64,000 nucleotides of DNA from positions 1 through 64,000 of the forward strand of contig NZ_JACVOU010000004.1 of the NCBI RefSeq assembly GCF_018882205.1, in the 5' to 3' direction. Position numbers and translations under genes: made by a program. Each line of letters begins with the position of its first letter. Within the stretch, counting starts at the first letter, position 1. The stretch is from Polynucleobacter bastaniensis (lineage in GTDB: Bacteria; Pseudomonadota; Gammaproteobacteria; Burkholderiales; Burkholderiaceae). Shown in pieces: positions 1-64,000 of this stretch. The notes beneath the pieces were generated by a model. That model saw only the letters and a list, made by a program, of their open reading frames with translations, ran no database searches and was not told the DNA's origin.

Positions 1-75
1 TGAACTGACCTGATTTTTAGTACCACCCTAGAAGAGAGGATTTTTGATAATCTTCACCTTAAAGGAGTGCTAAAT

Positions 76-357
76 ATGGCAAAAGGTCAGCGTCTTAAAC
101 CCGAGCAAATCGTCACCTTATTGCGTCAAATCGATGTTTTAACCACCAATGGCAAAACCCTAGCCCAGGCTTGTAAAGAAGTGGGTACGGTTGAGCAAAG
201 CTATTACCGTTGGCGCAAGATCTACGGCGGTATGAAAGTCGATCAGGCTCGTAAGTACAAAGATCTAGAGCTAGAAAATACCCGCTTAAAGAAGCTTGTT
301 GCCGATCTCTCCTTGCGCGAGGTCATGCTTAAGGAAGTCATTAAGGGAAACTTCTAA
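76..357 (+). CDS. IS3-family transposase OrfA (DNA-binding subunit)
   Basis: This small protein (93 aa) has an N-terminal helix-turn-helix of the IS3 OrfA type (about residues 10–50, with the YYRWRKIYGG motif) followed by a leucine-zipper-like helix (about 55–90) used for multimerisation. I chose ATG 76 over the upstream GTG at 67 because an AAGGAG ribosome site at 62–67 lies eight bases before it. The reading frame stops at 355–357, just after a slippery heptamer. A fraction of ribosomes would therefore shift to make the OrfAB transposase, while unshifted OrfA would act as a regulator in the usual IS3 scheme. Confidence 0.9.
   Translation: MAKGQRLKPEQIVTLLRQIDVLTTNGKTLAQACKEVGTVEQSYYRWRKIYGGMKVDQARKYKDLELENTRLKKLVADLSLREVMLKEVIKGNF
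345..351 (+). promoter_or_regulatory. -1 programmed frameshift heptamer G GGA AAC
   Basis: GGGAAAC sits in the OrfA frame as G GGA AAC, the X XXY YYZ arrangement that allows tandem -1 slippage. It is two codons before the OrfA stop. The -1 frame is open from 345 onward and reads directly into the OrfB frame as LLSPAKRKTAAQ, so slippage yields one OrfAB protein ending at 1217. The slippage itself is inferred. Confidence 0.7.
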
Positions 358-386
358 GCCCTGCTAAACGCAAAACAGCTGCTCAG

Positions 387-1217
387 GTGTTGATGAATAA
401 ATACTCAACATCAGAGCGCTTAGCTTGTGAATTAGTGGGGCTATCCAGAGCAGCTTATCGTTATATGCCACTGCCTAAAGATGACGAAGAGCCCCTACGG
501 GCTGAAGTCATCCGTATGGCGAGCACCTATGGCCGATATGGTTATCGATTTATTGCTGGGATGATGCGTAATGCCGGCTGGGGACAAGCTACGACAAGCA
601 AGGTAGCTCGTATCTGGCGGCAAGAGGGTCTGAAGATCCCACAAAAGCAACCTCCTAGAGGTAGGCTCTGGTTTAACGATGGCAGTTGTATGCGGCTTCG
701 AGCCAACTATCCCAATCATGTTTGGAGTTATGACTTTGTGTTCATTAGAGATGCGTATGGTGGCAAGATCCGGATGCTCACCCTGATTGATGAGTTCACT
801 AGAAAGTGTTTAACGATCCACTGCGCTAGAAGAATTGGATCGATCCAGGTGATTGAACAACTGGCCAACGCCATGATTGACAACGGTATCCCGCAATATA
901 TTCGATCGGACAATGGCCCAGAATTTATTGCTAAAGAGCTACGTAGTTGGTTATCTGGGGTTGGAGTGAAAACCGCTTACATTGAACCGGGTAGTCCTTG
1001 GGAGAATGGCTTTTGTGAAAGCTTTAATGGCACCTTCAGAGACAATTTATTAGATGGAGAAATCTTCTATAGCCTAAAAGAAGCCCAGATCATCGTGGGG
1101 GAGTGGGTCAAGCACTATAACCAAGTCAGGCCTCATAGCGCTTTAGGTTACAGACCACCAGCACCTCAAACCCAAGTGCCCAAAATAATCCAGAATCAAC
1201 CCATGTTGCTGCAATGA
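387..1217 (+). CDS. IS3-family transposase OrfB (DDE integrase catalytic subunit)
   Basis: OrfB is an rve-type DDE recombinase that cuts and joins the element's ends. An HTH_21-like region occurs at about residues 30–85. The catalytic acidic residues are visible in YDFVF (first D), RSDNGPEF (second D) and ENGFCESFNG (E). The C-terminal HYNQVRPHSALGYRPP motif is diagnostic of IS3-family OrfB. The frame is open upstream to 345, so the functional protein is probably the OrfAB fusion made by -1 frameshifting rather than a product of the GTG at 387. No internal stop or deletion is seen. Confidence 0.92.
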   Translation: MLMNKYSTSERLACELVGLSRAAYRYMPLPKDDEEPLRAEVIRMASTYGRYGYRFIAGMMRNAGWGQATTSKVARIWRQEGLKIPQKQPPRGRLWFNDGSCMRLRANYPNHVWSYDFVFIRDAYGGKIRMLTLIDEFTRKCLTIHCARRIGSIQVIEQLANAMIDNGIPQYIRSDNGPEFIAKELRSWLSGVGVKTAYIEPGSPWENGFCESFNGTFRDNLLDGEIFYSLKEAQIIVGEWVKHYNQVRPHSALGYRPPAPQTQVPKIIQNQPMLLQ

Positions 1218-1269
1218 TTTACTATAGAAAAACTCTCTTTGGTATTGGACCTAAATTGACAGCAGTTCA

Positions 1270-1833
1270 GTTGTTGATCCTGGCGATGATGAGCATGAGA
1301 TTATCAAGCTTATTGATGATTTTGGCGGTAATTTGAAATATATTTTATTAACTCATGCTCATCATGATCATATCTACTCAGTTTCTGCTATTGCAGAAAG
1401 ATACAAAATATCTTTTTACTTGCATTCAGCTGATAAAGGCTTACTTAGACAAGCGCCTCTATATGCAATGAGTTTAGATAAAAGAAAAATTAAAGTACCT
1501 CAAAACCCTCTTTTTATAGATGATGCCTCTCTATATTTTGGGGGGCAGTTAATTAGGTATATGCATCTGCCTGGACACACTTCGGGGAGTGTATGTTATT
1601 TATGGGGTGGGGCAATATTTACTGGCGACACACTTCTATACGAAGAAATTGGCAGATCAGATCTTCCTGGCGGAAGTCCTTTGTTATTAAATGAATCTAT
1701 TGAAAAGCTAAAGAATATATTGAAAAATGAGGATGTATTGTTTCCAGGGCACAATAATTATTGGCTTGCAGATTCAGCTAGAGAATGGCTAAATTTAAAT
1801 TACAATATTTGTAAAGAAGACTGTAAATCTTAA
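1270..1833 (+). pseudogene. Metallo-beta-lactamase-fold hydrolase, 5' end removed by the IS
   Basis: This is a glyoxalase II-like metallo-hydrolase. The THAHHDH metal motif, the GHTSGS histidine, FTGDT and the final FPGHNNYW histidine are all present. The coding frame runs without a stop back into the IS boundary as SSVVDPGDDEHEIIKLI, the usual second strand of this fold, but has no start codon there. Roughly the first 15–35 residues are missing compared with related enzymes. A TTG at 1333 could give a shortened product that retains the metal site, but it would lack the first beta strands. Its stop overlaps the ATG of the next gene (TAATG), so it belonged to the downstream acyl-synthesis operon. 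The substrate is unknown. Confidence 0.75.
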
Positions 1834-2843
1834 TGACAATAAGTTTTAATTCCGAAACGTATGGTGTAAGTGTATCTGGTGTTGGTAAATACTTACCAGA
1901 TGAGATAATTCTAAATGATCGGATTGAAAGAGAAACAGGGCTATCTCCTGGTTATATAGAAGAAAAAACTGGTATTTTAGAGAGACGTAGAGCTGGAAAG
2001 AACGAGTCAGCATCCGAAATGGGCGTTAAGGCGGCAAAAGCCGCTTTAACGATGGCTGGTATTTTGCCAGATCAACTTGGATTAATTGTGACTTGTACGT
2101 TTACGGGAGATTATGTTTTCCCAGCAGTGTCTTGTAGAATTCAAGAGGAACTTGGAGCTATTAATGCGGGCGCATTTGATGTAATGGCAAATTGCACTGG
2201 ATTTCAGGTTGGACTCGGAATAGTATCCGATCGAATGAGGCTAGATTCAACCATTAAATATGCTCTAGTAATAGGATTGGCTTTACAGTCTCGTTTTATT
2301 GATTGGAGCGATCCAAATTCTGCAATTTATTTTGGCGATGGTGCCGGGGCTGCAATTCTTAAACAGGTTCCCGCTGGTTATGGGTTTCTACATAACGAAA
2401 TATTATCAAATGGCAAAGTATTTGATGCAGTGCGTATGCGTGGCGGAGGCTCAAGCTTTCCATTTCGCGAGAAAGATGCAAATAATTCCTTACAAAATTA
2501 CGAGCTCAATGGACTTGAGGTTTGGAAACAGGTCATTAAATATCAACCGATCGTAATAAATCGCTCTCTTGGTAAAATTGGTAAAACAGTAAAAGATGTA
2601 AATTTTTTTATTTTTCATCAAGCCAACTTGCGATTGATAGAATACATGATGGCTAGAATGAATTTACCACTTTCTAAAACTTTGATTAACATTGATAAGT
2701 ATGGCAATACTGCAGATGCATCACTAGCCATAGCGCTTTGTGATTCAGTGTGCAACGATAATCTAAAAAGGGGTGATTTAGTTGTAATTTCTGGAGTTGG
2801 GGCTGGTTTTATTTTTGGTTCGACAGTATTAAAATGGTACTAA
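1833..2843 (+). CDS. 3-oxoacyl-ACP synthase III-like (KAS III/FabH family)
   Basis: This enzyme (336 aa) condenses an acyl-CoA or acyl-ACP with malonyl-ACP. The thiolase-fold triad is complete: Cys121 in ANCTGF, His262 in FHQAN and Asn292 in GNTADA. The C-terminal GVGAGFIFGS loop is also typical. Length fits the family, about 320–340. Start ATG 1833 overlaps the previous stop, and its own 3' end overlaps the next gene by 10 bases, showing translational coupling. Its position beside a MaoC–SDR fusion inside a polysaccharide locus argues against the housekeeping FabH. I infer that it makes a short acyl chain to decorate an amino sugar. Confidence 0.85.
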   Translation: MTISFNSETYGVSVSGVGKYLPDEIILNDRIERETGLSPGYIEEKTGILERRRAGKNESASEMGVKAAKAALTMAGILPDQLGLIVTCTFTGDYVFPAVSCRIQEELGAINAGAFDVMANCTGFQVGLGIVSDRMRLDSTIKYALVIGLALQSRFIDWSDPNSAIYFGDGAGAAILKQVPAGYGFLHNEILSNGKVFDAVRMRGGGSSFPFREKDANNSLQNYELNGLEVWKQVIKYQPIVINRSLGKIGKTVKDVNFFIFHQANLRLIEYMMARMNLPLSKTLINIDKYGNTADASLAIALCDSVCNDNLKRGDLVVISGVGAGFIFGSTVLKWY

Positions 2844-4051
2844 ATTTACAAATGCTTCCAGAATTTTTATCTGATGACATAAATAAATTTGAGGTTGGTA
2901 AAGCCTGTGTTCTTAAGCATTTAATTACTCAAGAGGATATAGATGCTTTTGCAAATTTAACTGGTGACTTTAATCCAGTTCATCTGGACAAGAATTTTGC
3001 AAAGAGAACGCAGTTTGGTAGGCCAGTAGTTCATGGAATGTTAACTTCATCTTATATTTCAACAATGATTGGCATGCTTTTGCCAGGTCCGGGCGCTCTT
3101 TGGCTTTCGCAAACATTAGAATTTATGGCACCTGCATTTGTAGGCGATGAAATTGTGGTCAATGCAGTAGTAAAACAGATATCTACTGCTTCTAGAATTT
3201 TAGTGCTGGATATTACGATTACAAATCAACTTGGTAACAATATTGTCTCTGGGCAAGCCAAGGTAAAGCTACTTAATTTACATGAAACTTCAAATAAGGA
3301 AGATATGGAAAAAAAGGAACCAGTTTTAATTACAGGGGCTAGTAGAGGAATAGGTGCTGCAACAGCGAAGAAATTGGCATCGCTTGGTTACCCAGTGGTG
3401 ATAAATTATCTTCAGAATGAAAGCGCAGCCAATCTTGTTGCCAATGATATTCAAGATGCAGGCGGAATAGCATTGTTAGCTATGGGTGATGTGTCATCTA
3501 TGGCGGATGTTGACAAAATATTCTCAAACATTGAAAGTGCTATCGGATATATTAAGCATATTGTCCATTGTGCTGCGTTAAATCCTGAACCTCAGTCCTT
3601 TCTAGAGCAAGCCTGGCCTAAGCAGGAAAATGATTTAAATACTCAATTGAAAGGTGCATTTAATTGCGTTCAAAGAGCATTGCCAAAGATGATTGAGTCT
3701 GGTACGGGATCTATAGTTTTCTTAGGGTCAATTTTTACTGAAGGGGTGCCTCCAATTAACCAAAGCTCATATGTTGTTACTAAAGCAGCATTAACTGCCT
3801 TAGGAAAGACGATTGCAGTTGAGTATGGGCCAAGAGGAATTCGAGTTAATATAGTCGCCCCCGGCATGACTCAAACAGATATGCTTACCAACGTTCCAGA
3901 AAAGACTAAAATGCTAGCTAAGATGAACACGCCATTACGTAGGCTCGCTCAACCAGAAGAGATAGCGGAAGTAATTGCATTTTTAATAGGCCCATCTTCA
4001 AGGCACATAACTGGAGTAACACTTTCAGTTTCTGGTGGGTTGACTATGTAG
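2834..4051 (+). CDS. MaoC-like dehydratase fused to FabG-like short-chain reductase
   Basis: This is a two-domain protein (405 aa). Residues about 20–150 are a MaoC/hotdog hydratase, with the D-x4-H motif in GDFNPVHLD and the following FGRPVVHGM. Residues about 163–405 are an SDR, with TGASRGIG for NADP binding, a catalytic Ser in FLGSIF, YVVTK as the Tyr-Lys pair, and the C-terminal SGGLTM. Together these would reduce a 3-oxoacyl chain and hydrate or dehydrate it. An internal ATG at 3305 (Met158) has an AAGGA site four bases upstream, right at the domain boundary, so a free SDR may also be made. It overlaps the KAS III gene by 10 bases. Confidence 0.85.
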   Translation: MVLNLQMLPEFLSDDINKFEVGKACVLKHLITQEDIDAFANLTGDFNPVHLDKNFAKRTQFGRPVVHGMLTSSYISTMIGMLLPGPGALWLSQTLEFMAPAFVGDEIVVNAVVKQISTASRILVLDITITNQLGNNIVSGQAKVKLLNLHETSNKEDMEKKEPVLITGASRGIGAATAKKLASLGYPVVINYLQNESAANLVANDIQDAGGIALLAMGDVSSMADVDKIFSNIESAIGYIKHIVHCAALNPEPQSFLEQAWPKQENDLNTQLKGAFNCVQRALPKMIESGTGSIVFLGSIFTEGVPPINQSSYVVTKAALTALGKTIAVEYGPRGIRVNIVAPGMTQTDMLTNVPEKTKMLAKMNTPLRRLAQPEEIAEVIAFLIGPSSRHITGVTLSVSGGLTM

Positions 4052-4323
4052 CTTTGTATTCAGTGGCTTAGTATCATTTTCATTTTTGTAAAGTTATTCT
4101 GCCTATATAAAAATAGCATGCTAAAAAACTCGGTTAATAAAAAGTGATAAGTTTAACGGGGATGGGTTAGTGTAGTAAGTAAAATCCGAAATTAGATGGC
4201 TGGTAATTCAGTCCATTGTTCATTATCAGCTAGTCAATTAGACGAATCGTTAGACTGTTATAAAAAATATTGTTTAATAGCGAAATAGATTTTTTATAGA
4301 TTAATAAACAGAATTCTTAATCT

Positions 4324-4345
4324 AAGGTAATAAAATTACCTTTTT
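4324..4345 (+). terminator. Weak intrinsic terminator candidate
   Basis: AAGGTAAT, a three-base loop, ATTACCTT and further T's form an 8-bp stem with a T run. It lies about 275 bases after the MaoC–SDR stop and would end the acyl-synthesis transcript. The stem is AT-rich, so efficiency is doubtful. Confidence 0.4.
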
Positions 4346-4493
4346 AGTATCTAATTATGATCCTGATATTTTCATTTAATGGTTAACTGAAGTTAGCTTG
4401 AGACTTATATGGTTCTTAATTCCCGTTATTTTGAGTATTGTCCTTGATAAAAAAATAGAATGGAATAGAGAGCTCAAATTACAATTATGGAAT

Positions 4494-4517
4494 AATACCC
4501 TCACTATAGGGGGTATT
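4494..4517 (+). promoter_or_regulatory. Leader hairpin upstream of the FemAB-like gene
   Basis: AATACCC and GGGTATT form a 7-bp stem around a ten-base loop, ending 32 bases before the ATG at 4550. There is no T run, so it is more likely a leader structure or a protein-binding dyad than a terminator. Confidence 0.3.
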
Positions 4518-4549
4518 CAAAATGATCTATCTCAGAAAAGCATAAAGCT

Positions 4550-5593
4550 ATGTATGTTAATGTAGTTAAAAATTACGCTGATATTAATGGACTAAATATT
4601 AGTTTTCGATTGGAATCTTTAGATAAATGGATGACTGTTCTCAGGGGTGCCTCTTATATTCCAGTCCTATATACAAATAATAGTTTGGAATTTCAGTGGG
4701 CCAATCATAAATCTCACGTTAGTAAGAGCGAAGATATATCAATGGTAATTAATTGGAATAATGAGCCCGTAGCTATCTGGCCTCTAAGCATGTCAACTAA
4801 CTGTAATAGCGAGACGCTGAGCTCCCAGGGTCTGCCAATATTACCCCCCCTTTTTATTGCTAGTTGTCCAAATATCACTCAAAAAAGAATTTTTAAAAAA
4901 TGTATAGAGATGGCCGAGTTTCTTGCAATTAAGATTAAAGTATCTGAATTTGAAAGCCAGGTGATGTTTAGTGATTTAATTGGGCTTTCACCTTGGCACT
5001 CAGAAGCCATGCTTAATGGCGCATCTTGTACGATTCAATACGATTTATTTGTTGATCTTCAAAGGACAGTTAGTGACATTAAGGCTGGATTTAGAAAAAG
5101 CTATAGATCATTAGTTATTCCTAGGAAAAATGAATGGAGTATCGCTGTATTGGACGTTTCTGATGAACATGTTTGGAATGAGTTTAAAAATCTTCATTAT
5201 TTTGTTGCAGGCAGGAAGACTCGCTCTGACTTGACCTGGAAAGTTCATTTTGACGACATCGTGAATAAAGATGGATTTCTGGTGTACTTAAGGGACCAAG
5301 CCGGGGCAATGGTTGGAGGAGGTTTTTTTAATTTTACTCGTGACGAGGGATTTTATAGTGTTGGCGCCTATAGGCGTGACTTGTTTGATCGGCCATTAGG
5401 GCATCTTATTCAATTTCAGGCTATTCTTGAACTAAAAAAAAGAGGGGTTCATTGGTATCGCCTAGGAACAAGGCCTTATCTATCCGCTAAACCTCAACCC
5501 ACAGCTAAAGAAATATCGATAGGTAATTTTAAGCAGGGATTCTCCTCGCATATGTTCCCACGCTATCTATTGCGCCATGCATTGTCTTCTTAA
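4550..5593 (+). CDS. FemAB/GNAT-like acyl or aminoacyl transferase
   Basis: This 347-aa protein has the two-half GNAT architecture of FemAB-like proteins. The C-terminal half shows the best signs: a basic helix KAGFRKSYRSL (about 180–190), the strand VGGGFFNF, a YSVGAYRRDLF stretch and an ending FKQGFSSHMFPRYLL resembling the FemAB 'FK.GFG' close. No signal peptide or membrane segment is apparent. It is followed after 24 bases by a DegT-like gene, so the two are likely cotranscribed and may amino-acylate or acylate a sugar. Given the KAS III and MaoC–SDR genes upstream, an acyl transfer role is plausible but inferred. The start lacks a clear Shine–Dalgarno sequence. Confidence 0.6.
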   Translation: MYVNVVKNYADINGLNISFRLESLDKWMTVLRGASYIPVLYTNNSLEFQWANHKSHVSKSEDISMVINWNNEPVAIWPLSMSTNCNSETLSSQGLPILPPLFIASCPNITQKRIFKKCIEMAEFLAIKIKVSEFESQVMFSDLIGLSPWHSEAMLNGASCTIQYDLFVDLQRTVSDIKAGFRKSYRSLVIPRKNEWSIAVLDVSDEHVWNEFKNLHYFVAGRKTRSDLTWKVHFDDIVNKDGFLVYLRDQAGAMVGGGFFNFTRDEGFYSVGAYRRDLFDRPLGHLIQFQAILELKKRGVHWYRLGTRPYLSAKPQPTAKEISIGNFKQGFSSHMFPRYLLRHALSS

Positions 5594-5617
5594 TTTTCAG
5601 GAAACTGAAAGTAATAC

Positions 5618-6577
5618 GTGAATATGAAAATTGAGCATTTTCTTTGGCCTAAAAGTAATTTATTCAATGTTATCAAATCACTTTTTTGTACAAAGAGTAT
5701 AGAAAAGGTTGAAGCGCGACTCCATGAGATGTTTCCATCGGGCTACCCTGTTTTATTTTCTAGCGGGCGGGCAGCTCTTTCTGCTGCCTTACTGCAAAGT
5801 AATGTATCTAGGAAAGATTTTGTTGGTGTATTTTCTTACGCTAGCCATTGTGTTTTAGATACAATTTCAAGAGTTTCAACCCCATTAAGCGGCCCATATG
5901 CAAAAAAAGAAAATTTAAGAGTTGTTTATCACCAATGGGGCTTTGTTCAGGAGGTTGATTTACCCGAAAATACGATTGAAGATTGTGTCGATACGCTTTG
6001 TAAAATTGGTACAAAATTATTTCCTGGAGGCGGTAGTTTTGAAATATGGTCATTACCGAAAATTTTGGGCACTACATCTGGGGGAGTGCTCTGGTGTCGT
6101 ACTGAGAAATCAGCGCTTATAGCTCAAAAACTTCGGGACAATCGAGGTGGCGGTGTATTTTTATGGTCTTTACGATTATTCGGAAAGGTGGCATTGGGAG
6201 CTCATTTATGCTGGGAGGGTATAGAGCCAAATATGGGCGGAATTTCAAAATCACAAGTTAGTGAAATTTTTTCAGGAATAAAAAATTGGGAAAAAATTGT
6301 ATCTATGCGTCAAAAAAACCTAGAAATTCTTTGGCCATATGCTCTTAGTTGGCTGCCAAAGCCAGTAGATCGTTTACCATGCGCTATTCCAATTCAGAGC
6401 TCTTATCCAGAGGGTGAAATTGCAGAGCTTGGCTTATCTGCAGGATATAGAATGATTGAAAGGATGGGAGAAAATGCTGAAATCTCAGTAGAGAGAGTTC
6501 TTCCTATACCTATTCACCAAGATATAGATCGATCATGGATTAATCACATAATAAAAATGATTCTAAATAAAGGCTAA
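5618..6577 (+). CDS. DegT/DnrJ/EryC1-like PLP aminotransferase homologue, short
   Basis: The protein (319 aa) shows the fold signature of sugar aminotransferases. FSSGRAALSAAL matches the N-terminal PLP-phosphate loop, IEDCVDT matches the Asp that contacts the pyridine nitrogen, and WSLPKILGTTSGG carries the Schiff-base lysine. The family usually has about 360–400 residues, so this is short, mostly in the C-terminal domain. It may transfer an amino group to a 4-keto sugar, but the unusual motif spelling leaves a non-classical role open. The start is uncertain: GTG 5618 or ATG 5624. It follows the FemAB-like gene closely. Confidence 0.6.
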   Translation: MNMKIEHFLWPKSNLFNVIKSLFCTKSIEKVEARLHEMFPSGYPVLFSSGRAALSAALLQSNVSRKDFVGVFSYASHCVLDTISRVSTPLSGPYAKKENLRVVYHQWGFVQEVDLPENTIEDCVDTLCKIGTKLFPGGGSFEIWSLPKILGTTSGGVLWCRTEKSALIAQKLRDNRGGGVFLWSLRLFGKVALGAHLCWEGIEPNMGGISKSQVSEIFSGIKNWEKIVSMRQKNLEILWPYALSWLPKPVDRLPCAIPIQSSYPEGEIAELGLSAGYRMIERMGENAEISVERVLPIPIHQDIDRSWINHIIKMILNKG

Positions 6578-6802
6578 AGAATTTTAAATAAATTGTAGAA
6601 TATTGTTAACTTGAATTTAAAGCACTCTCAATGCAAGCAATTTGAGTATATTTAAGCGGTATCTAATTATGGTTCAAAAACATAGGGAAGGTCGCTACAT
6701 AAATATTGCGAACAATATTATTAGTTTATGTTTTTAAACTACAAACATAATTTTTTGATGATGTTATCGCAGTTCCCCTCATGTAGAGGTCTATGATAAA
6801 AA

Positions 6803-7948
6803 ATGAATCAAATTGAAATTAAATTTGGAAGTACAAGTGAGGATGTTAGGCAAGCCTTAGAACTTTATTCGATTAGCTTCCCTGGCGGTTATACCAAAAA
6901 TAATCTTATTACCCAAAAACGTGCCCAGATCATTCAGGATGATTATATTCCATCAAGATTTATTATAGCTAAAAAAAACTTTAAAGTTGTAGCGTGTATC
7001 AGATATAGCATACGTAAAATAAAATTGGGTAATATCAATTTTGACATTATCGGTATTGGCGATTATTGTGTCAGTAAAATTGATTCTATTCAACCATTTT
7101 ACGGCATCACATTCCTAAATAAATCCTTAGCTATTTTAAGTAAATTGAATTTCCCTCTAGGAATAGGTAGCGGCAGAAAAATAATGGAGAATTATTACGC
7201 TAGATTTGGTTTTATTACAGCTAGCTCATATGCTAAATGTTTCATAGAAAAAATAGAACCAGGTTATTTATTATCACCAAAAGCTTATTGTAAGGAATGT
7301 TTTTTTTATAATCGCATTCATGAATATGAAAAAGCAAGGATAAATACCGCAAAAAATGACTGGGGTTTAATTCATAGATCTACAGAGCAATGGCAATGGA
7401 TCTTATATCAAGTCTCAGAAATGAATCTATATAAATTTATTGAAATAATGATTGGAAATAAATTTATTGGATACTTTATTTCTAATAAGAATCAAGTGCT
7501 TGATTTTGGATTTCTACCAGAGTTTTATGAGGATTGTTGCAAGGCTATGCTTGGGGAGTTGATTAAATTCAGCAAAGAGAATGAGCAGCAAGCTGTGTTG
7601 CCTATATCTTTTGATCATCCAGCCATCCAGTTTATGAAGGGGGTTCATCTGCGCTTTGAGCATCGATTTATACCAAACGAGGGAATAATGACGGTTCCTC
7701 TTAACCCAGTGCTATTACTCGATATTTTTTCTGCTGTATCAGGATTTTCTCCAGAAAAGATTTTAAAAGATCTTTTTGGTGTACATAGAGAGTTTACTGC
7801 CCCATGTGATTTGACTAAAGTCGAGTTAAGTATAATTGCAAATGGTTTATTTATGGGAACAGTCCCCCCATTTTTTGTAGGTAATAAAATAAGTGAAAAA
7901 ATCATCAGGCGTACCTTTCATCGCATTAATGATCTCGATGCATTGTAG
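6803..7948 (+). CDS. GNAT-type N-acyltransferase, two-domain, function unknown
   Basis: The first 170 or so residues look like a GNAT acetyltransferase: a FRxxR-like start (VACIRYSIRK), a GIGDYCVSK strand, then GIGSGRKIMENYYARFGF, where the YYARFGF ending is a common GNAT acceptor-side motif. The second half also contains GNAT-like strands and helices (IGYFISNK, AMLGELIKF). The C-terminus (about 310–381) may resemble a small carrier-like domain, as in Eis-type proteins, but I cannot prove this. Gaps of 225 and 369 bases separate it from its neighbours, so it is probably transcribed alone. It probably acylates an amino sugar or a nucleotide sugar. Confidence 0.5.
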   Translation: MNQIEIKFGSTSEDVRQALELYSISFPGGYTKNNLITQKRAQIIQDDYIPSRFIIAKKNFKVVACIRYSIRKIKLGNINFDIIGIGDYCVSKIDSIQPFYGITFLNKSLAILSKLNFPLGIGSGRKIMENYYARFGFITASSYAKCFIEKIEPGYLLSPKAYCKECFFYNRIHEYEKARINTAKNDWGLIHRSTEQWQWILYQVSEMNLYKFIEIMIGNKFIGYFISNKNQVLDFGFLPEFYEDCCKAMLGELIKFSKENEQQAVLPISFDHPAIQFMKGVHLRFEHRFIPNEGIMTVPLNPVLLLDIFSAVSGFSPEKILKDLFGVHREFTAPCDLTKVELSIIANGLFMGTVPPFFVGNKISEKIIRRTFHRINDLDAL

Positions 7949-8317
7949 TAAAATATCCTCAGTTTTATCAGATCATAATTAAAAAAGCTTGAAGTGATAA
8001 CATCATTTATACAAATAATAATTAGTAAGCCAAATAAAATTACTACAATATTTTTTATAACGGATTGCTTGAAGATGAGAGGTTTCAAACAATTAAGTAT
8101 TAATGTAAGACCCTATCAAAAAATTTAATTCTAAGCATCTAATGAGTATTTTACTTTATCATTAAAAGGATAGCCCATAACATTTGAATTTGGAACATTT
8201 ATGATTGATCTCCTGCATCAGGTAAGCTTTGAATTTTAAAGCCATCACTATTTCTGATAATATAAGTAAACAGGAAACTTTGATGATAAGTTTGATTAAA
8301 AAGAAAGTCAGGATTGA
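7949..8317 (+). other. Gene-free AT-rich gap
   Basis: No coding sequence, tRNA or clear hairpin terminator is recognised in these 369 bases. A promoter for the following asparagine-synthase-like gene is expected here, but no unambiguous -35/-10 pair stands out in such AT-rich DNA. Confidence 0.4.
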
Positions 8318-10240
8318 ATGACAGATATTAGAATATCTTGTGGTAAATTTCACCAATACAAAAGTTTATTTAATAAATTTCAGCTTACGCATTTCATTAG
8401 CGATAATTTAAAAATTGAAGGAAATAACCTCTTTCATTCATGGACTAACACTACCGGAAATAAGTTTTATTTATTTGGTTATTTGGTAGGAATTCGACAA
8501 GCCGACGGCTCACTATCTCCCCCGACATTGATTAAGATAGATCCGGGATTATTAGAAAATCCTGATTTAATACCAAATATAGAGGGAAGATTTGTACTTT
8601 TAAAAGTACATAATGAAACTGGAATAGAGATTTGGACAGATCAATATGGTCGTATTGACATTTATTGTCAAAAAATTGAGGGGGGATATATATTTGCATC
8701 TGGCATGGATGCTCTGCCAATATCAATCGCTAGGTCGGAGCTAAATGAAGTTGGATTAGCCCATAGTCTAGCAATTTACGGATCTAGACCCGCAAAGCAA
8801 GACACTATTTATAAAAATGTCACCCGTCTCGGAGTAAATCAAGGTTTCTTTTATAAAGATGGCGCGCTAAGTATACTGCTGAGGAAATTTAAGCCTCGAA
8901 CAATTTCCCCTGTTTATGAACATAAAGATCTCAATAGGTACGCTAATTTTTTTATAGAGGCAATAAGATCGAGATCATCAAGTGATGGAAATATTGTATA
9001 CCTGTCTTCAGGCTGGGATTCCACAGCAATACTAGCTACCTTAATTCATTTACATGGTAACAGAAAGGTGAAGGCCATCATAGGTCGAATGAGATATTCA
9101 GATAGGAGTGGCGTAATTAATCAGTTTGAAATTGATAGAGCTAAAGCATTTGCAGAATACTATTCAATTGAATTAGTCGTTGTTGAGCTTGACTATACTA
9201 AGGATGTTGGAAATATTCTAGGTGATATATTACCAATTTTTCGATCCCAGCAATTTGCTAGTTTGGTTGGGATAAACCATTGGAAATTAGCCGAGGCTGC
9301 TGCTAGAATTTCAAATGGAAATGAGGCTATATTTGCGGGCGAAATAAGTGATGGAGCGCATAATTTAGGATTCAGTCAATATGTAACGATATTCCATCCG
9401 GCCTCTCGTGATTTTAGGGAGTATAGCGATAAAATGGCCTCTTACTTATTTGGCCCAACTTTTTATCAGCAAATATTAAATGGTACTTATAAAGTGGATC
9501 CCGTTTGGAATATTTTTCTTGACAAAAATAGTCAAATTAAATTGGATAAAGCAGCTGACACTAAGGAAGGCATCACGAACCAATTGCTTTCCTCATTTTT
9601 CTTAAGGCCTGGGCGGTTACCATTTTATTCAATCAACAACACAAAATTACTAACAACCAATGGGGCTCATAATTATTCATCTATATCTGAGTCTAAGTAT
9701 TTTGGGGAAATTCTACAAGAAATTACACCAGATAATTTATATTCTTTTTATCTCCACCTTTACCATTCATTTCACTGGCAGGGATCTACTGTTTCAACCT
9801 TAGAGCATACTGCTGTTCATCATGGTTTGAAATGCCACATGCCATTTTATGATTCTCAAATTATCGATTTTTTATCAGCTATGCCTGAAGATTGGGGTAG
9901 GGGATTAGATTTAAATAATACGAAATATCCATTAAAATGGATGTTACAGAATAGAATTGATTATCCATACGAATACCAATCTGGACCACATGCTTACACC
10001 TACGATATAAGGCCTGAGTTTAGTTTAGGAGGTGAAATACTACATTCATCTTCGTATTCCCCAATATTTAAGAGTAGGTTCCGTGAAAAATCATTTATTA
10101 ATCTTCTGAATGAGGAATACTTTGATTTATCTTATATAGATAAAACAATAAAAAAATATTTAGAGGGCGAAGAATTACTGGGTCAAGAGGTGGCTGATAT
10201 ACTATCTTTAGGCAACCATTCTTTAGTGGGGGTTTATTAG
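8318..10240 (+). CDS. Asparagine synthase-related protein lacking the N-terminal Cys nucleophile
   Basis: The C-terminal part has the ATP-pyrophosphatase (PP-loop) motif SSGWDSTA at about residue 230, as in AsnB, beta-lactam synthetases and related amide-forming enzymes. The N-terminal 200 residues keep the outline of the class II amidotransferase domain (EGRFVLL, TDQYGRIDIY, FASGMDAL), but the protein starts MTDIRISCGK instead of Met-Cys-Gly. The glutaminase nucleophile is therefore missing. It may use ammonia or another amine, or adenylate a carboxylate for a different ligation. A complete AsnB occurs at 26439, so the two are not redundant copies. Substrate unknown; amidation of a uronic or ulosonic acid is a reasonable guess. 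Confidence 0.75.
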   Translation: MTDIRISCGKFHQYKSLFNKFQLTHFISDNLKIEGNNLFHSWTNTTGNKFYLFGYLVGIRQADGSLSPPTLIKIDPGLLENPDLIPNIEGRFVLLKVHNETGIEIWTDQYGRIDIYCQKIEGGYIFASGMDALPISIARSELNEVGLAHSLAIYGSRPAKQDTIYKNVTRLGVNQGFFYKDGALSILLRKFKPRTISPVYEHKDLNRYANFFIEAIRSRSSSDGNIVYLSSGWDSTAILATLIHLHGNRKVKAIIGRMRYSDRSGVINQFEIDRAKAFAEYYSIELVVVELDYTKDVGNILGDILPIFRSQQFASLVGINHWKLAEAAARISNGNEAIFAGEISDGAHNLGFSQYVTIFHPASRDFREYSDKMASYLFGPTFYQQILNGTYKVDPVWNIFLDKNSQIKLDKAADTKEGITNQLLSSFFLRPGRLPFYSINNTKLLTTNGAHNYSSISESKYFGEILQEITPDNLYSFYLHLYHSFHWQGSTVSTLEHTAVHHGLKCHMPFYDSQIIDFLSAMPEDWGRGLDLNNTKYPLKWMLQNRIDYPYEYQSGPHAYTYDIRPEFSLGGEILHSSSYSPIFKSRFREKSFINLLNEEYFDLSYIDKTIKKYLEGEELLGQEVADILSLGNHSLVGVY

Positions 10241-10608
10241 TAGCCCTGTGTAATTAATATACTTGAAAGTTGTGTAGCTATAATGAAATATATATGATTA
10301 AAGTATATGTGTATTCAGGTGGCAAAGTCGATTTTATTCAACTATAAATTCTATAGTTAAGCATTTATTTATTTTAGAATTAGTAAGGCTATGCTTTTTT
10401 AACCTTTAGGCCGCTTCAAAAAGCGCTATTTTTTCTGTAATAATAGGTTTAGTTTAATAAATAATCCTACCTATATGAAAAATCAATATTTAAGAAAGAT
10501 TATATTTATAATATTATTATAGTTAAGAATTATATTATAGAAATTTATCTAGATATAATAACATCATAAAAAATTAATATCATTATTATTTATTAAATCC
10601 AATAAAAT
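10241..10608 (+). other. Gene-free, extremely AT-rich gap
   Basis: These 368 bases hold no credible gene. The second half (10440–10608) is almost entirely A and T. A small terminator-like hairpin lies at 10411–10434. The following gene starts without a Shine–Dalgarno sequence. Confidence 0.5.
10411..10434 (+). terminator. Intrinsic terminator candidate
   Basis: CGCTT, loop CAAA, AAGCG form a short 5-bp stem followed within two bases by a run of T's. It lies about 170 bases after the asparagine-synthase-like stop and would separate it from the next gene. Confidence 0.4.
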
Positions 10609-12477
10609 ATGATTTATCTTGATAGGTTAAGCTTTTCTTCAGTTTTGAAAATACTGTCTATTGGAGAGAAGAAAATATGCGTACTTGAAGATAGGTCACA
10701 TAGTTTAATTGTCGAGATAATAATATTAATACAAGGCATTGAGGTTAGTCATATAAATTTTTTTTCTGGAAATTTAAAAGACAGAGCTGGAGAGTCTGTT
10801 AGCTTTGTAGCCTCAAAATTAGCTAATAAAATAGCCATAGATTTGGCAAACGAGGAGTTAGAATCACAAGAAGAAATAAAACCTATATATAAAGTTTTAA
10901 AGCAAGAAGTTGTTGTGTTGCATTACGCAAAAAAATTGCTACCAGAGATTTTTAGATTCACATTACAGGCAGAGGTAATTCTTAGCTTATTCAAAGAACC
11001 AATATCTTTTGTTATGATGGATTCTTGCGAGGTTAATTTTGAGAATATTAAAAAATATTATCCAGAAGTAAATTTTAATCTGTATAGTAATTGGATTGTT
11101 AGATCGAAAGCGCTGGTTAAATTATTCGGAATTTTAATATATAAAGGATTTTTAGGATCTATAAAATTTAGAGATTTCTTTAAATATCAAAAATTACCAA
11201 ATAATAAGAAAAATTCTGTCCTAACAATATGCACGAATACGTTAGACATAGATAAATCCTTACGTGGGCAACCTTATTGGAGGGGAATCGAAGGTCAATT
11301 ATCGGATAAATTTATTTATATTTTAGGTGATGGTTTTAGTTATGCTAAAGGATTGAGCATAACTACTTTCAATAAAATAAATGTTTATCCTATTGAATTT
11401 AGTATATTAAATAGTATTCTTAAAAAATATAATCAATCTGATTATATTAGTAATATTCGAAAAGTAAGGTACAAGCTTATATTAAATATAACACATAAGA
11501 ATATTTTAATCCTATTAAGAATGATTATTCTATTAAGAAATTCAGAGTTGATGGGCGCTCTAGTTTTGCATTTAAAAATTACAGTATTTGTAAATGAAGA
11601 GCCATATTATGAATTCTCAGATGCAATAGAGGCAATTTCAGAAAATTTTAATATTAAGACGATTGGTTATCAATATTCTAATTTGGGAGGAATCTCAACT
11701 ATGATGTTAACTAATTCCGATTATTTTTTTACATTCTCAAATTTATATAATAATATTTATACGTTAGGTAAATTTGGACCGAAAAATATAATACCTAATG
11801 GGTATTTATTTGATTTTAATAATCCTGTTTTGATAGGCCGTGCAAATGAACTTAGGGAAAATTTTAAAAAATCAGGTGTAAATTTTGTGATTTGTTATTT
11901 TGATGAGCGTGTTGATCATGACAAATGGGGGACTGTTAGTAATGAATCCCACTATCAGGAATTTATTTGCCTAATTAAATATTTACTAGAGAACAAAGAG
12001 GTTGGCTTGATAGTAAAGCCACAATTTTTTAGGTACAGACCGAGTATATGGTACAAAAAAGATTGTTTAATCAATAAGGCCATTAGCTCCGGAAGGTATT
12101 TCGAGTTAGCGAGTGGAAAGATTGGAAAAAGAAATGATGTGCTTCCTGCTGAGGCTGCTCATGCATCTGATATATGTATTTCACACAAATTCGGTGGTAC
12201 TGCAGCGCTTGAGGCTGCCTTGTGCGGGAAAAGGGTGGCGCTTTTAAATTCTGTAACCTACAAGTGTATTGTAGATATGATATATGAAAAGGTAAATATC
12301 GAAAGAGCTAGCATGGAAAGCGTTATAGCCTCCATAATAGAGATGAGGGAAGCAAAGATTGGGGCAAAAAATTCAGACTTTGGAGATTGGAGTTCTATTT
12401 TGAAGTACTTCAATCATTATCAAGATTCAAGCGCCAGCATACGTATTGAAAATAAAATAAATCAATTATTAAAATAA
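10609..12477 (+). CDS. Surface-carbohydrate biosynthesis protein, probable GT-B-like transferase
   Basis: I do not recognise this 622-aa protein with certainty. Its second half resembles the C-terminal nucleotide-binding half of GT-B glycosyltransferases: a YQYSNLGG loop, a hydrophobic strand VGLIVKPQFF, and SDICISHKFGGTAALEAALCGKRVALLN, where the Gly/Thr-rich acidic loop matches the donor-binding site. The same pattern (ITSSLSSTAIESS) ends the protein at 21479, so the two may be distant relatives of the TIGR04326 type. No signal peptide is present. It is very AT-rich and Lys/Ile/Asn-rich, more so than the flanking chromosome, fitting transfer from another source. Confidence 0.5.
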   Translation: MIYLDRLSFSSVLKILSIGEKKICVLEDRSHSLIVEIIILIQGIEVSHINFFSGNLKDRAGESVSFVASKLANKIAIDLANEELESQEEIKPIYKVLKQEVVVLHYAKKLLPEIFRFTLQAEVILSLFKEPISFVMMDSCEVNFENIKKYYPEVNFNLYSNWIVRSKALVKLFGILIYKGFLGSIKFRDFFKYQKLPNNKKNSVLTICTNTLDIDKSLRGQPYWRGIEGQLSDKFIYILGDGFSYAKGLSITTFNKINVYPIEFSILNSILKKYNQSDYISNIRKVRYKLILNITHKNILILLRMIILLRNSELMGALVLHLKITVFVNEEPYYEFSDAIEAISENFNIKTIGYQYSNLGGISTMMLTNSDYFFTFSNLYNNIYTLGKFGPKNIIPNGYLFDFNNPVLIGRANELRENFKKSGVNFVICYFDERVDHDKWGTVSNESHYQEFICLIKYLLENKEVGLIVKPQFFRYRPSIWYKKDCLINKAISSGRYFELASGKIGKRNDVLPAEAAHASDICISHKFGGTAALEAALCGKRVALLNSVTYKCIVDMIYEKVNIERASMESVIASIIEMREAKIGAKNSDFGDWSSILKYFNHYQDSSASIRIENKINQLLK

Positions 12478-12516
12478 TGAAACGAACGCAATAAGTTTTA
12501 AGAGGGATTGTCAAAA

Positions 12517-13224
12517 ATGAATAAAAGTGAAGAAAAAATAACTGGTACGTATGGTGATTTGACAGAAATACCAGATGATTGGACTTTCAAGAATAAATCA
12601 GTTGCTGACAACTTTGAAAAACATGTAAGAGAGCAGTTACCATGGTACGAGATGGTTACAGATATGGTTGCTCATTTTGGCAGGCATTATCTACCAGAAA
12701 AAGGGATTATGTATGACCTTGGAGCAAGCACAGGAAATATTACATTATCACTAAAGAGTGAAATTGAAAAAAGGTGTGTTAAAGCTATTTCAGTAGACTA
12801 CAGTGAGGAAATGGCAAGGATATGGAGAGGTGTTGGTGAATTAATTGTTTCTGATGTTAGAGAAATTGAAATTGAGAATTATGACTTTTGCGTATGTTTT
12901 TTATTGATAATGTTTTTACCCGTTAGTGAACAAGAAAATTTTTTCCAAAATCTGCTTTCAAAAATGAAAAAAGGTGGTGCGCTAATAATATTTGATAAGG
13001 TAGAAGCTGTTGATGGATATTTAGGAACTGTAATGAGAAGGCTTACAATAGCTGGTAAGGTTTCATCTGGAGTTAATCCTAAAGAGATTGTAAAGAAAGA
13101 AATGTCGCTAGCTGGTCAGCAAAGACCTTTGCCCAATAAATTTTTCGAAGAAAATACGAAAGGATTTAAATCAGAGCAAATATTTAGATATGGAGAATTT
13201 TCAGGGTGGGTGGTGATTAGGTGA
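12517..13224 (+). CDS. Class I SAM-dependent methyltransferase
   Basis: The Rossmann motif I reads YDLGASTGNITLSL at about residue 69, followed by an acidic strand end (ISVDYSEEMARI) and motif II-like FCVCFLLIMFLP. This gives a standard class I methyltransferase of about 235 residues, somewhat like CmoA-type enzymes. ATG 12517 is preferred to TTG 12508 because AAGAGGGA lies nine bases before it. Its stop overlaps the GTG of the next gene by four bases (GTGA). The target is probably a sugar hydroxyl or amino group in the locus, but nothing in the sequence fixes it. Confidence 0.8.
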   Translation: MNKSEEKITGTYGDLTEIPDDWTFKNKSVADNFEKHVREQLPWYEMVTDMVAHFGRHYLPEKGIMYDLGASTGNITLSLKSEIEKRCVKAISVDYSEEMARIWRGVGELIVSDVREIEIENYDFCVCFLLIMFLPVSEQENFFQNLLSKMKKGGALIIFDKVEAVDGYLGTVMRRLTIAGKVSSGVNPKEIVKKEMSLAGQQRPLPNKFFEENTKGFKSEQIFRYGEFSGWVVIR

Positions 13225-14294
13225 AAAATTATATTGAAAATATAGAGCTTTACAAGAAAATCAATTTAGGAGCAGAGGCATTAAGACTTTATGTTAAAAA
13301 TCAGAAATATTATGATATTGGCGATTGGTCTGAGCGTAATCAAATAAATCTTGGGTTACTGTATGACAACTTTAATGTTCTTAATTTAGAAAATTTAGAA
13401 AATTTTAGAGGTAAGCAAATATATGTTAGCGATTATCCTTCAGTTGCATTAAAAAATATATATTTTAAAAATAAAATATTTTATAGGTTCATGAGTATTA
13501 TCAATTATTTAATTGGTTCAAGGCGAGGTGAGTTGCGTTTGATTAAAAAACAATTAGCAATTGTTGAAAAAGAAGGTGCAATTAGAATACTTGCTGCTAA
13601 TGAAGATTCTGCAATTGGCAATCCAATGCATTATAGGCATAAGTCTAAAAATTTAACTGGTAGGTATTTAAGGCACATATATTTTTACAGCATATTTGAG
13701 AAAATAATCAGTAGAGAATTACCAAATGATTTTATTGGCTTAGATATTGGATCTAGTTATGGCGTATTTTCTGGATTAATTAAATTCAATATTCCTCAAA
13801 GTAAACATATACTTGTTGATTTAGAAGGGCAGATGATACTTGCAGAATATTATTTATCAAATAAGTTTCCGGATTTGAAAATTGCAAATGCAAGCGATAT
13901 TTTAGCCAATGGAATAATAGATTCTGAGTTTATTAGTAAATATGATTTCATATTAGTTCCAGTTGAGCTTTTTGATTTCTTAAAAGACGCTAAAGTTGAT
14001 TTAGTAACTAATTTTTTATCGCTCGGTGAGATGAGTCGATATTGGTTCAATAAATATATAAATTCAAACGTGTTTAAAAGTTCGAGGTTTCTTTTTACAG
14101 TAAATAGGTATGACTCTGCCCCAACATATAATAATGGACTAACAGTCTTAGACTATCCTTTTCAAAACTATACAACGATAAGAATGCAAAATTGTTTATT
14201 TTTTGTAGCTTATGTTAAAAAAGCGCTTTTGTTTTTCTACAAATTAAAGCCACATACATCTGGTGTATTTGAGTATATTGGCGTAAGGAAGTAG
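13221..14294 (+). CDS. Putative sugar O-methyltransferase (NanM/TIGR04371-like)
   Basis: The middle of the 357-aa protein contains IGNPMHYRHKSKNLTGRYL followed by a SAM-binding motif FIGLDIGSSYGVFSGLIK (about residues 170–190), the order seen in the putative sugar O-methyltransferase family found in glycan loci. The acidic pair in ILVDLEGQM would bind the SAM ribose. The GTG start at 13221 overlaps the stop of the preceding methyltransferase, so the two are coupled. It probably methylates a sugar of the repeat unit. Family assignment rests on remembered motif order and is moderately secure. Confidence 0.7.
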   Translation: MKNYIENIELYKKINLGAEALRLYVKNQKYYDIGDWSERNQINLGLLYDNFNVLNLENLENFRGKQIYVSDYPSVALKNIYFKNKIFYRFMSIINYLIGSRRGELRLIKKQLAIVEKEGAIRILAANEDSAIGNPMHYRHKSKNLTGRYLRHIYFYSIFEKIISRELPNDFIGLDIGSSYGVFSGLIKFNIPQSKHILVDLEGQMILAEYYLSNKFPDLKIANASDILANGIIDSEFISKYDFILVPVELFDFLKDAKVDLVTNFLSLGEMSRYWFNKYINSNVFKSSRFLFTVNRYDSAPTYNNGLTVLDYPFQNYTTIRMQNCLFFVAYVKKALLFFYKLKPHTSGVFEYIGVRK

Positions 14295-14413
14295 CTATTT
14301 TTTATTTAAAAAGAAAAAATTATTCAATCTTAAACATTAAACGAGATTGGATTAACACCTCCGCTAAAATAATTTACAGAGAAATAAAACATAATTATAA
14401 AAAGAATGGTGGT

Positions 14414-14950
14414 GTGCGAATTATGACAGCGGCGGGAAAGGCTGCATCGTTAGTTCATTGCAGGTTGGCTGAAATGATAACTGCAGGAAATTTGAAAAAT
14501 ATTAAAATGTTCTTAGCGGATGAAAGATGCGTGGATAAATACAATAAATTTAGTAATTATAGGGCAATAAAAAAGATTTACTCTAGATGCAGAAATGTAA
14601 ATGTATACCATTTTTTTAATGTCAAATATAGTGCTGCTTTTGCTTTAAAAAAGTATGAAAAATTGCTTAAGCATAATATAAATATTTTAGTACTTGGATT
14701 GGCGCCTGATGGACATATTGCATCTATATCCTTTGGAAGGGACGCTGAAAAGTTTGACAATAATTTAATTATAGTTAAAAGAGAGGCTGAACCGTTCGAG
14801 AGATACACTATAAATTATAATTTTATTGATAAAAATTGTCGAAAAGTTTATATTTTATTAAACAACGTTTTAAAAAGACGAATTGCAAAAAAGGTGGCTT
14901 TTACGGGGGATAAAAATAGCCCTTTATATAATATATATATTAAGGACTAG
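14414..14950 (+). CDS. 6-phosphogluconolactonase/GlcN-6-P isomerase-fold protein, start unclear
   Basis: FLADERCVD and VLGLAPDGHIASISF match the 6-phosphogluconolactonase motifs (DER and LG.G.DGH.AS), so the fold is that of lactonases or glucosamine-6-P deaminases. From GTG 14414 the product is only 178 aa, against about 230–240 for the family. The reading frame stays open upstream to 14273 and encodes DWINTSAKIIYREI, which looks like the missing N-terminal helix. No ATG, GTG or TTG occurs in that stretch, so it either uses an ATT/ATA start (for example 14336) or has lost its start and is decaying. It sits 3 bases before the FkbM gene. It could open a sugar-acid lactone made in this pathway. 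Confidence 0.65.
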   Translation: MRIMTAAGKAASLVHCRLAEMITAGNLKNIKMFLADERCVDKYNKFSNYRAIKKIYSRCRNVNVYHFFNVKYSAAFALKKYEKLLKHNINILVLGLAPDGHIASISFGRDAEKFDNNLIIVKREAEPFERYTINYNFIDKNCRKVYILLNNVLKRRIAKKVAFTGDKNSPLYNIYIKD

Positions 14951-14953
14951 AAA

Positions 14954-15808
14954 ATGAAGACGACGTTAAAGCAATTAATGAGTTATTTAGCTGTTTTATT
15001 TGTATCTGCTCTTTTGCGGATTCGCTTAGCGCGTTATTTTCTTGATTTAGTTAATACCACATCTCAGAATAATAAATTACTAATTAAGCATGAAGATATA
15101 GATCTAAATTTTTATGTACCAAATACCCTTAGTAGATATAGAGCTAGTACATTTTCTACGAAAGAGCCTGAAACACTTAAATGGATAGATGAATTTGAGG
15201 AGGGCGCTAATTTATGGGATATAGGCGCTAATATTGGGTTATATTCATGTTATGCAGCTTCTAAGAAAGGTTCCCATGTTGTTGCATTTGAGCCATCAGT
15301 ATTTAATTTAGAGCTTTTATGCAAAAATATTTATATAAATAAGTTAGATAATTTAGTAAGAATATTTCCTTTGGCGTTAAGTGATGGGGAAGGTTTTGGA
15401 AAATTTTATCTATCTAATATTATTCAAGGTGGTGCGTTATCTACATTCGGCGAACCTCTGGGGCATGATGGAAACGAATTGAAGCCTATATTTCAATATA
15501 GTATTTATGGAATTTCTTTAGATTTTGCTGTTTATAGTTTGGGTCTTGACCCGCCTGATTATTTAAAAATCGATGTAGATGGAATAGAGCATTTAATATT
15601 GAAGGGGGCGACTAGATTATTAAAAGAAGTAAAGAGTATCTTAGTGGAAATTAACGATCAATTTATTGAGCAATCAGAACTAACTAGATCCATTTTAGTT
15701 TCAAATAATTTTGAGATGATTGCAAAACTGCATTCTGAAACCGTTGAAAATAGTAAAGATTTCAATGCGGTATTCAATCAAATTTGGATTAATAAAAACT
15801 ATAAGTAA
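14954..15808 (+). CDS. FkbM-family SAM-dependent methyltransferase
   Basis: LWDIGANIGLYSCYAA (about residue 77) is the SAM motif with the typical DIGAN spelling, and YLKIDVDGIEHLILKGA is the FkbM signature that carries the conserved DVxGxE. Length (284 aa) fits the family. An N-terminal hydrophobic stretch (YLAVLFVSALL) may anchor it or be part of the fold. It is one of two FkbM genes in tandem, only 8 bases from the next, probably methylating two positions or two sugars. The identity within the FkbM family is secure, the acceptor is not. Confidence 0.85.
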   Translation: MKTTLKQLMSYLAVLFVSALLRIRLARYFLDLVNTTSQNNKLLIKHEDIDLNFYVPNTLSRYRASTFSTKEPETLKWIDEFEEGANLWDIGANIGLYSCYAASKKGSHVVAFEPSVFNLELLCKNIYINKLDNLVRIFPLALSDGEGFGKFYLSNIIQGGALSTFGEPLGHDGNELKPIFQYSIYGISLDFAVYSLGLDPPDYLKIDVDGIEHLILKGATRLLKEVKSILVEINDQFIEQSELTRSILVSNNFEMIAKLHSETVENSKDFNAVFNQIWINKNYK

Positions 15809-15816
15809 AAATTAAT

Positions 15817-16578
15817 ATGAACTATAAAACAAACCAAGAGAGAACTGCTGAGTATTTATCTAAATTTGATAGACAGAAGGTCTTAAGGCACATTCTTGGA
15901 GAAATAGAAACCCCTACAATATTTGATGTTGGCGCAAATAATGGTAGCTCAATCGAGGAATTTATTAATTTGTGGCCAAATGCAATCATTCATGCTTTTG
16001 AGCCCCAAGTAGAGTGCGCTGATAGCTTATTTAAAATTGCATCAAATCTAAGCTCATCGGCCGATAAAATATATATTAATAGTTGCGCTGTAGGTGCAAC
16101 TACTGAAGATAGGCCTTTTTTCACGCATGAAATTAGCAGCGGTTTGGCAGGCTTTAACAAGATTAACTTATCTAGCTTAGATTCAATTTATTTAAACGCT
16201 GAGTTGAAAAAAGATCTAGATCGTATTCAAGAATATGAGAGGGTCATCAATCATGGTCGTTTAGTAAAGACGGTTTCACTCAATGACTATTGTCAAGATC
16301 GAAATATTCAATCCATTGATTTATTAAAAATCGACACTCAGGGGCATGAGCCAGAAGTACTCTCTGGACTCGGTGCACGCTTGAGTGCTGTAAAGGTGGT
16401 TGTGACTGAGTTAATGTTTTATGATTATTATGAACGCTCTTTATCATTTTCAGATTTAGAGAAGTACTTAATACCTTCTGGATTTACTTTGTATGATATT
16501 TCTCATATAGCAAAAAATCCCATGAATGGAAGAACTGATTGGGTTGATGTTATCTATGTAAATAAAGGCGCTCTATGA
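15817..16578 (+). CDS. FkbM-family SAM-dependent methyltransferase
   Basis: The second FkbM protein (253 aa) has IFDVGANNGSSIEEF as SAM motif I and LLKIDTQGHEPEVLSGL as the FkbM signature. It is clearly diverged from the first copy, so this is not a recent duplication. Its stop overlaps the ATG of the aldolase gene (ATGA), linking it translationally to the six-gene sugar-acid run that follows. It may therefore methylate the product of that run. Confidence 0.85.
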   Translation: MNYKTNQERTAEYLSKFDRQKVLRHILGEIETPTIFDVGANNGSSIEEFINLWPNAIIHAFEPQVECADSLFKIASNLSSSADKIYINSCAVGATTEDRPFFTHEISSGLAGFNKINLSSLDSIYLNAELKKDLDRIQEYERVINHGRLVKTVSLNDYCQDRNIQSIDLLKIDTQGHEPEVLSGLGARLSAVKVVVTELMFYDYYERSLSFSDLEKYLIPSGFTLYDISHIAKNPMNGRTDWVDVIYVNKGAL

Positions 16579-17351
16579 GAAGTACATTTGCATTGCGAAG
16601 TAGGATTAAGGATAAGATTTCAGCGGGTGCTTGGATCACTCTTCCGGAATTAAGTATTGCCGAAATATATGCCAATGCAGGCTTTGATTGGATTGTCGTT
16701 GACCTAGAACACAGCACAATTGGCATTGAAAAAATGGGCGAGTTAATACGGATTATTGATATAAGTGGGGTTCCAGCCCTAGTGAGGGTAACTAGTAATG
16801 ACGAAAACTTAATTAAGCGGGCACTTGATGGTGGTGCTGCAGGGATTATCGTCCCTAATATTACTACTAAGGCAGAAGTGCTCGAAGCCATCTCATCGAC
16901 TCGCTACGGACCCTCTGGCACAAGGGGGGTTGGTTTGGGGAGAGCTCAAGCGTATGGAACTAATTTTCTAGAATATTTTAATTGGGTAGAAGCATCGGGC
17001 CCACTTGTTATTCCAATGATTGAGAGTAAGGAGGCGGTGGAAAATTTAAGTGAGATTTTATCCGTTCCTGGCGTGGATGTATTTTTGATTGGACCTTACG
17101 ACCTATCTTGCTCCCTCGGAGTTCCGGGAGAATTTAACTCTGAAGTATATAAGGATGCGTTAAAAAAAATTTTGAAATTGGGGTCAGAGGCTGGCTGCAC
17201 CCCGGGAATGCATATTGTTGAGCCCATTCCTGAATTATTGAGTGCGGCAGTATTAGATGGATATAAATTTATAGCTTGCGGTGTAGATATGAGAATGATT
17301 GATATCATGGCAAGACAATCAATAAAAGTAATTGATTCTTTAAGAAAATGA
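16575..17351 (+). CDS. HpcH/HpaI-family class II pyruvate aldolase
   Basis: This family carries out metal-dependent aldol addition of pyruvate (or a related 2-oxo acid) to an aldehyde, giving a 4-hydroxy-2-oxo acid, or the reverse. Visible motifs are DWIVVDLEHS (catalytic and metal region), LVRV (substrate Arg), the metal Glu in IPMIES, and FLIGPYDLSCSLG, which supplies the second metal Asp. At 258 aa it is full length. In most bacteria these enzymes are catabolic, but here it starts a chain of overlapping genes with a CMP-sugar-type cytidylyltransferase. I infer a biosynthetic role: making a 3-deoxy-2-ulosonic acid from pyruvate instead of PEP. Confidence 0.85.
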   Translation: MRSTFALRSRIKDKISAGAWITLPELSIAEIYANAGFDWIVVDLEHSTIGIEKMGELIRIIDISGVPALVRVTSNDENLIKRALDGGAAGIIVPNITTKAEVLEAISSTRYGPSGTRGVGLGRAQAYGTNFLEYFNWVEASGPLVIPMIESKEAVENLSEILSVPGVDVFLIGPYDLSCSLGVPGEFNSEVYKDALKKILKLGSEAGCTPGMHIVEPIPELLSAAVLDGYKFIACGVDMRMIDIMARQSIKVIDSLRK

Positions 17352-18139
17352 AGGCAATCTGCATTATTCCCTCGAGAATGGCGTCCAGCAGGTTTCCTAA
17401 TAAGCCATTAAAAAATATATGCGGTATTCCAATGATTGGCCACTGCTATTTGCGCGCAGTTAGGGCTAAATCATTTGTAGGTGTATATGTTGCGACTTGT
17501 GATCAATCAATAGCATCTTGCGTAGCTGACTTTGGCGGCCTTATTCTAATGACATCTGACGGGCATACTCGAGCAACAACAAGAACTGCTGAGGCCATGA
17601 TGGAAGCTGAGAAAAAGGTTGGGCATGTAGATATAGTAGTAATGGTGCAGGGTGATGAGCCATTGGTAAATCCAAGTTTGCTTGATGAGCTTAGTAAAAT
17701 TTTTGTGGATGAGAGCGTAAATATTGTAAATGTTATGACTAGGTTTGGCGGTGTTGATGACTTCACTGATAGGAATAATATTAAAGTTGTTGTTGATAAG
17801 GACAGTGATGCATTGTATTTTTCGAGACAGCCGATTCCCTTCGACCCAACACAGTTTGATATGAACAAAGCATTTATGCAAACAGGTATTATTGCTTTCA
17901 GGAGGGATGCATTAATAGATTTTAATGAAATACCGGAATCATTTTTAGAGGTGAGTGAATCAATTGATATGAATAGAGTGTTAGAGAACAAAGGCACAGT
18001 TAGAATGCATTTAACAGCAGACAAATTAATCGGGGTTGATGTGGCTCCTGACATAGCTAAGGTCGAAGAGTTGATGAAGATTGATGATCTTTATCTTGAC
18101 TATTCATTAAATTTACTCAGGGATACGGATGTCTTATAG
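17348..18139 (+). CDS. KdsB-like CMP-sugar-acid cytidylyltransferase
   Basis: The N-terminus IIPSRMASSRFPNKPL is the CTP-binding loop of CMP-Kdo synthetases, and VMVQGDEPLV carries the magnesium Asp. YFSRQPIPF and the later IDMNRVLENKG match the KdsB C-terminal half. Length (263 aa) fits. The family transfers CMP to the anomeric hydroxyl of 2-keto-3-deoxy sugar acids. A housekeeping kdsB would normally lie with lpxK or near other Kdo genes, so this is probably a paralogue for a different acid. It overlaps the aldolase by four bases and the next gene by eleven. Confidence 0.85.
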   Translation: MKAICIIPSRMASSRFPNKPLKNICGIPMIGHCYLRAVRAKSFVGVYVATCDQSIASCVADFGGLILMTSDGHTRATTRTAEAMMEAEKKVGHVDIVVMVQGDEPLVNPSLLDELSKIFVDESVNIVNVMTRFGGVDDFTDRNNIKVVVDKDSDALYFSRQPIPFDPTQFDMNKAFMQTGIIAFRRDALIDFNEIPESFLEVSESIDMNRVLENKGTVRMHLTADKLIGVDVAPDIAKVEELMKIDDLYLDYSLNLLRDTDVL

Positions 18140-19154
18140 GGTAGGAATTGCTGGTTATGGCATAGTTGGAAAAAGAAGACACGAGTGTATTAATAAAATT
18201 CCTGATTTCGAAGTTAAAGCAATATGCGACCGTAACATCTTGCAAGAAAGTGCTAAGGTAGATGATATAAAGTATTTTTCTAATTATCTGGATATGCTTG
18301 AAGAGGATTTGGATGTAATCATTGTTTGCTTGACAAATGACATCGCCTCGTTAGTTACTATTGCGGGACTAAAAAAAGGTGCCCATGTTTTTTGTGAAAA
18401 GCCTCCGGGTAGGACGGTTCAGGATATATTAAATGTTCGTATAGAGGAGGCTAAATACCCTAACTTAAAATTAATGTATGGATTTAATCATCGATATCAT
18501 GAATCAGTTCAATATGCTTTAAAAATTTTAGATACCAAAGAACTTGGGAATATTTTAAGCATTCGCGGGGTTTATGGAAAGGCGAAATTAATAACGTTTA
18601 ATCAACCTGATTGGAGAACAAAGAGAGATATTGCTGGTGGTGGCGTATTATTAGACCAGGGAATTCATATGCTCGACATCATGAGATTATTCTGCGGGGA
18701 ATTTATTGAAGTATGCAGTCATATATCTAATAGCCATTGGGGGTACGATGTTGAAGATAATGCATATGCATTAATGAAAACGGGTGAAGGCATTGTTGGA
18801 ATGATCCATTCATCAGCAACTCAGTGGAGACACAGATTTAATCTTGATATTAATCTAGAGAAAGGCTCTTTAATTTTAGGGGGTTTATTAACTGGGACAA
18901 AAAGCTATGGTGCTGAAACTTTGACTATAATCAAAGCGGACCCCGATAACGATCGGGGTGACCCTTGGGAGCAAACAATTAGATATAACAAAGATCCATC
19001 CTGGGATAATGAAATGCAAGTTTTTACAAAATGTATAACCCAAAATTTAAATATTAATTTCGGGTCGTCCTTCGACGCATTAAAGACAATGGAGCTGGTT
19101 AATAATATTTATAAATCCGACAAAAATTGGTCAAATAAATTTAAAATAACATAA
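18129..19154 (+). CDS. Gfo/Idh/MocA-family NAD(P)-dependent oxidoreductase
   Basis: The N-terminal Rossmann fold reads VGIAGYGIVGKRR and the conserved VFCEKPPGRT motif contains the family's Glu-Lys-Pro. GGVLLDQGIHMLDIM holds the catalytic Asp/His helix. At 341 aa it is full length. Such enzymes oxidise, reduce or epimerise sugar or cyclitol hydroxyls. Its 5' end overlaps the cytidylyltransferase by eleven bases, so it is part of the same transcript. A plausible job is adjusting the stereochemistry or oxidation state of the aldehyde or sugar acid used by the pathway. Confidence 0.85.
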   Translation: MSYRVGIAGYGIVGKRRHECINKIPDFEVKAICDRNILQESAKVDDIKYFSNYLDMLEEDLDVIIVCLTNDIASLVTIAGLKKGAHVFCEKPPGRTVQDILNVRIEEAKYPNLKLMYGFNHRYHESVQYALKILDTKELGNILSIRGVYGKAKLITFNQPDWRTKRDIAGGGVLLDQGIHMLDIMRLFCGEFIEVCSHISNSHWGYDVEDNAYALMKTGEGIVGMIHSSATQWRHRFNLDINLEKGSLILGGLLTGTKSYGAETLTIIKADPDNDRGDPWEQTIRYNKDPSWDNEMQVFTKCITQNLNINFGSSFDALKTMELVNNIYKSDKNWSNKFKIT

Positions 19155-19155
19155 T

Positions 19156-19761
19156 ATGAAAAACAATATTGATAAAATATATTCAAATGACATCTCACAA
19201 TTTTCTAAAAATTATTTTGATTACTTGAAGTATGTACTTGATTGTATAGACATTTCTCAAATCAAAGTATTTGTTAATCTACTGCTTGCAGCGAGAGAGA
19301 GTAATTCGCAGATTTTTTTTATTGGAAATGGTGGTAGCGCCTCAACAGCAAGTCATTTTGCAAATGACCTAAGTATTGGGTGTAAGGCAACCCCTGCATT
19401 TAAAGCTATCAGTCTTTGTGATAATCAATCCATTATTACTGCAATAGCAAATGATTTTGGATATAGTCAGATATTCGTCAGGCAGCTCGAATCCTTGGCA
19501 AATGAGGGTGATTTACTAGTTGCTATTTCAGCCTCCGGGAATTCAGAGAACTTAGTTTTAGCATTGGAATATGCAAATAAAGTAAAGATGAAATCATGTT
19601 CATTGGTTGGATTTACAGGTGGAAAAATGAAGGAAATATCACAATATTGCATTCATATACCTACAGATATTGGGGAATATGGCCCAGCTGAAGATTGCCA
19701 TCTAATAATTGATCACCTCGTAAGCTCCTATTTCATTAGATTACTAAAGAATGACTTATAG
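19156..19761 (+). CDS. SIS-domain sugar-phosphate isomerase (GmhA/KdsD-like)
   Basis: A single SIS domain fills this 201-aa protein: FFIGNGGSASTASHFANDL at about residue 54 and LLVAISASGNSENLV at about 115 are the phosphosugar-binding loops. The N-terminal helix before the domain and the CHLIIDHL end are like GmhA (sedoheptulose-7-P isomerase). No CBS domains, so it is not a full KdsD. It probably converts a ketose phosphate to an aldose phosphate, whose dephosphorylated form could be the aldehyde for the aldolase. One base separates it from the upstream gene's stop and it overlaps the next by eleven. Confidence 0.85.
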   Translation: MKNNIDKIYSNDISQFSKNYFDYLKYVLDCIDISQIKVFVNLLLAARESNSQIFFIGNGGSASTASHFANDLSIGCKATPAFKAISLCDNQSIITAIANDFGYSQIFVRQLESLANEGDLLVAISASGNSENLVLALEYANKVKMKSCSLVGFTGGKMKEISQYCIHIPTDIGEYGPAEDCHLIIDHLVSSYFIRLLKNDL

Positions 19762-20512
19762 TCCAGAGTTGATTGATCTTGCAATAAATACAGCGAGAGA
19801 GTCTTTGCAGCATTTAAAAAATATCAATAATCGAGACTATTCTTTAATTCAATCGGAAGATTTACATGAATTAAAGTCGAAAATTGATATAGAGCTAAAT
19901 ATATTGATTGAAAAGAAATTAAAAAAAACGAATATTCCTATTCTTTCTGAAGAAGAATATGGAGCGGCAGATGTCGACACCATTACCAAGCCAAAACTTT
20001 GGTGGATAGTTGACCCACTGGATGGAACAATAAATTTTGTAAGAAATTTAGGCCCATGTGGTATTTCAATAGCTTTATATTCTGGCATGACTCCCTTGTT
20101 TGGGGTTGTTGTCGAATATCCTAGCGGGGATATCTATTGGGGGGGGAGAGGCGTTGGATCTTTTGTAAATGGGTCAAAAATAATTGTTTCAGATAAAAAT
20201 GATCCAAGTATCAGTGTCGCTTGTACAGGAAAGCCATCTCGATTGATCTTAAATGAAACCATAACCCACATTTTAATAAATTTATTTAATTCTTTTGCAA
20301 AAATCAGAATGTTGGGATCTGCTTCAATATCGCTAATAAAATTAGCAAGGGGTGATATTGAGTTTTATTCAGAAAATGAAATAATGATATGGGATGTTGC
20401 AGCTGGTATAGCAATAGTAGAAGGAGCAGGCGGAGTAGTTAGTGCAATGCCAGGCAATCATCCATACGCATTAAATGTGACTGCAACGAATGGTAAGGTC
20501 GCTATAAATTGA
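19751..20512 (+). CDS. Inositol-monophosphatase-family sugar phosphatase
   Basis: Metal-binding motifs are complete: LSEEEYGA (first Glu), WWIVDPLDGTINFVRN (DPLDGT signature, about residue 81) and IMIWDVAAGIAIVEGAGG (C-terminal Asp). Length (253 aa) is standard. The family removes phosphate from inositol phosphates, but also from fructose bisphosphate, PAP and other small phosphates. In this operon a sugar phosphate from the SIS isomerase is the likely substrate. It overlaps the preceding gene by eleven bases. Confidence 0.85.
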   Translation: MTYSPELIDLAINTARESLQHLKNINNRDYSLIQSEDLHELKSKIDIELNILIEKKLKKTNIPILSEEEYGAADVDTITKPKLWWIVDPLDGTINFVRNLGPCGISIALYSGMTPLFGVVVEYPSGDIYWGGRGVGSFVNGSKIIVSDKNDPSISVACTGKPSRLILNETITHILINLFNSFAKIRMLGSASISLIKLARGDIEFYSENEIMIWDVAAGIAIVEGAGGVVSAMPGNHPYALNVTATNGKVAIN

Positions 20513-20520
20513 AATTAAAT

Positions 20521-21462
20521 ATGAAAATCGGTGTTTGTTCACGATCATTTTCTAGAAATGGGAAATTGAGATCCTTACTTCAAGAGAAGTATTCTGATGT
20601 GAAATTTAATGAGTCAGGTAAGCAGTATGAGGGCGATGAACTTACAGACTTTCTTCTAGATCGAGATGCGGCAATTATAGGGCTTGAGAAAATAAATTTA
20701 GAAATTTTAAAAAATTTACCAAAGCTAAAGATTATTAGTAAATATGGCGTTGGTCTTGACATGATAGATCAAAATGCAATGGCACTAGAGGGTAGGCGCT
20801 TAGGCTGGACGCCAGGTGTAAATAAATTGGCTGTTGCTGAGCTTGCCTTATCATTTGCGCTTTCACTTGTTAGAAGAACCATGGTGGGAAATAGCTCTTT
20901 GATAAGGGGCGAATGGCTTCAATGCATAGGTGGCCAGTTAAGTGGAAAGACTTTTGGTGTGATTGGCTGCGGAAATGTAGGAAAGGAATTAATAAGACTT
21001 TTAGCACCATTTAATTGCAAAATAATTGTATTTGATAGGATTGAATACAGCGACTTTAACGCCAAATTTAATGTGATAAAGGCTGACCTAAAATTTCTTC
21101 TGAATGAGTCAGATATCATTTCTATTCACTTGCCACTGGACTCATCAACATCAAAGCTATTGAGTGATGATGAATTTAACGAGATGAAAAATAATGTAAT
21201 GATCGTAAATACTGCTAGAGGAGGTATCGTAAGTGAAGAGTCCTTGCTAAAGTTTATGCGTAGTGGAAAAGTGTCGGGCGCAGCATTCGATGTCTTTGAG
21301 ATAGAGCCTGCTACAAAAAATCCCTTGTTGCTATTAGATAGTTTTATAGGAACACCTCATATAGGAGGAAGTTCCGAGGAGGCAATATATGAAATGGGAT
21401 TGGCGGCAATTAGAGGGCTAGAAAACAACACGGTGCCACTCATCAACATGAGTGAAAGCTGA
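20521..21462 (+). CDS. D-isomer-specific 2-hydroxyacid dehydrogenase
   Basis: The nucleotide fold reads FGVIGCGNVGKELIRLL, followed by VNTARGGIVSEESL with the substrate Arg, AAFDVFEIEPA with the Glu, and GTPHIGGSSEEA with the catalytic His. The N-terminal KIISKYGVGLDMID is also typical. It is nearest to 3-phosphoglycerate dehydrogenase-like enzymes but lacks the regulatory ACT domain. A TTG at 20509 overlapping the previous stop (TTGA) is an alternative start; ATG 20521 lacks a clear Shine–Dalgarno sequence too. It may reduce a 2-oxo acid or oxidise a 2-hydroxy acid that feeds, or branches from, the ulosonic acid route. Confidence 0.8.
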   Translation: MKIGVCSRSFSRNGKLRSLLQEKYSDVKFNESGKQYEGDELTDFLLDRDAAIIGLEKINLEILKNLPKLKIISKYGVGLDMIDQNAMALEGRRLGWTPGVNKLAVAELALSFALSLVRRTMVGNSSLIRGEWLQCIGGQLSGKTFGVIGCGNVGKELIRLLAPFNCKIIVFDRIEYSDFNAKFNVIKADLKFLLNESDIISIHLPLDSSTSKLLSDDEFNEMKNNVMIVNTARGGIVSEESLLKFMRSGKVSGAAFDVFEIEPATKNPLLLLDSFIGTPHIGGSSEEAIYEMGLAAIRGLENNTVPLINMSES

Positions 21463-21478
21463 GCGGTAATGCTTTTGT

Positions 21479-23263
21479 ATGAAATTAATAGTTACTAAAG
21501 ATGATGATAAATACATGCCCTCCCCGAATGAAGTGCTCGTACAGTGGTCATCATACAGAACTGGGGAAAGGATAATATCATTACCTCGAGTTATAGAGCA
21601 AAACACAGATCAGTTGAAAATAATATATTTAGAAAGGCTTAATTCAGTAGCAAATACTACTTTAGAAGGATATAAAGTATCTGATTGCTTTGATATATCA
21701 AACAAGTTCAATTACTGGAATGCCACTTCATTAATGCAGAAGTTTAATGCTGGCAAAGATTCAGAAATACTAGATGTAATTAAGCTTATCGCATTTAATG
21801 AATATGTAGTGAAAAAAAATGATAACAGTAACCAAATACTCATTATTGATAAGAATTTAAATAAATATTTTAAACAAAATAAATATAATAAATTTTTATT
21901 ATATAAAAAATATATTTACGTTTTCATTTCAATAATATATTTTTTAATAAAAATATTAAGTAGATACATATATTTCAAATTTAATAATAGGCCTATTTTG
22001 AATTTAGAGGCAAAGATAGTATTTTTTGATGTATTAGCACACTTATATCCAAATAAAAAAGGATATTCTTTTGGCTATTGGGGGGTATTAGAGGAAAAAA
22101 TTATTGAATGGGGAATCCCTGTTATATGGATGCATTCATATATTAAATCACCATTAACTAAGAATTATGCAAAAGCAATGAGCATAATAAACAACAAAAG
22201 AAATCAGGTAGATAAAGGAAGTCAACATTTTCTAACTGATTCCTTTATTAATGGGAGAGTCTTAGGCCAAACATTTTTATTGTATCTAAAGCTTTTATCC
22301 AATTCCAATAAATTTATAAATAAAGCACTTAATTCAGTTGATAAATTTGATGAATTATTTATTAATCATCAGTTTCACCCCATGGTAAAAAGTCTTTATG
22401 GTAAAGAAGCGATTGATTTTTGCTACAGATACTCTTTATTCGAAGAAGTCTTTTTAAAGCTAAATAAGTTAAATAAAGTATTCTTCTTGTATGAAAATCA
22501 ACCATGGGAGCATGCGTTAATATCTGCTGGAAATAAGGTAGTTAAAGCTACTAATTACGGAGTCGCGCATAGCACCATCAGACCGTGGGACTTGAGGTAT
22601 TTTAATCTAGAGAGTTTCGGGACTAAGGCAAATAACTCTAACAAATCAACCCCTGATATAATACTAGTTAATAGTAAAAATGCAAATGAACAGTTAAGCG
22701 ATAAGAGATTAGTATTAAAAAAGATTATAGAGGTCGAAGCTTTGAGATATATGTATATAGATAAAATAAGAAAAAATTATACAAAGAAAAGTGGAAAATA
22801 TAAAGTTATTGTTTATTGTGACTATTTAAAACTAAATACTATAAAAATTATCAATTGGATTGAAAAATTTGAAACTGAAAATATTGTTTCTTCATTTTTT
22901 GAGTTTACATTTAAAGAGCACCCTGCATATAAAGATCTAGTTAATGATAGAGTGAATGTAATAGATTATGGAATAGAAAAATCTATGGAAATACATGATA
23001 TTGCAATTACAAGTTCATTGTCTTCAACTGCAATAGAATCAAGTGAAGTTGGATTAAAGGTATTGCAGGTGTTAGATGCAGATTCTTTTGATTTTAGTTT
23101 AGGCCGGTACAGTGAGTTTGAAATTTCTATTGCTCGGACTTATGATGAGTTTCAAAAATTCTTTTTAGATATTAGTTCAAAAACAAACTATTTTATCGGT
23201 AAAAATAACTATTTTGAGAGTTCTAAAAAATTAGAAAAATGGTATCGTATTCTAAATGATTAA
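21479..23263 (+). CDS. Surface-carbohydrate biosynthesis protein (TIGR04326-like), probable glycosyltransferase
   Basis: This 594-aa protein has one strong hydrophobic segment at about residues 145–160 (YIYVFISIIYFLIKIL), which suggests membrane attachment. The C-terminal half contains FKEHPAYKDL and AITSSLSSTAIESSEVG, which resemble the donor-binding region of Kdo- or sialic-acid-type capsule transferases and of the TIGR04326 surface-carbohydrate family. It starts 16 bases after the six-gene sugar-acid run, so I infer that it uses the CMP-activated product. That link is contextual only. It overlaps the polymerase gene by eight bases. Confidence 0.5.
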   Translation: MKLIVTKDDDKYMPSPNEVLVQWSSYRTGERIISLPRVIEQNTDQLKIIYLERLNSVANTTLEGYKVSDCFDISNKFNYWNATSLMQKFNAGKDSEILDVIKLIAFNEYVVKKNDNSNQILIIDKNLNKYFKQNKYNKFLLYKKYIYVFISIIYFLIKILSRYIYFKFNNRPILNLEAKIVFFDVLAHLYPNKKGYSFGYWGVLEEKIIEWGIPVIWMHSYIKSPLTKNYAKAMSIINNKRNQVDKGSQHFLTDSFINGRVLGQTFLLYLKLLSNSNKFINKALNSVDKFDELFINHQFHPMVKSLYGKEAIDFCYRYSLFEEVFLKLNKLNKVFFLYENQPWEHALISAGNKVVKATNYGVAHSTIRPWDLRYFNLESFGTKANNSNKSTPDIILVNSKNANEQLSDKRLVLKKIIEVEALRYMYIDKIRKNYTKKSGKYKVIVYCDYLKLNTIKIINWIEKFETENIVSSFFEFTFKEHPAYKDLVNDRVNVIDYGIEKSMEIHDIAITSSLSSTAIESSEVGLKVLQVLDADSFDFSLGRYSEFEISIARTYDEFQKFFLDISSKTNYFIGKNNYFESSKKLEKWYRILND

Positions 23264-24707
23264 AATAGTTAACGGAATAACATTATATGAAAAAATTATT
23301 AAATATTTTCAGATAATATTAATTGCAATTGTAGCAAATATCATAGCTTTTTCAATGATTAAAGATAATATTAATTTTTCATTTACAATACTTTCTGTTG
23401 TATTAATTATTTTATTAATATTAATTTATAATGATAAAGCATTAATACAAAACCCTCTTTCGCTTTGCCTACTCTTATATAGTTTTTTGTTTTTAGTTTT
23501 ACCATTATTTTATATTTCTTATAAAGGTGATGAATATCAATACGGTAAAGCTTTCATGGTTGATGGAGTCTATCTTCATGAAACCAATTCATTTGGATTG
23601 ATTGCCTTAATGCTATTTTATATAGCAAGCTGGTACGGCTTAAGAGTAAAAAAAAATTTAAAGGATCTAGAACCTGAAAAGATAAAATGGAAGTATTTAA
23701 TTATAGCTATATTAACTATTTCAATTTATTCTATATTGAGAAAAATGGATTTTGAAATCTATAAGACTAGTGATTTTATACCTTCAGAAAGTATTATTTC
23801 TTATATTCTCTATGATAATGCGCTAATTTTGTTTATCTCCGCTTATTTTTTCAATTATTTAAATACTTGTAATTTTAATAAAAAAATTATTTATTTTTAT
23901 TCTTTTTTTTTCATTTATTATGTTGTAGTGTTAACTTTATTTGGATCTAAGGCATCTGTATTGGTTATTTTTATTGAGATGATTTTGTTTCCACTTGCTC
24001 TTAGTCTTGAATTTAAGAATGCTAAGGTAATATCAATTGACATTAGAGGCTCAATTCTATTAGTACTTTCATCATTTTGGATATTTTACTTTGTCAATGA
24101 AATTAGACTATCAAACTTAAAATTAAATGTGTTTGATAGCTTGAATAGATTAATTGAATTTAACATTTTTATTGAAAATTTAAATAGGATTTTTCAAAGA
24201 TTAGCTTGGGGATCTATTGATCAATACTTTTTAATATTTAATATGGTGTTTAAAGACAACTTTTTACAGGATAAAAAAATTGACTTTATAGAATATATTT
24301 TTAAATCTACTCTTAATTTAGTCTTGCCTGGTACTCCTTTTGTTGAAACAATAGCTCCTAGTTCTGAAATTCTATCGCTCTTGCTGAACGGAGGTGATAT
24401 ATTTAACTTGGTTGGTGATAAGCATTCATTATTTGCAACATATAATTCACAACCATATAGCTTGTTTGGACTTTTTTTACTTATCTTTGGATTTCTTTCA
24501 CCCTTATTTCTATATTTTTATATGAAACTAATTTCTAGATTGTATTTCATGTCTAAAAATTTATATATAAAAATTACAATTTTATTACTTTTTATTAATA
24601 ATTTGGTTTGCTTTGGGATTGATGCAGATATAAATAATGCAATGCATACATTTATCGCTGTCGGTGCTATATATTTCAGTTGTAAGTTCGCGAGCAAATT
24701 TAGATGA
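23256..24707 (+). CDS. wzy: Probable oligosaccharide repeat-unit polymerase (Wzy-like)
   Basis: This is an integral membrane protein (483 aa) with about ten to twelve hydrophobic segments spread over the whole length and a long loop (about 280–400) between late helices, the layout of Wzy polymerases. No sequence motif is strictly conserved in the family. Its place between a transferase-like gene and a GT2 gene supports the call. It would join undecaprenyl-linked repeat units in the periplasm. No Wzx flippase is seen in the window. Overlaps at both ends (8 and 4 bases) show coupling. Confidence 0.7.
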   Translation: MIKIVNGITLYEKIIKYFQIILIAIVANIIAFSMIKDNINFSFTILSVVLIILLILIYNDKALIQNPLSLCLLLYSFLFLVLPLFYISYKGDEYQYGKAFMVDGVYLHETNSFGLIALMLFYIASWYGLRVKKNLKDLEPEKIKWKYLIIAILTISIYSILRKMDFEIYKTSDFIPSESIISYILYDNALILFISAYFFNYLNTCNFNKKIIYFYSFFFIYYVVVLTLFGSKASVLVIFIEMILFPLALSLEFKNAKVISIDIRGSILLVLSSFWIFYFVNEIRLSNLKLNVFDSLNRLIEFNIFIENLNRIFQRLAWGSIDQYFLIFNMVFKDNFLQDKKIDFIEYIFKSTLNLVLPGTPFVETIAPSSEILSLLLNGGDIFNLVGDKHSLFATYNSQPYSLFGLFLLIFGFLSPLFLYFYMKLISRLYFMSKNLYIKITILLLFINNLVCFGIDADINNAMHTFIAVGAIYFSCKFASKFR

Positions 24708-25609
24708 ATTCTTATAGTATGTCTGTTGTAGTCCCAACAAAAAATAGGCCTAAGGATTTAATAAATTTTCTTAAATCACTTTCCAATCAATCTAATTTTC
24801 CTGCTGAATTAATAATCGTAGATCAAAGTGACGATTTGAGTCATATTGAAATTTGCAAGTCTCTCATTCCTTCTGATATTAACTTAATTTATATTCATAA
24901 TAAAGATATTTCTGGTTTAGTTGAAGCAAAATATTCAGGCTATCTTCATAGCAATTACAATGTAATATGTTTTCTTGAGGATGATTTAATTTTAGATTCT
25001 GAATTTATTAATAATTTGTATTTAGGTTTTTTAGATAATCCTAATATGATTGGTTGTTCCGGGCTTATTACTAATAGCCCAAACAATTCTTTTTTTTATA
25101 ATTTTTTTTATAATTTATTTCATTTGGGTATTTTTTACGATCCTAGGTTCAATCTAAAAAGGAATACAGATTTAAAATTTATTCCATGTTATATCCTTTC
25201 TGGCGGTATTACTGCCTGGAGAAGGTCTGTGTTTGATCTTGTCCCATTTGATTTAAAAAATAAATTTTTCATGTTGGAAGATTATGATTATTGTTCACGT
25301 GTTAACAAGGTTAAACTTGGTGATTGTTATATTAATACTTTAGCAAGAGTTACTCATCTATACTCACCTATCAATAGGCCTCAAGAAAATATAAGGTTAA
25401 TGACTAAAACCAAGGAATATGTCTTGTTTTATAGGACTAGAAAATCTTGGGATTTTGCATTTATGAGCTTTTTATGGCTCTTAATAGGACTCTTTGCTGA
25501 ATCTTTTTTAAAGTCAATTAAATCGTTATCGACAAATCCTATTGTCATGTTTTTTATTGGAATTAAGGAAGGTTTTAAACAGAACATTACTGTTATTGAA
25601 AAATCATGA
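24704..25609 (+). CDS. Family 2 (GT-A) glycosyltransferase
   Basis: SVVVPTKNRPKDLINFLKSL at the N-terminus, ELIIVDQSDD, and CFLEDDLILD (the DxD-like acidic motif at about residue 90) define a GT2 fold. The later GGITAWRRSVF and FMLEDYDYCSRV match the acceptor and catalytic-base region of rhamnosyl-type GT2 enzymes. Length is 301 aa. A hydrophobic segment near the C-terminus (FAFMSFLWLLIGLFA) may anchor it in the inner membrane. It adds one sugar to the lipid-linked repeat unit. Confidence 0.85.
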   Translation: MNSYSMSVVVPTKNRPKDLINFLKSLSNQSNFPAELIIVDQSDDLSHIEICKSLIPSDINLIYIHNKDISGLVEAKYSGYLHSNYNVICFLEDDLILDSEFINNLYLGFLDNPNMIGCSGLITNSPNNSFFYNFFYNLFHLGIFYDPRFNLKRNTDLKFIPCYILSGGITAWRRSVFDLVPFDLKNKFFMLEDYDYCSRVNKVKLGDCYINTLARVTHLYSPINRPQENIRLMTKTKEYVLFYRTRKSWDFAFMSFLWLLIGLFAESFLKSIKSLSTNPIVMFFIGIKEGFKQNITVIEKS

Positions 25610-26436
25610 GATCAGAGAATAAAGATGAAAAAACAATTGAGGGTTTTGGCAAGGAGTGGAAATTTTATTCCCAAAATAGATTAAGCGACTCTGATTCTAG
25701 GTCATACTTTAATGCATACTTCGAAATTTTCCCTTGGTCGAAAATTAATTCTGATTCAATTGGCGCAGACATTGGTTGTGGTAGTGGTAGATGGGCAAAA
25801 TTTGTAGCGCCACGTGTTGGGCAATTAATTTGTATTGACCCTAGCAACTCTATTGATGTCGCTAAAGTTAATCTAACCGACTTTTCTAATTGTAAATTTA
25901 TTCGAGCAACAATTGACCGCTCTGAAATCAGTCCAAGATCATTGGACTTTGCTTATAGTTTGGGAGTCCTGCACCACATTCCAGACACGGAGGCCGCTTT
26001 AAAAGATTGCGTTCGTCTTTTAAAAAGAGGGGCTCCTTTTTTAGTTTACTTATATTATGCCTTCGACAATAGACCTCTTTGGTTTAGATTATTATGGAAA
26101 ATCTCAGATTTTATACGCCTCTTTGTTTGTAAATTACCATTTTTTTTGAAAATTATTATTACTCAATTGATTGCTTTTTTAATTTATCTACCTCTTTCAA
26201 GATTGGCACTGCTATTTGAGTATTTTGGTATGGAGGTGGGCTCTTTCCCCCTTTCTTCCTATAGGCGAGCTGGATTCTATGTGATGTGTACTGATTCATT
26301 GGACAGATTTGGTACTCGGCTTGAGCACCGTTACTCTAGGCTCCAAATACAGTCAATGATGGAGCATGCTGGCCTTGAAAATATTGTGTTTAGTGATAAA
26401 TCCCCATATTGGTGTGCAGTAGGGTTGGTAAAATAA
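25606..26436 (+). CDS. Class I SAM-dependent methyltransferase
   Basis: GADIGCGSGRWAKFVAP is SAM motif I (about residue 52), with CIDPS as the acidic strand and LGVLHHIPDTEAAL as the motif typical of methyltransf_11 proteins. A hydrophobic stretch at about residues 175–205 (LKIIITQLIAFLIYLPLS) is unusual for a soluble methyltransferase and may sit on the membrane. ATG 25606 overlaps the GT2 stop. The target is probably a sugar in the repeat unit. Confidence 0.8.
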   Translation: MRSENKDEKTIEGFGKEWKFYSQNRLSDSDSRSYFNAYFEIFPWSKINSDSIGADIGCGSGRWAKFVAPRVGQLICIDPSNSIDVAKVNLTDFSNCKFIRATIDRSEISPRSLDFAYSLGVLHHIPDTEAALKDCVRLLKRGAPFLVYLYYAFDNRPLWFRLLWKISDFIRLFVCKLPFFLKIIITQLIAFLIYLPLSRLALLFEYFGMEVGSFPLSSYRRAGFYVMCTDSLDRFGTRLEHRYSRLQIQSMMEHAGLENIVFSDKSPYWCAVGLVK

Positions 26437-26438
26437 TT

Positions 26439-28379
26439 ATGTGTGGTGTTGCTGGCTTTATAAGTCCTAACCCCATATCTCTTTTAACTTCACGCAACAT
26501 TTTAATCCGTATGATTAAATCAATTTCCCATCGAGGACCTGATGGCGAGGGTGTTTGGGTGTCCGCAGATGCTAAAGTTTCATTGGGTCATCGAAGATTG
26601 TCCATTTTAGATTTAACATCAGCCGGTCATCAGCCAATGTTTTCAGCTTTTGGTAGATTTGTAATTACATTTAATGGTGAGATTTATAATGCTAGCGAGT
26701 TAAAGCAAATACTTCTTGAAAACAGGAGGAATCCATGTATTGATTGGAGAGGGCACTCAGATACTGAAGTATTTGTGAACCTAATTGAGGCCTTTGGTGT
26801 AGAAAAAGCTGTAACTATGTCTTCCGGGATGTTTTCATTTGCAGTTTTTGATTTACAAGAGGAAACTTTAATCCTTGGAAGGGATAGAGTTGGGGAGAAG
26901 CCCCTGTACTATGGATGGCAAGGTGATGCGTTCATTTTTGCCTCTGAACTCAAGGCAATTAAACAGCACCCTAAATTTTGTGGTGTTATTAATAGAACCG
27001 CCTTGTATCAGTTTATTCAATTGGGCTACGTCCCAGCACCACTTTCAATTTATAGCCAAATATTCAAATTAGAGCCAGGATATTTGTTAGAAATAAATCT
27101 AAAAGGAGAAGTAATTAGTAAGAAACCTTACTGGGAATTAGATATTCAAAAAAAATATTTGCAAGGGGATATTATTTCCAGCTCAGATAACCTAGAGAGG
27201 ATTTTATTAAATGTCATTGATCTCCAAATGAAGGCTGATGTTCCCGTCGGCGCCTTTTTATCTGGAGGGATTGACTCTTCTCTAATATGTACATTAATGC
27301 AGAAAAATTCGAAGACCCCAATTCAAACTTTTACAGTAGCATTTAACGAGGAGCAATATGATGAATCTAGGCATGCAACAGCAGTTGCAGATGCAATTGG
27401 ATGTGAAAATAATCGTATATACCTAACTGGTCAAATTGCTTCTAAGATTGTTCCAGATATTGCATTGAAGTTTGATGAGCCGTTTGCAGATTCATCGCAG
27501 ATACCTACATTTTTATTGGCTGATTATGTAAAAAGAAATATAAAAGTTGTTTTAACTGGAGATGGGGGGGATGAGTTGTTTGGGGGATACAACAGACATA
27601 TCAGCGCTCATTATCATCTTCCAAAAATAACTGCTATACCTTATTTTTTTAGAGGAATTGTCCATAGAGTTATGGCAAGTATGAGTGTGCCTAATGTCGA
27701 TAAGGCTCTGCAAATAGCAAAAATTTTATTTAAAAAATTTGAGGAGCCAGGTGAGTTTGTGGATAAATATTACAAAGTTGTTGATGCAATCGGCGCTAAA
27801 ACTTCAAAAGAGTTATATTTAAAATTAGTGAGTCAGTCTTCAGATATTTCATCCTTGATGTCATACTCCGATGTGGGGTGGGATACCTCATACTTTGATG
27901 CCCATCCACGTCTAAGTGTGGCAATGAAAATGATGTTAGAGGACTTCCACGGGTATCTTCCGGATGATATTTTGGTAAAGTCCGATCGAATGACTATGTC
28001 GGTTGGTCTCGAGGCTAGGATGCCATTTTTAGACCGAAGGGTGATTGAGTTGGCATTCGCATTGCCTGATGATCTAAAGTTCAATAACGGTTCAGGTAAA
28101 TATATTCTTAGAAAAATTCTTTCGAAATATCTAGACGAAGACATGTTTAATAGAGCCAAAAAAGGTTTCTCAATGCCTTTGGCAGAATGGTTAAGAGGTC
28201 CACTTAAAGAATGGGCGGAATCTTTATTGTCGGCTAGGGAGTTAAAAAAACATAGTCTATTTAATGCTGAATTCATTCAAAAGAAATGGTCAGAGCATTT
28301 AAGTGGAAAGAGAAATGCGGAAAAGATCTTGTGGCCAATCCTAATGTTTCAGTCTTGGTACATTGCAGAAGAAATATAA
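26439..28379 (+). CDS. asnB: Glutamine-hydrolysing asparagine synthetase-like amidotransferase (AsnB/WbpS type)
   Basis: I chose ATG 26439 because it gives the required N-terminal MCGVAGF with the Cys nucleophile exposed; an earlier start at 26409 would bury it. The class II glutaminase domain (SHRGPDGEGVW, FNGEIYN) is followed by the synthetase PP-loop FLSGGIDSSL (about residue 280), then DEPFAD and TGDGGDELFGG. At 646 aa it is full length. In glycan loci, such proteins amidate uronic acids, for example to GalNAcAN. The TviB/TviC-type genes downstream, which would make UDP-GalNAcA, fit that. Free asparagine synthesis remains possible. Confidence 0.88.
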   Translation: MCGVAGFISPNPISLLTSRNILIRMIKSISHRGPDGEGVWVSADAKVSLGHRRLSILDLTSAGHQPMFSAFGRFVITFNGEIYNASELKQILLENRRNPCIDWRGHSDTEVFVNLIEAFGVEKAVTMSSGMFSFAVFDLQEETLILGRDRVGEKPLYYGWQGDAFIFASELKAIKQHPKFCGVINRTALYQFIQLGYVPAPLSIYSQIFKLEPGYLLEINLKGEVISKKPYWELDIQKKYLQGDIISSSDNLERILLNVIDLQMKADVPVGAFLSGGIDSSLICTLMQKNSKTPIQTFTVAFNEEQYDESRHATAVADAIGCENNRIYLTGQIASKIVPDIALKFDEPFADSSQIPTFLLADYVKRNIKVVLTGDGGDELFGGYNRHISAHYHLPKITAIPYFFRGIVHRVMASMSVPNVDKALQIAKILFKKFEEPGEFVDKYYKVVDAIGAKTSKELYLKLVSQSSDISSLMSYSDVGWDTSYFDAHPRLSVAMKMMLEDFHGYLPDDILVKSDRMTMSVGLEARMPFLDRRVIELAFALPDDLKFNNGSGKYILRKILSKYLDEDMFNRAKKGFSMPLAEWLRGPLKEWAESLLSARELKKHSLFNAEFIQKKWSEHLSGKRNAEKILWPILMFQSWYIAEEI

Positions 28380-28403
28380 ATTAATAGTTTTAGGAAGCTG
28401 ACA

Positions 28404-29717
28404 ATGGTTAAGTTAATGCGCAATTCGCTTGTAGGTAAAAAAATAGCTGTAGTTGGTTTGGGGTACGTTGGGCTTCCGCTGGCAATTGAGTTTGGAAAAA
28501 TATATGAAACAGTTGGATTTGATATAAATCCGGAAAGAATTACTGAGCTTAAAAATTCAATTGATCGCACGGGAGAGATAGAAAAAGTACTTTTTAATGA
28601 TTCAACTTGTTTGAAATTTTCAAGGGATCCATCAGACTTATCCGACTCAGATTTTATTATTATTGCAGTGCCGACCCCGGTTGATGGGCGTAGCGATCCT
28701 GACTTGTCTTATTTGACTTCGGCCTCCAAATTGGCGGCGGCAGTAATGAAAAAAGGAGTTACTGTTATTTATGAATCAACTGTCTATCCAGGCGCAACAG
28801 AGGAAATATGTATTCCGATCCTAGAGTCAGTATCGGGTATGAGGTGGTTGAATGACTTCAATGTGGGATATTCTCCAGAAAGAGTAAACCCTGGCGATCG
28901 AAAAAGGACGCTTGTTGACATTACTAAAGTTGTATCCGGCGATACTAGTGAGACACTTGAAGTGTTGGGTGAATTATATGGATCAGTGGTTAAGGCTGGC
29001 GTATATTTAGCTGGGAGCATTAAAGTGGCTGAGGCGGCTAAAGTTATAGAAAATACTCAGCGAGACTTAAATATAGCACTTATGAATGAGTTATCAATTA
29101 TCTTTCATAAGCTTGGCTTGGACACGGAGGAGGTTCTTAAGGCGGCAGAAACTAAATGGAATTTCATCCCATTTAGGCCGGGTTTAGTTGGTGGGCATTG
29201 TATTGGAGTGGACCCGTACTATTTAACTTATAAAGCGCAGCAAATGCAATATCAACCTGAGGTTATCTTGGCTGGCAGAAGGATCAATGATAATATGGCA
29301 AATTATGTCGCTGAACAGTTAATCCGCATATTTTCTAGCAATAACACTAATATAGAATCATCTCGAGTCGCCATATTGGGCTTGACTTTCAAAGAGGATT
29401 GTTCTGATATTAGAAACTCAAAGGTTTTTGATTTATACAATTCATTAACTGGCTTTGGATGTAAGGTGTATGCGCATGATCCATTGGCTGATCAAAACGC
29501 TGTAATGCATGAATACGGGATTGCAGTTAATTTTTGGGATGATGTACCTGAAAATATCGACGCCGTAATTTTAGCAGTTCCTCATTTGCATTATCTTCAA
29601 ATGCCTTTTTCATCCTTAACACATAAGTTAAGATCGAAAGGAGTTTTTATGGATCTTAAGTCAAAGTTTACGAATTTAGATTATTGCGAAGGTGATTATG
29701 ATATATGGAGGCTTTAG
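28404..29717 (+). CDS. tviB: UDP-N-acetylhexosamine 6-dehydrogenase (TviB/WbpO-like)
   Basis: The Rossmann fold starts IAVVGLGYVGLPLA. VPTPVDGRSDPDL, YESTVYPGATEE, YSPERVNPGD and GGHCIGVDPYYLT with the catalytic Cys follow in family order. The C-terminal LGLTFKEDCSDIRNSKVFD is the UDP-binding domain. At 437 aa it matches TviB/WbpO, which oxidise UDP-GalNAc or UDP-GlcNAc twice to the uronic acid with NAD+. A good AGGAAG site precedes the chosen ATG. The next gene is a TviC-type epimerase, supporting UDP-GalNAcA as product. Confidence 0.88.
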   Translation: MVKLMRNSLVGKKIAVVGLGYVGLPLAIEFGKIYETVGFDINPERITELKNSIDRTGEIEKVLFNDSTCLKFSRDPSDLSDSDFIIIAVPTPVDGRSDPDLSYLTSASKLAAAVMKKGVTVIYESTVYPGATEEICIPILESVSGMRWLNDFNVGYSPERVNPGDRKRTLVDITKVVSGDTSETLEVLGELYGSVVKAGVYLAGSIKVAEAAKVIENTQRDLNIALMNELSIIFHKLGLDTEEVLKAAETKWNFIPFRPGLVGGHCIGVDPYYLTYKAQQMQYQPEVILAGRRINDNMANYVAEQLIRIFSSNNTNIESSRVAILGLTFKEDCSDIRNSKVFDLYNSLTGFGCKVYAHDPLADQNAVMHEYGIAVNFWDDVPENIDAVILAVPHLHYLQMPFSSLTHKLRSKGVFMDLKSKFTNLDYCEGDYDIWRL

Positions 29718-29725
29718 ATTATTCA

Positions 29726-30754
29726 ATGTCAAATTATTCTAAAGTCCAAGGTAGGTTAAAAGCCAATTCAAAAAAATGGTTGGTAACAGGTGTTTGTGGA
29801 TTTATTGGCTCAAATCTTTTGGAGGAGCTATTGAATTTGGATCAATATGTAATTGGTATTGATAACTTATCAACAGGTTATATAGAAAATTTGCATGAGG
29901 TTAAAAATACTGTAGGTCAAAAGAAGTGGGATAACTTTAAGTTTCTTGAATTTGATATTTTAAATTTGGAAAGTTGCATGAAGGCCTGCGAGGGGGTAGA
30001 TTATGTTTTGCATCAAGCGGCTCTGGGATCAATTTCTCGGTCTATCAAGAACCCCTTAGGAACAAATGCAGTAAATATAAACGGGTTCTTAAATATGCTG
30101 TTCGCGGCTAAATCATCCTCTGTTTCCAAGTTTGTCTATGCTTCATCCAGCTCTGTGTATGGCGATCATCCAGATTTACCAAAAGTTGAGACAAAAATTG
30201 GTAAGCCATTATCACCTTATGCAACAACAAAGTTATGTGATGAGCTTTATGCGGAAGTTTTTAGACGGACGTATGGCCTCGATGTGGCTGGGCTTAGGTA
30301 CTTTAATGTTTTTGGAAAAAGACAAAATGTTAATGGAGAATATGCGGCAGTAATTCCAAAGTGGATATCTGCTGTTATTAAAGGCGAGGGTATTGATATA
30401 TATGGCGATGGTGAAACAAGTAGGGACTTTTGCTATATAAAAAATGTTATTCAAGCAAATATACTTGCAGCAGTTAGCGAACATAAATCTGAATCTGATA
30501 AAATTTATAACATTGCAGTTGGAGATAGGACTACCCTTAATGACCTCATTAAAATTATCACCCAAGTAGTTGCAAATAAAATTGGGCCTTCTCAGACTTC
30601 ACGTATTAACTATGGAGATTTTAGAGTGGGAGATATTAGGCATTCATTAGCAGAAATCTCAAAGGCTAAAAGAGATATAGGGTACGCACCGCAGTACGAT
30701 TTGATGTCCGGGATTATCGAGACTGTAGACTGGTACTGCAATGATTTGGTTTAA
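29726..30754 (+). CDS. tviC: UDP-GlcNAc/GalNAc C4-epimerase (TviC/WbpP-like)
   Basis: This SDR-type epimerase has the cofactor loop VTGVCGFIGSNLLEEL, catalytic Ser in YASSSSVYGD and YATTK carrying the Tyr-Lys pair. LRYFNVFGKRQ is the substrate-specific block for N-acetylated sugars. ATG 29726 is preferred to 29705 because relatives begin about 20 residues before the cofactor loop, as here (MSNYSKVQGRL). The 3' end of the dehydrogenase gene overlaps the alternative start. With TviB it would convert UDP-GlcNAc to UDP-GalNAcA. Confidence 0.87.
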   Translation: MSNYSKVQGRLKANSKKWLVTGVCGFIGSNLLEELLNLDQYVIGIDNLSTGYIENLHEVKNTVGQKKWDNFKFLEFDILNLESCMKACEGVDYVLHQAALGSISRSIKNPLGTNAVNINGFLNMLFAAKSSSVSKFVYASSSSVYGDHPDLPKVETKIGKPLSPYATTKLCDELYAEVFRRTYGLDVAGLRYFNVFGKRQNVNGEYAAVIPKWISAVIKGEGIDIYGDGETSRDFCYIKNVIQANILAAVSEHKSESDKIYNIAVGDRTTLNDLIKIITQVVANKIGPSQTSRINYGDFRVGDIRHSLAEISKAKRDIGYAPQYDLMSGIIETVDWYCNDLV

Positions 30755-30760
30755 ATAAAA

Positions 30761-31882
30761 ATGGCCAAGGTCATTTTTGTTGGGCCAAACTTAAGGTCAA
30801 TAATTAATTTTCGCAAAGAGTTAATAGAAAAAATCTTAGAATGTGGACATGAAGTTATTGTAATTGCTTCTAACGAAGATTTAGACGCTACACATGTTGA
30901 CTGCCTCAAAAAAATAGGTGTTGAATTTATGGGATATCCATTAAATAGAAGTGGGTTGAATGTTTTCTTTGATCTATATAGTCTTTTTACACTTTATAAA
31001 ATACTAATCGTCAAAAAGCCTGAAGTGATATTGGCATTTACAATTAAATCGGTAATTTGGGTTGGTCTGATTTCTCATTTTTTTAAAAGCTTTAAGTTCT
31101 TTGCATTAATAACAGGCCTTGGATATGCATTTAATTCAGATTATCTCCTAGGCGATCCTTTAAAAAAAATAGCCTCTTCACTTTATAGAATCTCCCTAAT
31201 TAGATCTAAGGGTGTGATTTTTCAAAACATTGATGACTTAAATTATTTTAATAATGAAAAAATTATATGTAAAAGTAAAAGTCATAAAGTATCTGGATCA
31301 GGTGTTAATCTAAATTTTTTTGAATATAAACCTTTACCTAAGTCCGAATTAACTTTTCTGATGGTGGCTAGGTTGTTGCACTCAAAAGGAGTGCTTGAGT
31401 ATTGTTACGCAGCAGAAATAATGAAGAAAAAAAATCCAGAACTTCGTTTTTCAATCTTGGGTGCATTTGATCCTTCTCCCGACGGCATTAAACGAGAGAT
31501 CATAGATAATTTTTCTGAAAGTGGGGTTGTTGAATTTATTGGCGAAGTGAATGATGTTCGTCCTTATATAGAGTCTTGCCATATTTTTGTTCTACCTTCC
31601 TATCATGAGGGATTACCTAGAAGCACATTGGAAGCAATGGCAATGGGGAGACCAATCATTACTACTGATGTTTCAGGTTGCAGAGATACCGTCATTAATG
31701 GTGTTAATGGTTATCTTGTTGAGCCGAGAGATATAAATTCTTTGGTTTGTGGTATTGAATTAATTCTCTCTAATAAGTCAGAGCTGGAAAGAATGGGTCA
31801 CAAGAGCAGAAGGCTCGCCGTCGAGGTTTTTGATTCTAGATTAGTTAATATCGATATGATAAATATCATGAATCTAAGCTGA
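30761..31882 (+). CDS. Family 4 (GT-B) glycosyltransferase
   Basis: The protein (373 aa) has an N-terminal acceptor domain starting VIFVGPNLRSIINFRKEL and a C-terminal donor domain with LMVARLLHSKGVLEYCYAA, LPSYHEGLPRSTLEAMAMG (the E-x7-E motif) and ITTDVSGCRDTV. These are GT4 hallmarks, as in PglA- and WbpT-like enzymes that add HexNAc or uronic acid residues to lipid-linked sugars. It starts 6 bases after the epimerase stop, so it is in the same transcript and may use the UDP-GalNAc or GalNAcA made upstream. Confidence 0.88.
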   Translation: MAKVIFVGPNLRSIINFRKELIEKILECGHEVIVIASNEDLDATHVDCLKKIGVEFMGYPLNRSGLNVFFDLYSLFTLYKILIVKKPEVILAFTIKSVIWVGLISHFFKSFKFFALITGLGYAFNSDYLLGDPLKKIASSLYRISLIRSKGVIFQNIDDLNYFNNEKIICKSKSHKVSGSGVNLNFFEYKPLPKSELTFLMVARLLHSKGVLEYCYAAEIMKKKNPELRFSILGAFDPSPDGIKREIIDNFSESGVVEFIGEVNDVRPYIESCHIFVLPSYHEGLPRSTLEAMAMGRPIITTDVSGCRDTVINGVNGYLVEPRDINSLVCGIELILSNKSELERMGHKSRRLAVEVFDSRLVNIDMINIMNLS

Positions 31883-32039
31883 TCTTAATGTCTAATCATA
31901 TTAAAGTATATTTTGCGATGACTGGCTTCAAATAACCTGTGAAGCAGTGATCTTTTTCCCCTTGATTGCGAAGATTGCATTTAGATATTTTTTGGGGTCT
32001 TGAGCAATAACGCTATAAAAATTTATCTATTGATGCCAT

Positions 32040-32615
32040 ATGAAAAACTTAAAAATAAAAAGATCTTTCGATTTGATATTTGCTTCATTTCTATTATTAT
32101 TTTTTTTGCTCCCAATGGCGTTGATTTTTATAGTAATAAAGTGCAGTTCAGCTGGAACAGCTTTGTATTGGTCCGACCGGGTAGGTAAGAATAATATACT
32201 TTTCCGAATGCCCAAATTCCGAACTATGACTGAAGGGGCGCCAGTAGTTGCCACCCACTTACTTTTAGATTTTGAAAGTCACATGATTAAAGTGGGTCCA
32301 TTTTTAAGGAAAACCAGTCTTGATGAATTGCCGCAACTATGGAGTATTTTAATTGGCGATATGAGCTTTGTAGGGCCGCGTCCAGCGCTATTTAATCAGG
32401 ATGACTTAATCACCTTGCGCACTCATTATGGGGTTAATAAGTTATTACCGGGATTAACAGGATGGGCTCAAGTGAATGGCAGAGATGAATTATCGATCCC
32501 AACAAAAGTTCAATTCGATTTGGAGTACCTCCAAAAACAGTCTTTCATGTTTGATATAAAGATATTACGGCTAACCCTCTTAAAGGTTGCCTTTCTCTCT
32601 GGAGTGTCTCATTAA
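32040..32615 (+). CDS. Initiating undecaprenyl-phosphate sugar-phosphate transferase (PglC-like)
   Basis: A small bacterial sugar transferase (191 aa) of the monotopic PglC type. It has KRSFDLIFASFLLLFFLLP as the re-entrant membrane helix, FRMPKFRTM, the catalytic Asp-Glu pair in KTSLDELPQLW, SFVGPRPAL, and GLTGWAQVNGRDE. It transfers the first sugar phosphate, often diNAcBac or QuiNAc/FucNAc, to undecaprenyl phosphate. The next gene is a WbpM-like dehydratase that would make the matching 4-keto-6-deoxy precursor. A gap of 157 bases separates it from the GT4 gene. Confidence 0.88.
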   Translation: MKNLKIKRSFDLIFASFLLLFFLLPMALIFIVIKCSSAGTALYWSDRVGKNNILFRMPKFRTMTEGAPVVATHLLLDFESHMIKVGPFLRKTSLDELPQLWSILIGDMSFVGPRPALFNQDDLITLRTHYGVNKLLPGLTGWAQVNGRDELSIPTKVQFDLEYLQKQSFMFDIKILRLTLLKVAFLSGVSH

Positions 32616-32789
32616 CTTTAGTTGTTAAATTCAATCAACCAACTAATTTTTTTTCTCCACTAATTTATTTAGATTGATAGCTATTAACTAAGACTTGATA
32701 ATCTTAGTAAATCTTCAATTGAAATGGGTAATCTTCGCCATTAATGCTCATAATTCCTTTCATTAAGATATGTAATTTATAATAATTGC

Positions 32790-34778
32790 ATGCTAATCTA
32801 TGATGCTAAACAGTTTTTATTAAATCTACCACGCTCAGTTAAGAGGGGTTTGGTGATATTGTTCGATCTCCTAATTTGTGCTTTTAGTGTTTGGCTTGCG
32901 CTTGGGCTTCGATTGGATCAATGGGGTCAGCCGCAAGGTAAGCAGTGGCTTCTTTTCTTTGCCACTATTAGTATTTCATGCCCCCTATTTATTATATTTG
33001 GTTTATATCGGGCTATTTTTAGATTTATTGGTACATTGGCTTTTCTATCGATAGTGCGCGTTTTCATTATTTATACAGTATTGATTTTCTCTATATTTAC
33101 TATTATCGGTGTGGGTGATGTGCCTCGCTCAATTGGTATCATCCAGCCTATCCTATTATTTATCGGAATTGGATCTAGTCGATACTTTGTTCGCCATTGG
33201 TTAGGTAGTATAAATTATGTTGGGCAATCCTTAAATCGGGCTCAGTCCGCTGCCTTAATTTATGGGGCTGGCTCAGCAGGCCGTCAATTGGCAGCTGGTT
33301 TGTCTACAAGTAAAGAAATATTGGTCAAAGGTTTTTTTGATGATGATTCTAATTTGCAGGGAAGCACTGTTAATGGAATCCTTGTGTACCCTAATATTGA
33401 TGTACGTAATCTAATTCGTCGATTAGGTATTACAGAAATACTTTTAGCGATTCCTTCGGCAAGTCAAAATCGCAGAAATGAAATCATTGGCTCTTTAAAT
33501 GGTTTGGGGGTACGTGTTCGAACCTTACCTGGAATGCTCGATATGGTCTCTGGTCGAGTCAGAGTCACCGATTTGCATGACTTGGATATGAACGACTTGC
33601 TGGGTCGTAAGGTGGTTGATCCGGATGTTACATTGTTGGAAAAAAATATTCGCAATAAGGTTGTTCTGGTAACTGGAGCAGGTGGCTCCATTGGTGGTGA
33701 GCTCTGTCGACAAATTATTAAGTTTTCGCCAAAATCGCTGATTTTGATTGATATCAGCGAACATTCTCTTTATCAAATTAATGAAGAGTTACAGAAAGTT
33801 GCTTCTCTGCAGGTAAATGACTTTGAAGGAGGAATGGCAATCGGGGACGCTCAGCCAACCCTCATTAAAGATGTATCAATTAAACTGATTCCCTGTATGG
33901 CATCAGTTAGAGATGCCGGGCTAATGCACAAGATATTTAGCGCTCATCAGCCCGATACTGTCTTTCATGCGGCGGCATATAAGCATGTGCCTTTGGTAGA
34001 GAAAAATCCCGCTGAAGGCATTAGGAATAATGTTTATGGAACTCTAGTCTGTGCTCAGGTAAGTTTAGAGTGTTGCGTATCCCAATTTATTTTAGTGAGT
34101 ACAGATAAAGCGGTTAGACCAACTAATATCATGGGGGTGAGTAAGCGTATTGCTGAGCTGGTGTTGCAGTCAATGGCCGACAATACAACTAAAGAGCGCC
34201 ACATGACCAATTTCTCTATGGTACGTTTTGGGAATGTGCTTGGGTCATCAGGCTCTGTGGCACCACTTTTCAGCGCTCAAATTGCGGCAGGCGGCCCCAT
34301 TACATTAACTCACCCTGAGGTTACTCGGTATTTCATGACCATTCCTGAGGCAGCGCAGTTGGTTATTCAGGCTAGTGCAATGGCTGTTGGCGGAGATGTA
34401 TTTGTATTAGATATGGGGGAGCCCGTCCGCATCCACGATTTAGCTGTCAAGATGATTTATTTGTCAGGATTATTGGTCAAAGATAAGGCTCACCCTCATG
34501 GCGATATTGAGATTGCTGTCACTGGTCTGCGACCAGGAGAAAAGCTCTATGAAGAACTTTTGATTGGTGACAATCCACAGCCAACGAGTCACCCAAAAAT
34601 TATGAAGGCGCATGAAGAGTTTTTACCTTGGAATAAATTACAGCAGGAACTTGATAGACTTAATTTTGCCTTAGATGTTTCTGATGGTCAGTTGATTGTA
34701 GGAATAATTAAAAATTTAGTGCCTGGCTATCAGCCAACTAGTGATACGGTTGATTGGAATGGGGGTTCTAAACTATGA
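32790..34778 (+). CDS. wbpM: UDP-N-acetylglucosamine 4,6-dehydratase (WbpM/CapD/PglF family)
   Basis: This large membrane form (662 aa) has four hydrophobic helices in residues about 15–125, a first Rossmann-like domain (YGAGSAGRQLAAGL, about 154) and a catalytic SDR domain with VTGAGGSIGGELCRQI (about 292), FHAAAYKHVPLVE and STDKAVRPTNIMG. It converts UDP-GlcNAc to the 4-keto-6-deoxy sugar, precursor of QuiNAc, FucNAc or bacillosamine. This gene commonly closes O-antigen loci, and here it is the last intact gene of the glycan region. Confidence 0.9.
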   Translation: MLIYDAKQFLLNLPRSVKRGLVILFDLLICAFSVWLALGLRLDQWGQPQGKQWLLFFATISISCPLFIIFGLYRAIFRFIGTLAFLSIVRVFIIYTVLIFSIFTIIGVGDVPRSIGIIQPILLFIGIGSSRYFVRHWLGSINYVGQSLNRAQSAALIYGAGSAGRQLAAGLSTSKEILVKGFFDDDSNLQGSTVNGILVYPNIDVRNLIRRLGITEILLAIPSASQNRRNEIIGSLNGLGVRVRTLPGMLDMVSGRVRVTDLHDLDMNDLLGRKVVDPDVTLLEKNIRNKVVLVTGAGGSIGGELCRQIIKFSPKSLILIDISEHSLYQINEELQKVASLQVNDFEGGMAIGDAQPTLIKDVSIKLIPCMASVRDAGLMHKIFSAHQPDTVFHAAAYKHVPLVEKNPAEGIRNNVYGTLVCAQVSLECCVSQFILVSTDKAVRPTNIMGVSKRIAELVLQSMADNTTKERHMTNFSMVRFGNVLGSSGSVAPLFSAQIAAGGPITLTHPEVTRYFMTIPEAAQLVIQASAMAVGGDVFVLDMGEPVRIHDLAVKMIYLSGLLVKDKAHPHGDIEIAVTGLRPGEKLYEELLIGDNPQPTSHPKIMKAHEEFLPWNKLQQELDRLNFALDVSDGQLIVGIIKNLVPGYQPTSDTVDWNGGSKL

Positions 34779-34790
34779 GCGTCCAATTAC

Positions 34791-34806
34791 TCAGAATTAA
34801 TTCTGA
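34791..34806. repeat. Perfect 16-bp palindrome after wbpM
   Basis: TCAGAATTAATTCTGA is self-complementary and starts 12 bases after the wbpM stop. It could be a weak transcription end or a protein site. No strong T run follows. Confidence 0.4.
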
Positions 34807-34985
34807 ATTCATTATTGTGGTATTTTTCAAAAGTAACACCCCCTAAGAATATTTTTTTGATTTTTTGAAAATATAGGATTCACTGTATATTAACTTCTTA
34901 TTAAAAAGAAAAAATCTGAAGCAGGCATTAAACTTAATGATTCGTTTAAAGTAACTTTGAATATTTCCCTCTTATCATATTTCTT

Positions 34986-36000
34986 TTACGGAACTGTGCT
35001 CAAGAATAGGTATTCAAAGAAAATAATTAGGTACACCACTCCTTGCAGCAGATTAGTTCTGCTAGTTGCCAATGTAAATGCGCCAATAAAGAGGGGTGGG
35101 CACAGTAACACTATATTGAGATTGCTAATACCTAGACTCAATGGAAGATTGAAGCAAATTTCTATTGCTACCACGGTAGGAATAAATAGTTTAATGCTGG
35201 CTAAAGCGTAACATAGGGCCAAGTTAAGACTACTCTGGAGTCGATTGCTCGTTTAGCTCTGACGGCTGCATAAGCTTCAGGCATTACGACTAGCATCGCA
35301 ATTACTATCCCACTACAGTCTTTGGGGCTCCCGTGACTCTCACTCCGGCCTCAATGGCTTGATTGAGTACTTCTGCCAAACTAACCACTGCTGCAAGCAG
35401 GACAAACAAAAAGACTGCGCTATTACTGGTTTTGAGTGTGCTAGGTTTGGCAGTATATAAAGTGCCATTCGTCTTTTGATCTTCTGTCTTGGGGAGGTAG
35501 TAATCCCGATGAGCCATTGTTCGGAAAAATAAGAGGGCGCTATAAATGGTGAAAGAGGTGATACCCAAAAAGCTAGCTAACTCTTGGTGAAGACAGGGCT
35601 CGGGATGCCAATAGTTACCATAGGCATCACCAAAATAAATGTAGCTAATGCATAAGAACTGGTAGCCCAGGATTAGTACCCTCATTACGGAATATCATTT
35701 CATAATGTTTTCAGTCGACCATGAAGATGCATAGTCCAATTACCCCGTTAACAACAATCATGACTGTTGCAAAGACGGTATCATAGGCAATAAATTCAGA
35801 GCCTTCGCGCCCTTCCAGCATCATGATAATGATCAGAGAGACTTCATAATGGTGACGCTAATTGAGAGTACCAGGGTTCCATAGGGCTTACCGGTTTTAT
35901 GCGCTATGACTTCAGTATGGTGAACTGCAGACAAGACAGCACCAATCAGGGTGGAGCCTATTAAGGCAATAAACCAAGTTTGGCTCAGCAAATGTGTCAT
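34986..36000 (-). pseudogene. chaA: chaA-type Ca2+/H+ antiporter, frameshifted remnant
   Basis: Conceptual - strand translation in pieces rebuilds a ChaA/CAX-type antiporter. From ATG 36000 the N-terminal part reads THLLSQTWFIALIGSTLIGA then KTGKPYGTLVLSISVTI. After a frame change it continues EGREGSEFIAYDTVFATVMI. A stop follows VD at about 35716, and another frame carries FFRTMAHRDYYLP and VRVTGAPKTVVG. A further shift gives IVIAMLVVMPEAYAAVRA, and the last frame ends FIPTVVAIEICFNLPLSLG to FFEYLFLSTVP. At least three frameshifts plus one stop make it non-functional. Identity is from remembered family motifs, but the order is complete. Confidence 0.8.
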
Positions 36001-36079
36001 ATGGCTATCTCGGTGTAGAGCTCCAATTCAGGTTAAGCTTAGGTGGGTAAGACTTCTATTTAAAAAGGTTTACATAGAT

Positions 36080-36448
36080 ATGGATACGAAGGCAATCGTT
36101 TTATTTGGTCATGGCGCTCGTGATGTCCGTTGGCGCGAGCCCTTTGATCGTCTAGCTACTCTCTGGAAAGCCCGGCATCCAAATGTGGTAGTGGAATTGG
36201 CCTTTTTGGAATTGATGCAACCGAGTCTTGAAGAGGCCATCGCCTCTCATGTGGCTAGTGGTGCTACTGAGGTAATAGTGGTGCCAGTTTTTTTTGGCCA
36301 AGGGGGCCATTTGCGTAATGACTTTCCAGTTTTGTTATCTGCTTGTCAGGATAAGTTTCCTCAGGTGAGCTTACGCGCTACGCCTGCTGTCGGTGAAGAT
36401 GAGACTGTCTTGCAAGCCATTATTGAATTCAGTGCTAGAGCTCTTTAA
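36080..36448 (+). CDS. cbiX: Sirohydrochlorin chelatase, short CbiX type
   Basis: ATG 36080 gives 122 aa, the single-domain CbiX(S)/SirB size. AIVLFGHGARDVRW carries the catalytic His, and VIVVPVFFGQGGHLRNDFP holds the second metal-site His. These enzymes insert Fe2+ or Co2+ into sirohydrochlorin to give siroheme or cobalt-sirohydrochlorin. The adjoining cobA and cysI point to siroheme for sulfite reductase. A longer frame from 35951 runs back into the chaA remnant and is not expected. Its 3' end overlaps the convergent cobA by 78 bases. Confidence 0.85.
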   Translation: MDTKAIVLFGHGARDVRWREPFDRLATLWKARHPNVVVELAFLELMQPSLEEAIASHVASGATEVIVVPVFFGQGGHLRNDFPVLLSACQDKFPQVSLRATPAVGEDETVLQAIIEFSARAL

Positions 36449-37234
36449 GTTTTCTGCTTGATTGGTGTTATCTCTGGCTTGCTGTTTTTCTCTCAAGGCT
36501 TCGCCAACCATAATCAGTGCTGGAGATTTACTATCAAACCAGTCATTTGCTTTGCCATTGGCTAGCTCTCCTAGCGTGCTAGACCAGTGACGCTCATTCT
36601 TCGCGCTGACGGCTTCTAAAATATGTACAGGTGTATTGCTGCTTTGCTGTGAGCCGTTATCTATCAATTGCTTGGCAATGTGTGCGGCATCTTTACGACC
36701 CATGTAATACACCAAGGTATCAGCTTGAGGGTTTTGAATTGGCTGTTTCTGACTACCGTTATCGCCAAGATTTTCAGTGCCTTGTGCCAAAGTAACAAAA
36801 GCCACGCTTCTACTGACGCCCCGCAATGTGAGTGATTGCTGAATGGCCGCAGCGCCAGCCAATGCGGCTGTAATGCCAGGCACCACCTCTACTCTAATTC
36901 CTGCTTTTTTTAGGGCGCGAATCTCTTCGTCAGCCCTGCCAAACATCATGGGGTCGCCACCCTTAAGACGAACAATTACTGTGTATTTTTGTGCGGCATC
37001 AATTAATCTTTTGTTAATGAAATGTTGTGCTGAAGACAGCTTGCCACAACGTTTACCAACAGGCTCTTTAATAGCTTGTGGACAGAGTTCGAGCATCGCT
37101 GGATCCACCAATGCATCATGAAACACAATATTAGCTATCCCCAAAAGCCTGGCACCACGCACGGTAATCAGATCGGCTGCGCCAGGGCCGGCACCCACCA
37201 AATACACCCTACCGAGTTTATTTACATTACTCAT
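36371..37234 (-). CDS. cobA: Uroporphyrinogen-III C-methyltransferase (SUMT)
   Basis: YLVGAGPGAADLITVRGARL, the start of SUMT enzymes, is followed by VVRLKGGDPMMFGR-type motif (IVRLKGGDPMMFGR), VVPGITAALAGAAAI and YYMGRKDA. It methylates uroporphyrinogen III at C2 and C7 with SAM to precorrin-2, the branch to siroheme. At 287 aa it is somewhat longer than the roughly 250–260 aa core, with a Gln/Asn/Ser-rich C-terminal tail that overlaps cbiX on the other strand. It lies 17 bases after DUF934, in one transcript with cysI. Confidence 0.9.
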   Translation of the reverse strand: MSNVNKLGRVYLVGAGPGAADLITVRGARLLGIANIVFHDALVDPAMLELCPQAIKEPVGKRCGKLSSAQHFINKRLIDAAQKYTVIVRLKGGDPMMFGRADEEIRALKKAGIRVEVVPGITAALAGAAAIQQSLTLRGVSRSVAFVTLAQGTENLGDNGSQKQPIQNPQADTLVYYMGRKDAAHIAKQLIDNGSQQSSNTPVHILEAVSAKNERHWSSTLGELANGKANDWFDSKSPALIMVGEALREKQQARDNTNQAENLKSSSTEFNNGLQDSLIFTDSRRSA

Positions 37235-37251
37235 TTTTTGCTAATCGTGAC

Positions 37252-37800
37252 CTAGTTGCTTGCTAGACTGCTACGGGTATCGCGCCAACTATTTTGGGTG
37301 GTCACGCTAAAGAGGTCAAACTGCTTTAGTCCGATATCCAAATTTTGGTCGGAACGCAGCTCAAAAGCATCAAAACCTACGCGTGCACCTTGTAAAAGTT
37401 GATCAATTAAGACATCCCCAATCGCACGGACCTCACCTTGCCATTGAAAGCGGTCTCTAAATAGGGCTGCAGTACTAAAGCTTCTACCATCTCTAAAAAT
37501 AGGGAAGTGTGCCCCAACCACTGGCCAAAAACTTTTACCTTCCTCAATGAGTTCAGCATGCTTGAGGATGTCATCATCGGCAGAAAACCACACACCAATT
37601 TCACCCTGGCTTACTCTGCTGATGATGTCAGCATTTTTGTGATGCGTAATCCACCAATGAAACGGCACCAATACTTTATGTAATCCATGTTCTGAATCCG
37701 CTATGCCACCTTCATCACGCTCACCATCCCAGACCTGCCATTCATTAGTGATGAGGGTGGGCTTGCCATTTTTTGGAAAGGAGATAATTTGCTGGTTCAT
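37252..37800 (-). CDS. DUF934 protein associated with sulfite reduction
   Basis: A DUF934 protein of 182 aa, a family found beside cysI in many proteobacteria and suspected to help electron delivery to the sulfite reductase hemoprotein. Characteristic stretches are WHYLVP-like HKVLVPFHWWI, FPIFRDGRSFSTAALFRDRF, GEVRAIGDVLIDQL and GFDAFELRSDQ. I use ATG 37800 since the frame upstream to 37935 runs inside cysI. It is 13 bases from the cysI stop. No cofactor motif is obvious. Confidence 0.85.
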   Translation of the reverse strand: MNQQIISFPKNGKPTLITNEWQVWDGERDEGGIADSEHGLHKVLVPFHWWITHHKNADIISRVSQGEIGVWFSADDDILKHAELIEEGKSFWPVVGAHFPIFRDGRSFSTAALFRDRFQWQGEVRAIGDVLIDQLLQGARVGFDAFELRSDQNLDIGLKQFDLFSVTTQNSWRDTRSSLASN

Positions 37801-37813
37801 AGTTTTTCCATCA

Positions 37814-39541
37814 CTAGGCTGTTGCCCCCTTCGAGTGCTTGCCATTGCTCTTATACGCCGCCTCTTTAAAGGGTATTGCACCCAGGCGTCTATAAGTTTC
37901 GATAAAAGGCTCATCGCATGTACGTTGCTCGACATAGGTATTAATAAGGCTAGTCATGACATCAGGGATTTCATTAGCGTAGAAAGAAGGGCCAATCACT
38001 TTGCCAATAGAAGCATCATTACCTTGCTCGCCACCCAAAGTAATTTGATACCACTCTTCACCATCCTTATCGACACCCAGGACACCAATATTGCCAACGT
38101 GGTGATGGCCGCAAGAATTAATACATCCTGAAATGTTTAAACTGATGTCACCCAAATCAAATAGGTAATCTAAATTATCAAAACGTTCTTGAATTACTTT
38201 AGCAATAGGGAGTGACTTCGCATTAGCTAGTGAGCAGAAATCCCCACCAGGGCAAGCAATGATGTCGGTAAGTAATCCAATATTGGGTAGGGCTACATTA
38301 TGGCTCTTAGCTGCGCGCCAAAGATTGAGTAATTGCGTTTGTTCAACATCTGCCAGTACTAAGTTTTGCTCATGCGTAACGCGCAATTCGCCAAAACTAT
38401 ATTGGTCTGCTAAGTCGGCAATGGCGTTCATCTGCGCGCTAGTGGCATCCCCGGGGGCAACAGTGCCATGTGGCTTGAGCGAGAGAATCACGCTGGCATA
38501 GCCGGGCACTTGATGGGGTTTGACGTTACGCTCTAGCCAACGGGTAAAGGCAGCTCTTTCAGCTTCTGGCGCAGCAGCAAGAATAGCTTCATTGTTAACT
38601 GCATGGAACTTTTGGTATGCCGGCTTTGTAAAGTGTTTAGCAACACGTTCCCACTCAGCCTGTGTGAAATTATCTTTACTCGGTTTTGCTTCATTGTGAA
38701 GTTTTTCCCATTCACCTTCAACTTGGCGTGCGAACTCTTCTGGACCTAAAGCCTTTACTAAGATCTTGATACGGGCTTTGTAGAGATTGTCTCTTCTACC
38801 AAAGCGGTTATATACACGCAAGAGTGCAGTCAGATAACTTGGCAGAACTTGCCATGGCAAACCTCGCTTAATTAATGATCCCAATATGGGTGTACGGCCC
38901 ATGCCTCCACCTGCATAGATATCCGCAGTGAGTTCATTCGTCAATTCACCATTATTAATAGCTGGATTTTTCTTGAGCTCAATGCCGACATCATGGCAAA
39001 GCAAGACAGTGCGATCTTCTTTAGCGCCATTAATTGCAAACTTAAACTTGCGTGGCAGGTGAGCAAACTCTGGATGTAAGGTTGACCATTGGCGCAGTAG
39101 TTCACAAACAGGACGGGGATCGACATATTCATCTGCAGCAACACCAGCAAAGGCATCGCTGGTGATGTTGCGAATGCAGTTACCCGATGTTTGGATCGCA
39201 TGCATTTCTACTTTGGCTAACTCAGCCAAGATATCTGGAGTCTGCTCTAGCTCTACCCAGTTGAACTGAATGTTTTGACGAGTCGTAAAGTGACCATAGC
39301 CACGATCATATTTATCGGCAATGAAGGCGAGGGCACGCAATTGCTTGGCACTTAGCAAGCCATAAGGAATGGCGACACGCAGCATATATGCATGGCGCTG
39401 ATGGTAGAGGCCATTCTGTAGACGGAGAGGGCGGAACTCTTCTTCGGCCAGTGTGCCGTTAAGGTGTCGTTCAACCTGGTCTCGGAATTGGTTAACCCGT
39501 TGATCTACAAGAGATTGGTCAATATAGTCATATTTGTACAT
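37814..39541 (-). CDS. cysI: Sulfite (or nitrite) reductase hemoprotein, CysI-like
   Basis: At 575 aa this is a siroheme/4Fe-4S reductase. The cluster ligands are seen in CPGGDFCSLA and SGCINSCGHHH (C-x5-C and C-x3-C). GYGHFTTRQNIQFNW and TSGNCIRNITSD are the siroheme/anion-binding repeats with Arg and Lys. It reduces sulfite to sulfide with six electrons. DUF934, cobA and cbiX follow, which identifies the role as assimilatory sulfite reduction rather than nitrite reduction. cysH, cysD and cysN, often within this cluster in betaproteobacteria, are absent here. Promoter elements are expected in 39542–39690, an AT-rich stretch. Confidence 0.88.
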   Translation of the reverse strand: MYKYDYIDQSLVDQRVNQFRDQVERHLNGTLAEEEFRPLRLQNGLYHQRHAYMLRVAIPYGLLSAKQLRALAFIADKYDRGYGHFTTRQNIQFNWVELEQTPDILAELAKVEMHAIQTSGNCIRNITSDAFAGVAADEYVDPRPVCELLRQWSTLHPEFAHLPRKFKFAINGAKEDRTVLLCHDVGIELKKNPAINNGELTNELTADIYAGGGMGRTPILGSLIKRGLPWQVLPSYLTALLRVYNRFGRRDNLYKARIKILVKALGPEEFARQVEGEWEKLHNEAKPSKDNFTQAEWERVAKHFTKPAYQKFHAVNNEAILAAAPEAERAAFTRWLERNVKPHQVPGYASVILSLKPHGTVAPGDATSAQMNAIADLADQYSFGELRVTHEQNLVLADVEQTQLLNLWRAAKSHNVALPNIGLLTDIIACPGGDFCSLANAKSLPIAKVIQERFDNLDYLFDLGDISLNISGCINSCGHHHVGNIGVLGVDKDGEEWYQITLGGEQGNDASIGKVIGPSFYANEIPDVMTSLINTYVEQRTCDEPFIETYRRLGAIPFKEAAYKSNGKHSKGATA

Positions 39542-39777
39542 AGACCCTGATTGTCTAGGGCTATAACCATAACTACAAATACTTAAATATTGAATCTATA
39601 TATATAAATGGGTATAAAGAAGGCTGGTATATTTTAATGTCCTTGTTTTCTGGTCTAGGCTTAGTGTTCGTACTTTGAGTCAAGAAAAGAGTGGCAAGGT
39701 GCCGCTCTATTAAGAATGGACCCAACAATCTTAGTGCCAGAACCCACACAACGCCTCTTGAAACCTTAGGCCATTCA

Positions 39778-41739
39778 ATGCAACCCCTTCGGGCTGATAA
39801 AGGCCATATCGCTTATAGACCAGATATTGATGGCTTACGCGCCATAGCAATCCTGTTTGTTGTGGTCTATCACGCATTCCCCAGTGTGATTCCCGGCGGC
39901 TTTATTGGGGTAGATGTCTTTTTTGTTATCTCAGGATTTTTGATATCTACCATTATCTATAAGCAGTTGATGGCCGATGATTTCAGTATTGTTCAGTTCT
40001 ATATACGGCGTATTAAACGTATTTTTCCCGCCCTGTTTGTGGTTCTCACTTTTTGCTTTGCATTTGGTTGGTTTAATTTACTGGCAGATGAATTTGCCCA
40101 ATTAGGTCTTCACATGGCTGGGGGCGCAGGCTTTGTAGCTAATTTGGTATTTTGGAATGAAAGCGGCTATTTTGATAACGCTTCTGATACAAAGCCACTT
40201 CTGCATTTATGGTCGCTGGGGATTGAAGAGCAGTTCTATTTTGCATGGCCAATTTTGGTTTTCCTAGTATGGAAAAGGAGGGTTAATCTCCTTTGGCTAG
40301 GATTGGCTATGGCAATAATCTCATTTGCGATAAACGTGTATGAGGTACATCATGAATTGCATTTCACCGCAGCTTTTTATTCCCCTATTACACGTTTCTG
40401 GGAACTCATGATTGGGGCTATTCTGGCCTACATTGCGCTCGATCGCAAAAAAACGCTTACTGTACTTGGGGCATCCAATGGTTTCTTAGGTCAATCGAGG
40501 CTGAACCACTGCATTTCAATTCTTGGTTTTGCATTGCTGGTCTTTGGCGCTGCACTCATTAACAAAGAGTCGTCTTTTCCAGGCTATTGGGCTCTATTGC
40601 CTACTTTAGGTTCTGCATTTTTGATAGCCGCTGGCCCGCATGCCTGCATCAATCGCATACTGTTATCTAATCGCCTGTTGGTGTGGATTGGCCTGATCAG
40701 CTTTCCACTGTATTTGTGGCATTGGCCGCTACTTTCTTTTGCGCATATTTTGCAGGGTCAATTACCTTCTGCTGAAATTCGTGCCTTGATGCTTATAGCG
40801 TCGATTGTTTTATCGGTCTTGACTTATTACCTTATTGAAAAACCAATTCGAACAAATCAATTTAATAAAACTAAGGCAAGCATCTTGGCCGTTCTCCTGA
40901 TAATAATTGGGTATATCGGCTTTAATGCGTATCAGCGTGATGGGCTGACATTTAGACTGAATCAAATTCAATTTAGGCTTCCACCACTTTTACATACCTT
41001 ATCTATTAAGGACCCATCGGAATCTGCTTTAAACATTGGACCCCCAAAAATTGATTGTTCTTTGCCAAAAGTAGGCGCTCCTGTGGATGCGATCTGTTTT
41101 ACAAAAGAAGAGTTACGTAAGCCCGCATTATTTTTATGGGGCGATTCTTATGCAGCTCATTTACTGATTGGATATGAAGAGTACTTTGGCGCCAGCTATC
41201 GAATATCCCGCCTCGGATACAACGGCTGCCCGCCGATTTTGGGTATTGAGTTACCAAATCGCAAGAATTGCACAGCAGGTAATGAGCAAATTTTTGAGCG
41301 TATTGTGAGTCAGAGGCCTGCTAAATTAGTAATTGCTGCCAATTGGACCGACTATGACTGGCAGCAGATTGAGGCTACGCTAGTTAGGCTAAAGAGGGCT
41401 GGTATTGATGAAATTGATTTAGTTGGTCCGGCTCCAGTTTGGAGTGACAGTCTTTATAAACAGCTTTATCTGAAATATCTATCAGATCGAGACCCCAATA
41501 TCCCCTATCGAATGTGGTTTGGATTGAGCAAGCAAAGAGACTTTTTACTTATCGATCCAGACATGGAAAAGATGGCCGAAAAGTTGAACGTGAAATACAT
41601 TTCAATCGTAAAAATCTTATGCAATACAGAAGGGTGCATTACTCGATTTGGTGATACCAGTGATTCTCTAGAGAGTATTGATGCGGGGCACTTTACAAAA
41701 ACAACATCCCGTTATGTTGTTTCTCATTTTCCGAGATGA
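39778..41739 (+). CDS. Membrane acyltransferase with C-terminal SGNH domain (OafA/OatA-like)
   Basis: The N-terminal part is an acyltransferase-3 membrane domain with about ten helices: RPDIDGLRAIAILFVVVYHA, GFIGVDVFFVISGFLIS and LLHLWSLGIEEQFYFAWP are classical. The C-terminal periplasmic SGNH part shows FLWGDSYAAHLL (nucleophile Ser) and IDAGHFTK (Asp/His pair). Such proteins acetylate surface glycans or peptidoglycan. I prefer ATG 39778 (653 aa), since an earlier GTG at 39691 adds a sequence unlike the family. It lies outside the main glycan locus but might modify its product. Confidence 0.88.
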   Translation: MQPLRADKGHIAYRPDIDGLRAIAILFVVVYHAFPSVIPGGFIGVDVFFVISGFLISTIIYKQLMADDFSIVQFYIRRIKRIFPALFVVLTFCFAFGWFNLLADEFAQLGLHMAGGAGFVANLVFWNESGYFDNASDTKPLLHLWSLGIEEQFYFAWPILVFLVWKRRVNLLWLGLAMAIISFAINVYEVHHELHFTAAFYSPITRFWELMIGAILAYIALDRKKTLTVLGASNGFLGQSRLNHCISILGFALLVFGAALINKESSFPGYWALLPTLGSAFLIAAGPHACINRILLSNRLLVWIGLISFPLYLWHWPLLSFAHILQGQLPSAEIRALMLIASIVLSVLTYYLIEKPIRTNQFNKTKASILAVLLIIIGYIGFNAYQRDGLTFRLNQIQFRLPPLLHTLSIKDPSESALNIGPPKIDCSLPKVGAPVDAICFTKEELRKPALFLWGDSYAAHLLIGYEEYFGASYRISRLGYNGCPPILGIELPNRKNCTAGNEQIFERIVSQRPAKLVIAANWTDYDWQQIEATLVRLKRAGIDEIDLVGPAPVWSDSLYKQLYLKYLSDRDPNIPYRMWFGLSKQRDFLLIDPDMEKMAEKLNVKYISIVKILCNTEGCITRFGDTSDSLESIDAGHFTKTTSRYVVSHFPR

Positions 41740-41822
41740 TAGTTTTTATCATTTAAGAATCTAAGACAAGCTAAAAGAGCCCTTGAAATTCAGCGCTTAT
41801 GGCTATGGATCAATCTTAAGTA

Positions 41823-42194
41823 TTAAAGACTAAATTCCCTGTAATGCCTGTAGAGATTGGCAATCGATGCAAATCCCAAAACGACAATCAGAACGGCAAA
41901 AAGGTAGTCAGTTGTCAGGTAGGTAAACACACCTGTTTGAATAGCAATGGCTGCGGCAATAAAGGCAGCGATTGCACCGAGCACCACTAACTTGAAGTTC
42001 GGAATAAATGCGCCCAAGGTAATGGCAACAAACAATAGAACGAGTTCAGAAACCAGTTGATCCGCCATCAAGAAGATTCCGTTGGTGAACTCGGGATTAG
42101 TCAGCTTGCCAACAACTGCGAGCACCAGAATACTGGCGAGCACCGCAAAGTTGAGCTTGGCTTTCTTGAGAATGCTGAGGAGTTGATCATTCAT
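41823..42194 (-). CDS. Small membrane protein, unknown function
   Basis: I do not recognise this 123-aa protein. It has four hydrophobic segments, roughly at 15–30, 45–65, 68–88 and 94–112, with a basic start (LLSILKKAKLN), so it is an inner-membrane protein. It lies 32 bases downstream of another small membrane protein on the same strand, and both are probably cotranscribed. Confidence 0.6.
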   Translation of the reverse strand: MNDQLLSILKKAKLNFAVLASILVLAVVGKLTNPEFTNGIFLMADQLVSELVLLFVAITLGAFIPNFKLVVLGAIAAFIAAAIAIQTGVFTYLTTDYLFAVLIVVLGFASIANLYRHYREFSL

Positions 42195-42225
42195 GATGGC
42201 AGAGTCTTCCTAACTTTTACTTCTA

Positions 42226-42453
42226 TTAGTAATTGGGGCTGCCGCTGAATACTAGGCTGATGCCAATCCACAATAGGATGAAGGCAACCAAAATGGTGAA
42301 GCCAATCTTCTTTAGGAAATACTCCAAGGTATCCATATAAGCTTCATCATTACGACCAAAGTATTGATCAAAGCGTTTCCATACCAGGCGCCCTACTACT
42401 AGCGGAAGAAGCATGGCGACGATGCCGAAAATAATAGTAAACGTGTTATCCAT
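42226..42453 (-). CDS. Small two-helix membrane protein, unknown function
   Basis: This 75-aa protein has two clear hydrophobic helices (about 5–22 and 50–70) joined by a polar stretch containing RFDQYFGRNDEAYMDTLEYF. The family is not recognised. It is positioned between an amidohydrolase gene and another small membrane protein, all on the - strand with short gaps. Confidence 0.6.
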   Translation of the reverse strand: MDNTFTIIFGIVAMLLPLVVGRLVWKRFDQYFGRNDEAYMDTLEYFLKKIGFTILVAFILLWIGISLVFSGSPNY

Positions 42454-42491
42454 GAGGTTTATATTCTTTCTTGCGAATTGCTTATTTGTAT

Positions 42492-43400
42492 CTAGTGGTT
42501 GCCAGTAAAGGCAGGGAAGTCATATAGCATACAGGGATTATCGGACAGGATGGCTTTTCTAAGCTCTGGATCAGATACCCAAGATCCAAGCAGATCGCAG
42601 AGATCAGCGTCATGCGGCATTTGCTTTTTGACCATGACATGAGGCCAATCGCTACCCCAGATTAATCGCTTGCTGTTAGCCTTGATTACGGCATCATTAA
42701 AAACTTGCATGTCCGCATAGGGAAAGTTCCCATCACAAATGCGATAAGGTCCAGTCATCTTGACCCAGGCTTTGTTATTTTTCAGAAGCTCTAGCAGACC
42801 CTGAAAACCTTTGTCATTGATGCTATGTTTTGTATGGGAGTAACCAAAGTGACCAAAGACCAAGTCAACCGGAAAATCTGCAAATGTATTAGCGAGATCG
42901 GGGTATTCATTAACGTGGGCGAGTAGCTCTAAATGCCAACCAAAAGGTTGAATCCGTTTGGCGATGGCAGTTAATTCCTCAATCGGTAAACCCTTCGATT
43001 TATCGGCAACATCGACAACATTACAACGAATGCCTCTCACGCCAGCTTGATGAAGTCTCTCCAGTTCGGCATCTGCAATATTGCTATCTATGACTGCAAC
43101 CCCACGAAATTTATTAGGGTTCGTAGAGAGTGCTGCGAGCATGGCTCGATTATCGGTGCCGTATACGCTGGGCTGTACTAAGACGGCGCGATCAACCCCC
43201 AACATATGTAATAGAGATTCGTATTGGGTCAGCGTAGCATCAGGCGGAGTGTAGATACGCTCCCGTACATAAGGAAACTCCAGAGCTGGCCCACATATGT
43301 GAGCATGGCAATCCACTGCCCCAGCAGGAAACACAATCTTTGGTGATCGAATTTCTGGATCTGGGGCTTGGCAGACTGGTGCAGCGTCAGTTGATTTCAA
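42492..43400 (-). CDS. TIM-barrel amidohydrolase (2-pyrone-4,6-dicarboxylate lactonase-like)
   Basis: VDCHAHICGP at the N-terminus supplies the H-x-H metal motif of amidohydrolase_2 proteins. HLELLAHVNEYP, VFGHFGYSH and LIWGSDWPHVM (the catalytic Asp) follow. The length (302 aa) and motifs resemble LigI and galactarolactone-type hydrolases that open lactones of dicarboxylic acids. It starts with TTG 43400 and lies 15 bases after the Bug receptor gene, so uptake and hydrolysis of a small carboxylate could be linked. The substrate is not fixed by the sequence. Confidence 0.8.
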   Translation of the reverse strand: MKSTDAAPVCQAPDPEIRSPKIVFPAGAVDCHAHICGPALEFPYVRERIYTPPDATLTQYESLLHMLGVDRAVLVQPSVYGTDNRAMLAALSTNPNKFRGVAVIDSNIADAELERLHQAGVRGIRCNVVDVADKSKGLPIEELTAIAKRIQPFGWHLELLAHVNEYPDLANTFADFPVDLVFGHFGYSHTKHSINDKGFQGLLELLKNNKAWVKMTGPYRICDGNFPYADMQVFNDAVIKANSKRLIWGSDWPHVMVKKQMPHDADLCDLLGSWVSDPELRKAILSDNPCMLYDFPAFTGNH

Positions 43401-43415
43401 TTTACTGTGGACAAA

Positions 43416-44423
43416 TTACTGAGGTTCAATGTTGGCGTCTTTGGCAATCTTCTGATACTTCGCCATTTCTTCGCGCACAAACTTACCGAACTCTTGTGGG
43501 CTCATGGGGGTTGCTTTGATGCCTTTAGACTCATAAGCAGTTTTCACTTCGGGAGATTGCATCGCCAGATTGATATCTTGATTAATCTTTTTCACAATTG
43601 CTGCCGGTGTGCCGGCCGGCGCCCACACACCAAACCAAAGACCAATTTCAAAGTTGGCATAGCCTAACTCGGCAATACTAGGAATATCTGGTACAGCAGC
43701 ATTACGCGCCTTACTAGTAACCCCAAGTGCTCTCACTTTGCCGCCTTTGAGTTGACCGATGGCAGTATCGAGTGGTGCCATATAAAAAGCGGTACGCCCG
43801 GCCATGGTATCTTGAATCGCTTCTGGAGATCCTTTGTAAGGCACATGTATGAGCTTGATGCCCATCATTTGATTAAAGTATTCAGCCGCAAGGTGAGTTG
43901 AGCTACCAACGCCAGCAGATGCAAAAGTAATCTCGCCTGGCTTTGACTTGGCCGCAATAATCAAATCACGAACGGATTGATAAGGACCATCTGCGGAGGT
44001 GATTAAGACGTACGGTGTTTGCCCAAGGATATTGACATCTATTAGGCTTTTGAGTGGGTCGTAAGGTAGCTTTTTATAAATGGCTGGATTGGCTGCATAT
44101 GAGGCGGATTGCACTAGAAGGGTATAGCCATCCGGTTCAGCACTGACAACTGCACCAGTACCGATTAAGCCACCAGCACCAGGACGATTTTCAATAATGA
44201 CGGATTGTTTCCAAGTCTCAGAAAGGTTTTTGGCAACAATTCGGCCGGCAATGTCAGCGCCGGATCCAGTAGTGAGGGGCACAATCATTTTTACCGTGCG
44301 ATTAGGGTAGCTTTGCGCGTTAGCCGTGGAAATCAGGTTGAGGCAAAGCCCTAAGCCAATGAATAGGCTCAACATCAAGTTGCGCTTGGGTAAACGAGGG
44401 GATTGCAATGTCTTTTGCATCAT
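43416..44423 (-). CDS. Bug/TctC-family periplasmic solute-binding receptor
   Basis: An N-terminal signal peptide (LMLSLFIGLGLCLNLISTANA, cut near residue 36) precedes the mature start SYPNRTVKMIVPLTTGSGADI, the standard start of Bug receptors. AARIVAKNL-like ADIAGRIVAKNLSE and VENRPGAGGLIGTGAV-type IENRPGAGGLIG are also characteristic. These proteins (335 aa) bind carboxylates in the periplasm and are very numerous in betaproteobacteria, mostly without adjacent transporter genes, as here. It is transcribed divergently from the hydrolase at 44538. Confidence 0.9.
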   Translation of the reverse strand: MMQKTLQSPRLPKRNLMLSLFIGLGLCLNLISTANAQSYPNRTVKMIVPLTTGSGADIAGRIVAKNLSETWKQSVIIENRPGAGGLIGTGAVVSAEPDGYTLLVQSASYAANPAIYKKLPYDPLKSLIDVNILGQTPYVLITSADGPYQSVRDLIIAAKSKPGEITFASAGVGSSTHLAAEYFNQMMGIKLIHVPYKGSPEAIQDTMAGRTAFYMAPLDTAIGQLKGGKVRALGVTSKARNAAVPDIPSIAELGYANFEIGLWFGVWAPAGTPAAIVKKINQDINLAMQSPEVKTAYESKGIKATPMSPQEFGKFVREEMAKYQKIAKDANIEPQ

Positions 44424-44537
44424 GTCTCCTAAGTATTTTTATAGTTTCATTGGATAATCTACCATGCTCCTTTCAAGATCTCCATGATCAAGATGGGAAA
44501 TATACAAATTGCTGAACCAGCTAGAAAGCAGAGACAA

Positions 44538-45353
44538 ATGAGCCAAATACTAGAAAAACAGATCACCAAGGTGAACGGGGTCGATATTGCCTATCGTTTC
44601 GATGGCCCTAGCGATAGCCATGTGGTGATGATGGCCAATAGCCTCATGTCTGACTGCAGTATGTGGGATTGGAATGTGCCTGCATTAAGCGATCGTTATC
44701 GAGTCCTTCGTTTTGATAAGCGTGGCCATGGCGATTCCGAAACAACCCCAGCGCCCTACAGCATCCCTCAATTGGCGGATGATGCAGTAGCATTATTGGA
44801 TGCCCTGAAGATTGATAAGGTCCATTTCATTGGACTATCGATGGGCGGGATGATTGGTCAGCAACTAGGTGCCCGTTTTCCGGAGCGAGTCTATTCTTTA
44901 TCTCTCTGCGACACAGCAAGTGAAATGCCTCCACGTAGTTTGTGGGAGGAGCGTTTTGAGCTTGCGCGCAAAGAAGGCATTGCTGGCTTGGTAGATGGCA
45001 CCATCAAGCGCTGGTTTACGGCACCATTCATTGCTCGCGCGCCTCAAGATATTGCCAAAGTGCGCGAGATGATTTTGGGTACCGGAGTTGAGGGTTACCT
45101 GGGATGCGCAAGTGCCGTAAGGGATATGGCACAAACTACTATGCTCTTAAAAATTAAGACCCCAACATTGATTCTGACAGGGCGTCAGGATCCAGCCTGT
45201 ACGGTCGATCAAGCCATTGTGCTCAACCGCATGATTGATGTCTCAAAGTTAGTCATACTGGAAGATGCAGCACACTTATCTAATATTGAGCAAGCAGAGG
45301 CATTTAACCGCACCATTAGGGACTTTATTGATACAGTGGATAATGCTTTGTAG
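44538..45353 (+). CDS. Alpha/beta hydrolase, 3-oxoadipate enol-lactonase-like
   Basis: The alpha/beta-hydrolase core has the nucleophile elbow FIGLSMGGMIGQQLG, a catalytic Asp in TGRQDPACT and a His in LEDAAHLSNIEQ. RFDKRGHGDSETTPAPY before the elbow and the 271-aa length match PcaD. PcaD opens 3-oxoadipate enol-lactone in protocatechuate/catechol breakdown. The other pca genes are not in the window, so the substrate may differ. ATG 44538 gives the usual start ahead of the IAYRFDGP strand; the frame extends to 44484. Confidence 0.8.
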   Translation: MSQILEKQITKVNGVDIAYRFDGPSDSHVVMMANSLMSDCSMWDWNVPALSDRYRVLRFDKRGHGDSETTPAPYSIPQLADDAVALLDALKIDKVHFIGLSMGGMIGQQLGARFPERVYSLSLCDTASEMPPRSLWEERFELARKEGIAGLVDGTIKRWFTAPFIARAPQDIAKVREMILGTGVEGYLGCASAVRDMAQTTMLLKIKTPTLILTGRQDPACTVDQAIVLNRMIDVSKLVILEDAAHLSNIEQAEAFNRTIRDFIDTVDNAL

Positions 45354-45378
45354 AAAAATATTTAAAAATTAAAGCGCT

Positions 45379-45570
45379 ATGTCGATGAAAAAAACAGATC
45401 TGTATAAAAACCTAGCTCTGGCAACTGCACAACGCATGAAAAATGCTGCTAAGACGCCAAAGCCAGGTACGGCAGAGGGCATTGCTAAAACCAAAAAGGA
45501 GCTGGCTAGTAGCAATCCTATGCTCGCCTCTTTGATGGGCAAGACAAAGACAAAGTCAAAATCAAAATAG
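45379..45570 (+). CDS. Small basic protein, unknown function
   Basis: A 63-residue protein rich in Lys, Ala and Thr, with a tail of alternating Lys and Ser/Thr. It contains TPKPGTAEGIAKTKKELAS, which looks like an amphipathic helix following a loop. No family recognised. It lies 25 bases after the hydrolase and 9 bases before the acyltransferase, so it may be part of the same transcript. Low-complexity composition means it could be a false gene. Confidence 0.45.
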   Translation: MSMKKTDLYKNLALATAQRMKNAAKTPKPGTAEGIAKTKKELASSNPMLASLMGKTKTKSKSK

Positions 45571-45579
45571 ATCGCCGCA

Positions 45580-46656
45580 TTGCAATCTAAAAATCATTAT
45601 CTTTTAGTTGATTTCTTAAAGACTTTCGCAGCTTTTGCGATTGTTTTTCACCATTTTTCGAACTATGGTCAGTTGGCTGAGGATGCTCGAAACTCTTTTC
45701 CAATAATGATGACTTGGCTGTTTGAATATGGCCGTTTTGCTGTGCAGATCTTTTTGGTGCTGGGTGGTTATTTGGCGGCTAAGTCACTCACGCGTGCAAA
45801 AGATTTAAAAAATCCACACATTCTGCTTAGGACGATTTTCAATCGTTACATACGATTATTCGCTCCTTATGTAGTGGCATTAATTATTACTATTACTTGC
45901 GCATGGCTTGCACGTTTTTGGGTTCAAGATGAATTTGTTGGAGAATCAGAAACATTGGGGCAATTTCTAGCGCATTTATTTTTCCTTCAGGGTATTTTAG
46001 GTTTAGATTCAATTTCTGCTGGCATATGGTATGTGGGAATAGATTGGCAGCTATATGCCATCCTGGCGATCCTCTTAGGAATGTTTCCTGCCTTCAGATC
46101 CGCAATCTGGATTTTGGCTATAGTCTGCGTTTTATCTTTGCTGTACTTTAATAGACATGGTGAATATGAAAATTATTTCATCTACTTCATGGGCCCTTAT
46201 GGCTTAGGCGTTCTGGCACAGCTTTGTAAAAATTATCCTGATCAATTGATTAATCGCCTCGCCAGCCTGCTGATAATAGTGATTGGGGTAGCTATTGTTA
46301 TTAGTAGTTTCCAGCAGATTTGGTTTCGTAACTTTTTAGCTTACGTTGTTGCGATTATGCTGATTTTTTGGGGTGATTGGGCGTACCTTGATCGATGGCG
46401 TGAAAAGAAAAATTCACGAATGCATAAGTTGGTGAATGGCATCTTGTGGTGTAGCAGAAGGTCGTACTGCGTTTTTTTAATGCACTTCTGTTTTATTTTG
46501 CTGGCTAATACGATTTATATCAGCTGGGGCATGAGTCAACACCATGATGGCGCAACGGCGATCGTCCTAATATTTTTTTCTATTGTGGCAAGTTGGCAGG
46601 CCGCTAATTATCTCTATCGATGGGTAGAACTACCATCTAGGAGAATTAAATTCTAA
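45580..46656 (+). CDS. Membrane acyltransferase-3 family protein
   Basis: Without an SGNH domain, this 358-aa protein consists of about ten hydrophobic helices. FLKTFAAFAIVFHHF includes the essential His, and GRFAVQIFLVLGGYLAA is the second motif of the family. WYVGIDWQLYAILAILLG corresponds to the WSLxxExQFY-type block. It probably acetylates or succinylates a glucan or other surface glycan. The start is a TTG at 45580, the only one that keeps the first helix intact. Its stop overlaps the yjgA stop on the other strand by four bases. Confidence 0.8.
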   Translation: MQSKNHYLLVDFLKTFAAFAIVFHHFSNYGQLAEDARNSFPIMMTWLFEYGRFAVQIFLVLGGYLAAKSLTRAKDLKNPHILLRTIFNRYIRLFAPYVVALIITITCAWLARFWVQDEFVGESETLGQFLAHLFFLQGILGLDSISAGIWYVGIDWQLYAILAILLGMFPAFRSAIWILAIVCVLSLLYFNRHGEYENYFIYFMGPYGLGVLAQLCKNYPDQLINRLASLLIIVIGVAIVISSFQQIWFRNFLAYVVAIMLIFWGDWAYLDRWREKKNSRMHKLVNGILWCSRRSYCVFLMHFCFILLANTIYISWGMSQHHDGATAIVLIFFSIVASWQAANYLYRWVELPSRRIKF

Positions 46657-47180
46657 ATACCCATATCCTTTAAGACGCGAAAGATTTCTCGATAAGCCTT
46701 AGGGGGTTTATTGGTTTCTTTTTCTTTTCGAGCATTGCGAATAAGGGTGCGCATGTTCTGAATATCCATATCGGGATATTGCTCAATCATCTTGGTAAAG
46801 GTTTCATCATTTGCGATTAGGCGATCACGATAAGACTCTAGATGATGCAGCTTTGCAGTCTCTGCCTTGCTAATCCCTTGGATGGCATCTAAACGTTTCT
46901 GAATGGCATCCAACTCTTCTTCATCTAAAAAGCGCATGAGTTTGCCAAGATACTGCTTATGACGACGGATTGCCTCAAAACTCTTAATCTTGTTGGTTTC
47001 AGCAATGGAGGCCTTAATAGCCTCATCCATTGGTATGGTCTTCAAGGCATCAGTACTAAGCGCTGCTAGAACTTCAGCCAGCTTTTGGCGCTCGGTCATC
47101 AAGCGCTTTAGCTCGGATTTGCTGGGCCCATCATCAAGATCATCTTTCTTGGGGGTGCGGTTCTTTTCATTGACATGCAT
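46653..47180 (-). CDS. yjgA: YjgA/DarP family ribosome-associated protein
   Basis: This 175-aa protein matches the DUF615 family, which associates with the 50S subunit and helps late assembly. It is helical and charged throughout. Recognisable blocks are GPSKSELKRLMTERQKLAE, AIRRHKQYLGKLMR, LESYRDRLIAND and LRTLIRNARKEK-type MRTLIRNARKEKE. It is a common backbone gene in beta- and gammaproteobacteria. It converges on the acyltransferase gene. Confidence 0.92.
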   Translation of the reverse strand: MHVNEKNRTPKKDDLDDGPSKSELKRLMTERQKLAEVLAALSTDALKTIPMDEAIKASIAETNKIKSFEAIRRHKQYLGKLMRFLDEEELDAIQKRLDAIQGISKAETAKLHHLESYRDRLIANDETFTKMIEQYPDMDIQNMRTLIRNARKEKETNKPPKAYREIFRVLKDMGI

Positions 47181-47211
47181 ATTGTTATTTTAGACGGGTA
47201 TTAAACTTTAA

Positions 47212-47529
47212 TTATTCTTTATTGATTTTCTGTTTTAGTAGCTTCAGATCGGCGCTAGAAAATAACTGGCTTCTTCCAATGATTGATGTAGGCTTTAATC
47301 TGCCGGACTGTACATGTCTTCGTAAAGTGGGAAGCGAGATTTCTAAAAACTCTGCGGCCTCTTCTGCTGAAAATGAAGTATTTCTGAGATGTCCAAATAC
47401 TTGCTCATGCGTGTATTCAGTCTCTTGGAAGGCATTTATTGCAACTAAAGAGAAAAATTTAATGCGTTCTTTCGAGGGCATTTTTTGCACATGAGCAAAA
47501 AGATCCTCTGCGTTCATGAATTGAGTCAT
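47212..47529 (-). CDS. Probable antitoxin with excisionase-like helix-turn-helix
   Basis: The C-terminal half (about residues 48–100) reads FSAEEAAEFLEISLPTLRRH and VQSGRLKPTSIIGRSQLFSS, the winged helix-turn-helix of MerR/excisionase proteins. The N-terminal part is acidic and helical, probably for toxin binding. It follows the RelE/ParE-like gene by 40 bases on the same strand, giving toxin-then-antitoxin order. It would neutralise the toxin and repress the operon at the palindrome upstream. Confidence 0.75.
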   Translation of the reverse strand: MTQFMNAEDLFAHVQKMPSKERIKFFSLVAINAFQETEYTHEQVFGHLRNTSFSAEEAAEFLEISLPTLRRHVQSGRLKPTSIIGRSQLFSSADLKLLKQKINKE

Positions 47530-47569
47530 ATATAGATCTAACTTTCTGTATTGAAATGGCTTGAAGTTG

Positions 47570-47872
47570 TCATTTAAATCGAATTGATTTTTTTAATTGA
47601 GTGTAAAAATTTTCATGAGGCCCTATTTGGCAAAATTTAATCCAAGTTATTTCTATTGCACCTGCAAAATGATCAAATTGGTATGCCATTAAATATTCTT
47701 TTGCGTTAAAGCGAAATTTATAAACAAATACACCCTGAAGGTCTCCTAGCTTTTGTTGACCTATCCTAGGGTTATCGCAAACTTCAGCGACCCTGATTTC
47801 AATTGCTAACTGCAAAGGCTTGGAAGCCTTTTTTACAAACTGGGTAAAAGCTTTTTTAAAGGTAGTTCTCAT
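47570..47872 (-). CDS. RelE/ParE-superfamily toxin candidate
   Basis: At 100 aa, the protein has the RelE/ParE layout: two N-terminal helices (FKKAFTQFVKKASKPLQLAI), a strand block GDLQGVFVYKFRFNAKEYLMAYQFD and a C-terminal strand AIEITWIKF, followed by HENFYTQLKKSIR. Such toxins cleave mRNA on the ribosome or inhibit gyrase, and which applies here cannot be told. The start ATG abuts an 18-bp palindrome, so no Shine–Dalgarno sequence is available and the message may be leaderless. Confidence 0.75.
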   Translation of the reverse strand: MRTTFKKAFTQFVKKASKPLQLAIEIRVAEVCDNPRIGQQKLGDLQGVFVYKFRFNAKEYLMAYQFDHFAGAIEITWIKFCQIGPHENFYTQLKKSIRFK

Positions 47873-47889
47873 GATCTAATATTAGATCA
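47872..47889. promoter_or_regulatory. Perfect 18-bp palindrome, candidate TA operator
   Basis: TGATCTAATATTAGATCA is fully self-complementary. Its left edge overlaps the first base of the toxin start codon (minus strand). A looser dyad, GATTT–AAATC, follows at 47895–47910. Position and symmetry fit an autoregulatory operator for the antitoxin. Confidence 0.65.
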
Positions 47890-47992
47890 ATACTGATTTT
47901 ATATCAAATCAACAAAAGTAACAAGAATTACTTGATTCGTTAGGATGGTGAATAATGAGTACAGTGCTCCATATACATATAAATACAGAGAC

Positions 47993-49636
47993 ATGACCCA
48001 AGCCTCTTCACAAAACACCTACGACTACATCATCATCGGCGCTGGCAGCGCGGGCTGTATGTTGGCTAAACGCCTGACTGAGAACCCCGCTAAACGAGTT
48101 CTTCTAATTGAGGCTGGTAAGAACGACAACTACATCTGGATACATGTACCAGTTGGCTACTTATATTGCATCGACAACCCAAGAGCGGATTGGCGTTTTA
48201 AGACTGCTGCTGAAAAAGGTCTCAACGGACGCTCACTGCTATATCCACGCGGTCGGGTTTTAGGTGGCTGCTCATCTATCAACGGCATGATTTATATGCG
48301 TGGCCAAGAAGGTGATTACGCATCTTGGGTTCAGGCAACCGGTGACGACTCATGGTCTTGGAAAAATGCATTGCGTCGCTACAAATCATTTGAGGACTAT
48401 CACGGTGCTGCTAATCAGTGGCATGGCAAAGGCGGTGAGTGGACTGTGTCTCAGCAGCGTTTGCGTTGGCCCATCATGGATGTTTTCAAAGAAGCTGCAG
48501 TAGAGGTAGGCATTCCGGCATCAGATGACTTTAACCAGGGCGATAACTTCGGAGTCGGTTACTTTGATGTGAGTCAGCGTAAAGGTTGGCGCCTGAATAC
48601 TTCCAAAGCATTTTTGCGTGATGCCGCTAAGCGGTCTAACCTCACTGTGATTACTGAAGCGATGGTTAATAAGTTATTAATTGATCCAAGTTCTAAAAAT
48701 TGCTTCGGCGTTCAATATATTCAAGATGGCAAAATAATCGATGTGCGTTGCACTGCTGCTGATGCTACCCATCAAGGCGAAGTGATTTTGAGTGCAGGCG
48801 CCATTGGTAGTGTGCAGGTTCTAGAGCGCTCGGGCGTTGGATCAGCTACGCATCTGAATAAACTGGGCATCCCCGTCATCACAGATTTACCGGGCGTGGG
48901 TGAAAACTTACAAGACCATTTGCAATTGCGCATGATCTACAAGGTCAATGGTATTAAGACTCTCAATACGAAGGCGAACACCTGGTTTGGCAAGCTGCTC
49001 ATTGGCATGGAGTATGCATTTAAGCGCTCTGGCCCGATGTCGATGGCCCCTTCACAGCTGGGTGCTTTTGCATATAGCTCACCAGATCAGCCCTCTGCCA
49101 ATTTGGAGTATCACGTGCAACCGCTATCACTAGAAAAGTTTGGCGAAGATTTGCATTCCTTTAATGCAATTACTGCCAGCGTTTGTAACTTGCGACCAAC
49201 ATCACGCGGTAGTGTGCACATCAGCTCGATTGATCCAGAAGCGCCTCCAGTGATTGCGCCCAATTATTTATCAACCGACGAAGATCGCAAAGTAGCAGCA
49301 GATGCATTGCGTCTCACGCGCAAGATTGTGGCAAGCCCCGCGCTCAAGCCATATACGCCAGATGAGTACAAGCCAGGCAAGCAATATCAAAGTGATGAAG
49401 AACTCATCAAAGCCGCCGGAGATATTGGCACGACAATTTTTCATCCAGTAGGCACCTGCAAGATGGGGCGCGATGATGATCCGATGGCAGTACTAGATTC
49501 ACAATTACGAGTGAGAGGCATTCATCATCTGAGAGTGGTTGATGCCTCCGCAATGCCAACTATTACTTCTGGCAATACTGCAGCGCCTACGATGATGATT
49601 GCGCAACGCGCTGTTGAATTGCTTACTGGTGAGTAG
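47993..49636 (+). CDS. GMC-family FAD-dependent oxidoreductase (alcohol/choline dehydrogenase-like)
   Basis: YDYIIIGAGSAGCMLAKRLT is the FAD-binding loop and LYPRGRVLGGCSSINGMIYM the first GMC signature. GAIGSVQVLERSGVG is the second. The C-terminal FHPVGTCKMG holds the catalytic His and PTITSGNTAAPTMMIA ends the FAD domain. It oxidises an alcohol to the aldehyde, like AlkJ or BetA. ATG 47993 gives 547 aa and places the FAD loop about 12 residues in. The frame extends to 47945, but that start would add a stretch foreign to the family. Confidence 0.88.
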   Translation: MTQASSQNTYDYIIIGAGSAGCMLAKRLTENPAKRVLLIEAGKNDNYIWIHVPVGYLYCIDNPRADWRFKTAAEKGLNGRSLLYPRGRVLGGCSSINGMIYMRGQEGDYASWVQATGDDSWSWKNALRRYKSFEDYHGAANQWHGKGGEWTVSQQRLRWPIMDVFKEAAVEVGIPASDDFNQGDNFGVGYFDVSQRKGWRLNTSKAFLRDAAKRSNLTVITEAMVNKLLIDPSSKNCFGVQYIQDGKIIDVRCTAADATHQGEVILSAGAIGSVQVLERSGVGSATHLNKLGIPVITDLPGVGENLQDHLQLRMIYKVNGIKTLNTKANTWFGKLLIGMEYAFKRSGPMSMAPSQLGAFAYSSPDQPSANLEYHVQPLSLEKFGEDLHSFNAITASVCNLRPTSRGSVHISSIDPEAPPVIAPNYLSTDEDRKVAADALRLTRKIVASPALKPYTPDEYKPGKQYQSDEELIKAAGDIGTTIFHPVGTCKMGRDDDPMAVLDSQLRVRGIHHLRVVDASAMPTITSGNTAAPTMMIAQRAVELLTGE

Positions 49637-50558
49637 TTCAAAAATATCCGGCAGTTCGCAGTTGCATCCCGGGCTTCCTGCAAGCCATTTATTGCTAGCG
49701 CTCGCCATCGTTGCTGTTTGGGGAACGAACTTTGTAGTGATCAAGGTTTCTCTTGAAAGCTTCCCACCATTTTTGTTCGCCGCCCTGCGATATATCTTTG
49801 CTTTATTGCCGGTAGTATTTTTTATGCCTAAACCCAAAGTCTCTTGGGTAAACCTGTGTATCTATGGTTTGGCAACTGGGTTAGGGCAGTTCGGCGTGAT
49901 GTATTTCGCGATTGATGGGCGTATCTCCCCTGGACTTGCATCATTGGTAATTCAGACGCAGGTATTTTTTACGATTGGCTTTGCGATGTTCTTTGCTAAA
50001 GAAAGTCTCAGGTTGTATCAGGCAGTGGCCGTAGCGATAGCGATGACGGGTTTGGTCATTATTGCGCTGCACACCGATGCTACAACGACTTTCCTGGGTC
50101 TGGCCTTAGTCGTGTTTGCCGGTTTCTCTTGGGGGATTGCAAATACAGTGAGCCGCAGGGCTGGTGCCATCAATATGCTGTCTTATGTAGTTTGGGCAAG
50201 CGCTTTCTCAATACCTCCTTTACTGCTTGTTTCACTCATTTTTGAGGGTGGTGCCAGCCATTTATGGGAAGTTACCTTGGTGGCGCCCATGGGAGCTTGG
50301 ATTGGAGTGCTCTGGCAGGCATGGGCTAATACTCTGTTTGGCTATGCTGCTTGGGGCTGGTTGCTCTCTAGGCACCCAGCAGCTGTGGTCGCTCCTGCCC
50401 CCCTGCTAGTACCTATCTTTGGAATGGGGGCGTCAGCCTTTTTCCTGGGTGAGACCTTGCCAGACTGGAAAATCATGGCTGCAGGCCTCGTAATTGCTGG
50501 TTTAGTGGTGAATCTTTTCTGGCCCGCATTGCGGGAAAAAAGTCGTCAGTTTTTTTAA
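49629..50558 (+). CDS. EamA/DMT-superfamily transporter
   Basis: Ten hydrophobic helices in two repeats characterise this drug/metabolite transporter. AIVAVWGTNFVVIKVSLESF and the second-repeat GFSWGIANTVSRRAG are the paired EamA signatures. The protein resembles EamA, which exports O-acetylserine and cysteine, and other amino-acid exporters. GTG 49629, overlapping the GMC stop, is my choice; a TTG at 49599 is possible. The overlap implies cotranscription with the oxidoreductase. Confidence 0.85.
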   Translation: MSSSKISGSSQLHPGLPASHLLLALAIVAVWGTNFVVIKVSLESFPPFLFAALRYIFALLPVVFFMPKPKVSWVNLCIYGLATGLGQFGVMYFAIDGRISPGLASLVIQTQVFFTIGFAMFFAKESLRLYQAVAVAIAMTGLVIIALHTDATTTFLGLALVVFAGFSWGIANTVSRRAGAINMLSYVVWASAFSIPPLLLVSLIFEGGASHLWEVTLVAPMGAWIGVLWQAWANTLFGYAAWGWLLSRHPAAVVAPAPLLVPIFGMGASAFFLGETLPDWKIMAAGLVIAGLVVNLFWPALREKSRQFF

Positions 50559-50702
50559 AACGACCTTTATCCCTAGGGGCTAATGTAAAACCCTAATACT
50601 GAGCCCTTTTTTTGCCCCTAAATGACTGTAAGATAGCCACTCGCCTTAAGAAGTACCTAAAAAAGAACTTATTTAATTAGCATTTTTAGTCATGGAGACT
50701 TT

Positions 50703-51887
50703 ATGAATATTCGTCGTCACATTTTTGCAGTGGCAGCTGCTGCAATGTTATCAACCGGCGCTTATGCTGCCGATATCAAAGTAGGCGTAATCGGCCCATT
50801 CACTGGCGGCTCAGCTTCAATGGGCGTGAGTATGCGTGATGGCGTGCGTTTGGCTACTAAAGAAATTAACGCAGCTGGTGGCATTGACGGCAACAAGATT
50901 GTTTTAGTTGAGCGCGATGACGAGGCTAAAAACGAGCGTGGCGTACAAATTGCACAAGAATTAATCAATAACGAAAAAGTGGCTGCTACTCTGGGTTATA
51001 TCAATACTGGTGTGGCCTTGGCATCACAACGCTTCTTCCAAGAGGCAAAGATTCCAGTCATCAACAACGTTGCTACTGGTACTTTGGTAACTAAGCAATT
51101 TCCAAATGCTGCTGAAAACTATGTATTCCGTACCTCTGCTGCTGACAACATCCAAGCTCCAATGATCGCTAAAGAAGCGGTTGAGAAGCGTGGCTTGAAG
51201 AAAGTAGCTATCTTGGCTGACTCTACTAACTATGGTCAGCTAGGTCGTGAGGATATGGAAAAAGCGCTCAAGACTTATGGCGTCACTCCAGTTGCTACTG
51301 AAAAGTTCAACCTCGGTGACGTTGATATGACTTCACAGTTGCTCAAGGCAAAAAATGCTGGTGCAGAGGTTATTTTGACTTATGCAATTGGACCTGAGTT
51401 GGCACAAATTGCTAACGGTATGGCGAAATTGGGTTGGAAAAAGCCAATGATCGGTTCATGGACATTGTCTATGGCCAGCTTCATTGATACAGCTGGCAAG
51501 AATGGTAACGGCGCAACAATGCCAGAGACTTTCATTCAGAATCCCCCAACAACACCAAAGCGTAAAGCTTTCGTTGAGGCATACCTGAAGGATTTCAAAC
51601 CAAAGAACGGCATCATCGCTTCCCCAGTGTCAGCAGCTCAAGGTTACGACTCTGTATATCTCTTGGCAGCTGCTATCAAGCAAGCTAAGGGTACAGAAGG
51701 TCCAAAGATCTTGGCCGCATTGCAAGATCTGAAAACTCCAGTTGAGGGCGTTGTAATGACTTATAACAAGCCATTTAGCGCAACTGACCATGAGGCTATC
51801 AAAGCTAAAGATGTAGTGATGGGCATTGTTGAGGACGGCAAGGTTGAGTTCTTGAATGCTGAAGATGCAACAGCTAAGAAGAAGTAA
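50703..51887 (+). CDS. livK: Branched-chain amino-acid ABC transporter, periplasmic binding protein (LivK-like)
   Basis: A signal peptide (MNIRRHIFAVAAAAMLSTG, cut after AYA) leads to DIKVGVIGPFTGGSASMGVS, the start of Leu/Ile/Val-binding (Peripla_BP_6) proteins. KEINAAGGIDGNKIVLVERD is the family's second hallmark. The 394-aa protein would deliver a branched-chain amino acid or amide to the LivH/LivM complex downstream. GGAG lies eight bases before the ATG. Codon use is notably regular, suggesting high expression. A strong hairpin terminator follows, so it can be made in excess over the membrane parts. Confidence 0.9.
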   Translation: MNIRRHIFAVAAAAMLSTGAYAADIKVGVIGPFTGGSASMGVSMRDGVRLATKEINAAGGIDGNKIVLVERDDEAKNERGVQIAQELINNEKVAATLGYINTGVALASQRFFQEAKIPVINNVATGTLVTKQFPNAAENYVFRTSAADNIQAPMIAKEAVEKRGLKKVAILADSTNYGQLGREDMEKALKTYGVTPVATEKFNLGDVDMTSQLLKAKNAGAEVILTYAIGPELAQIANGMAKLGWKKPMIGSWTLSMASFIDTAGKNGNGATMPETFIQNPPTTPKRKAFVEAYLKDFKPKNGIIASPVSAAQGYDSVYLLAAAIKQAKGTEGPKILAALQDLKTPVEGVVMTYNKPFSATDHEAIKAKDVVMGIVEDGKVEFLNAEDATAKKK

Positions 51888-51950
51888 TCCTTCTTAGAGT
51901 GGGTGCGGAAACTCAAATTTTCCGTACTGAAGCAATTTAAAAGGTATTAA

Positions 51951-51987
51951 TAAGCAAAACGCCGCCCGCAAGGCGGCGTTTTGCTTA
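51951..51987 (+). terminator. Strong hairpin between livK and livH
   Basis: TAAGCAAAACGCCGCC pairs with GGCGGCGTTTTGCTTA across a CGCAA loop to give a perfect 16-bp stem whose 3' arm has TTTT. It sits 64 bases after the livK stop. It would terminate most transcripts and protect the livK mRNA 3' end. Confidence 0.85.
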
Positions 51988-52037
51988 CAATGTCGGATCG
52001 TTCATAAAACAGTTTTAGAATTTTTTAGGTCTACATC

Positions 52038-52916
52038 ATGGAAATGTTTGCACAAATCCTCTCCAGCGGTATAGCGGTGGGCATGATCTACGCGGTCATT
52101 GCTTTCGGCTTTCAGCTGACTTTTGCCACATCTGGCACATTGAATTTCGGTCAAGGTGAGGCCTTAATGTTGGGCGCCTTGGTTGGTCTGACCTGCGTTG
52201 ACATGTTCGGCATGAACTACTGGCTCATGATTCCAATAGTCTGCCTTTTCGGTATGGTGCAAGGCGGCTTCGTTGAGCTGATTGGTGTTCGTCCCGCTAT
52301 TAAGATTAAGTCTGAGTTCGGTTGGATTATGTCCACTATCGCATTGGGCATTATTTTTAAGAACGTCGCTGAAAACATTTGGGGTCGTGATGCATTGCCA
52401 TTTCCATCCCCGCTGCCGATGGAGCCAATGGAATTTCTTGGGGCAAATATTTTGCCAATGGAAATCTTGGTTGTAGTCGGAGCCTTAGTCATGATGTTGT
52501 TGGTGGAGTTCTTTAACCGTAAAACAATTTACGGTAAAGCGGTTGTCGCAACGGCAAACGATCGCGATGCTGCCGGCTTAATGGGTATTAATACTAGCTT
52601 GGTAATTACCTTCTCCTATGCACTGTCATCCTTAACTGCTGCCTTCGCAGGTGTGCTGATTGCACCGTTGACATTAACTGGCGCTGCTATGGGTGGCGCT
52701 TTGGGTTTAAAAGCATTTGCAGTGGCCATTATTGGCGGCCTATCCAGTGGTATGGGAATCATTGTGGGTGGTTTGATTCTCGGAATTGTTGAGACTGCCA
52801 CAGGCTTTTATATTTCTACTGGCTACAAAGACGTACCAGGCTTGATCTTGCTCTTATTAGTGCTTGCATTTAAGCCATCTGGTCTCTTTGGTAAAACTGC
52901 AATCAAGAAAGTTTAA
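52038..52916 (+). CDS. livH: Branched-chain amino-acid ABC transporter permease (LivH-like)
   Basis: This is a LivH-type inner-membrane permease (292 aa) with about eight helices. GMIYAVIAFGFQLTFATSGT and TLNFGQGEALMLGA are the N-terminal family motif, and NDRDAAGLMGINTSLVITF is the cytoplasmic EAA-like loop that docks with the ATPase. The next gene starts two bases after its stop. With LivM it forms the pore. Confidence 0.9.
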   Translation: MEMFAQILSSGIAVGMIYAVIAFGFQLTFATSGTLNFGQGEALMLGALVGLTCVDMFGMNYWLMIPIVCLFGMVQGGFVELIGVRPAIKIKSEFGWIMSTIALGIIFKNVAENIWGRDALPFPSPLPMEPMEFLGANILPMEILVVVGALVMMLLVEFFNRKTIYGKAVVATANDRDAAGLMGINTSLVITFSYALSSLTAAFAGVLIAPLTLTGAAMGGALGLKAFAVAIIGGLSSGMGIIVGGLILGIVETATGFYISTGYKDVPGLILLLLVLAFKPSGLFGKTAIKKV

Positions 52917-52918
52917 TA

Positions 52919-54847
52919 ATGAAATCGAAGTCTCTATTACCCCTATTAATTGCAATTGTTGGCTTATTCAGCCTGCCTTTATTCATTAGTAATCCGTACT
53001 ACATTCATTTGATAGAAACGATTCTGATTTACACCATTCTGTTATATGGCTTAGATATCGTGGTGGGTTACGTTGGTCAAGTTTCTTTAGGTCATGCTGC
53101 ATTGTTCGGAATTGGTTCGTATACCGCTGGTGTATTGTTTTTCCATTTCGGCACTCCAATTTGGCTGACCTTGCCAGCATCAATCGTTGTCACAGCGATC
53201 TTCGGTGGAATCTTGGCCCTGCCTGCACTGAAAGTGATTGGACCTTATTTAGCCATGGTGACCTTGGCATTTGGAACAATTGCCCAGATCTTAATTAACG
53301 AGATGACATGGCTCACAGAAGGCCCATTAGGAATCAAAATTCCTAAGCCTGATCTGATGGGTGCCCCAATGTCAAAGGCACAGTTTTTCTGGTTGGTCTG
53401 TATTGTTTTGATTATTGCGATGGTAGTGGTTGACCGTTTTGTTAAATCCCAGATGGGCCGTGCTTTTGAGGCCTTACGTGATAGTCCGGTGGCTTGCGAC
53501 TGTATGGGTGTCTCGGTTTATCGCTTCAAAGTCATTGCCTTCGTAATTAGTGCTGGCTTTGCTGGTCTGGCTGGTTGCTTGTATGCTTACTCGGAGCAAT
53601 ACATCTCCCCAAATACCTATAACAATGAATTAGCCGTCCTTTTCTTGTTGGCAGTCATTATGGGTGGCCGTAAGTCTCGTTTGGGTGCCTTACTAGGTGC
53701 GGCGATTATTGTTCTATTGCCAAAGCTTCTCGACGATATTAATTTATTCCGTATCGTTGCTTCTACGATCGCAGTTGTGGTTGCAGTTGGTGCGGCTATG
53801 GCTCTCTCCAAGAAAGTCACCACGCCAAGACGCGTGATGGTGCCTTTGGCAGGAGTGGTTGGTCTGGCAGCATTCTCATTCTGGTTAGACAGAATCTCCG
53901 ATTGGCGTTTGAGTATTTTCGGCTTCATGATTTTGTTGGTGGTGTATTACCTTCAAAACGGTATCGTTGGTTTTGCGAAGAGCTTCTACCAATCCATCGT
54001 CGGTAAAACAGTTACCACCCGTGGTGAAAAAGCAGACGACATTGATGATTCAATCAGCTTCATTAGCGCAGTCAACAATCAAAATGCAGGCACCGAGCTT
54101 CTTAAGGTTGACTCTGTGCTGATGCAGTTTGGTGGCTTGAAGGCTCTGAACAATGTTGACCTCAGTATTAAGCGCGGAACTATTCATGGTCTGATTGGTC
54201 CAAACGGCTCCGGTAAGAGCACCATGATGAACGTTCTGACTGGTATCTATCAGCCTACAGCTGGTAATGTGCTGTATGCAGGTCAGAGCGTAGTTGGTCG
54301 CACTTCCTCTGATATTGCTTTATCTGGTATCGCACGTACCTTCCAAAACGTTCAGCTCTTCGGTGAAATGACTGCCATCCAAAATATTTTGGTTGGCTTG
54401 CATCACACCTTTAAATCCAATATGTTCGAGATTGCGCTGAACCTGCCAAGCTACAAAAAGGAATCGCAAGAAGCATATGCTCGTGCGATGGCCTTGCTGA
54501 AGTTTGTGGGCTTGGAAGATTTAGCGAATGAAGAGGCGCGTAATTTGCCATACGGTAAACAACGCTCCTTAGAGATCGCCCGTGCCTTGGCTTTGGATCC
54601 AGAATTGCTCTTGTTGGATGAGCCAGCTGCTGGTTTGACAGCCCCAGACATTAAAGAACTCTTGCGCATTATTCGTAAGATCCGCGATAGCGGTATTACC
54701 TTCATCCTGATTGAGCATCATATGGATGTGGTGATGTCAGTCTGCGATATCGTTTCTGTATTGGACTTCGGTCAGAAGATTGCAGAAGGTAAACCAGCTG
54801 AAGTTCAGGCAGACGAGAAGGTGATTCATGCCTACTTGGGTACTTAA
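52919..54847 (+). CDS. livM-livG: Fused LivM permease and LivG ATPase
   Basis: This 642-aa protein fuses two ABC components. Residues about 1–360 are LivM, with about nine to ten helices, YGLDIVVGYVGQVSLGHAAL and the loop EALRDSPVACDCMGVSVYRF. Residues about 395–642 are LivG: Walker A GPNGSGKST, the Q-loop region GIARTFQNVQLFGEMTA, signature LPYGKQRSLEIARAL, Walker B LLLLDEPAAGL and the switch His in IEHHMDV. Fused LivMG proteins are known in betaproteobacteria. The encoded transporter would be LivH–LivMG–LivF. Confidence 0.92.
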   Translation: MKSKSLLPLLIAIVGLFSLPLFISNPYYIHLIETILIYTILLYGLDIVVGYVGQVSLGHAALFGIGSYTAGVLFFHFGTPIWLTLPASIVVTAIFGGILALPALKVIGPYLAMVTLAFGTIAQILINEMTWLTEGPLGIKIPKPDLMGAPMSKAQFFWLVCIVLIIAMVVVDRFVKSQMGRAFEALRDSPVACDCMGVSVYRFKVIAFVISAGFAGLAGCLYAYSEQYISPNTYNNELAVLFLLAVIMGGRKSRLGALLGAAIIVLLPKLLDDINLFRIVASTIAVVVAVGAAMALSKKVTTPRRVMVPLAGVVGLAAFSFWLDRISDWRLSIFGFMILLVVYYLQNGIVGFAKSFYQSIVGKTVTTRGEKADDIDDSISFISAVNNQNAGTELLKVDSVLMQFGGLKALNNVDLSIKRGTIHGLIGPNGSGKSTMMNVLTGIYQPTAGNVLYAGQSVVGRTSSDIALSGIARTFQNVQLFGEMTAIQNILVGLHHTFKSNMFEIALNLPSYKKESQEAYARAMALLKFVGLEDLANEEARNLPYGKQRSLEIARALALDPELLLLDEPAAGLTAPDIKELLRIIRKIRDSGITFILIEHHMDVVMSVCDIVSVLDFGQKIAEGKPAEVQADEKVIHAYLGT

Positions 54848-54878
54848 TCACTAGAACCATATTGAATCGGTAAATACC

Positions 54879-55607
54879 ATGTTATCTATTAAGAATCTTG
54901 AAGCAGGCTACGGCAAAGTAAAAGTTCTGCACGGCATCAATATTGATGTTCCTAAAGGACAAGTCATTACTTTGATCGGGTCAAACGGCGCTGGTAAAAC
55001 AACGACGATGCGTGCCATTACTGGCATGATTAAACCAACTGGCGGTGAAGTTACCTTAGGTGGTGAAAAAATTGATGGCTATGACTCTCATAAAATCGCA
55101 CGCCTTGGTTTGGCACATAGCCCAGAAGGTCGTCGTGTATTTACGACGATGTCTGTGAATGACAATCTCCTCTTGGGTGCATTTCCACGCTTTACGGGTA
55201 GCCGTCCAAAGGGCGACATCAAGAACGATCTCGAGAGATCTCTTGAGATGTTCCCGCGCTTAAAAGAGCGTCGTAATCAATTGGCCGGTACATTGTCAGG
55301 TGGTGAGCAACAGATGTTGGCAATGGCTCGTGCCGTGATGCTCAATCCAGAGATCATTCTCTTGGATGAGCCTTCAATGGGCTTGGCACCAATTTTGGTT
55401 GAGGAAGTTTTCAGAATTATCTCTAATCTCAAATCACAAGGTGTGACGATGCTATTGGTTGAGCAGTTCGCTGCAGCGGCTCTAAAGGTTGCAGACTACG
55501 GTTATGTTCTTGAGAACGGTAAGATTGCAACGCATGGCCCAGCTGATAAGTTAATGCATGATCCAGCAGTGAAAGCAGCTTACTTAGGCGGTGCTAGTAG
55601 CCACTAG
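54879..55607 (+). CDS. livF: Branched-chain amino-acid ABC transporter ATPase (LivF-like)
   Basis: This 242-aa ABC ATPase has Walker A GSNGAGKTT, Q-loop LAHSPEGRRVFTTMSVNDNL (LivF-specific), signature TLSGGEQQMLAMARA, Walker B IILLDEPSMGL and switch His replaced by a Gln in VEQFAAAAL, as usual in LivF. It starts 31 bases after LivMG and completes the transporter. A terminator follows 24 bases after its stop. Confidence 0.93.
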   Translation: MLSIKNLEAGYGKVKVLHGINIDVPKGQVITLIGSNGAGKTTTMRAITGMIKPTGGEVTLGGEKIDGYDSHKIARLGLAHSPEGRRVFTTMSVNDNLLLGAFPRFTGSRPKGDIKNDLERSLEMFPRLKERRNQLAGTLSGGEQQMLAMARAVMLNPEIILLDEPSMGLAPILVEEVFRIISNLKSQGVTMLLVEQFAAAALKVADYGYVLENGKIATHGPADKLMHDPAVKAAYLGGASSH

Positions 55608-55630
55608 GATTTAGCAGCACCGTGTTATTC

Positions 55631-55655
55631 AAAAGCCCTCGAAAGAGGGTTTTCT
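55631..55655 (+). terminator. Intrinsic terminator after livF
   Basis: CCCTC–GAAA–GAGGG is flanked by A's on the left and followed by TTTTCT, a compact tetraloop terminator of the liv operon. It could also serve the convergent gene at 55709. Confidence 0.8.
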
Positions 55656-55708
55656 ATTGGAGAGTAAACCAGCCCTTAATTTTCTTGTTTTGAATTAGTC
55701 GGATGGCC

Positions 55709-56533
55709 TCACAGATTCAAAGTTAGCGCTCCTTTAATTAGGAGATTAACAGCAATGATAAGAGTGAAGATCGAGAAAATGAGTTGAGTATGCGGACCAC
55801 TTAATTTTTTACCGAGAAGTAGTCCAATCAATAGTCCACCTAAGGCAGCAAGTGCAAAAGGCGCAGCAACGAAGATATTTAAGCTACCGCTAACTGCCGA
55901 GAATATTACTCCGCCACCAGTGATGATAGCGAGCACTCCCAGCGAGGTGGCAACGATGGATTTGACAGGTAGGTCGGTATAGCGCTTCAGTGCAGGCACG
56001 ATGATGAAACCACCGCCAACACCTAAGAGGCCAGATAGGAAGCCTGCAATACTGCCGGCGAGCATCAGGGCGCGAGCACAAGGCAGGGTCCATTGGAGTT
56101 TCCCAATAGTAGGGTTGATGAGGCAGGGTGGAGGCTTTCTATTTTCTTCTAGGATGCCCTTAATCTGATTGCGAGCCTGCCTCAATAAACGAATAGCCAC
56201 AAATAACAAGATGAGGCTAAAGAAAATCTGTAAGGGTGCATTCGGAATTTGAGGCGCAAGCCAAAGCCCTAGTGGCGATAGCGCTAAACCAAAGATCGCC
56301 ATAAAACCTGCTGCTTTATAGCGCAAGATCTTATTTTTGAGGCCCAGAATGGCGCCAATAGTAGAAGCTAGGGCAACTGCACATAGCGCAATTGGGGCTG
56401 CCTCCGCAATGGATAGTCCCAGAAAGAAGACTAAGAGCGGTACAGACAAAATCCCGCCCCCGGCTCCAGTAAGACCCATGAGGATGCCTACCAGAGTGCC
56501 TAGTGCTGGGCCGATAAGGGTTGAGTAATCCAT
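55709..56533 (-). CDS. TauE/SafE (TSUP) family sulfite or sulfur-oxyanion exporter
   Basis: Eight or nine hydrophobic helices are visible in 274 aa. GTLVGILMGLTGAGGGILSVP at the N-terminus and GFLSGLLGVGGGFIIVPALK in the second half are the paired TSUP signatures. It would export sulfite or thiosulfate. It is divergent from a persulfide dioxygenase gene across a 63-base AT-rich region, an arrangement known from bigR/blh loci, where the exporter removes the sulfite produced by the dioxygenase. Confidence 0.87.
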   Translation of the reverse strand: MDYSTLIGPALGTLVGILMGLTGAGGGILSVPLLVFFLGLSIAEAAPIALCAVALASTIGAILGLKNKILRYKAAGFMAIFGLALSPLGLWLAPQIPNAPLQIFFSLILLFVAIRLLRQARNQIKGILEENRKPPPCLINPTIGKLQWTLPCARALMLAGSIAGFLSGLLGVGGGFIIVPALKRYTDLPVKSIVATSLGVLAIITGGGVIFSAVSGSLNIFVAAPFALAALGGLLIGLLLGKKLSGPHTQLIFSIFTLIIAVNLLIKGALTLNL

Positions 56534-56545
56534 TGCAATTTATTT

Positions 56546-56557
56546 TATATTAATATA
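56546..56557. promoter_or_regulatory. AT-only palindrome in the divergent blh/tauE region
   Basis: TATATTAATATA is self-complementary and lies in a 63-base region of nearly pure A/T between the two divergent genes. BigR-type repressors bind AT-rich dyads in such places, so this is the best candidate operator. Sequence symmetry alone is weak evidence in such DNA. Confidence 0.45.
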
Positions 56558-56596
56558 GTATATAAATATATATATTATTTATTCACCTGAAAGAAT

Positions 56597-57472
56597 ATGT
56601 TGACTACCAAGCCCACCCCCTTGATTAAAGACTTTTTTGACCCTGAAACTTGGACTTATACCTATGTGGTCTATGAAGATGAGGCAAGTCCATGCGTCAT
56701 CATCGACTCTGTCTTGAACTACGACCCTAAATCAGGCAGAACTACTACCAAGTCTGCTGATGAGGTGATTGCCTTTGTTAAGAAGCGCCAGCTCCAAGTG
56801 GATTGGATCCTAGAGACCCATGCTCATGCAGACCATTTAACGGCTGCCCCTTATTTACAAAGTCAATTAGGCGGCAAGTTGGTGATCGGTGATCACATTG
56901 CTAATGTGCAGGTGGTATTTAAAGGTATCTTTAATCTAGATGATCACTTTAAAGCGGACGGCACTCAATTTGACTACTTACTGAAAGAGGGTGAATCACT
57001 CACATTCGGAAATCTCTCCTTAAAGGCACTTTTTGTACCGGGCCATACACCTGCTTGTATGGCTTATGAAATCGGCGATGCCATCTTTGTGGGCGATACC
57101 CTGTTTATGCCAGATGTCGGTACAGCCCGTTGTGATTTTCCGGGTGGTGATGCGAAGACACTCTATCGATCTATTCAAAAGATTTTGTCTTATCCTGGTC
57201 AGACCAAGTTGTATATGTGCCATGACTATCCGCCAAAAAATCGACCCGCGACTGGAGTGACCACTGTTGCTGATGAGAGGGTAAATAATATTCATGTACA
57301 TGACGGTGTGACTGAAGCGCAATTTGTGGAAATGCGAACCACACGAGATAGCACTTTAGAGATGCCAACACTTATTTTGCCGTCTATCCAGGTCAATATA
57401 CGAGCCGGACATTTTCCTGAACCTGATAGCAATGGAGTCTCGTATTTAAAGATTCCTTTGAATGCACCCTGA
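56597..57472 (+). CDS. blh: Persulfide dioxygenase-like metallo-hydrolase (Blh/ETHE1 family)
   Basis: This metallo-beta-lactamase fold protein (291 aa) has ETHAHADHLTAA as its metal motif, VPGHTPACM for the next His, FVGDTLFMPDVGTARCDFPGG for the Asp and the ETHE1/Blh-specific loop, and MCHDYPP for the last His. ETHE1-type enzymes oxidise glutathione persulfide to sulfite with O2 using one Fe(II). Together with the divergent exporter and the downstream ArsR-type repressor it forms the known sulfide-detoxification set. It ends 7 bases before the regulator. Confidence 0.87.
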   Translation: MLTTKPTPLIKDFFDPETWTYTYVVYEDEASPCVIIDSVLNYDPKSGRTTTKSADEVIAFVKKRQLQVDWILETHAHADHLTAAPYLQSQLGGKLVIGDHIANVQVVFKGIFNLDDHFKADGTQFDYLLKEGESLTFGNLSLKALFVPGHTPACMAYEIGDAIFVGDTLFMPDVGTARCDFPGGDAKTLYRSIQKILSYPGQTKLYMCHDYPPKNRPATGVTTVADERVNNIHVHDGVTEAQFVEMRTTRDSTLEMPTLILPSIQVNIRAGHFPEPDSNGVSYLKIPLNAP

Positions 57473-57479
57473 TTAGAGA

Positions 57480-57803
57480 ATGACCATGAATACACCATTC
57501 TCCAAATCGGAGTTAAAGAAGATGCAATCAGCCGCAGAGGATGCCTGCAAGCTCATGAAGGTCCTATCCAATCGAGATCGCATGATGCTCTTATGTGAAA
57601 TCGGTCAAGCAGAAAAATGTGTTGGTGAGTTAGAGGCGGCACTGGATCTACATCAGCCAACTCTCTCGCAGCAACTTACCGTGTTGCGTAAAGAAAGGCT
57701 AGTGAAAACACGTAGAGAAGGCAAGCAAATTTACTACACCCTATCTAGCGAAGTTGCTGTTGCCGTAATGAGTTTGCTTTACAAGCATTACTGTAAAAAG
57801 TAA
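57480..57803 (+). CDS. bigR: ArsR-family persulfide-sensing repressor (BigR/SqrR-like)
   Basis: A 107-aa ArsR-family winged-helix protein, with the recognition region LHQPTLSQQLTVLRKERLVK. Cys39 (in MLLCE) and Cys105 (in HYCKK) are 66 residues apart, the same spacing as the sulfide-sensing pair Cys42/Cys108 of BigR and Cys41/Cys107 of SqrR. These form a di- to tetrasulfide bridge in the presence of persulfide, releasing DNA. The ArsR metal motif (CVC) is absent. Cys23 and Cys47 are extra. It probably represses blh and the divergent tauE-like gene. Confidence 0.85.
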   Translation: MTMNTPFSKSELKKMQSAAEDACKLMKVLSNRDRMMLLCEIGQAEKCVGELEAALDLHQPTLSQQLTVLRKERLVKTRREGKQIYYTLSSEVAVAVMSLLYKHYCKK

Positions 57804-57837
57804 TCAATTCTTTAACCGTTTTTAAAGGGAGTTCAAT

Positions 57838-58023
57838 ATGAAATGTAACGTCGGCGGTATCGATCGTATTTTAAGAATCTCAGTAGGCATTGTGCTGGTT
57901 GGACTTGCAGCTAACGGTATCGTAGGTTGGTGGGGTTGGCTCGGACTGATTCCTATGACTACTGGTATTTTCCGTTTTTGCCCAGCCTACTTATTATTGG
58001 GAAATAATTTTTGCTCTAAGTGA
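57838..58023 (+). CDS. DUF2892 small membrane protein
   Basis: CNVGGIDRILRISVGIVLVG and the final cysteine-containing FCPAYLLLGNNFC define this 61-residue protein as DUF2892, the membrane part of YgaP-type rhodanese proteins. It has two hydrophobic helices. It follows the BigR-like gene by 34 bases with an AGGGAG site and fits the sulfur detoxification module. Three Cys residues may bind sulfane sulfur (inferred). Confidence 0.85.
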   Translation: MKCNVGGIDRILRISVGIVLVGLAANGIVGWWGWLGLIPMTTGIFRFCPAYLLLGNNFCSK

Positions 58024-58084
58024 GTGCCGCAAGTTTTGATTAAGACATATTGTGATCAACTTACTCAATATGTCTTATTTGTAT

Positions 58085-58510
58085 TTAAGACGGTAGTTTT
58101 TTGGTATAGATACCGTGTAGCAAAAAGATAGCAAAGAAGACAATACCAATCATCCAGTGTGTTGCAATAACCTCGTCTCGAATTTCTGCAGGGCCGTAGT
58201 ACAACAAAGCGCCCGATACTAATAAAATGGCTAAAAAAGCCAATTGACTTAAACCACTCAATAACTTTCTTTTGGACTTCAGGCCCGCTTTCAGATGAAA
58301 GGGCAAGACTGAGCCTAGAGCCATCGTAGCCAATATGGCAGCAATGCCGTGCCATGCCAATACCGAATGGGTTCCCAATACGGCCCGTTCAATATGGAAT
58401 TCATGTCCAAGTAAATAAACTGTCCCGGTGAGGGAGCAAGCAAACATACCAATTTGAACAAAGTGTTTTTGCCATGTTGGCATCTTGCCAAGGCGATTTG
58501 TATTCTTCAT
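58085..58510 (-). CDS. Four-helix, His-rich membrane protein, possible b-type cytochrome
   Basis: The start ATG 58510 overlaps the apbE stop (ATGA). The 141-aa protein has four hydrophobic helices at about 13–35, 45–65, 85–105 and 113–135. His residues occur inside or near helices two and four (THSVLAWHGIAA, ATHWMIGIVFF, FLLHGIY), as in DUF4405- and cytochrome-b-like proteins that bind heme between helices. I infer a quinol-to-flavoprotein electron conduit. It is the fourth gene of the Fur-box operon. Confidence 0.6.
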   Translation of the reverse strand: MKNTNRLGKMPTWQKHFVQIGMFACSLTGTVYLLGHEFHIERAVLGTHSVLAWHGIAAILATMALGSVLPFHLKAGLKSKRKLLSGLSQLAFLAILLVSGALLYYGPAEIRDEVIATHWMIGIVFFAIFLLHGIYTKKLPS

Positions 58511-59334
58511 GGGGATTGGGTATCGGGGATGCGGATTGCTTGGGCAGAAAAATGACTTAAGCAAGGATGGCGAGTATTTCTGGAAATACTCACGACCTTA
58601 GTTAAGGCGTCTGCGTAGACACATCTAGTTGCGACCACTGAGTAAGACTCTGAAAACTCAATATGCCCTTGATTAAGGGGATTCACCATAAAGCTCTTTG
58701 AGCCGCTACTACGGTTTGCAAAGTAGAGGCTGCTAGTGGCAATCGCACCCGCTGACATGCTGCCAATCTGGATGAGTTCATGCGGTTTTGATGGATTACG
58801 GATTTGAATAGCTTGAGAACGACCTCCGAATATGCGGATATCCCCGCCCGCGTTGACTGATCCAGCTTGGACGCCATTAGCAAGTAAAGCTTCAACGGCT
58901 TTATCTACTGCGTAGCCTTTGGCAATACCACCAAGATCAAGGCAAAGCGGTAGTGACGATCGAACCAGGAAGTGTTCAATCAATTGGAGATCTTCAATAC
59001 CTCCAAATGAGTAATTATTGAGCTTGCCATGCTTAGGGAGTAGGCCTGCTTCCACCAGGTGATGGCCAACCCCACAATTAAATACACCTTGGGATTGGAG
59101 GTAAATCTCTTTTGCGATCCTGAGAACCTCAGCTGTCCATGGGTGAATTCGAACAGGCTCTAAATAGGATCTGGCGTTGATCTGGGAAAGCTCGCTATTA
59201 GGATTGTGAAAGCACATCAGGAATTGCACTTGTTCAACAGCTAAAAAAGCCTCATCTAGCGCTTTCAATGGGGGTGATTGGTCTTCAATCCTGATTTCTA
59301 CGAAAGTACCCAAGAGCGGCTTGCAGCGAATCAT
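58507..59334 (-). CDS. apbE: FAD:protein FMN transferase ApbE
   Basis: ApbE attaches FMN covalently to Thr or Ser of target proteins in the periplasm. CLDLGGIAKGYAVDKAVEAL and SVNAGGDIRIFGG are the substrate-binding signatures and GAIATSSLYF is the Mg-binding block. At 275 aa it is a little short but complete. The start overlaps the stop of the FMN-binding protein gene (ATGA), so transferase and target are coupled. I see no clear signal peptide, which is unusual for a periplasmic ApbE: the N-terminus reads MIRCKPLLGTFVEI. It might therefore act on the target before or during export, or start further upstream. Confidence 0.88.
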   Translation of the reverse strand: MIRCKPLLGTFVEIRIEDQSPPLKALDEAFLAVEQVQFLMCFHNPNSELSQINARSYLEPVRIHPWTAEVLRIAKEIYLQSQGVFNCGVGHHLVEAGLLPKHGKLNNYSFGGIEDLQLIEHFLVRSSLPLCLDLGGIAKGYAVDKAVEALLANGVQAGSVNAGGDIRIFGGRSQAIQIRNPSKPHELIQIGSMSAGAIATSSLYFANRSSGSKSFMVNPLNQGHIEFSESYSVVATRCVYADALTKVVSISRNTRHPCLSHFSAQAIRIPDTQSP

Positions 59335-59891
59335 TTTGCTTTTAGGCTTAAGGTCTGATTTTTTAAAGCGATCTCATATAAGACCGCAACCCGCTTAACG
59401 CCATCAGTCAGATGTTTGCAGGAGAGAGTAGCACCACCAATATTCTGAATATCTTGATTGAGCTTGATGGGATCTACAGCCGTTTTTCCGACGAATTGTT
59501 TACGCCAGTTGGCTTCTGCTACTTCATATCCATAAGATTCAACATATTCCAGAATCTCAATTCCAGTTACTGCACCCGATGGATTGAGTGCTACCGCGTA
59601 AGTAATCATTTCATGTTTACCGACTACTTCATCTACGATAAACCAGCTTCCGTCAGCCGCCCTCCAAATTTGGTCTCCTTGAAAGGGGTGACGAATACTC
59701 GAAGCTGAGCGCATTTTGTCTTGCAGCTCATCGGCGATGATCATGGGATTTTTAACAAGCGATTTATTAGGTAGCAGTATCTTTTGGGCTTGTTCAACGG
59801 ATACATAAATCTTGGCCTGTGCAATGATGGGTGCGCTTGTCATAGCTAGGCCAATGATGAATAGGGGGTGAGGTTTCCAGTTCATATTCAT
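59331..59891 (-). CDS. Periplasmic FMN-binding (flavinylated) protein
   Basis: This 186-aa protein has a signal peptide (HPLFIIGLAMTSAPIIAQA) and a FMN_bind domain ending in IGGATLSCKHLTDGVKRV, where GAT-x-S/T is the ApbE flavinylation motif (Thr is the FMN attachment site). The upstream VEQAQKILLPNKSL resembles the electron-transfer flavoproteins of the RnfG/NqrC-like group. It would carry a covalent FMN in the periplasm and pass electrons between the membrane protein and another acceptor. It lies four bases after the outer-membrane protein gene. Confidence 0.85.
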   Translation of the reverse strand: MNMNWKPHPLFIIGLAMTSAPIIAQAKIYVSVEQAQKILLPNKSLVKNPMIIADELQDKMRSASSIRHPFQGDQIWRAADGSWFIVDEVVGKHEMITYAVALNPSGAVTGIEILEYVESYGYEVAEANWRKQFVGKTAVDPIKLNQDIQNIGGATLSCKHLTDGVKRVAVLYEIALKNQTLSLKAK

Positions 59892-59895
59892 TTCA

Positions 59896-60810
59896 TTAGT
59901 TCAGAGGAAATCCAACTTTGACGATAAATTCATTCACTGAATGGCTATCCCAAACTCGAGCATTGGAGCACTCGGCTTCCCCGCCACCCATGCAGGTTCC
60001 ACCTTTGAGCTGATAGCGCCAAGCGCCCGTGACCCACCAATCTTTAGCGGCGTAGTGCATATTAGGCCCTACAAAAGTGGCACGTTGGACTTGATTACGT
60101 AAATTCAACTCTGAGTAGTCATTGTGGAAGCGTGCCTCAACGCCTGCGGACCATTTAGGTGCAAATCGATAACTCGCGCCCACAAGGAAGTCGAGCATCG
60201 ATTCTGGTACGTTACCATTTTCAATAAACTTTAAGCGTTCATTCGCTACAACTACGTTACCTGCCAAAACCAATCGATCGTCAATGAAATTGGATTGCAA
60301 GAGTAGGCGAGCTTCAATTTCATCTTTGTTTCTTCCCCAGGTTGGTTCTAAATACAGACCAACGCCAACGGGCGATGTCACTGGATTGGTAAGTCGGTAA
60401 ATAGCTTCTAGTGATCCACCCTCAATGCCACTTTTTCTATAGGGAGTGGCTGGGTCATGACTGGATGGCACTCCATACCCACCTGTACAGCTTGGGCTAT
60501 CGCCACAAGCTTCTGAGTTGGTGTAATTCTGACTTGCGCTGGTGTAGTAGGAATTGATGTAACCAGCAATTTGTAAATCATTGGTAAGGCCATATTCCAA
60601 CTCAGTCCTAGCTGTCCAGGCATCGTAGGTGCCGGCAGCTTGTTGTTTACTGAGTTGTAAGCGTTGTTCAAACTCGAGTTTTCCTTTGGGCTGGAGATCG
60701 AGGGTGTAAATCCAACCAAATGCACCTTCACCCGCATTTGCGAATGAGAAGTGCAGGGCTGTGGCTAAGAGGATGCTAAAGGCAACAAGTCTTTTGATAG
60801 TCATTTTCAT
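59896..60810 (-). CDS. Outer-membrane beta-barrel protein (DUF6662-like)
   Basis: A 304-aa secreted protein with a signal peptide (LVAFSILLATALHFSFANA) and amphipathic strands across its length: YTLDLQPKGKLEFEQRL, TELEYGLTNDLQIAGYINSY and SVNEFIVKVGFPLN. It ends in Asn rather than the usual aromatic residue. It contains loops with cysteines (EACGDSPSCTGG, GGTCMGGGEAEC). Two Fur-box-like dyads lie at 60840–60881, directly upstream. It is the first gene of the operon, and might bind iron or serve as the outer channel. Function is not established by the sequence. Confidence 0.75.
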   Translation of the reverse strand: MKMTIKRLVAFSILLATALHFSFANAGEGAFGWIYTLDLQPKGKLEFEQRLQLSKQQAAGTYDAWTARTELEYGLTNDLQIAGYINSYYTSASQNYTNSEACGDSPSCTGGYGVPSSHDPATPYRKSGIEGGSLEAIYRLTNPVTSPVGVGLYLEPTWGRNKDEIEARLLLQSNFIDDRLVLAGNVVVANERLKFIENGNVPESMLDFLVGASYRFAPKWSAGVEARFHNDYSELNLRNQVQRATFVGPNMHYAAKDWWVTGAWRYQLKGGTCMGGGEAECSNARVWDSHSVNEFIVKVGFPLN

Positions 60811-60836
60811 GGTCTAGTAGGGTGGTCAATAAAAGT

Positions 60837-60889
60837 AAATGAGAATGATTCTTAATATACAGTAAATGAGAACAATTCTCAATTGAGAA
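60837..60889 (-). promoter_or_regulatory. Double Fur-box upstream of the flavinylation operon
   Basis: TGAGAATGATTCTTA (60840–60854) and TGAGAACAATTCTCA (60867–60881) are both near-perfect 7-1-7 dyads of the Fur consensus type (TGATAAT-n-ATTATCA), with centres 27 bases apart. The second runs into TTCTCAATTGAGAA (60876–60889), a perfect palindrome that adds another half-site. Iron-dependent repression of the four-gene operon is the natural reading. Confidence 0.75.
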
Positions 60890-60958
60890 ATTAACCCTGC
60901 GTGCTTTGGTGTTGAGTTTTTGCCTGGGAATACCCCCTAGCTTGTAAGATTTGGGTCT

Positions 60959-61201
60959 ATGGATTCAGAAGCCCTGGTGAAGCTGGTCACAATGAAGATG
61001 CCATTCGGCAAGCATGCTGGCCGTGCACTTGCAGACTTGCCTAGTAATTATTTAGCGTGGTTTGCGCGCGAAGGATTTCCGAAGAGCGAGCTGGGTCAGT
61101 TGCTAGAGCTGATGCACACCTTAGATCACAATGGCTTACGCGGATTATTAGCCCCTATCCAGCGGGCCTATGGACTTGCTCCCCATACCCGCAAGCAGTA
61201 A
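60959..61201 (+). CDS. DUF3820 family protein
   Basis: The 80-residue protein matches DUF3820: MPFGKHAGRALADLPSNYLAWF is the family motif (FGKYKGR.L.DLP..YL.W). It is often annotated as a putative quorum-sensing-regulated virulence factor; its molecular role is unknown. It lies between the Fur-box region and the convergent nuclease gene, with 4 bases separating the two stops. Confidence 0.85.
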   Translation: MDSEALVKLVTMKMPFGKHAGRALADLPSNYLAWFAREGFPKSELGQLLELMHTLDHNGLRGLLAPIQRAYGLAPHTRKQ

Positions 61202-61205
61202 AGAC

Positions 61206-62225
61206 TTACTTGGAGCGAACTATTGCTGTCACGCGATTGCGTTCATAGACCGCATTAGGTGAATCTGGCGGACTGCTTTGGGAGAGGGTGACCTGCAATG
61301 CACTTTGCGCCTGAATTTCTTGCGCCAGCTTTTGAGCCAGCTCAAGATTGTGGTCGTATTGAATCTGCACGCTGGCAACCTTTCCTGAATTGATATTGGA
61401 GATCAATGCCGTAAGCTTCTCAGCCGAATACTGATCAAAAAAAACGGGATACCAGCCACCCACCATAGGTTTGGCCTCCGAACTGCTCTTTTCAACTGGT
61501 TTACTGGACTTGCTTCCGCCGACCTCTATCGGTAGATGAAAGTCGATGCCAGTCTTCTGAATGAGCTCGGCATAGGAGATCGGCGCACTCATTTGCGCAT
61601 CATCGGTGTTTTCAACCCAATAAGCCCAAGCTAATTTTTTGGCAGGATCGTAGACCAGCTTATAAAGATGACTCGGAATGGTGACCTTGCCTTTACCAAT
61701 GCTGCCGGCATGACCCACAGATCCAGTAAAGACATAGACATCGCCTTTTACGCGCTTGATGTACATCCTGGTAGGCTCTTCAACCCGTTTGGCCCAGATG
61801 CCCTGATTGTTTTGCCGAGCCTGCGGCATCATATTTGCCAGAGAGAATGATTGCGCCATTCCCCTCTCGGTTGTCATGTCGCCAGCTGGCACGTTGTGAC
61901 CCCGGTCATATCCACTGCCACGATAGTCTGCCAGTAGGGCGCGTTCATGTGCTGGGAGTCTGGCCTCTTCGTAGAACTGATTGGTTCGGCGGGGGTGCGT
62001 CGCCTGGAGTTGCTCGCTATTTAACCTCTCAACGGTGTAGATGGGCTTTTTGTCTAAAGGCGAGTAGTAGATCGCGAAATCATCAAAACAGAGGTCCCGA
62101 CCGGCCTGGGCAGTACTAGGTATTTGTTGGGCTGGGAATAGATCTTGGCATTGGTCGAAGATAGCCAGGGTACTCAGTGGCAGCCAAAGTGAGCTAATTA
62201 AGAGGAATGTGGCCAGGAATTTCAT
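61206..62225 (-). CDS. Secreted DNA/RNA non-specific endonuclease
   Basis: FLATFLLISSLWLPLSTLA is a signal peptide, so the protein (339 aa) is exported. YDRGHNVPAGDM is the DRGH active-site motif of NUC1/Serratia-type nucleases (His is the general base) and SLANMMPQARQNNQGIW supplies the Mg-binding Asn. A C-terminal region (about 245–339), with Ser/Lys-rich linker SSKPVEKSSSEAK, is not part of the nuclease fold and may bind a surface. It probably degrades extracellular DNA for nutrients. Confidence 0.88.
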   Translation of the reverse strand: MKFLATFLLISSLWLPLSTLAIFDQCQDLFPAQQIPSTAQAGRDLCFDDFAIYYSPLDKKPIYTVERLNSEQLQATHPRRTNQFYEEARLPAHERALLADYRGSGYDRGHNVPAGDMTTERGMAQSFSLANMMPQARQNNQGIWAKRVEEPTRMYIKRVKGDVYVFTGSVGHAGSIGKGKVTIPSHLYKLVYDPAKKLAWAYWVENTDDAQMSAPISYAELIQKTGIDFHLPIEVGGSKSSKPVEKSSSEAKPMVGGWYPVFFDQYSAEKLTALISNINSGKVASVQIQYDHNLELAQKLAQEIQAQSALQVTLSQSSPPDSPNAVYERNRVTAIVRSK

Positions 62226-62744
62226 TGCATGTCAGTGTAATGAGTGTCGATATCAGGTGGTAAAGGTTTTGCTCGTATTTGGGGATCAAGCTAGCCATAT
62301 AGCTAGTATTGATGAGTGCTTAGATGTCTTTTGTCTGATATCTCAAGCAAGCAAAAACACGGCAGGACGGACTCAAGTACAAATGCGCTCATGAGCGAAA
62401 AAACACTACCGGTAGAAAATTTAGCCCATCAAAATACTAGATGTACGGGTTAAGCAACTCTTTCGAGGGGTGAAAATAGTAAAAAAGTCGGATTTTGAGC
62501 CCTTTTTTATTATATGAAATAAGCCCTTACTAACTTCTATAAGCTATTGAAATTAATACAGAAAATATCAAATTTACAGGCTCTCACAGGGATCATCTCT
62601 ATTTCAAGACCTATAAGTTATGGAAATCAGTTTCCTTATTCTTGACTTGATATAAGAACCTTTTTACAGTGACTCATGTTTTTTACTTATTGCAATGCAA
62701 CATAAATCTGAGTATTGATTTTTTGAGGCCCTGCAAGACTACAA
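62226..62744 (+). other. Gene-free region before the lytic transglycosylase
   Basis: These 519 bases hold no credible gene; short open frames here lack family features. The right half is AT-rich and should contain the promoter of the lytic transglycosylase. I see no tRNA or riboswitch fold that I can support. Confidence 0.5.
62642..62670 (+). promoter_or_regulatory. Candidate sigma-70 promoter
   Basis: TTGACT at 62642–62647 and TACAGT at 62665–62670, spaced by 17 bases, resemble -35 and -10 elements. They lie 75 bases before the transglycosylase start. Confidence 0.35.
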
Positions 62745-63728
62745 ATGATTAAATGTTTTTCTGCTAATTCGAGTGACACGCAACTAGCGCAGCCAGCAAC
62801 GGCTTACGCTAAGAATTTGCTCGCTCATGCTCTATCCCCTGTCTACAGAGTCATGAATGGTCTATTGATTGTGACCGTGTTCATGACCGTAGGACTCTGG
62901 CTTTCCGGTAACGGAACTCAAGCAGGTGCTTTCGATTTAGCTCGAATCCTGGTTCCAGACGAAGCTCGCCATATAGTTTGGCAAAACGGTTTCAGCATGC
63001 TCGATCAGTATCAAGAAGCGACTGCTAAGGCATCTGCTGATGAAGAAATTACCAATGTACTTTACGGAAATTCATCGGCCATGCCTGGTAGTGGTTTATT
63101 TAGCGCCAAGCAACAAACAGTTGCCCTGTTGATGCCCTCAGTGGCGCATACCCAAGTAAAACCGATCTCCCACTTGGCTGATCGCATTCCTACTTCAAAA
63201 ATTGATCCTGAGGCACTGGACTCAAAGCTGATGGTTTCCATTCAAAATCAACGCGCAGTAGCTGACTTTTTTGAGAAGAAGTACAAATTAGATCGCGCCA
63301 AGATTGAGGAATATGTTTCTAATACTGTGTTGATTGCAAAAGAAGTCAAAATTGACCCGGTGCTGTTGCTCGCCGTGATTTCGGTAGAGTCCAACTTTAA
63401 TCCTCTGATCAAAAGCCATGCTGGTGCTGAAGGCTTGATGCAGGTGATGACTGCGATTCATAAAGATAAGTACGCATTGTATGGTGGCGCTACTGATGCA
63501 GTAAAGCCTGAGGTGAATATTCGGGTGGGCGCTTACATCTTGAAGTATTTGATTGCCACTAGCGGCTCATTACGTAATGGCTTGAAATACTATGTTGGTG
63601 CTGCAAATGCAGAGAATGATGGTGGCTATGCTGATAAGGTGCTGGCCGAAAGAAATCGTTTGATTAGTTTGTGTCAGCCAACAACATCTAATAAATTCAC
63701 TTTGAACGGCAAAGATTTGCGCTCATAA
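62745..63728 (+). CDS. Lytic transglycosylase with SLT domain
   Basis: The C-terminal half (about 200–310) is a soluble-lytic-transglycosylase domain. VISVESNFNPLIKSHAGAEG has the catalytic Glu (in VESNFN) and GLMQVM follows as the second motif, then NIRVGAYILKYL and YVGAANAENDGGYADKV. A membrane helix near residues 36–55 (GLLIVTVFMTVGLWLSG) anchors it to the inner membrane facing the periplasm. It cleaves murein glycan strands to 1,6-anhydro products. The central part has no recognised domain. Confidence 0.88.
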   Translation: MIKCFSANSSDTQLAQPATAYAKNLLAHALSPVYRVMNGLLIVTVFMTVGLWLSGNGTQAGAFDLARILVPDEARHIVWQNGFSMLDQYQEATAKASADEEITNVLYGNSSAMPGSGLFSAKQQTVALLMPSVAHTQVKPISHLADRIPTSKIDPEALDSKLMVSIQNQRAVADFFEKKYKLDRAKIEEYVSNTVLIAKEVKIDPVLLLAVISVESNFNPLIKSHAGAEGLMQVMTAIHKDKYALYGGATDAVKPEVNIRVGAYILKYLIATSGSLRNGLKYYVGAANAENDGGYADKVLAERNRLISLCQPTTSNKFTLNGKDLRS

Positions 63729-63756
63729 GATCTGCAGTTTTCTCTAGGGAAAAAAA

Positions 63757-63793
63757 TAAAGGCCACTCAGTTTATTTAATTGAGTGGCCTTAT
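63757..63793. terminator. Bidirectional terminator between transglycosylase and FKBP
   Basis: AAGGCCACTCA (63759–63769) pairs with TGAGTGGCCTT (63781–63791) to give an 11-bp stem around an AT-rich loop, flanked by A's on the left and TATT on the right. It can serve both converging genes. Confidence 0.8.
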
Positions 63794-63816
63794 TACTTGC
63801 GAATGCAGGTTCGGAA

Positions 63817-64000
63817 TTAATTTACGCCATGAAGCTCTACATCAAATACCAAAGTTGCATTTGGAGGAATTACGCCACCGGCACCACGTGGACCATAGCC
63901 CATCTCAGATGGAATAATTAAAGTGCGCTTACCACCAATTTTCATGCCTTGTACGCCTTCATCCCAGCCCTTGATGACATGGCCGGCGCCTAAAGGAAAG
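63817..64000 (-). CDS. FKBP-type peptidyl-prolyl isomerase, C-terminal part
   Basis: The - strand from the window edge to TAA 63817 encodes the last 60 residues of an FKBP domain: [20 protein letters not shown] and [20 protein letters not shown] are the standard motifs, with [12 protein letters not shown] at the C-terminus. The enzyme speeds cis–trans isomerisation of proline bonds. The 5' end is outside the window. It converges with the transglycosylase gene. Confidence 0.9.

Follow-up and report, generated by a model that had tools for sequence, protein, structure and literature searches.

A class II aldolase beside a KdsB-like cytidylyltransferase: a candidate route to a CMP-activated ulosonic acid in Polynucleobacter bastaniensis

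To our knowledge, it is a PEP-dependent synthase that forms the 2-keto acid in the known bacterial routes to CMP-activated acidic ketoses. A polysaccharide locus of Polynucleobacter bastaniensis raises the question of whether such an acid could also be made with an aldolase. In the window analyzed here (the first 64,000 nucleotides of contig NZ_JACVOU010000004.1), the forward strand carries a gene for an HpcH/HpaI-type class II 2-oxoacid aldolase (ALD; 16575–17351; Pfam HpcH_HpaI) and one for a cytidylyltransferase of the KdsB superfamily that falls in a non-housekeeping clade (CT; 17348–18139; CTP_transf_3). These are followed on the same strand by genes for a Gfo/Idh/MocA-type NAD(P)-dependent sugar oxidoreductase (GFO; 18129–19154; GFO_IDH_MocA), a phosphoheptose-isomerase-like SIS-domain sugar-phosphate isomerase (SIS; 19156–19761; SIS and SIS_2), a sugar phosphatase of the inositol-monophosphatase fold (IMPase; 19751–20512; Inositol_P), and a D-2-hydroxyacid dehydrogenase (HADH; 20509–21462, starting at TTG 20509 or ATG 20521; 2-Hacid_dh). 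As a preliminary description had proposed, all six open reading frames are real and their family assignments lie above the Pfam cut-offs; catalytic motifs were intact in five of the six enzymes (ALD, CT, GFO, IMPase, and HADH were checked).

The same description had taken the tight coupling of the six genes as an argument for one pathway, a line of reasoning that we abandon. ALD and CT overlap by 4 nt, CT and GFO by 11 nt, and SIS and IMPase by 11 nt, GFO and SIS are 1 nt apart, and HADH either overlaps IMPase by 4 nt (from TTG 20509) or follows it after 8 nt (from ATG 20521). Upstream, an FkbM-type gene (15817–16578) overlaps ALD by 4 nt, and downstream 16 nt separate the set from the next gene, which starts at 21479. 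Because 11 of the 15 further junctions in the stretch from 8318 to 31882 are equally tight (20 nt or less, with overlaps at seven of the 15), tightness is a property of the whole locus and spacing is uninformative on pathway unity.

Conservation across genomes, not spacing, shows that ALD and CT are coupled. A profile of cassette CTs yielded 80 loci in 19 named phyla, two of them archaeal; since these are the best matches to that profile and 39 of them belong to Thermodesulfobacteriota, the locus counts are not independent. In these loci, chosen by CT alone, ALD lay within 8.5 kb of CT in 66, and all named phyla but one (18 of 19) have it. In six of the 14 loci without ALD, the sequence on one side of CT breaks off after less than 2.1 kb, and ALD is truly absent from eight loci with long flanks (L079, L084, L096, L103, L120, L133, L134, and L138). 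A reverse search of 398 genomes by ALD alone, in which contig ends cut some flanks short, found CT within about 3.5 kb of six of the seven matches of at least 314 bits, the seventh being close to the start of its contig (about 1.3 kb); among weaker matches (206–257 bits), CT was near in only 1 of 17 (Fisher p 0.0003, with the seventh scored as a miss). The cassette is patchy, with Gfo matches in 9 and strong ALD matches in 7 of the 398 genomes. CT matches at 1e-40 occurred in 9 of 300 genomes of the order (the window's own genome and eight of one family). A single-sequence scan of genome contigs with the window CT gave no match, whereas the profile scan did find loci. What is conserved across phyla is the ALD–CT pair; the Gfo/SIS/2-HADH part also occurs without ALD, next to other cytidylyltransferases, so that the six genes may be two sub-modules and not one linear aldol route.

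The aldolase itself reached 108 bits against PF03328 (cut-off 25). It shares its family and catalytic residues with the class II pyruvate aldolases HpaI, GarL, and RhmA, but it sits beside a CT and falls far below their equivalog cut-offs (142.6 versus 368.8, 127.6 versus 406.75, and 116.4 versus 441, respectively). His46 and Arg71 as well as the metal ligands Glu150 and Asp176, residues whose roles we partly presume, were invariant in 71 of 71 aligned cassette-type aldolases, and at position 148 the window enzyme has Met where 65 of the 71 have Gln. HpaI, GarL, and RhmA act in degradation pathways (PMC7610986 in part). HpcH aldolases take small hydroxyaldehydes, and some take hydroxypyruvate (PMC7610986); in a screen cited there, no more than 19 of the 571 class II enzymes did so.

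Two circumstances could have undone the link between ALD and CT, namely a CT that is the only housekeeping KdsB of the genome, or a KdsA or NeuB at the locus that feeds it, and both were rejected. The genome has a separate kdsB beside genes read as lpxK and adk. In the CT tree, a branch with 100/94 support separates all 45 ALD-linked rows, and the window CT, from 18 KdsB comparison rows; this tree keeps 89 of 122 rows (22 Desulfovibrionaceae and 11 KdsB rows were dropped), its bootstrap is incompletely settled, the window CT forms a long branch, and the comparison rows come, except for one, from a single genus. The sole KdsA match of the genome is on contig C4 and both NeuB matches are on C1, which also carries a further CTase; the window is on C5, and its locus holds neither synthase. 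These objections therefore fail, and the core idea that the aldolase makes the 2-keto acid of the CT is supported, by association and not by chemistry. The more specific suggestion of the description, in which ALD would join pyruvate to an aldose that the isomerase and phosphatase provide, stays hypothetical, as does any structure of the product.

With moderate confidence, we favor the reading that the cassette makes and CMP-activates an ulosonic acid that is neither Kdo nor a member of the sialic-acid family, destined for the surrounding surface polysaccharide. ALD would add a pyruvate-type enolate, from pyruvate or from hydroxypyruvate that HADH would provide, to an aldehyde; SIS, GFO, and IMPase, possibly with the aid of a lactonase-like protein, would prepare or tailor either this aldehyde or the product, including removal of the phosphate; and CT would convert the free 2-keto acid to a CMP-sugar that a downstream GT-B protein may transfer. 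We infer every reaction of this route, the reaction order, and the sugar. Weighing against this reading are the long-flank loci without ALD, the Gfo/SIS/HADH modules that lack it, the loci described below in which HADH is missing, Met148 of the window aldolase, the small share of class II aldolases that take hydroxypyruvate, the lack of a QxxxD motif in the downstream GT-B protein, the non-independence of the locus counts, and the patchy distribution. Neighboring genes were also considered as a guide to the sugar (heptose, hexose, or cyclitol) and did not decide among these, and no glycan structure from a cassette-bearing organism is known to us. The literature searched contained neither the sugar nor the route, in agreement with the earlier description, whose author was aware of no characterized route with such an enzyme set.

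GFO carries EKP at 90 and DxxIH at 176, to which we assign their usual roles by assumption, and its relatives stand beside CT, SIS, and 2-HADH in other genomes. SIS scored 119.7 bits against TIGR00441 (gmhA), under the cut-off of 209.45; of its 15 PDB matches, 13 are phosphoheptose isomerases and two are DiaA. IMPase (PF00459, 147 bits) reached no equivalog cut-off and contains DPLDGT and WDVAAG, which agree with the patterns DPxDGT and WDxxAG that we take to be functional in this family. HADH (PF02826, 163 bits) has the Rossmann GxGxxG and R237, E266, and H284, presumably its catalytic triad, all three invariant in a 10-row alignment. The possible lactonase is a 6-phosphogluconolactonase-like (PGL-like) protein encoded on the forward strand at 14414–14950 (PF01182, 64 bits, with DGH and DER motifs), whose relatives adjoin ALD–CT in other loci. 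From GTG 14414 it spans 178 aa, against about 230 aa in its relatives; the reading frame extends upstream without a stop as far as 14273, and before the GTG a search that included CTG found only ATT, ATC, and ATA as possible starts, so that the ORF is either short or uses a rare start codon.

The strongest competitor, although unlikely in our judgment, is an oxidative route in which the keto acid is not made by an aldol step and ALD has another role, such as hydroxypyruvate/pyruvate exchange. SIS would isomerize a ketose phosphate such as sedoheptulose 7-phosphate to an aldose phosphate, whose C1 the Gfo/Idh enzyme would oxidize to a lactone. After a lactonase had opened the ring, HADH would oxidize C2, and the resulting 2-keto-aldonate phosphate (a 3-hydroxy ulosonate) would be dephosphorylated by IMPase and CMP-activated. 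Consistent with this route, Gfo, SIS, and HADH recur without ALD beside other CTs, KdsB-like in L055 and L157 and a NeuA-like CT–cupin fusion in L163, and a transaldolase adjoins the SIS gene in a relative (L054). Lactonase-type genes also recur in the 80 loci, four of which have a PGL-like gene, ten a cyclase-family gene, and none both (PGL-like genes were counted by HMM, as the BLAST panel undercounts them). An AroB-like cyclase can moreover occupy the place of a missing IMPase; its motif region (K, R, N, H, H), which we take to include the carboxylate binders of DAHP, is kept in eight of eight such proteins, so its substrate is probably a keto-acid phosphate. This route, however, leaves the commonest partner of CT without a clear role, lacks HADH in 11 of 30 long-flank loci with ALD, an extended SDR (SDRx), and a HAD phosphatase (one of the 11, L097, has a weak 29% match), and finds no lactonase-type gene in five long-flank Gfo-type loci; in the window, the candidate lactonase has the start problem described above.

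Less probable still is that the cassette is a collage, in which ALD and CT would supply one building block, Gfo, SIS, IMPase, and HADH would supply another that is unrelated to it, and the two groups would be neighbors only through sharing a polysaccharide locus. The halves do occur apart, with ALD and CT but no Gfo or SIS in type I loci and Gfo, SIS, and HADH but no ALD in L055, L157, and L163, and the close packing, being locus-wide, would fit chance neighbors as well. Against a collage, the Gfo module adjoins a cytidylyltransferase in five of eight other genomes matched, and two of the other three are at contig ends. In 49 long-flank loci, furthermore, Gfo/Idh and SDRx never occurred together, and IMPase, HAD, and the AroB-like cyclase were mutually exclusive, as expected if they exchange within one pathway; presence thresholds for these families were chosen by us, and a 29% Gfo-like ORF in L068 is thus uncounted. 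The largest unmatched ORF clusters in the loci include antisense shadow ORFs and were left out.

CT matches CTP_transf_3 at 140 bits, and its AF2 model (pLDDT 92.4) has the CMP-Kdo synthetases 1h6j and 1gqc as top fold matches; in Foldseek, 1gqc (TM 0.86/0.93) ranks ahead of NeuA-type structures, which places CT in the KdsB fold. It exceeds the cut-off of the broader NCBIfam Kdo-CT subfamily NF003952 (236 versus 193 bits) and falls below those of the equivalogs TIGR00466 (136.8 versus 155.2) and NF003948 (159.5 versus 281). The residues R10, R15, K19, D103, and D231 (window numbering), to which PMC3149649 gives roles in CTP and Mg binding in CMP-Kdo synthetase, did not vary in any of the 80 cassette CTs or the 27 comparison KdsBs. 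The KDO-binding motif, RHIGVYAYR in KdsB according to PMC7717453, reads MQTGIIAFR in the window CT, which departs from the pattern (R/K)HxGxYAYR. Position 178 within it is Gln in all 80 cassette CTs and His in all 27 comparison KdsBs, and this change is accompanied by E207 to D (80/80) and Q/L208 to M (79/80): positions 75/178/207/208 are R/Q/D/M in 80, 80, 80, and 79 of the 80 cassette loci, versus T, N, or S/H/E/Q or L in the comparison set. That set comprises rows with the housekeeping kdsB as best panel match, the genome's own kdsB, and one sequence from L161; at least one member (L040) is a second copy inside a polysaccharide locus, and three have Leu208. The tree and these residues together show CT in a clade apart from KdsB whose sugar-binding motif is altered. 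Although its nearest sequence and fold matches are CMP-Kdo synthetases, with capsule-type enzymes on top, and NF003952 is reached, a second CMP-Kdo synthetase in a cassette that supplies or modifies Kdo for the polysaccharide is highly improbable given the missed equivalog cut-offs, the invariant Gln, a locus without KdsA, and KdsA above cut-off in just 7 of 20 cassette genomes (the 13 without it include archaea, Dehalococcoidia, and Syntrophomonas, and some are incomplete MAGs).

Set against known systems, the cassette resembles the Kdo pathway (KdsD, KdsA, KdsC, and KdsB) and KpsU-type systems in its KdsB-fold CTP activation and its isomerase-type and phosphatase-type genes, but differs in the locus without a PEP-dependent synthase, the altered Kdo-binding motif, the aldolase, and two extra dehydrogenases. 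With the sialic, legionaminic, and pseudaminic acid pathways (NeuB and NeuA), it shares the logic of a synthase plus a CMP-transferase for an acidic ketose, whereas its locus has no NeuB and its CT belongs to the KdsB branch, not the NeuA branch.

Downstream of HADH, on the forward strand, a predicted GT-B-fold protein of the TIGR04326 family (21479–23263; 203.7 bits, below the cut-off of 250) may transfer the CMP-activated acid. It has a (K/R)xHP motif at K479 (K479-E-H-P), which all 11 TIGR04326-like ORFs of the 80 loci share and which PMC12887879 describes as the CMP-binding motif of sialyl- and Kdo-transferases. This motif and, judging by its model, probably a GT-B-type fold are common to it and to WbbB (GT99), KpsC (GT107), and KrkA (GT140). 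These retaining Kdo transferases differ in their QxxxD nucleophile motif (PMC12887879), which was absent from the window protein and formed no conserved column in nine aligned proteins. Its AF2 model (pLDDT 76) matched general GT-B folds (Z about 12–14), with no Kdo transferase among the 50 matches listed in either of two fold searches, which is not evidence against one. TIGR04326, TIGR04331 (LIC12162), and TIGR04425, the last represented by the AroB-like cyclase of L060, recur in cassette loci and are known as family models only; their names point to Leptospira O-antigen genes, and the only paper listed under them is a Herbaspirillum genome comparison.

We tentatively extend the favored reading to an undescribed, wide but patchy family of PEP-independent CMP-ulosonic acid pathways, which we regard as possible. 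A class II aldolase would replace KdsA or NeuB beside an altered-pocket KdsB-like enzyme, and interchangeable feeders (Gfo/Idh plus SIS or an extended SDR; IMPase, a HAD phosphatase, or an AroB-like cyclase) would diversify the sugar; in one branch, a cyclized keto-acid phosphate would lead to a CMP-activated carbocyclic ulosonic-acid analogue. If true, the ALD–CT pair conserved in many bacterial phyla and two archaeal MAGs would represent a second chemical logic and expose an unrecognized class of surface sugar, and a few enzymes and substrates would suffice to test the prediction. Annotations as kdsB would then be wrong for such enzymes, sometimes in organisms without a recognizable KdsA. 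A DNA search of plasmids gave no match; tblastn of CT against plasmids matched 72 records, all below 60% identity, and among the 20 listed the annotated ones were named kdsB or 3-deoxy-manno-octulosonate cytidylyltransferase. A scan of viral contigs matched one contig.

The six forward-strand ORFs at 16575-21462, which encode an aldolase, a cytidylyltransferase (CT), a Gfo/Idh oxidoreductase, a SIS protein, an IMPase and a D-2-hydroxyacid dehydrogenase (HADH), were all recovered on rechecking the sequence, with the coordinates and overlaps of the preliminary description. All six exceeded the Pfam cut-offs of their families; none reached an NCBIfam equivalog cut-off, and the CT satisfied the subfamily model NF003952. 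Catalytic residues were in place in all five proteins checked for them (aldolase, CT, Gfo/Idh, IMPase and HADH), including H46/R71/E150/D176 in the aligned aldolase and R10/R15/K19/D103/D231 in the CT. The EKP and DxxIH motifs of the Gfo/Idh protein, DPLDGT and WDVAAG of the IMPase, and R237/E266/H284 of the HADH were likewise present, and we take these to be catalytic motifs. The tight gene spacing, previously read as a sign of one pathway, proved to be a trait of the whole locus, as 11 of 15 other junctions within 8318-31882 do not exceed 20 nt, and overlaps occur at 7. The locus is also AT-rich, with a GC content of 0.33 versus 0.45 at 37001-64000 and 0.41-0.46 in two other stretches of the genome.

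The host genome (2.14 Mb, 6 contigs) carries a housekeeping kdsB on contig C1, flanked by genes read as lpxK and adk, and a KdsA gene on C4 (402.6 bits against a cut-off of 314). Two NeuB-type genes and a further cytidylyltransferase gene lie within 4 kb on C1. Because these kdsB, KdsA and NeuB-type genes sit elsewhere, the window CT is an extra enzyme with no PEP-dependent synthase at its locus. Both suppositions that would have undercut the proposed pathway, a KdsA or NeuB feeding the CT locally and a CT serving as sole housekeeping CMP-Kdo synthetase, are thus contradicted by the genome. The C1 region (555847-559771), with its two NeuB-type synthases and CTP_transf_3 gene, forms a separate nonulosonic-acid-type locus.

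Among 186 genomes searched in the genus, the best CT matches besides the host's own were in G333 (54% identity), G380 (43%), G436 (42%) and G382 (36%), and nearly all remaining matches listed fell at 30-35%. A profile of eight cassette CTs selected 80 named loci (L059-L138) from 19 named phyla, with Hadarchaeota and Woesearchaeota as the two archaeal ones; four records carry no phylum name, and Thermodesulfobacteriota contributed 39. At window CT positions 75, 178 and 207, R, Q and D were found in 80/80 loci, and M at position 208 in 79/80, whereas 27 comparison KdsBs have T/N/S, H, E and Q/L at these sites. Position 178 falls inside the motif corresponding to RHIGVYAYR, described in passages of PMC7717453 as a substrate-binding motif of KdsB. 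In a tree of 89 rows, a branch with 100/94 support separated all 45 aldolase-linked CTs from 18 KdsB rows, and the window CT clustered (99/98) with those of G333, a Nitrospinaceae MAG, Prochlorococcus AG-412-I05 and Devosia subaequoris. The AF2 model of the window CT (pLDDT 92.4) matched capsule CMP-Kdo synthetase best, including its complex with CMP-Kdo; on this structural likeness, the enzyme very likely transfers CMP to a 2-keto acid, its sugar site being altered.

Regarding INDEPENDENCE from Kdo, KdsA scored over its cut-off in 7 of 20 CT-carrying genomes picked for breadth. The other 13 included Dehalococcoidia, two Syntrophomonadaceae, Hadarchaeum, Woesearchaeota, a Treponema and Devosia; seven gave no match, one had a match of 33 bits, and five had matches of 97-133 bits, probably to DAHP synthases. 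Single absences are weak evidence, since several of these genomes are incomplete MAGs.

The aldolase lay within 8.5 kb of the CT in 66 of the 80 loci, and within 60 nt in 26. Of the 19 named phyla, 18 have one or more loci with it, the exception being Planctomycetota, represented by a single locus. Six of the 14 loci lacking it end less than 2.1 kb from the CT on one side, and eight are truly without aldolase. In the reverse direction, a profile of 18 cassette aldolases found 24 genomes among 398 of the phylum, and the scores split into seven matches of at least 314 bits and seventeen of 206-257 bits. A CT was located within about 3.5 kb of six of the seven strong aldolases (the host's own, G015, G610, G499, G602 and G549), and for the seventh, in G629, the contig begins about 1.3 kb away. 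Only one of the seventeen weaker aldolases, in G645, had a CT nearby (6/7 versus 1/17, Fisher p 0.0003). The cassette is patchy, with 7/398 genomes detected by strong aldolase and 9/398 by Gfo.

The finding is larger than six genes: it is a modular, cross-phylum cassette family. Among 49 long-flank loci (5.5 kb or more on each side of the CT), 33 carried an extended SDR, 5 a Gfo/Idh, 11 neither and none both. Similarly, 30 had a HAD phosphatase, 4 an AroB-like cyclase, 1 an IMPase and 14 none of these, and no locus had two together. Type I loci contain aldolase, CT, SDR, HAD and usually HADH (19 of the 30 long-flank loci with aldolase, SDR and HAD). Type II loci, to which the window belongs, contain aldolase, CT, Gfo, SIS and HADH with either IMPase or a short-chain SDR and AroB-like cyclase. 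All six families were seen together five times: at the window's own locus and in G333 (L052), G549 (L159), G610 (L162) and Candidatus Geothermocultor (L114). In the G436 locus (L054), HAD takes the place of IMPase beside the other five. The cyclase of L060 meets TIGR04425 (469 bits, cut-off 400), and neither SIS nor short SDR was seen in that locus. Desulfovibrio-group loci such as L062 show aldolase, SDR, CT, a hexapeptide acyltransferase-like gene and HAD, with HADH absent from the 9-kb flanks.

The most likely reading, to which we give a guarded preference, is that the CT receives its keto acid from the aldolase. The aldolase would form a 2-keto acid, the CT would activate it with CMP, and HADH may supply hydroxypyruvate as aldolase donor. 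A likeness of HADH to phosphoglycerate dehydrogenase and to glyoxylate/hydroxypyruvate reductase would suit such a donor. According to parts of PMC7610986, HpcH enzymes accept small hydroxyaldehydes, some use ketones as acceptor substrates, and 19 of 571 screened accepted hydroxypyruvate; parts of PMC8560999 describe AbHpaI as favouring condensation about 40-fold over cleavage, with its metal held by Glu and Asp. The main rival, which we consider rather unlikely, is an oxidative route in which SIS, Gfo, a lactonase and HADH would yield a 2-keto-aldonate phosphate. It gains from the existence of aldolase-free loci and from the AroB-like cyclase, whose AroB motif residues are kept in 8/8. Lactonase-type genes were PGL-like in 4 of the 80 loci and cyclase-family in 10, never both, and none was found in the 5 long-flank Gfo-type loci. 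The window's PGL-like ORF (14414-14950) has 178 aa when begun at GTG 14414; upstream of this codon the reading frame stays open as far as 14273, with only ATT/ATC/ATA as potential starts. Neither the aldol nor the oxidative route explains every locus. For the original pathway idea, the core of aldolase plus non-Kdo CT is strengthened and the detail is unproven. Among the papers listed by searches of open-licence full texts, a body with few subscription journals and preprints, none had a title or abstract start on this gene set; some of these listings gave the best 10 or 20 of up to 45 papers.

A Gfo-only profile search of the 398 genomes returned nine, the host's and eight others. In these eight, genes adjoining Gfo were SIS (6), HADH (6), cytidylyltransferase (5) and aldolase (3); contig ends truncate L158 and L160, and the weak match in L164 comes without the module. 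In G645, the genome of L158, aldolase and CT sit on a different contig from that locus. L163, one of the five with a cytidylyltransferase, encodes (3786-4940, reverse strand) an enzyme read as NeuA-like and fused to a cupin-like part, beside a Gfo/SIS/cyclase/HADH module. In L055 (2137-9514) and L157 (5046-12426), a Gfo/SIS/SDR/AroB-like cyclase/HADH module adjoins a divergent CT with I, Y, F, E, D and S at sites 178, 179, 184, 204, 207 and 208. An aminotransferase and a second Gfo/Idh replace the aldolase there, which suggests an amino variant.

The gene following the six (21479-23263) encodes a TIGR04326-like candidate transferase (203.7 bits, cut-off 250) modelled with a GT-B fold (pLDDT 76). 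The (K/R)xHP motif is present in it and in 11/11 relatives from cassette loci, as well as in 1 of 12 LIC12162-family ORFs of these loci; passages of PMC12887879 give this as the CMP-binding motif of sialyltransferases and retaining Kdo transferases. What counts against a retaining Kdo-type transferase is that the window protein has no QxxxD nucleophile motif, which is not conserved among 9 aligned proteins either. TIGR04326 or LIC12162 proteins occurred in only 15 of the 49 long-flank loci, so the cassette does not always include such a transferase.

At 8318-12477 lie a gene read as asparagine-synthase-like and one for a 622-aa protein that matches neither Pfam nor NCBIfam. In G436 (L054), relatives of the two are neighbours and adjoin the cassette; L063, L087 and L103 have weaker relatives of the 622-aa protein. 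Eight loci (L060, L065, L068, L086, L117, L125, L128 and L132) share a gene for a methyltransferase whose N-terminal part is Cys-rich and which has a (D/E)IR motif early in its sequence. The gene directly follows the CT in six of the eight and occurs in both type I and type II loci; its product may methylate the sugar. Four loci in other genomes of the genus (L165-L168) have a different Gfo/Idh (250-270 bits to the Gfo profile) near sugar-kinase-like, nucleotidyltransferase-like, SIS and short HAD-like genes, with transaldolase in three, and were read as resembling a nucleotide-heptose pathway. The IMG/VR contig IMGVR_UViG_3300010883_024701 (L212, 5.8 kb, classed viral) has PGL-like, aldolase and CT genes consecutively at 344-2587 and, at 4448-5791, what is presumably a ribonucleotide reductase; a virus may carry this minimal cassette.
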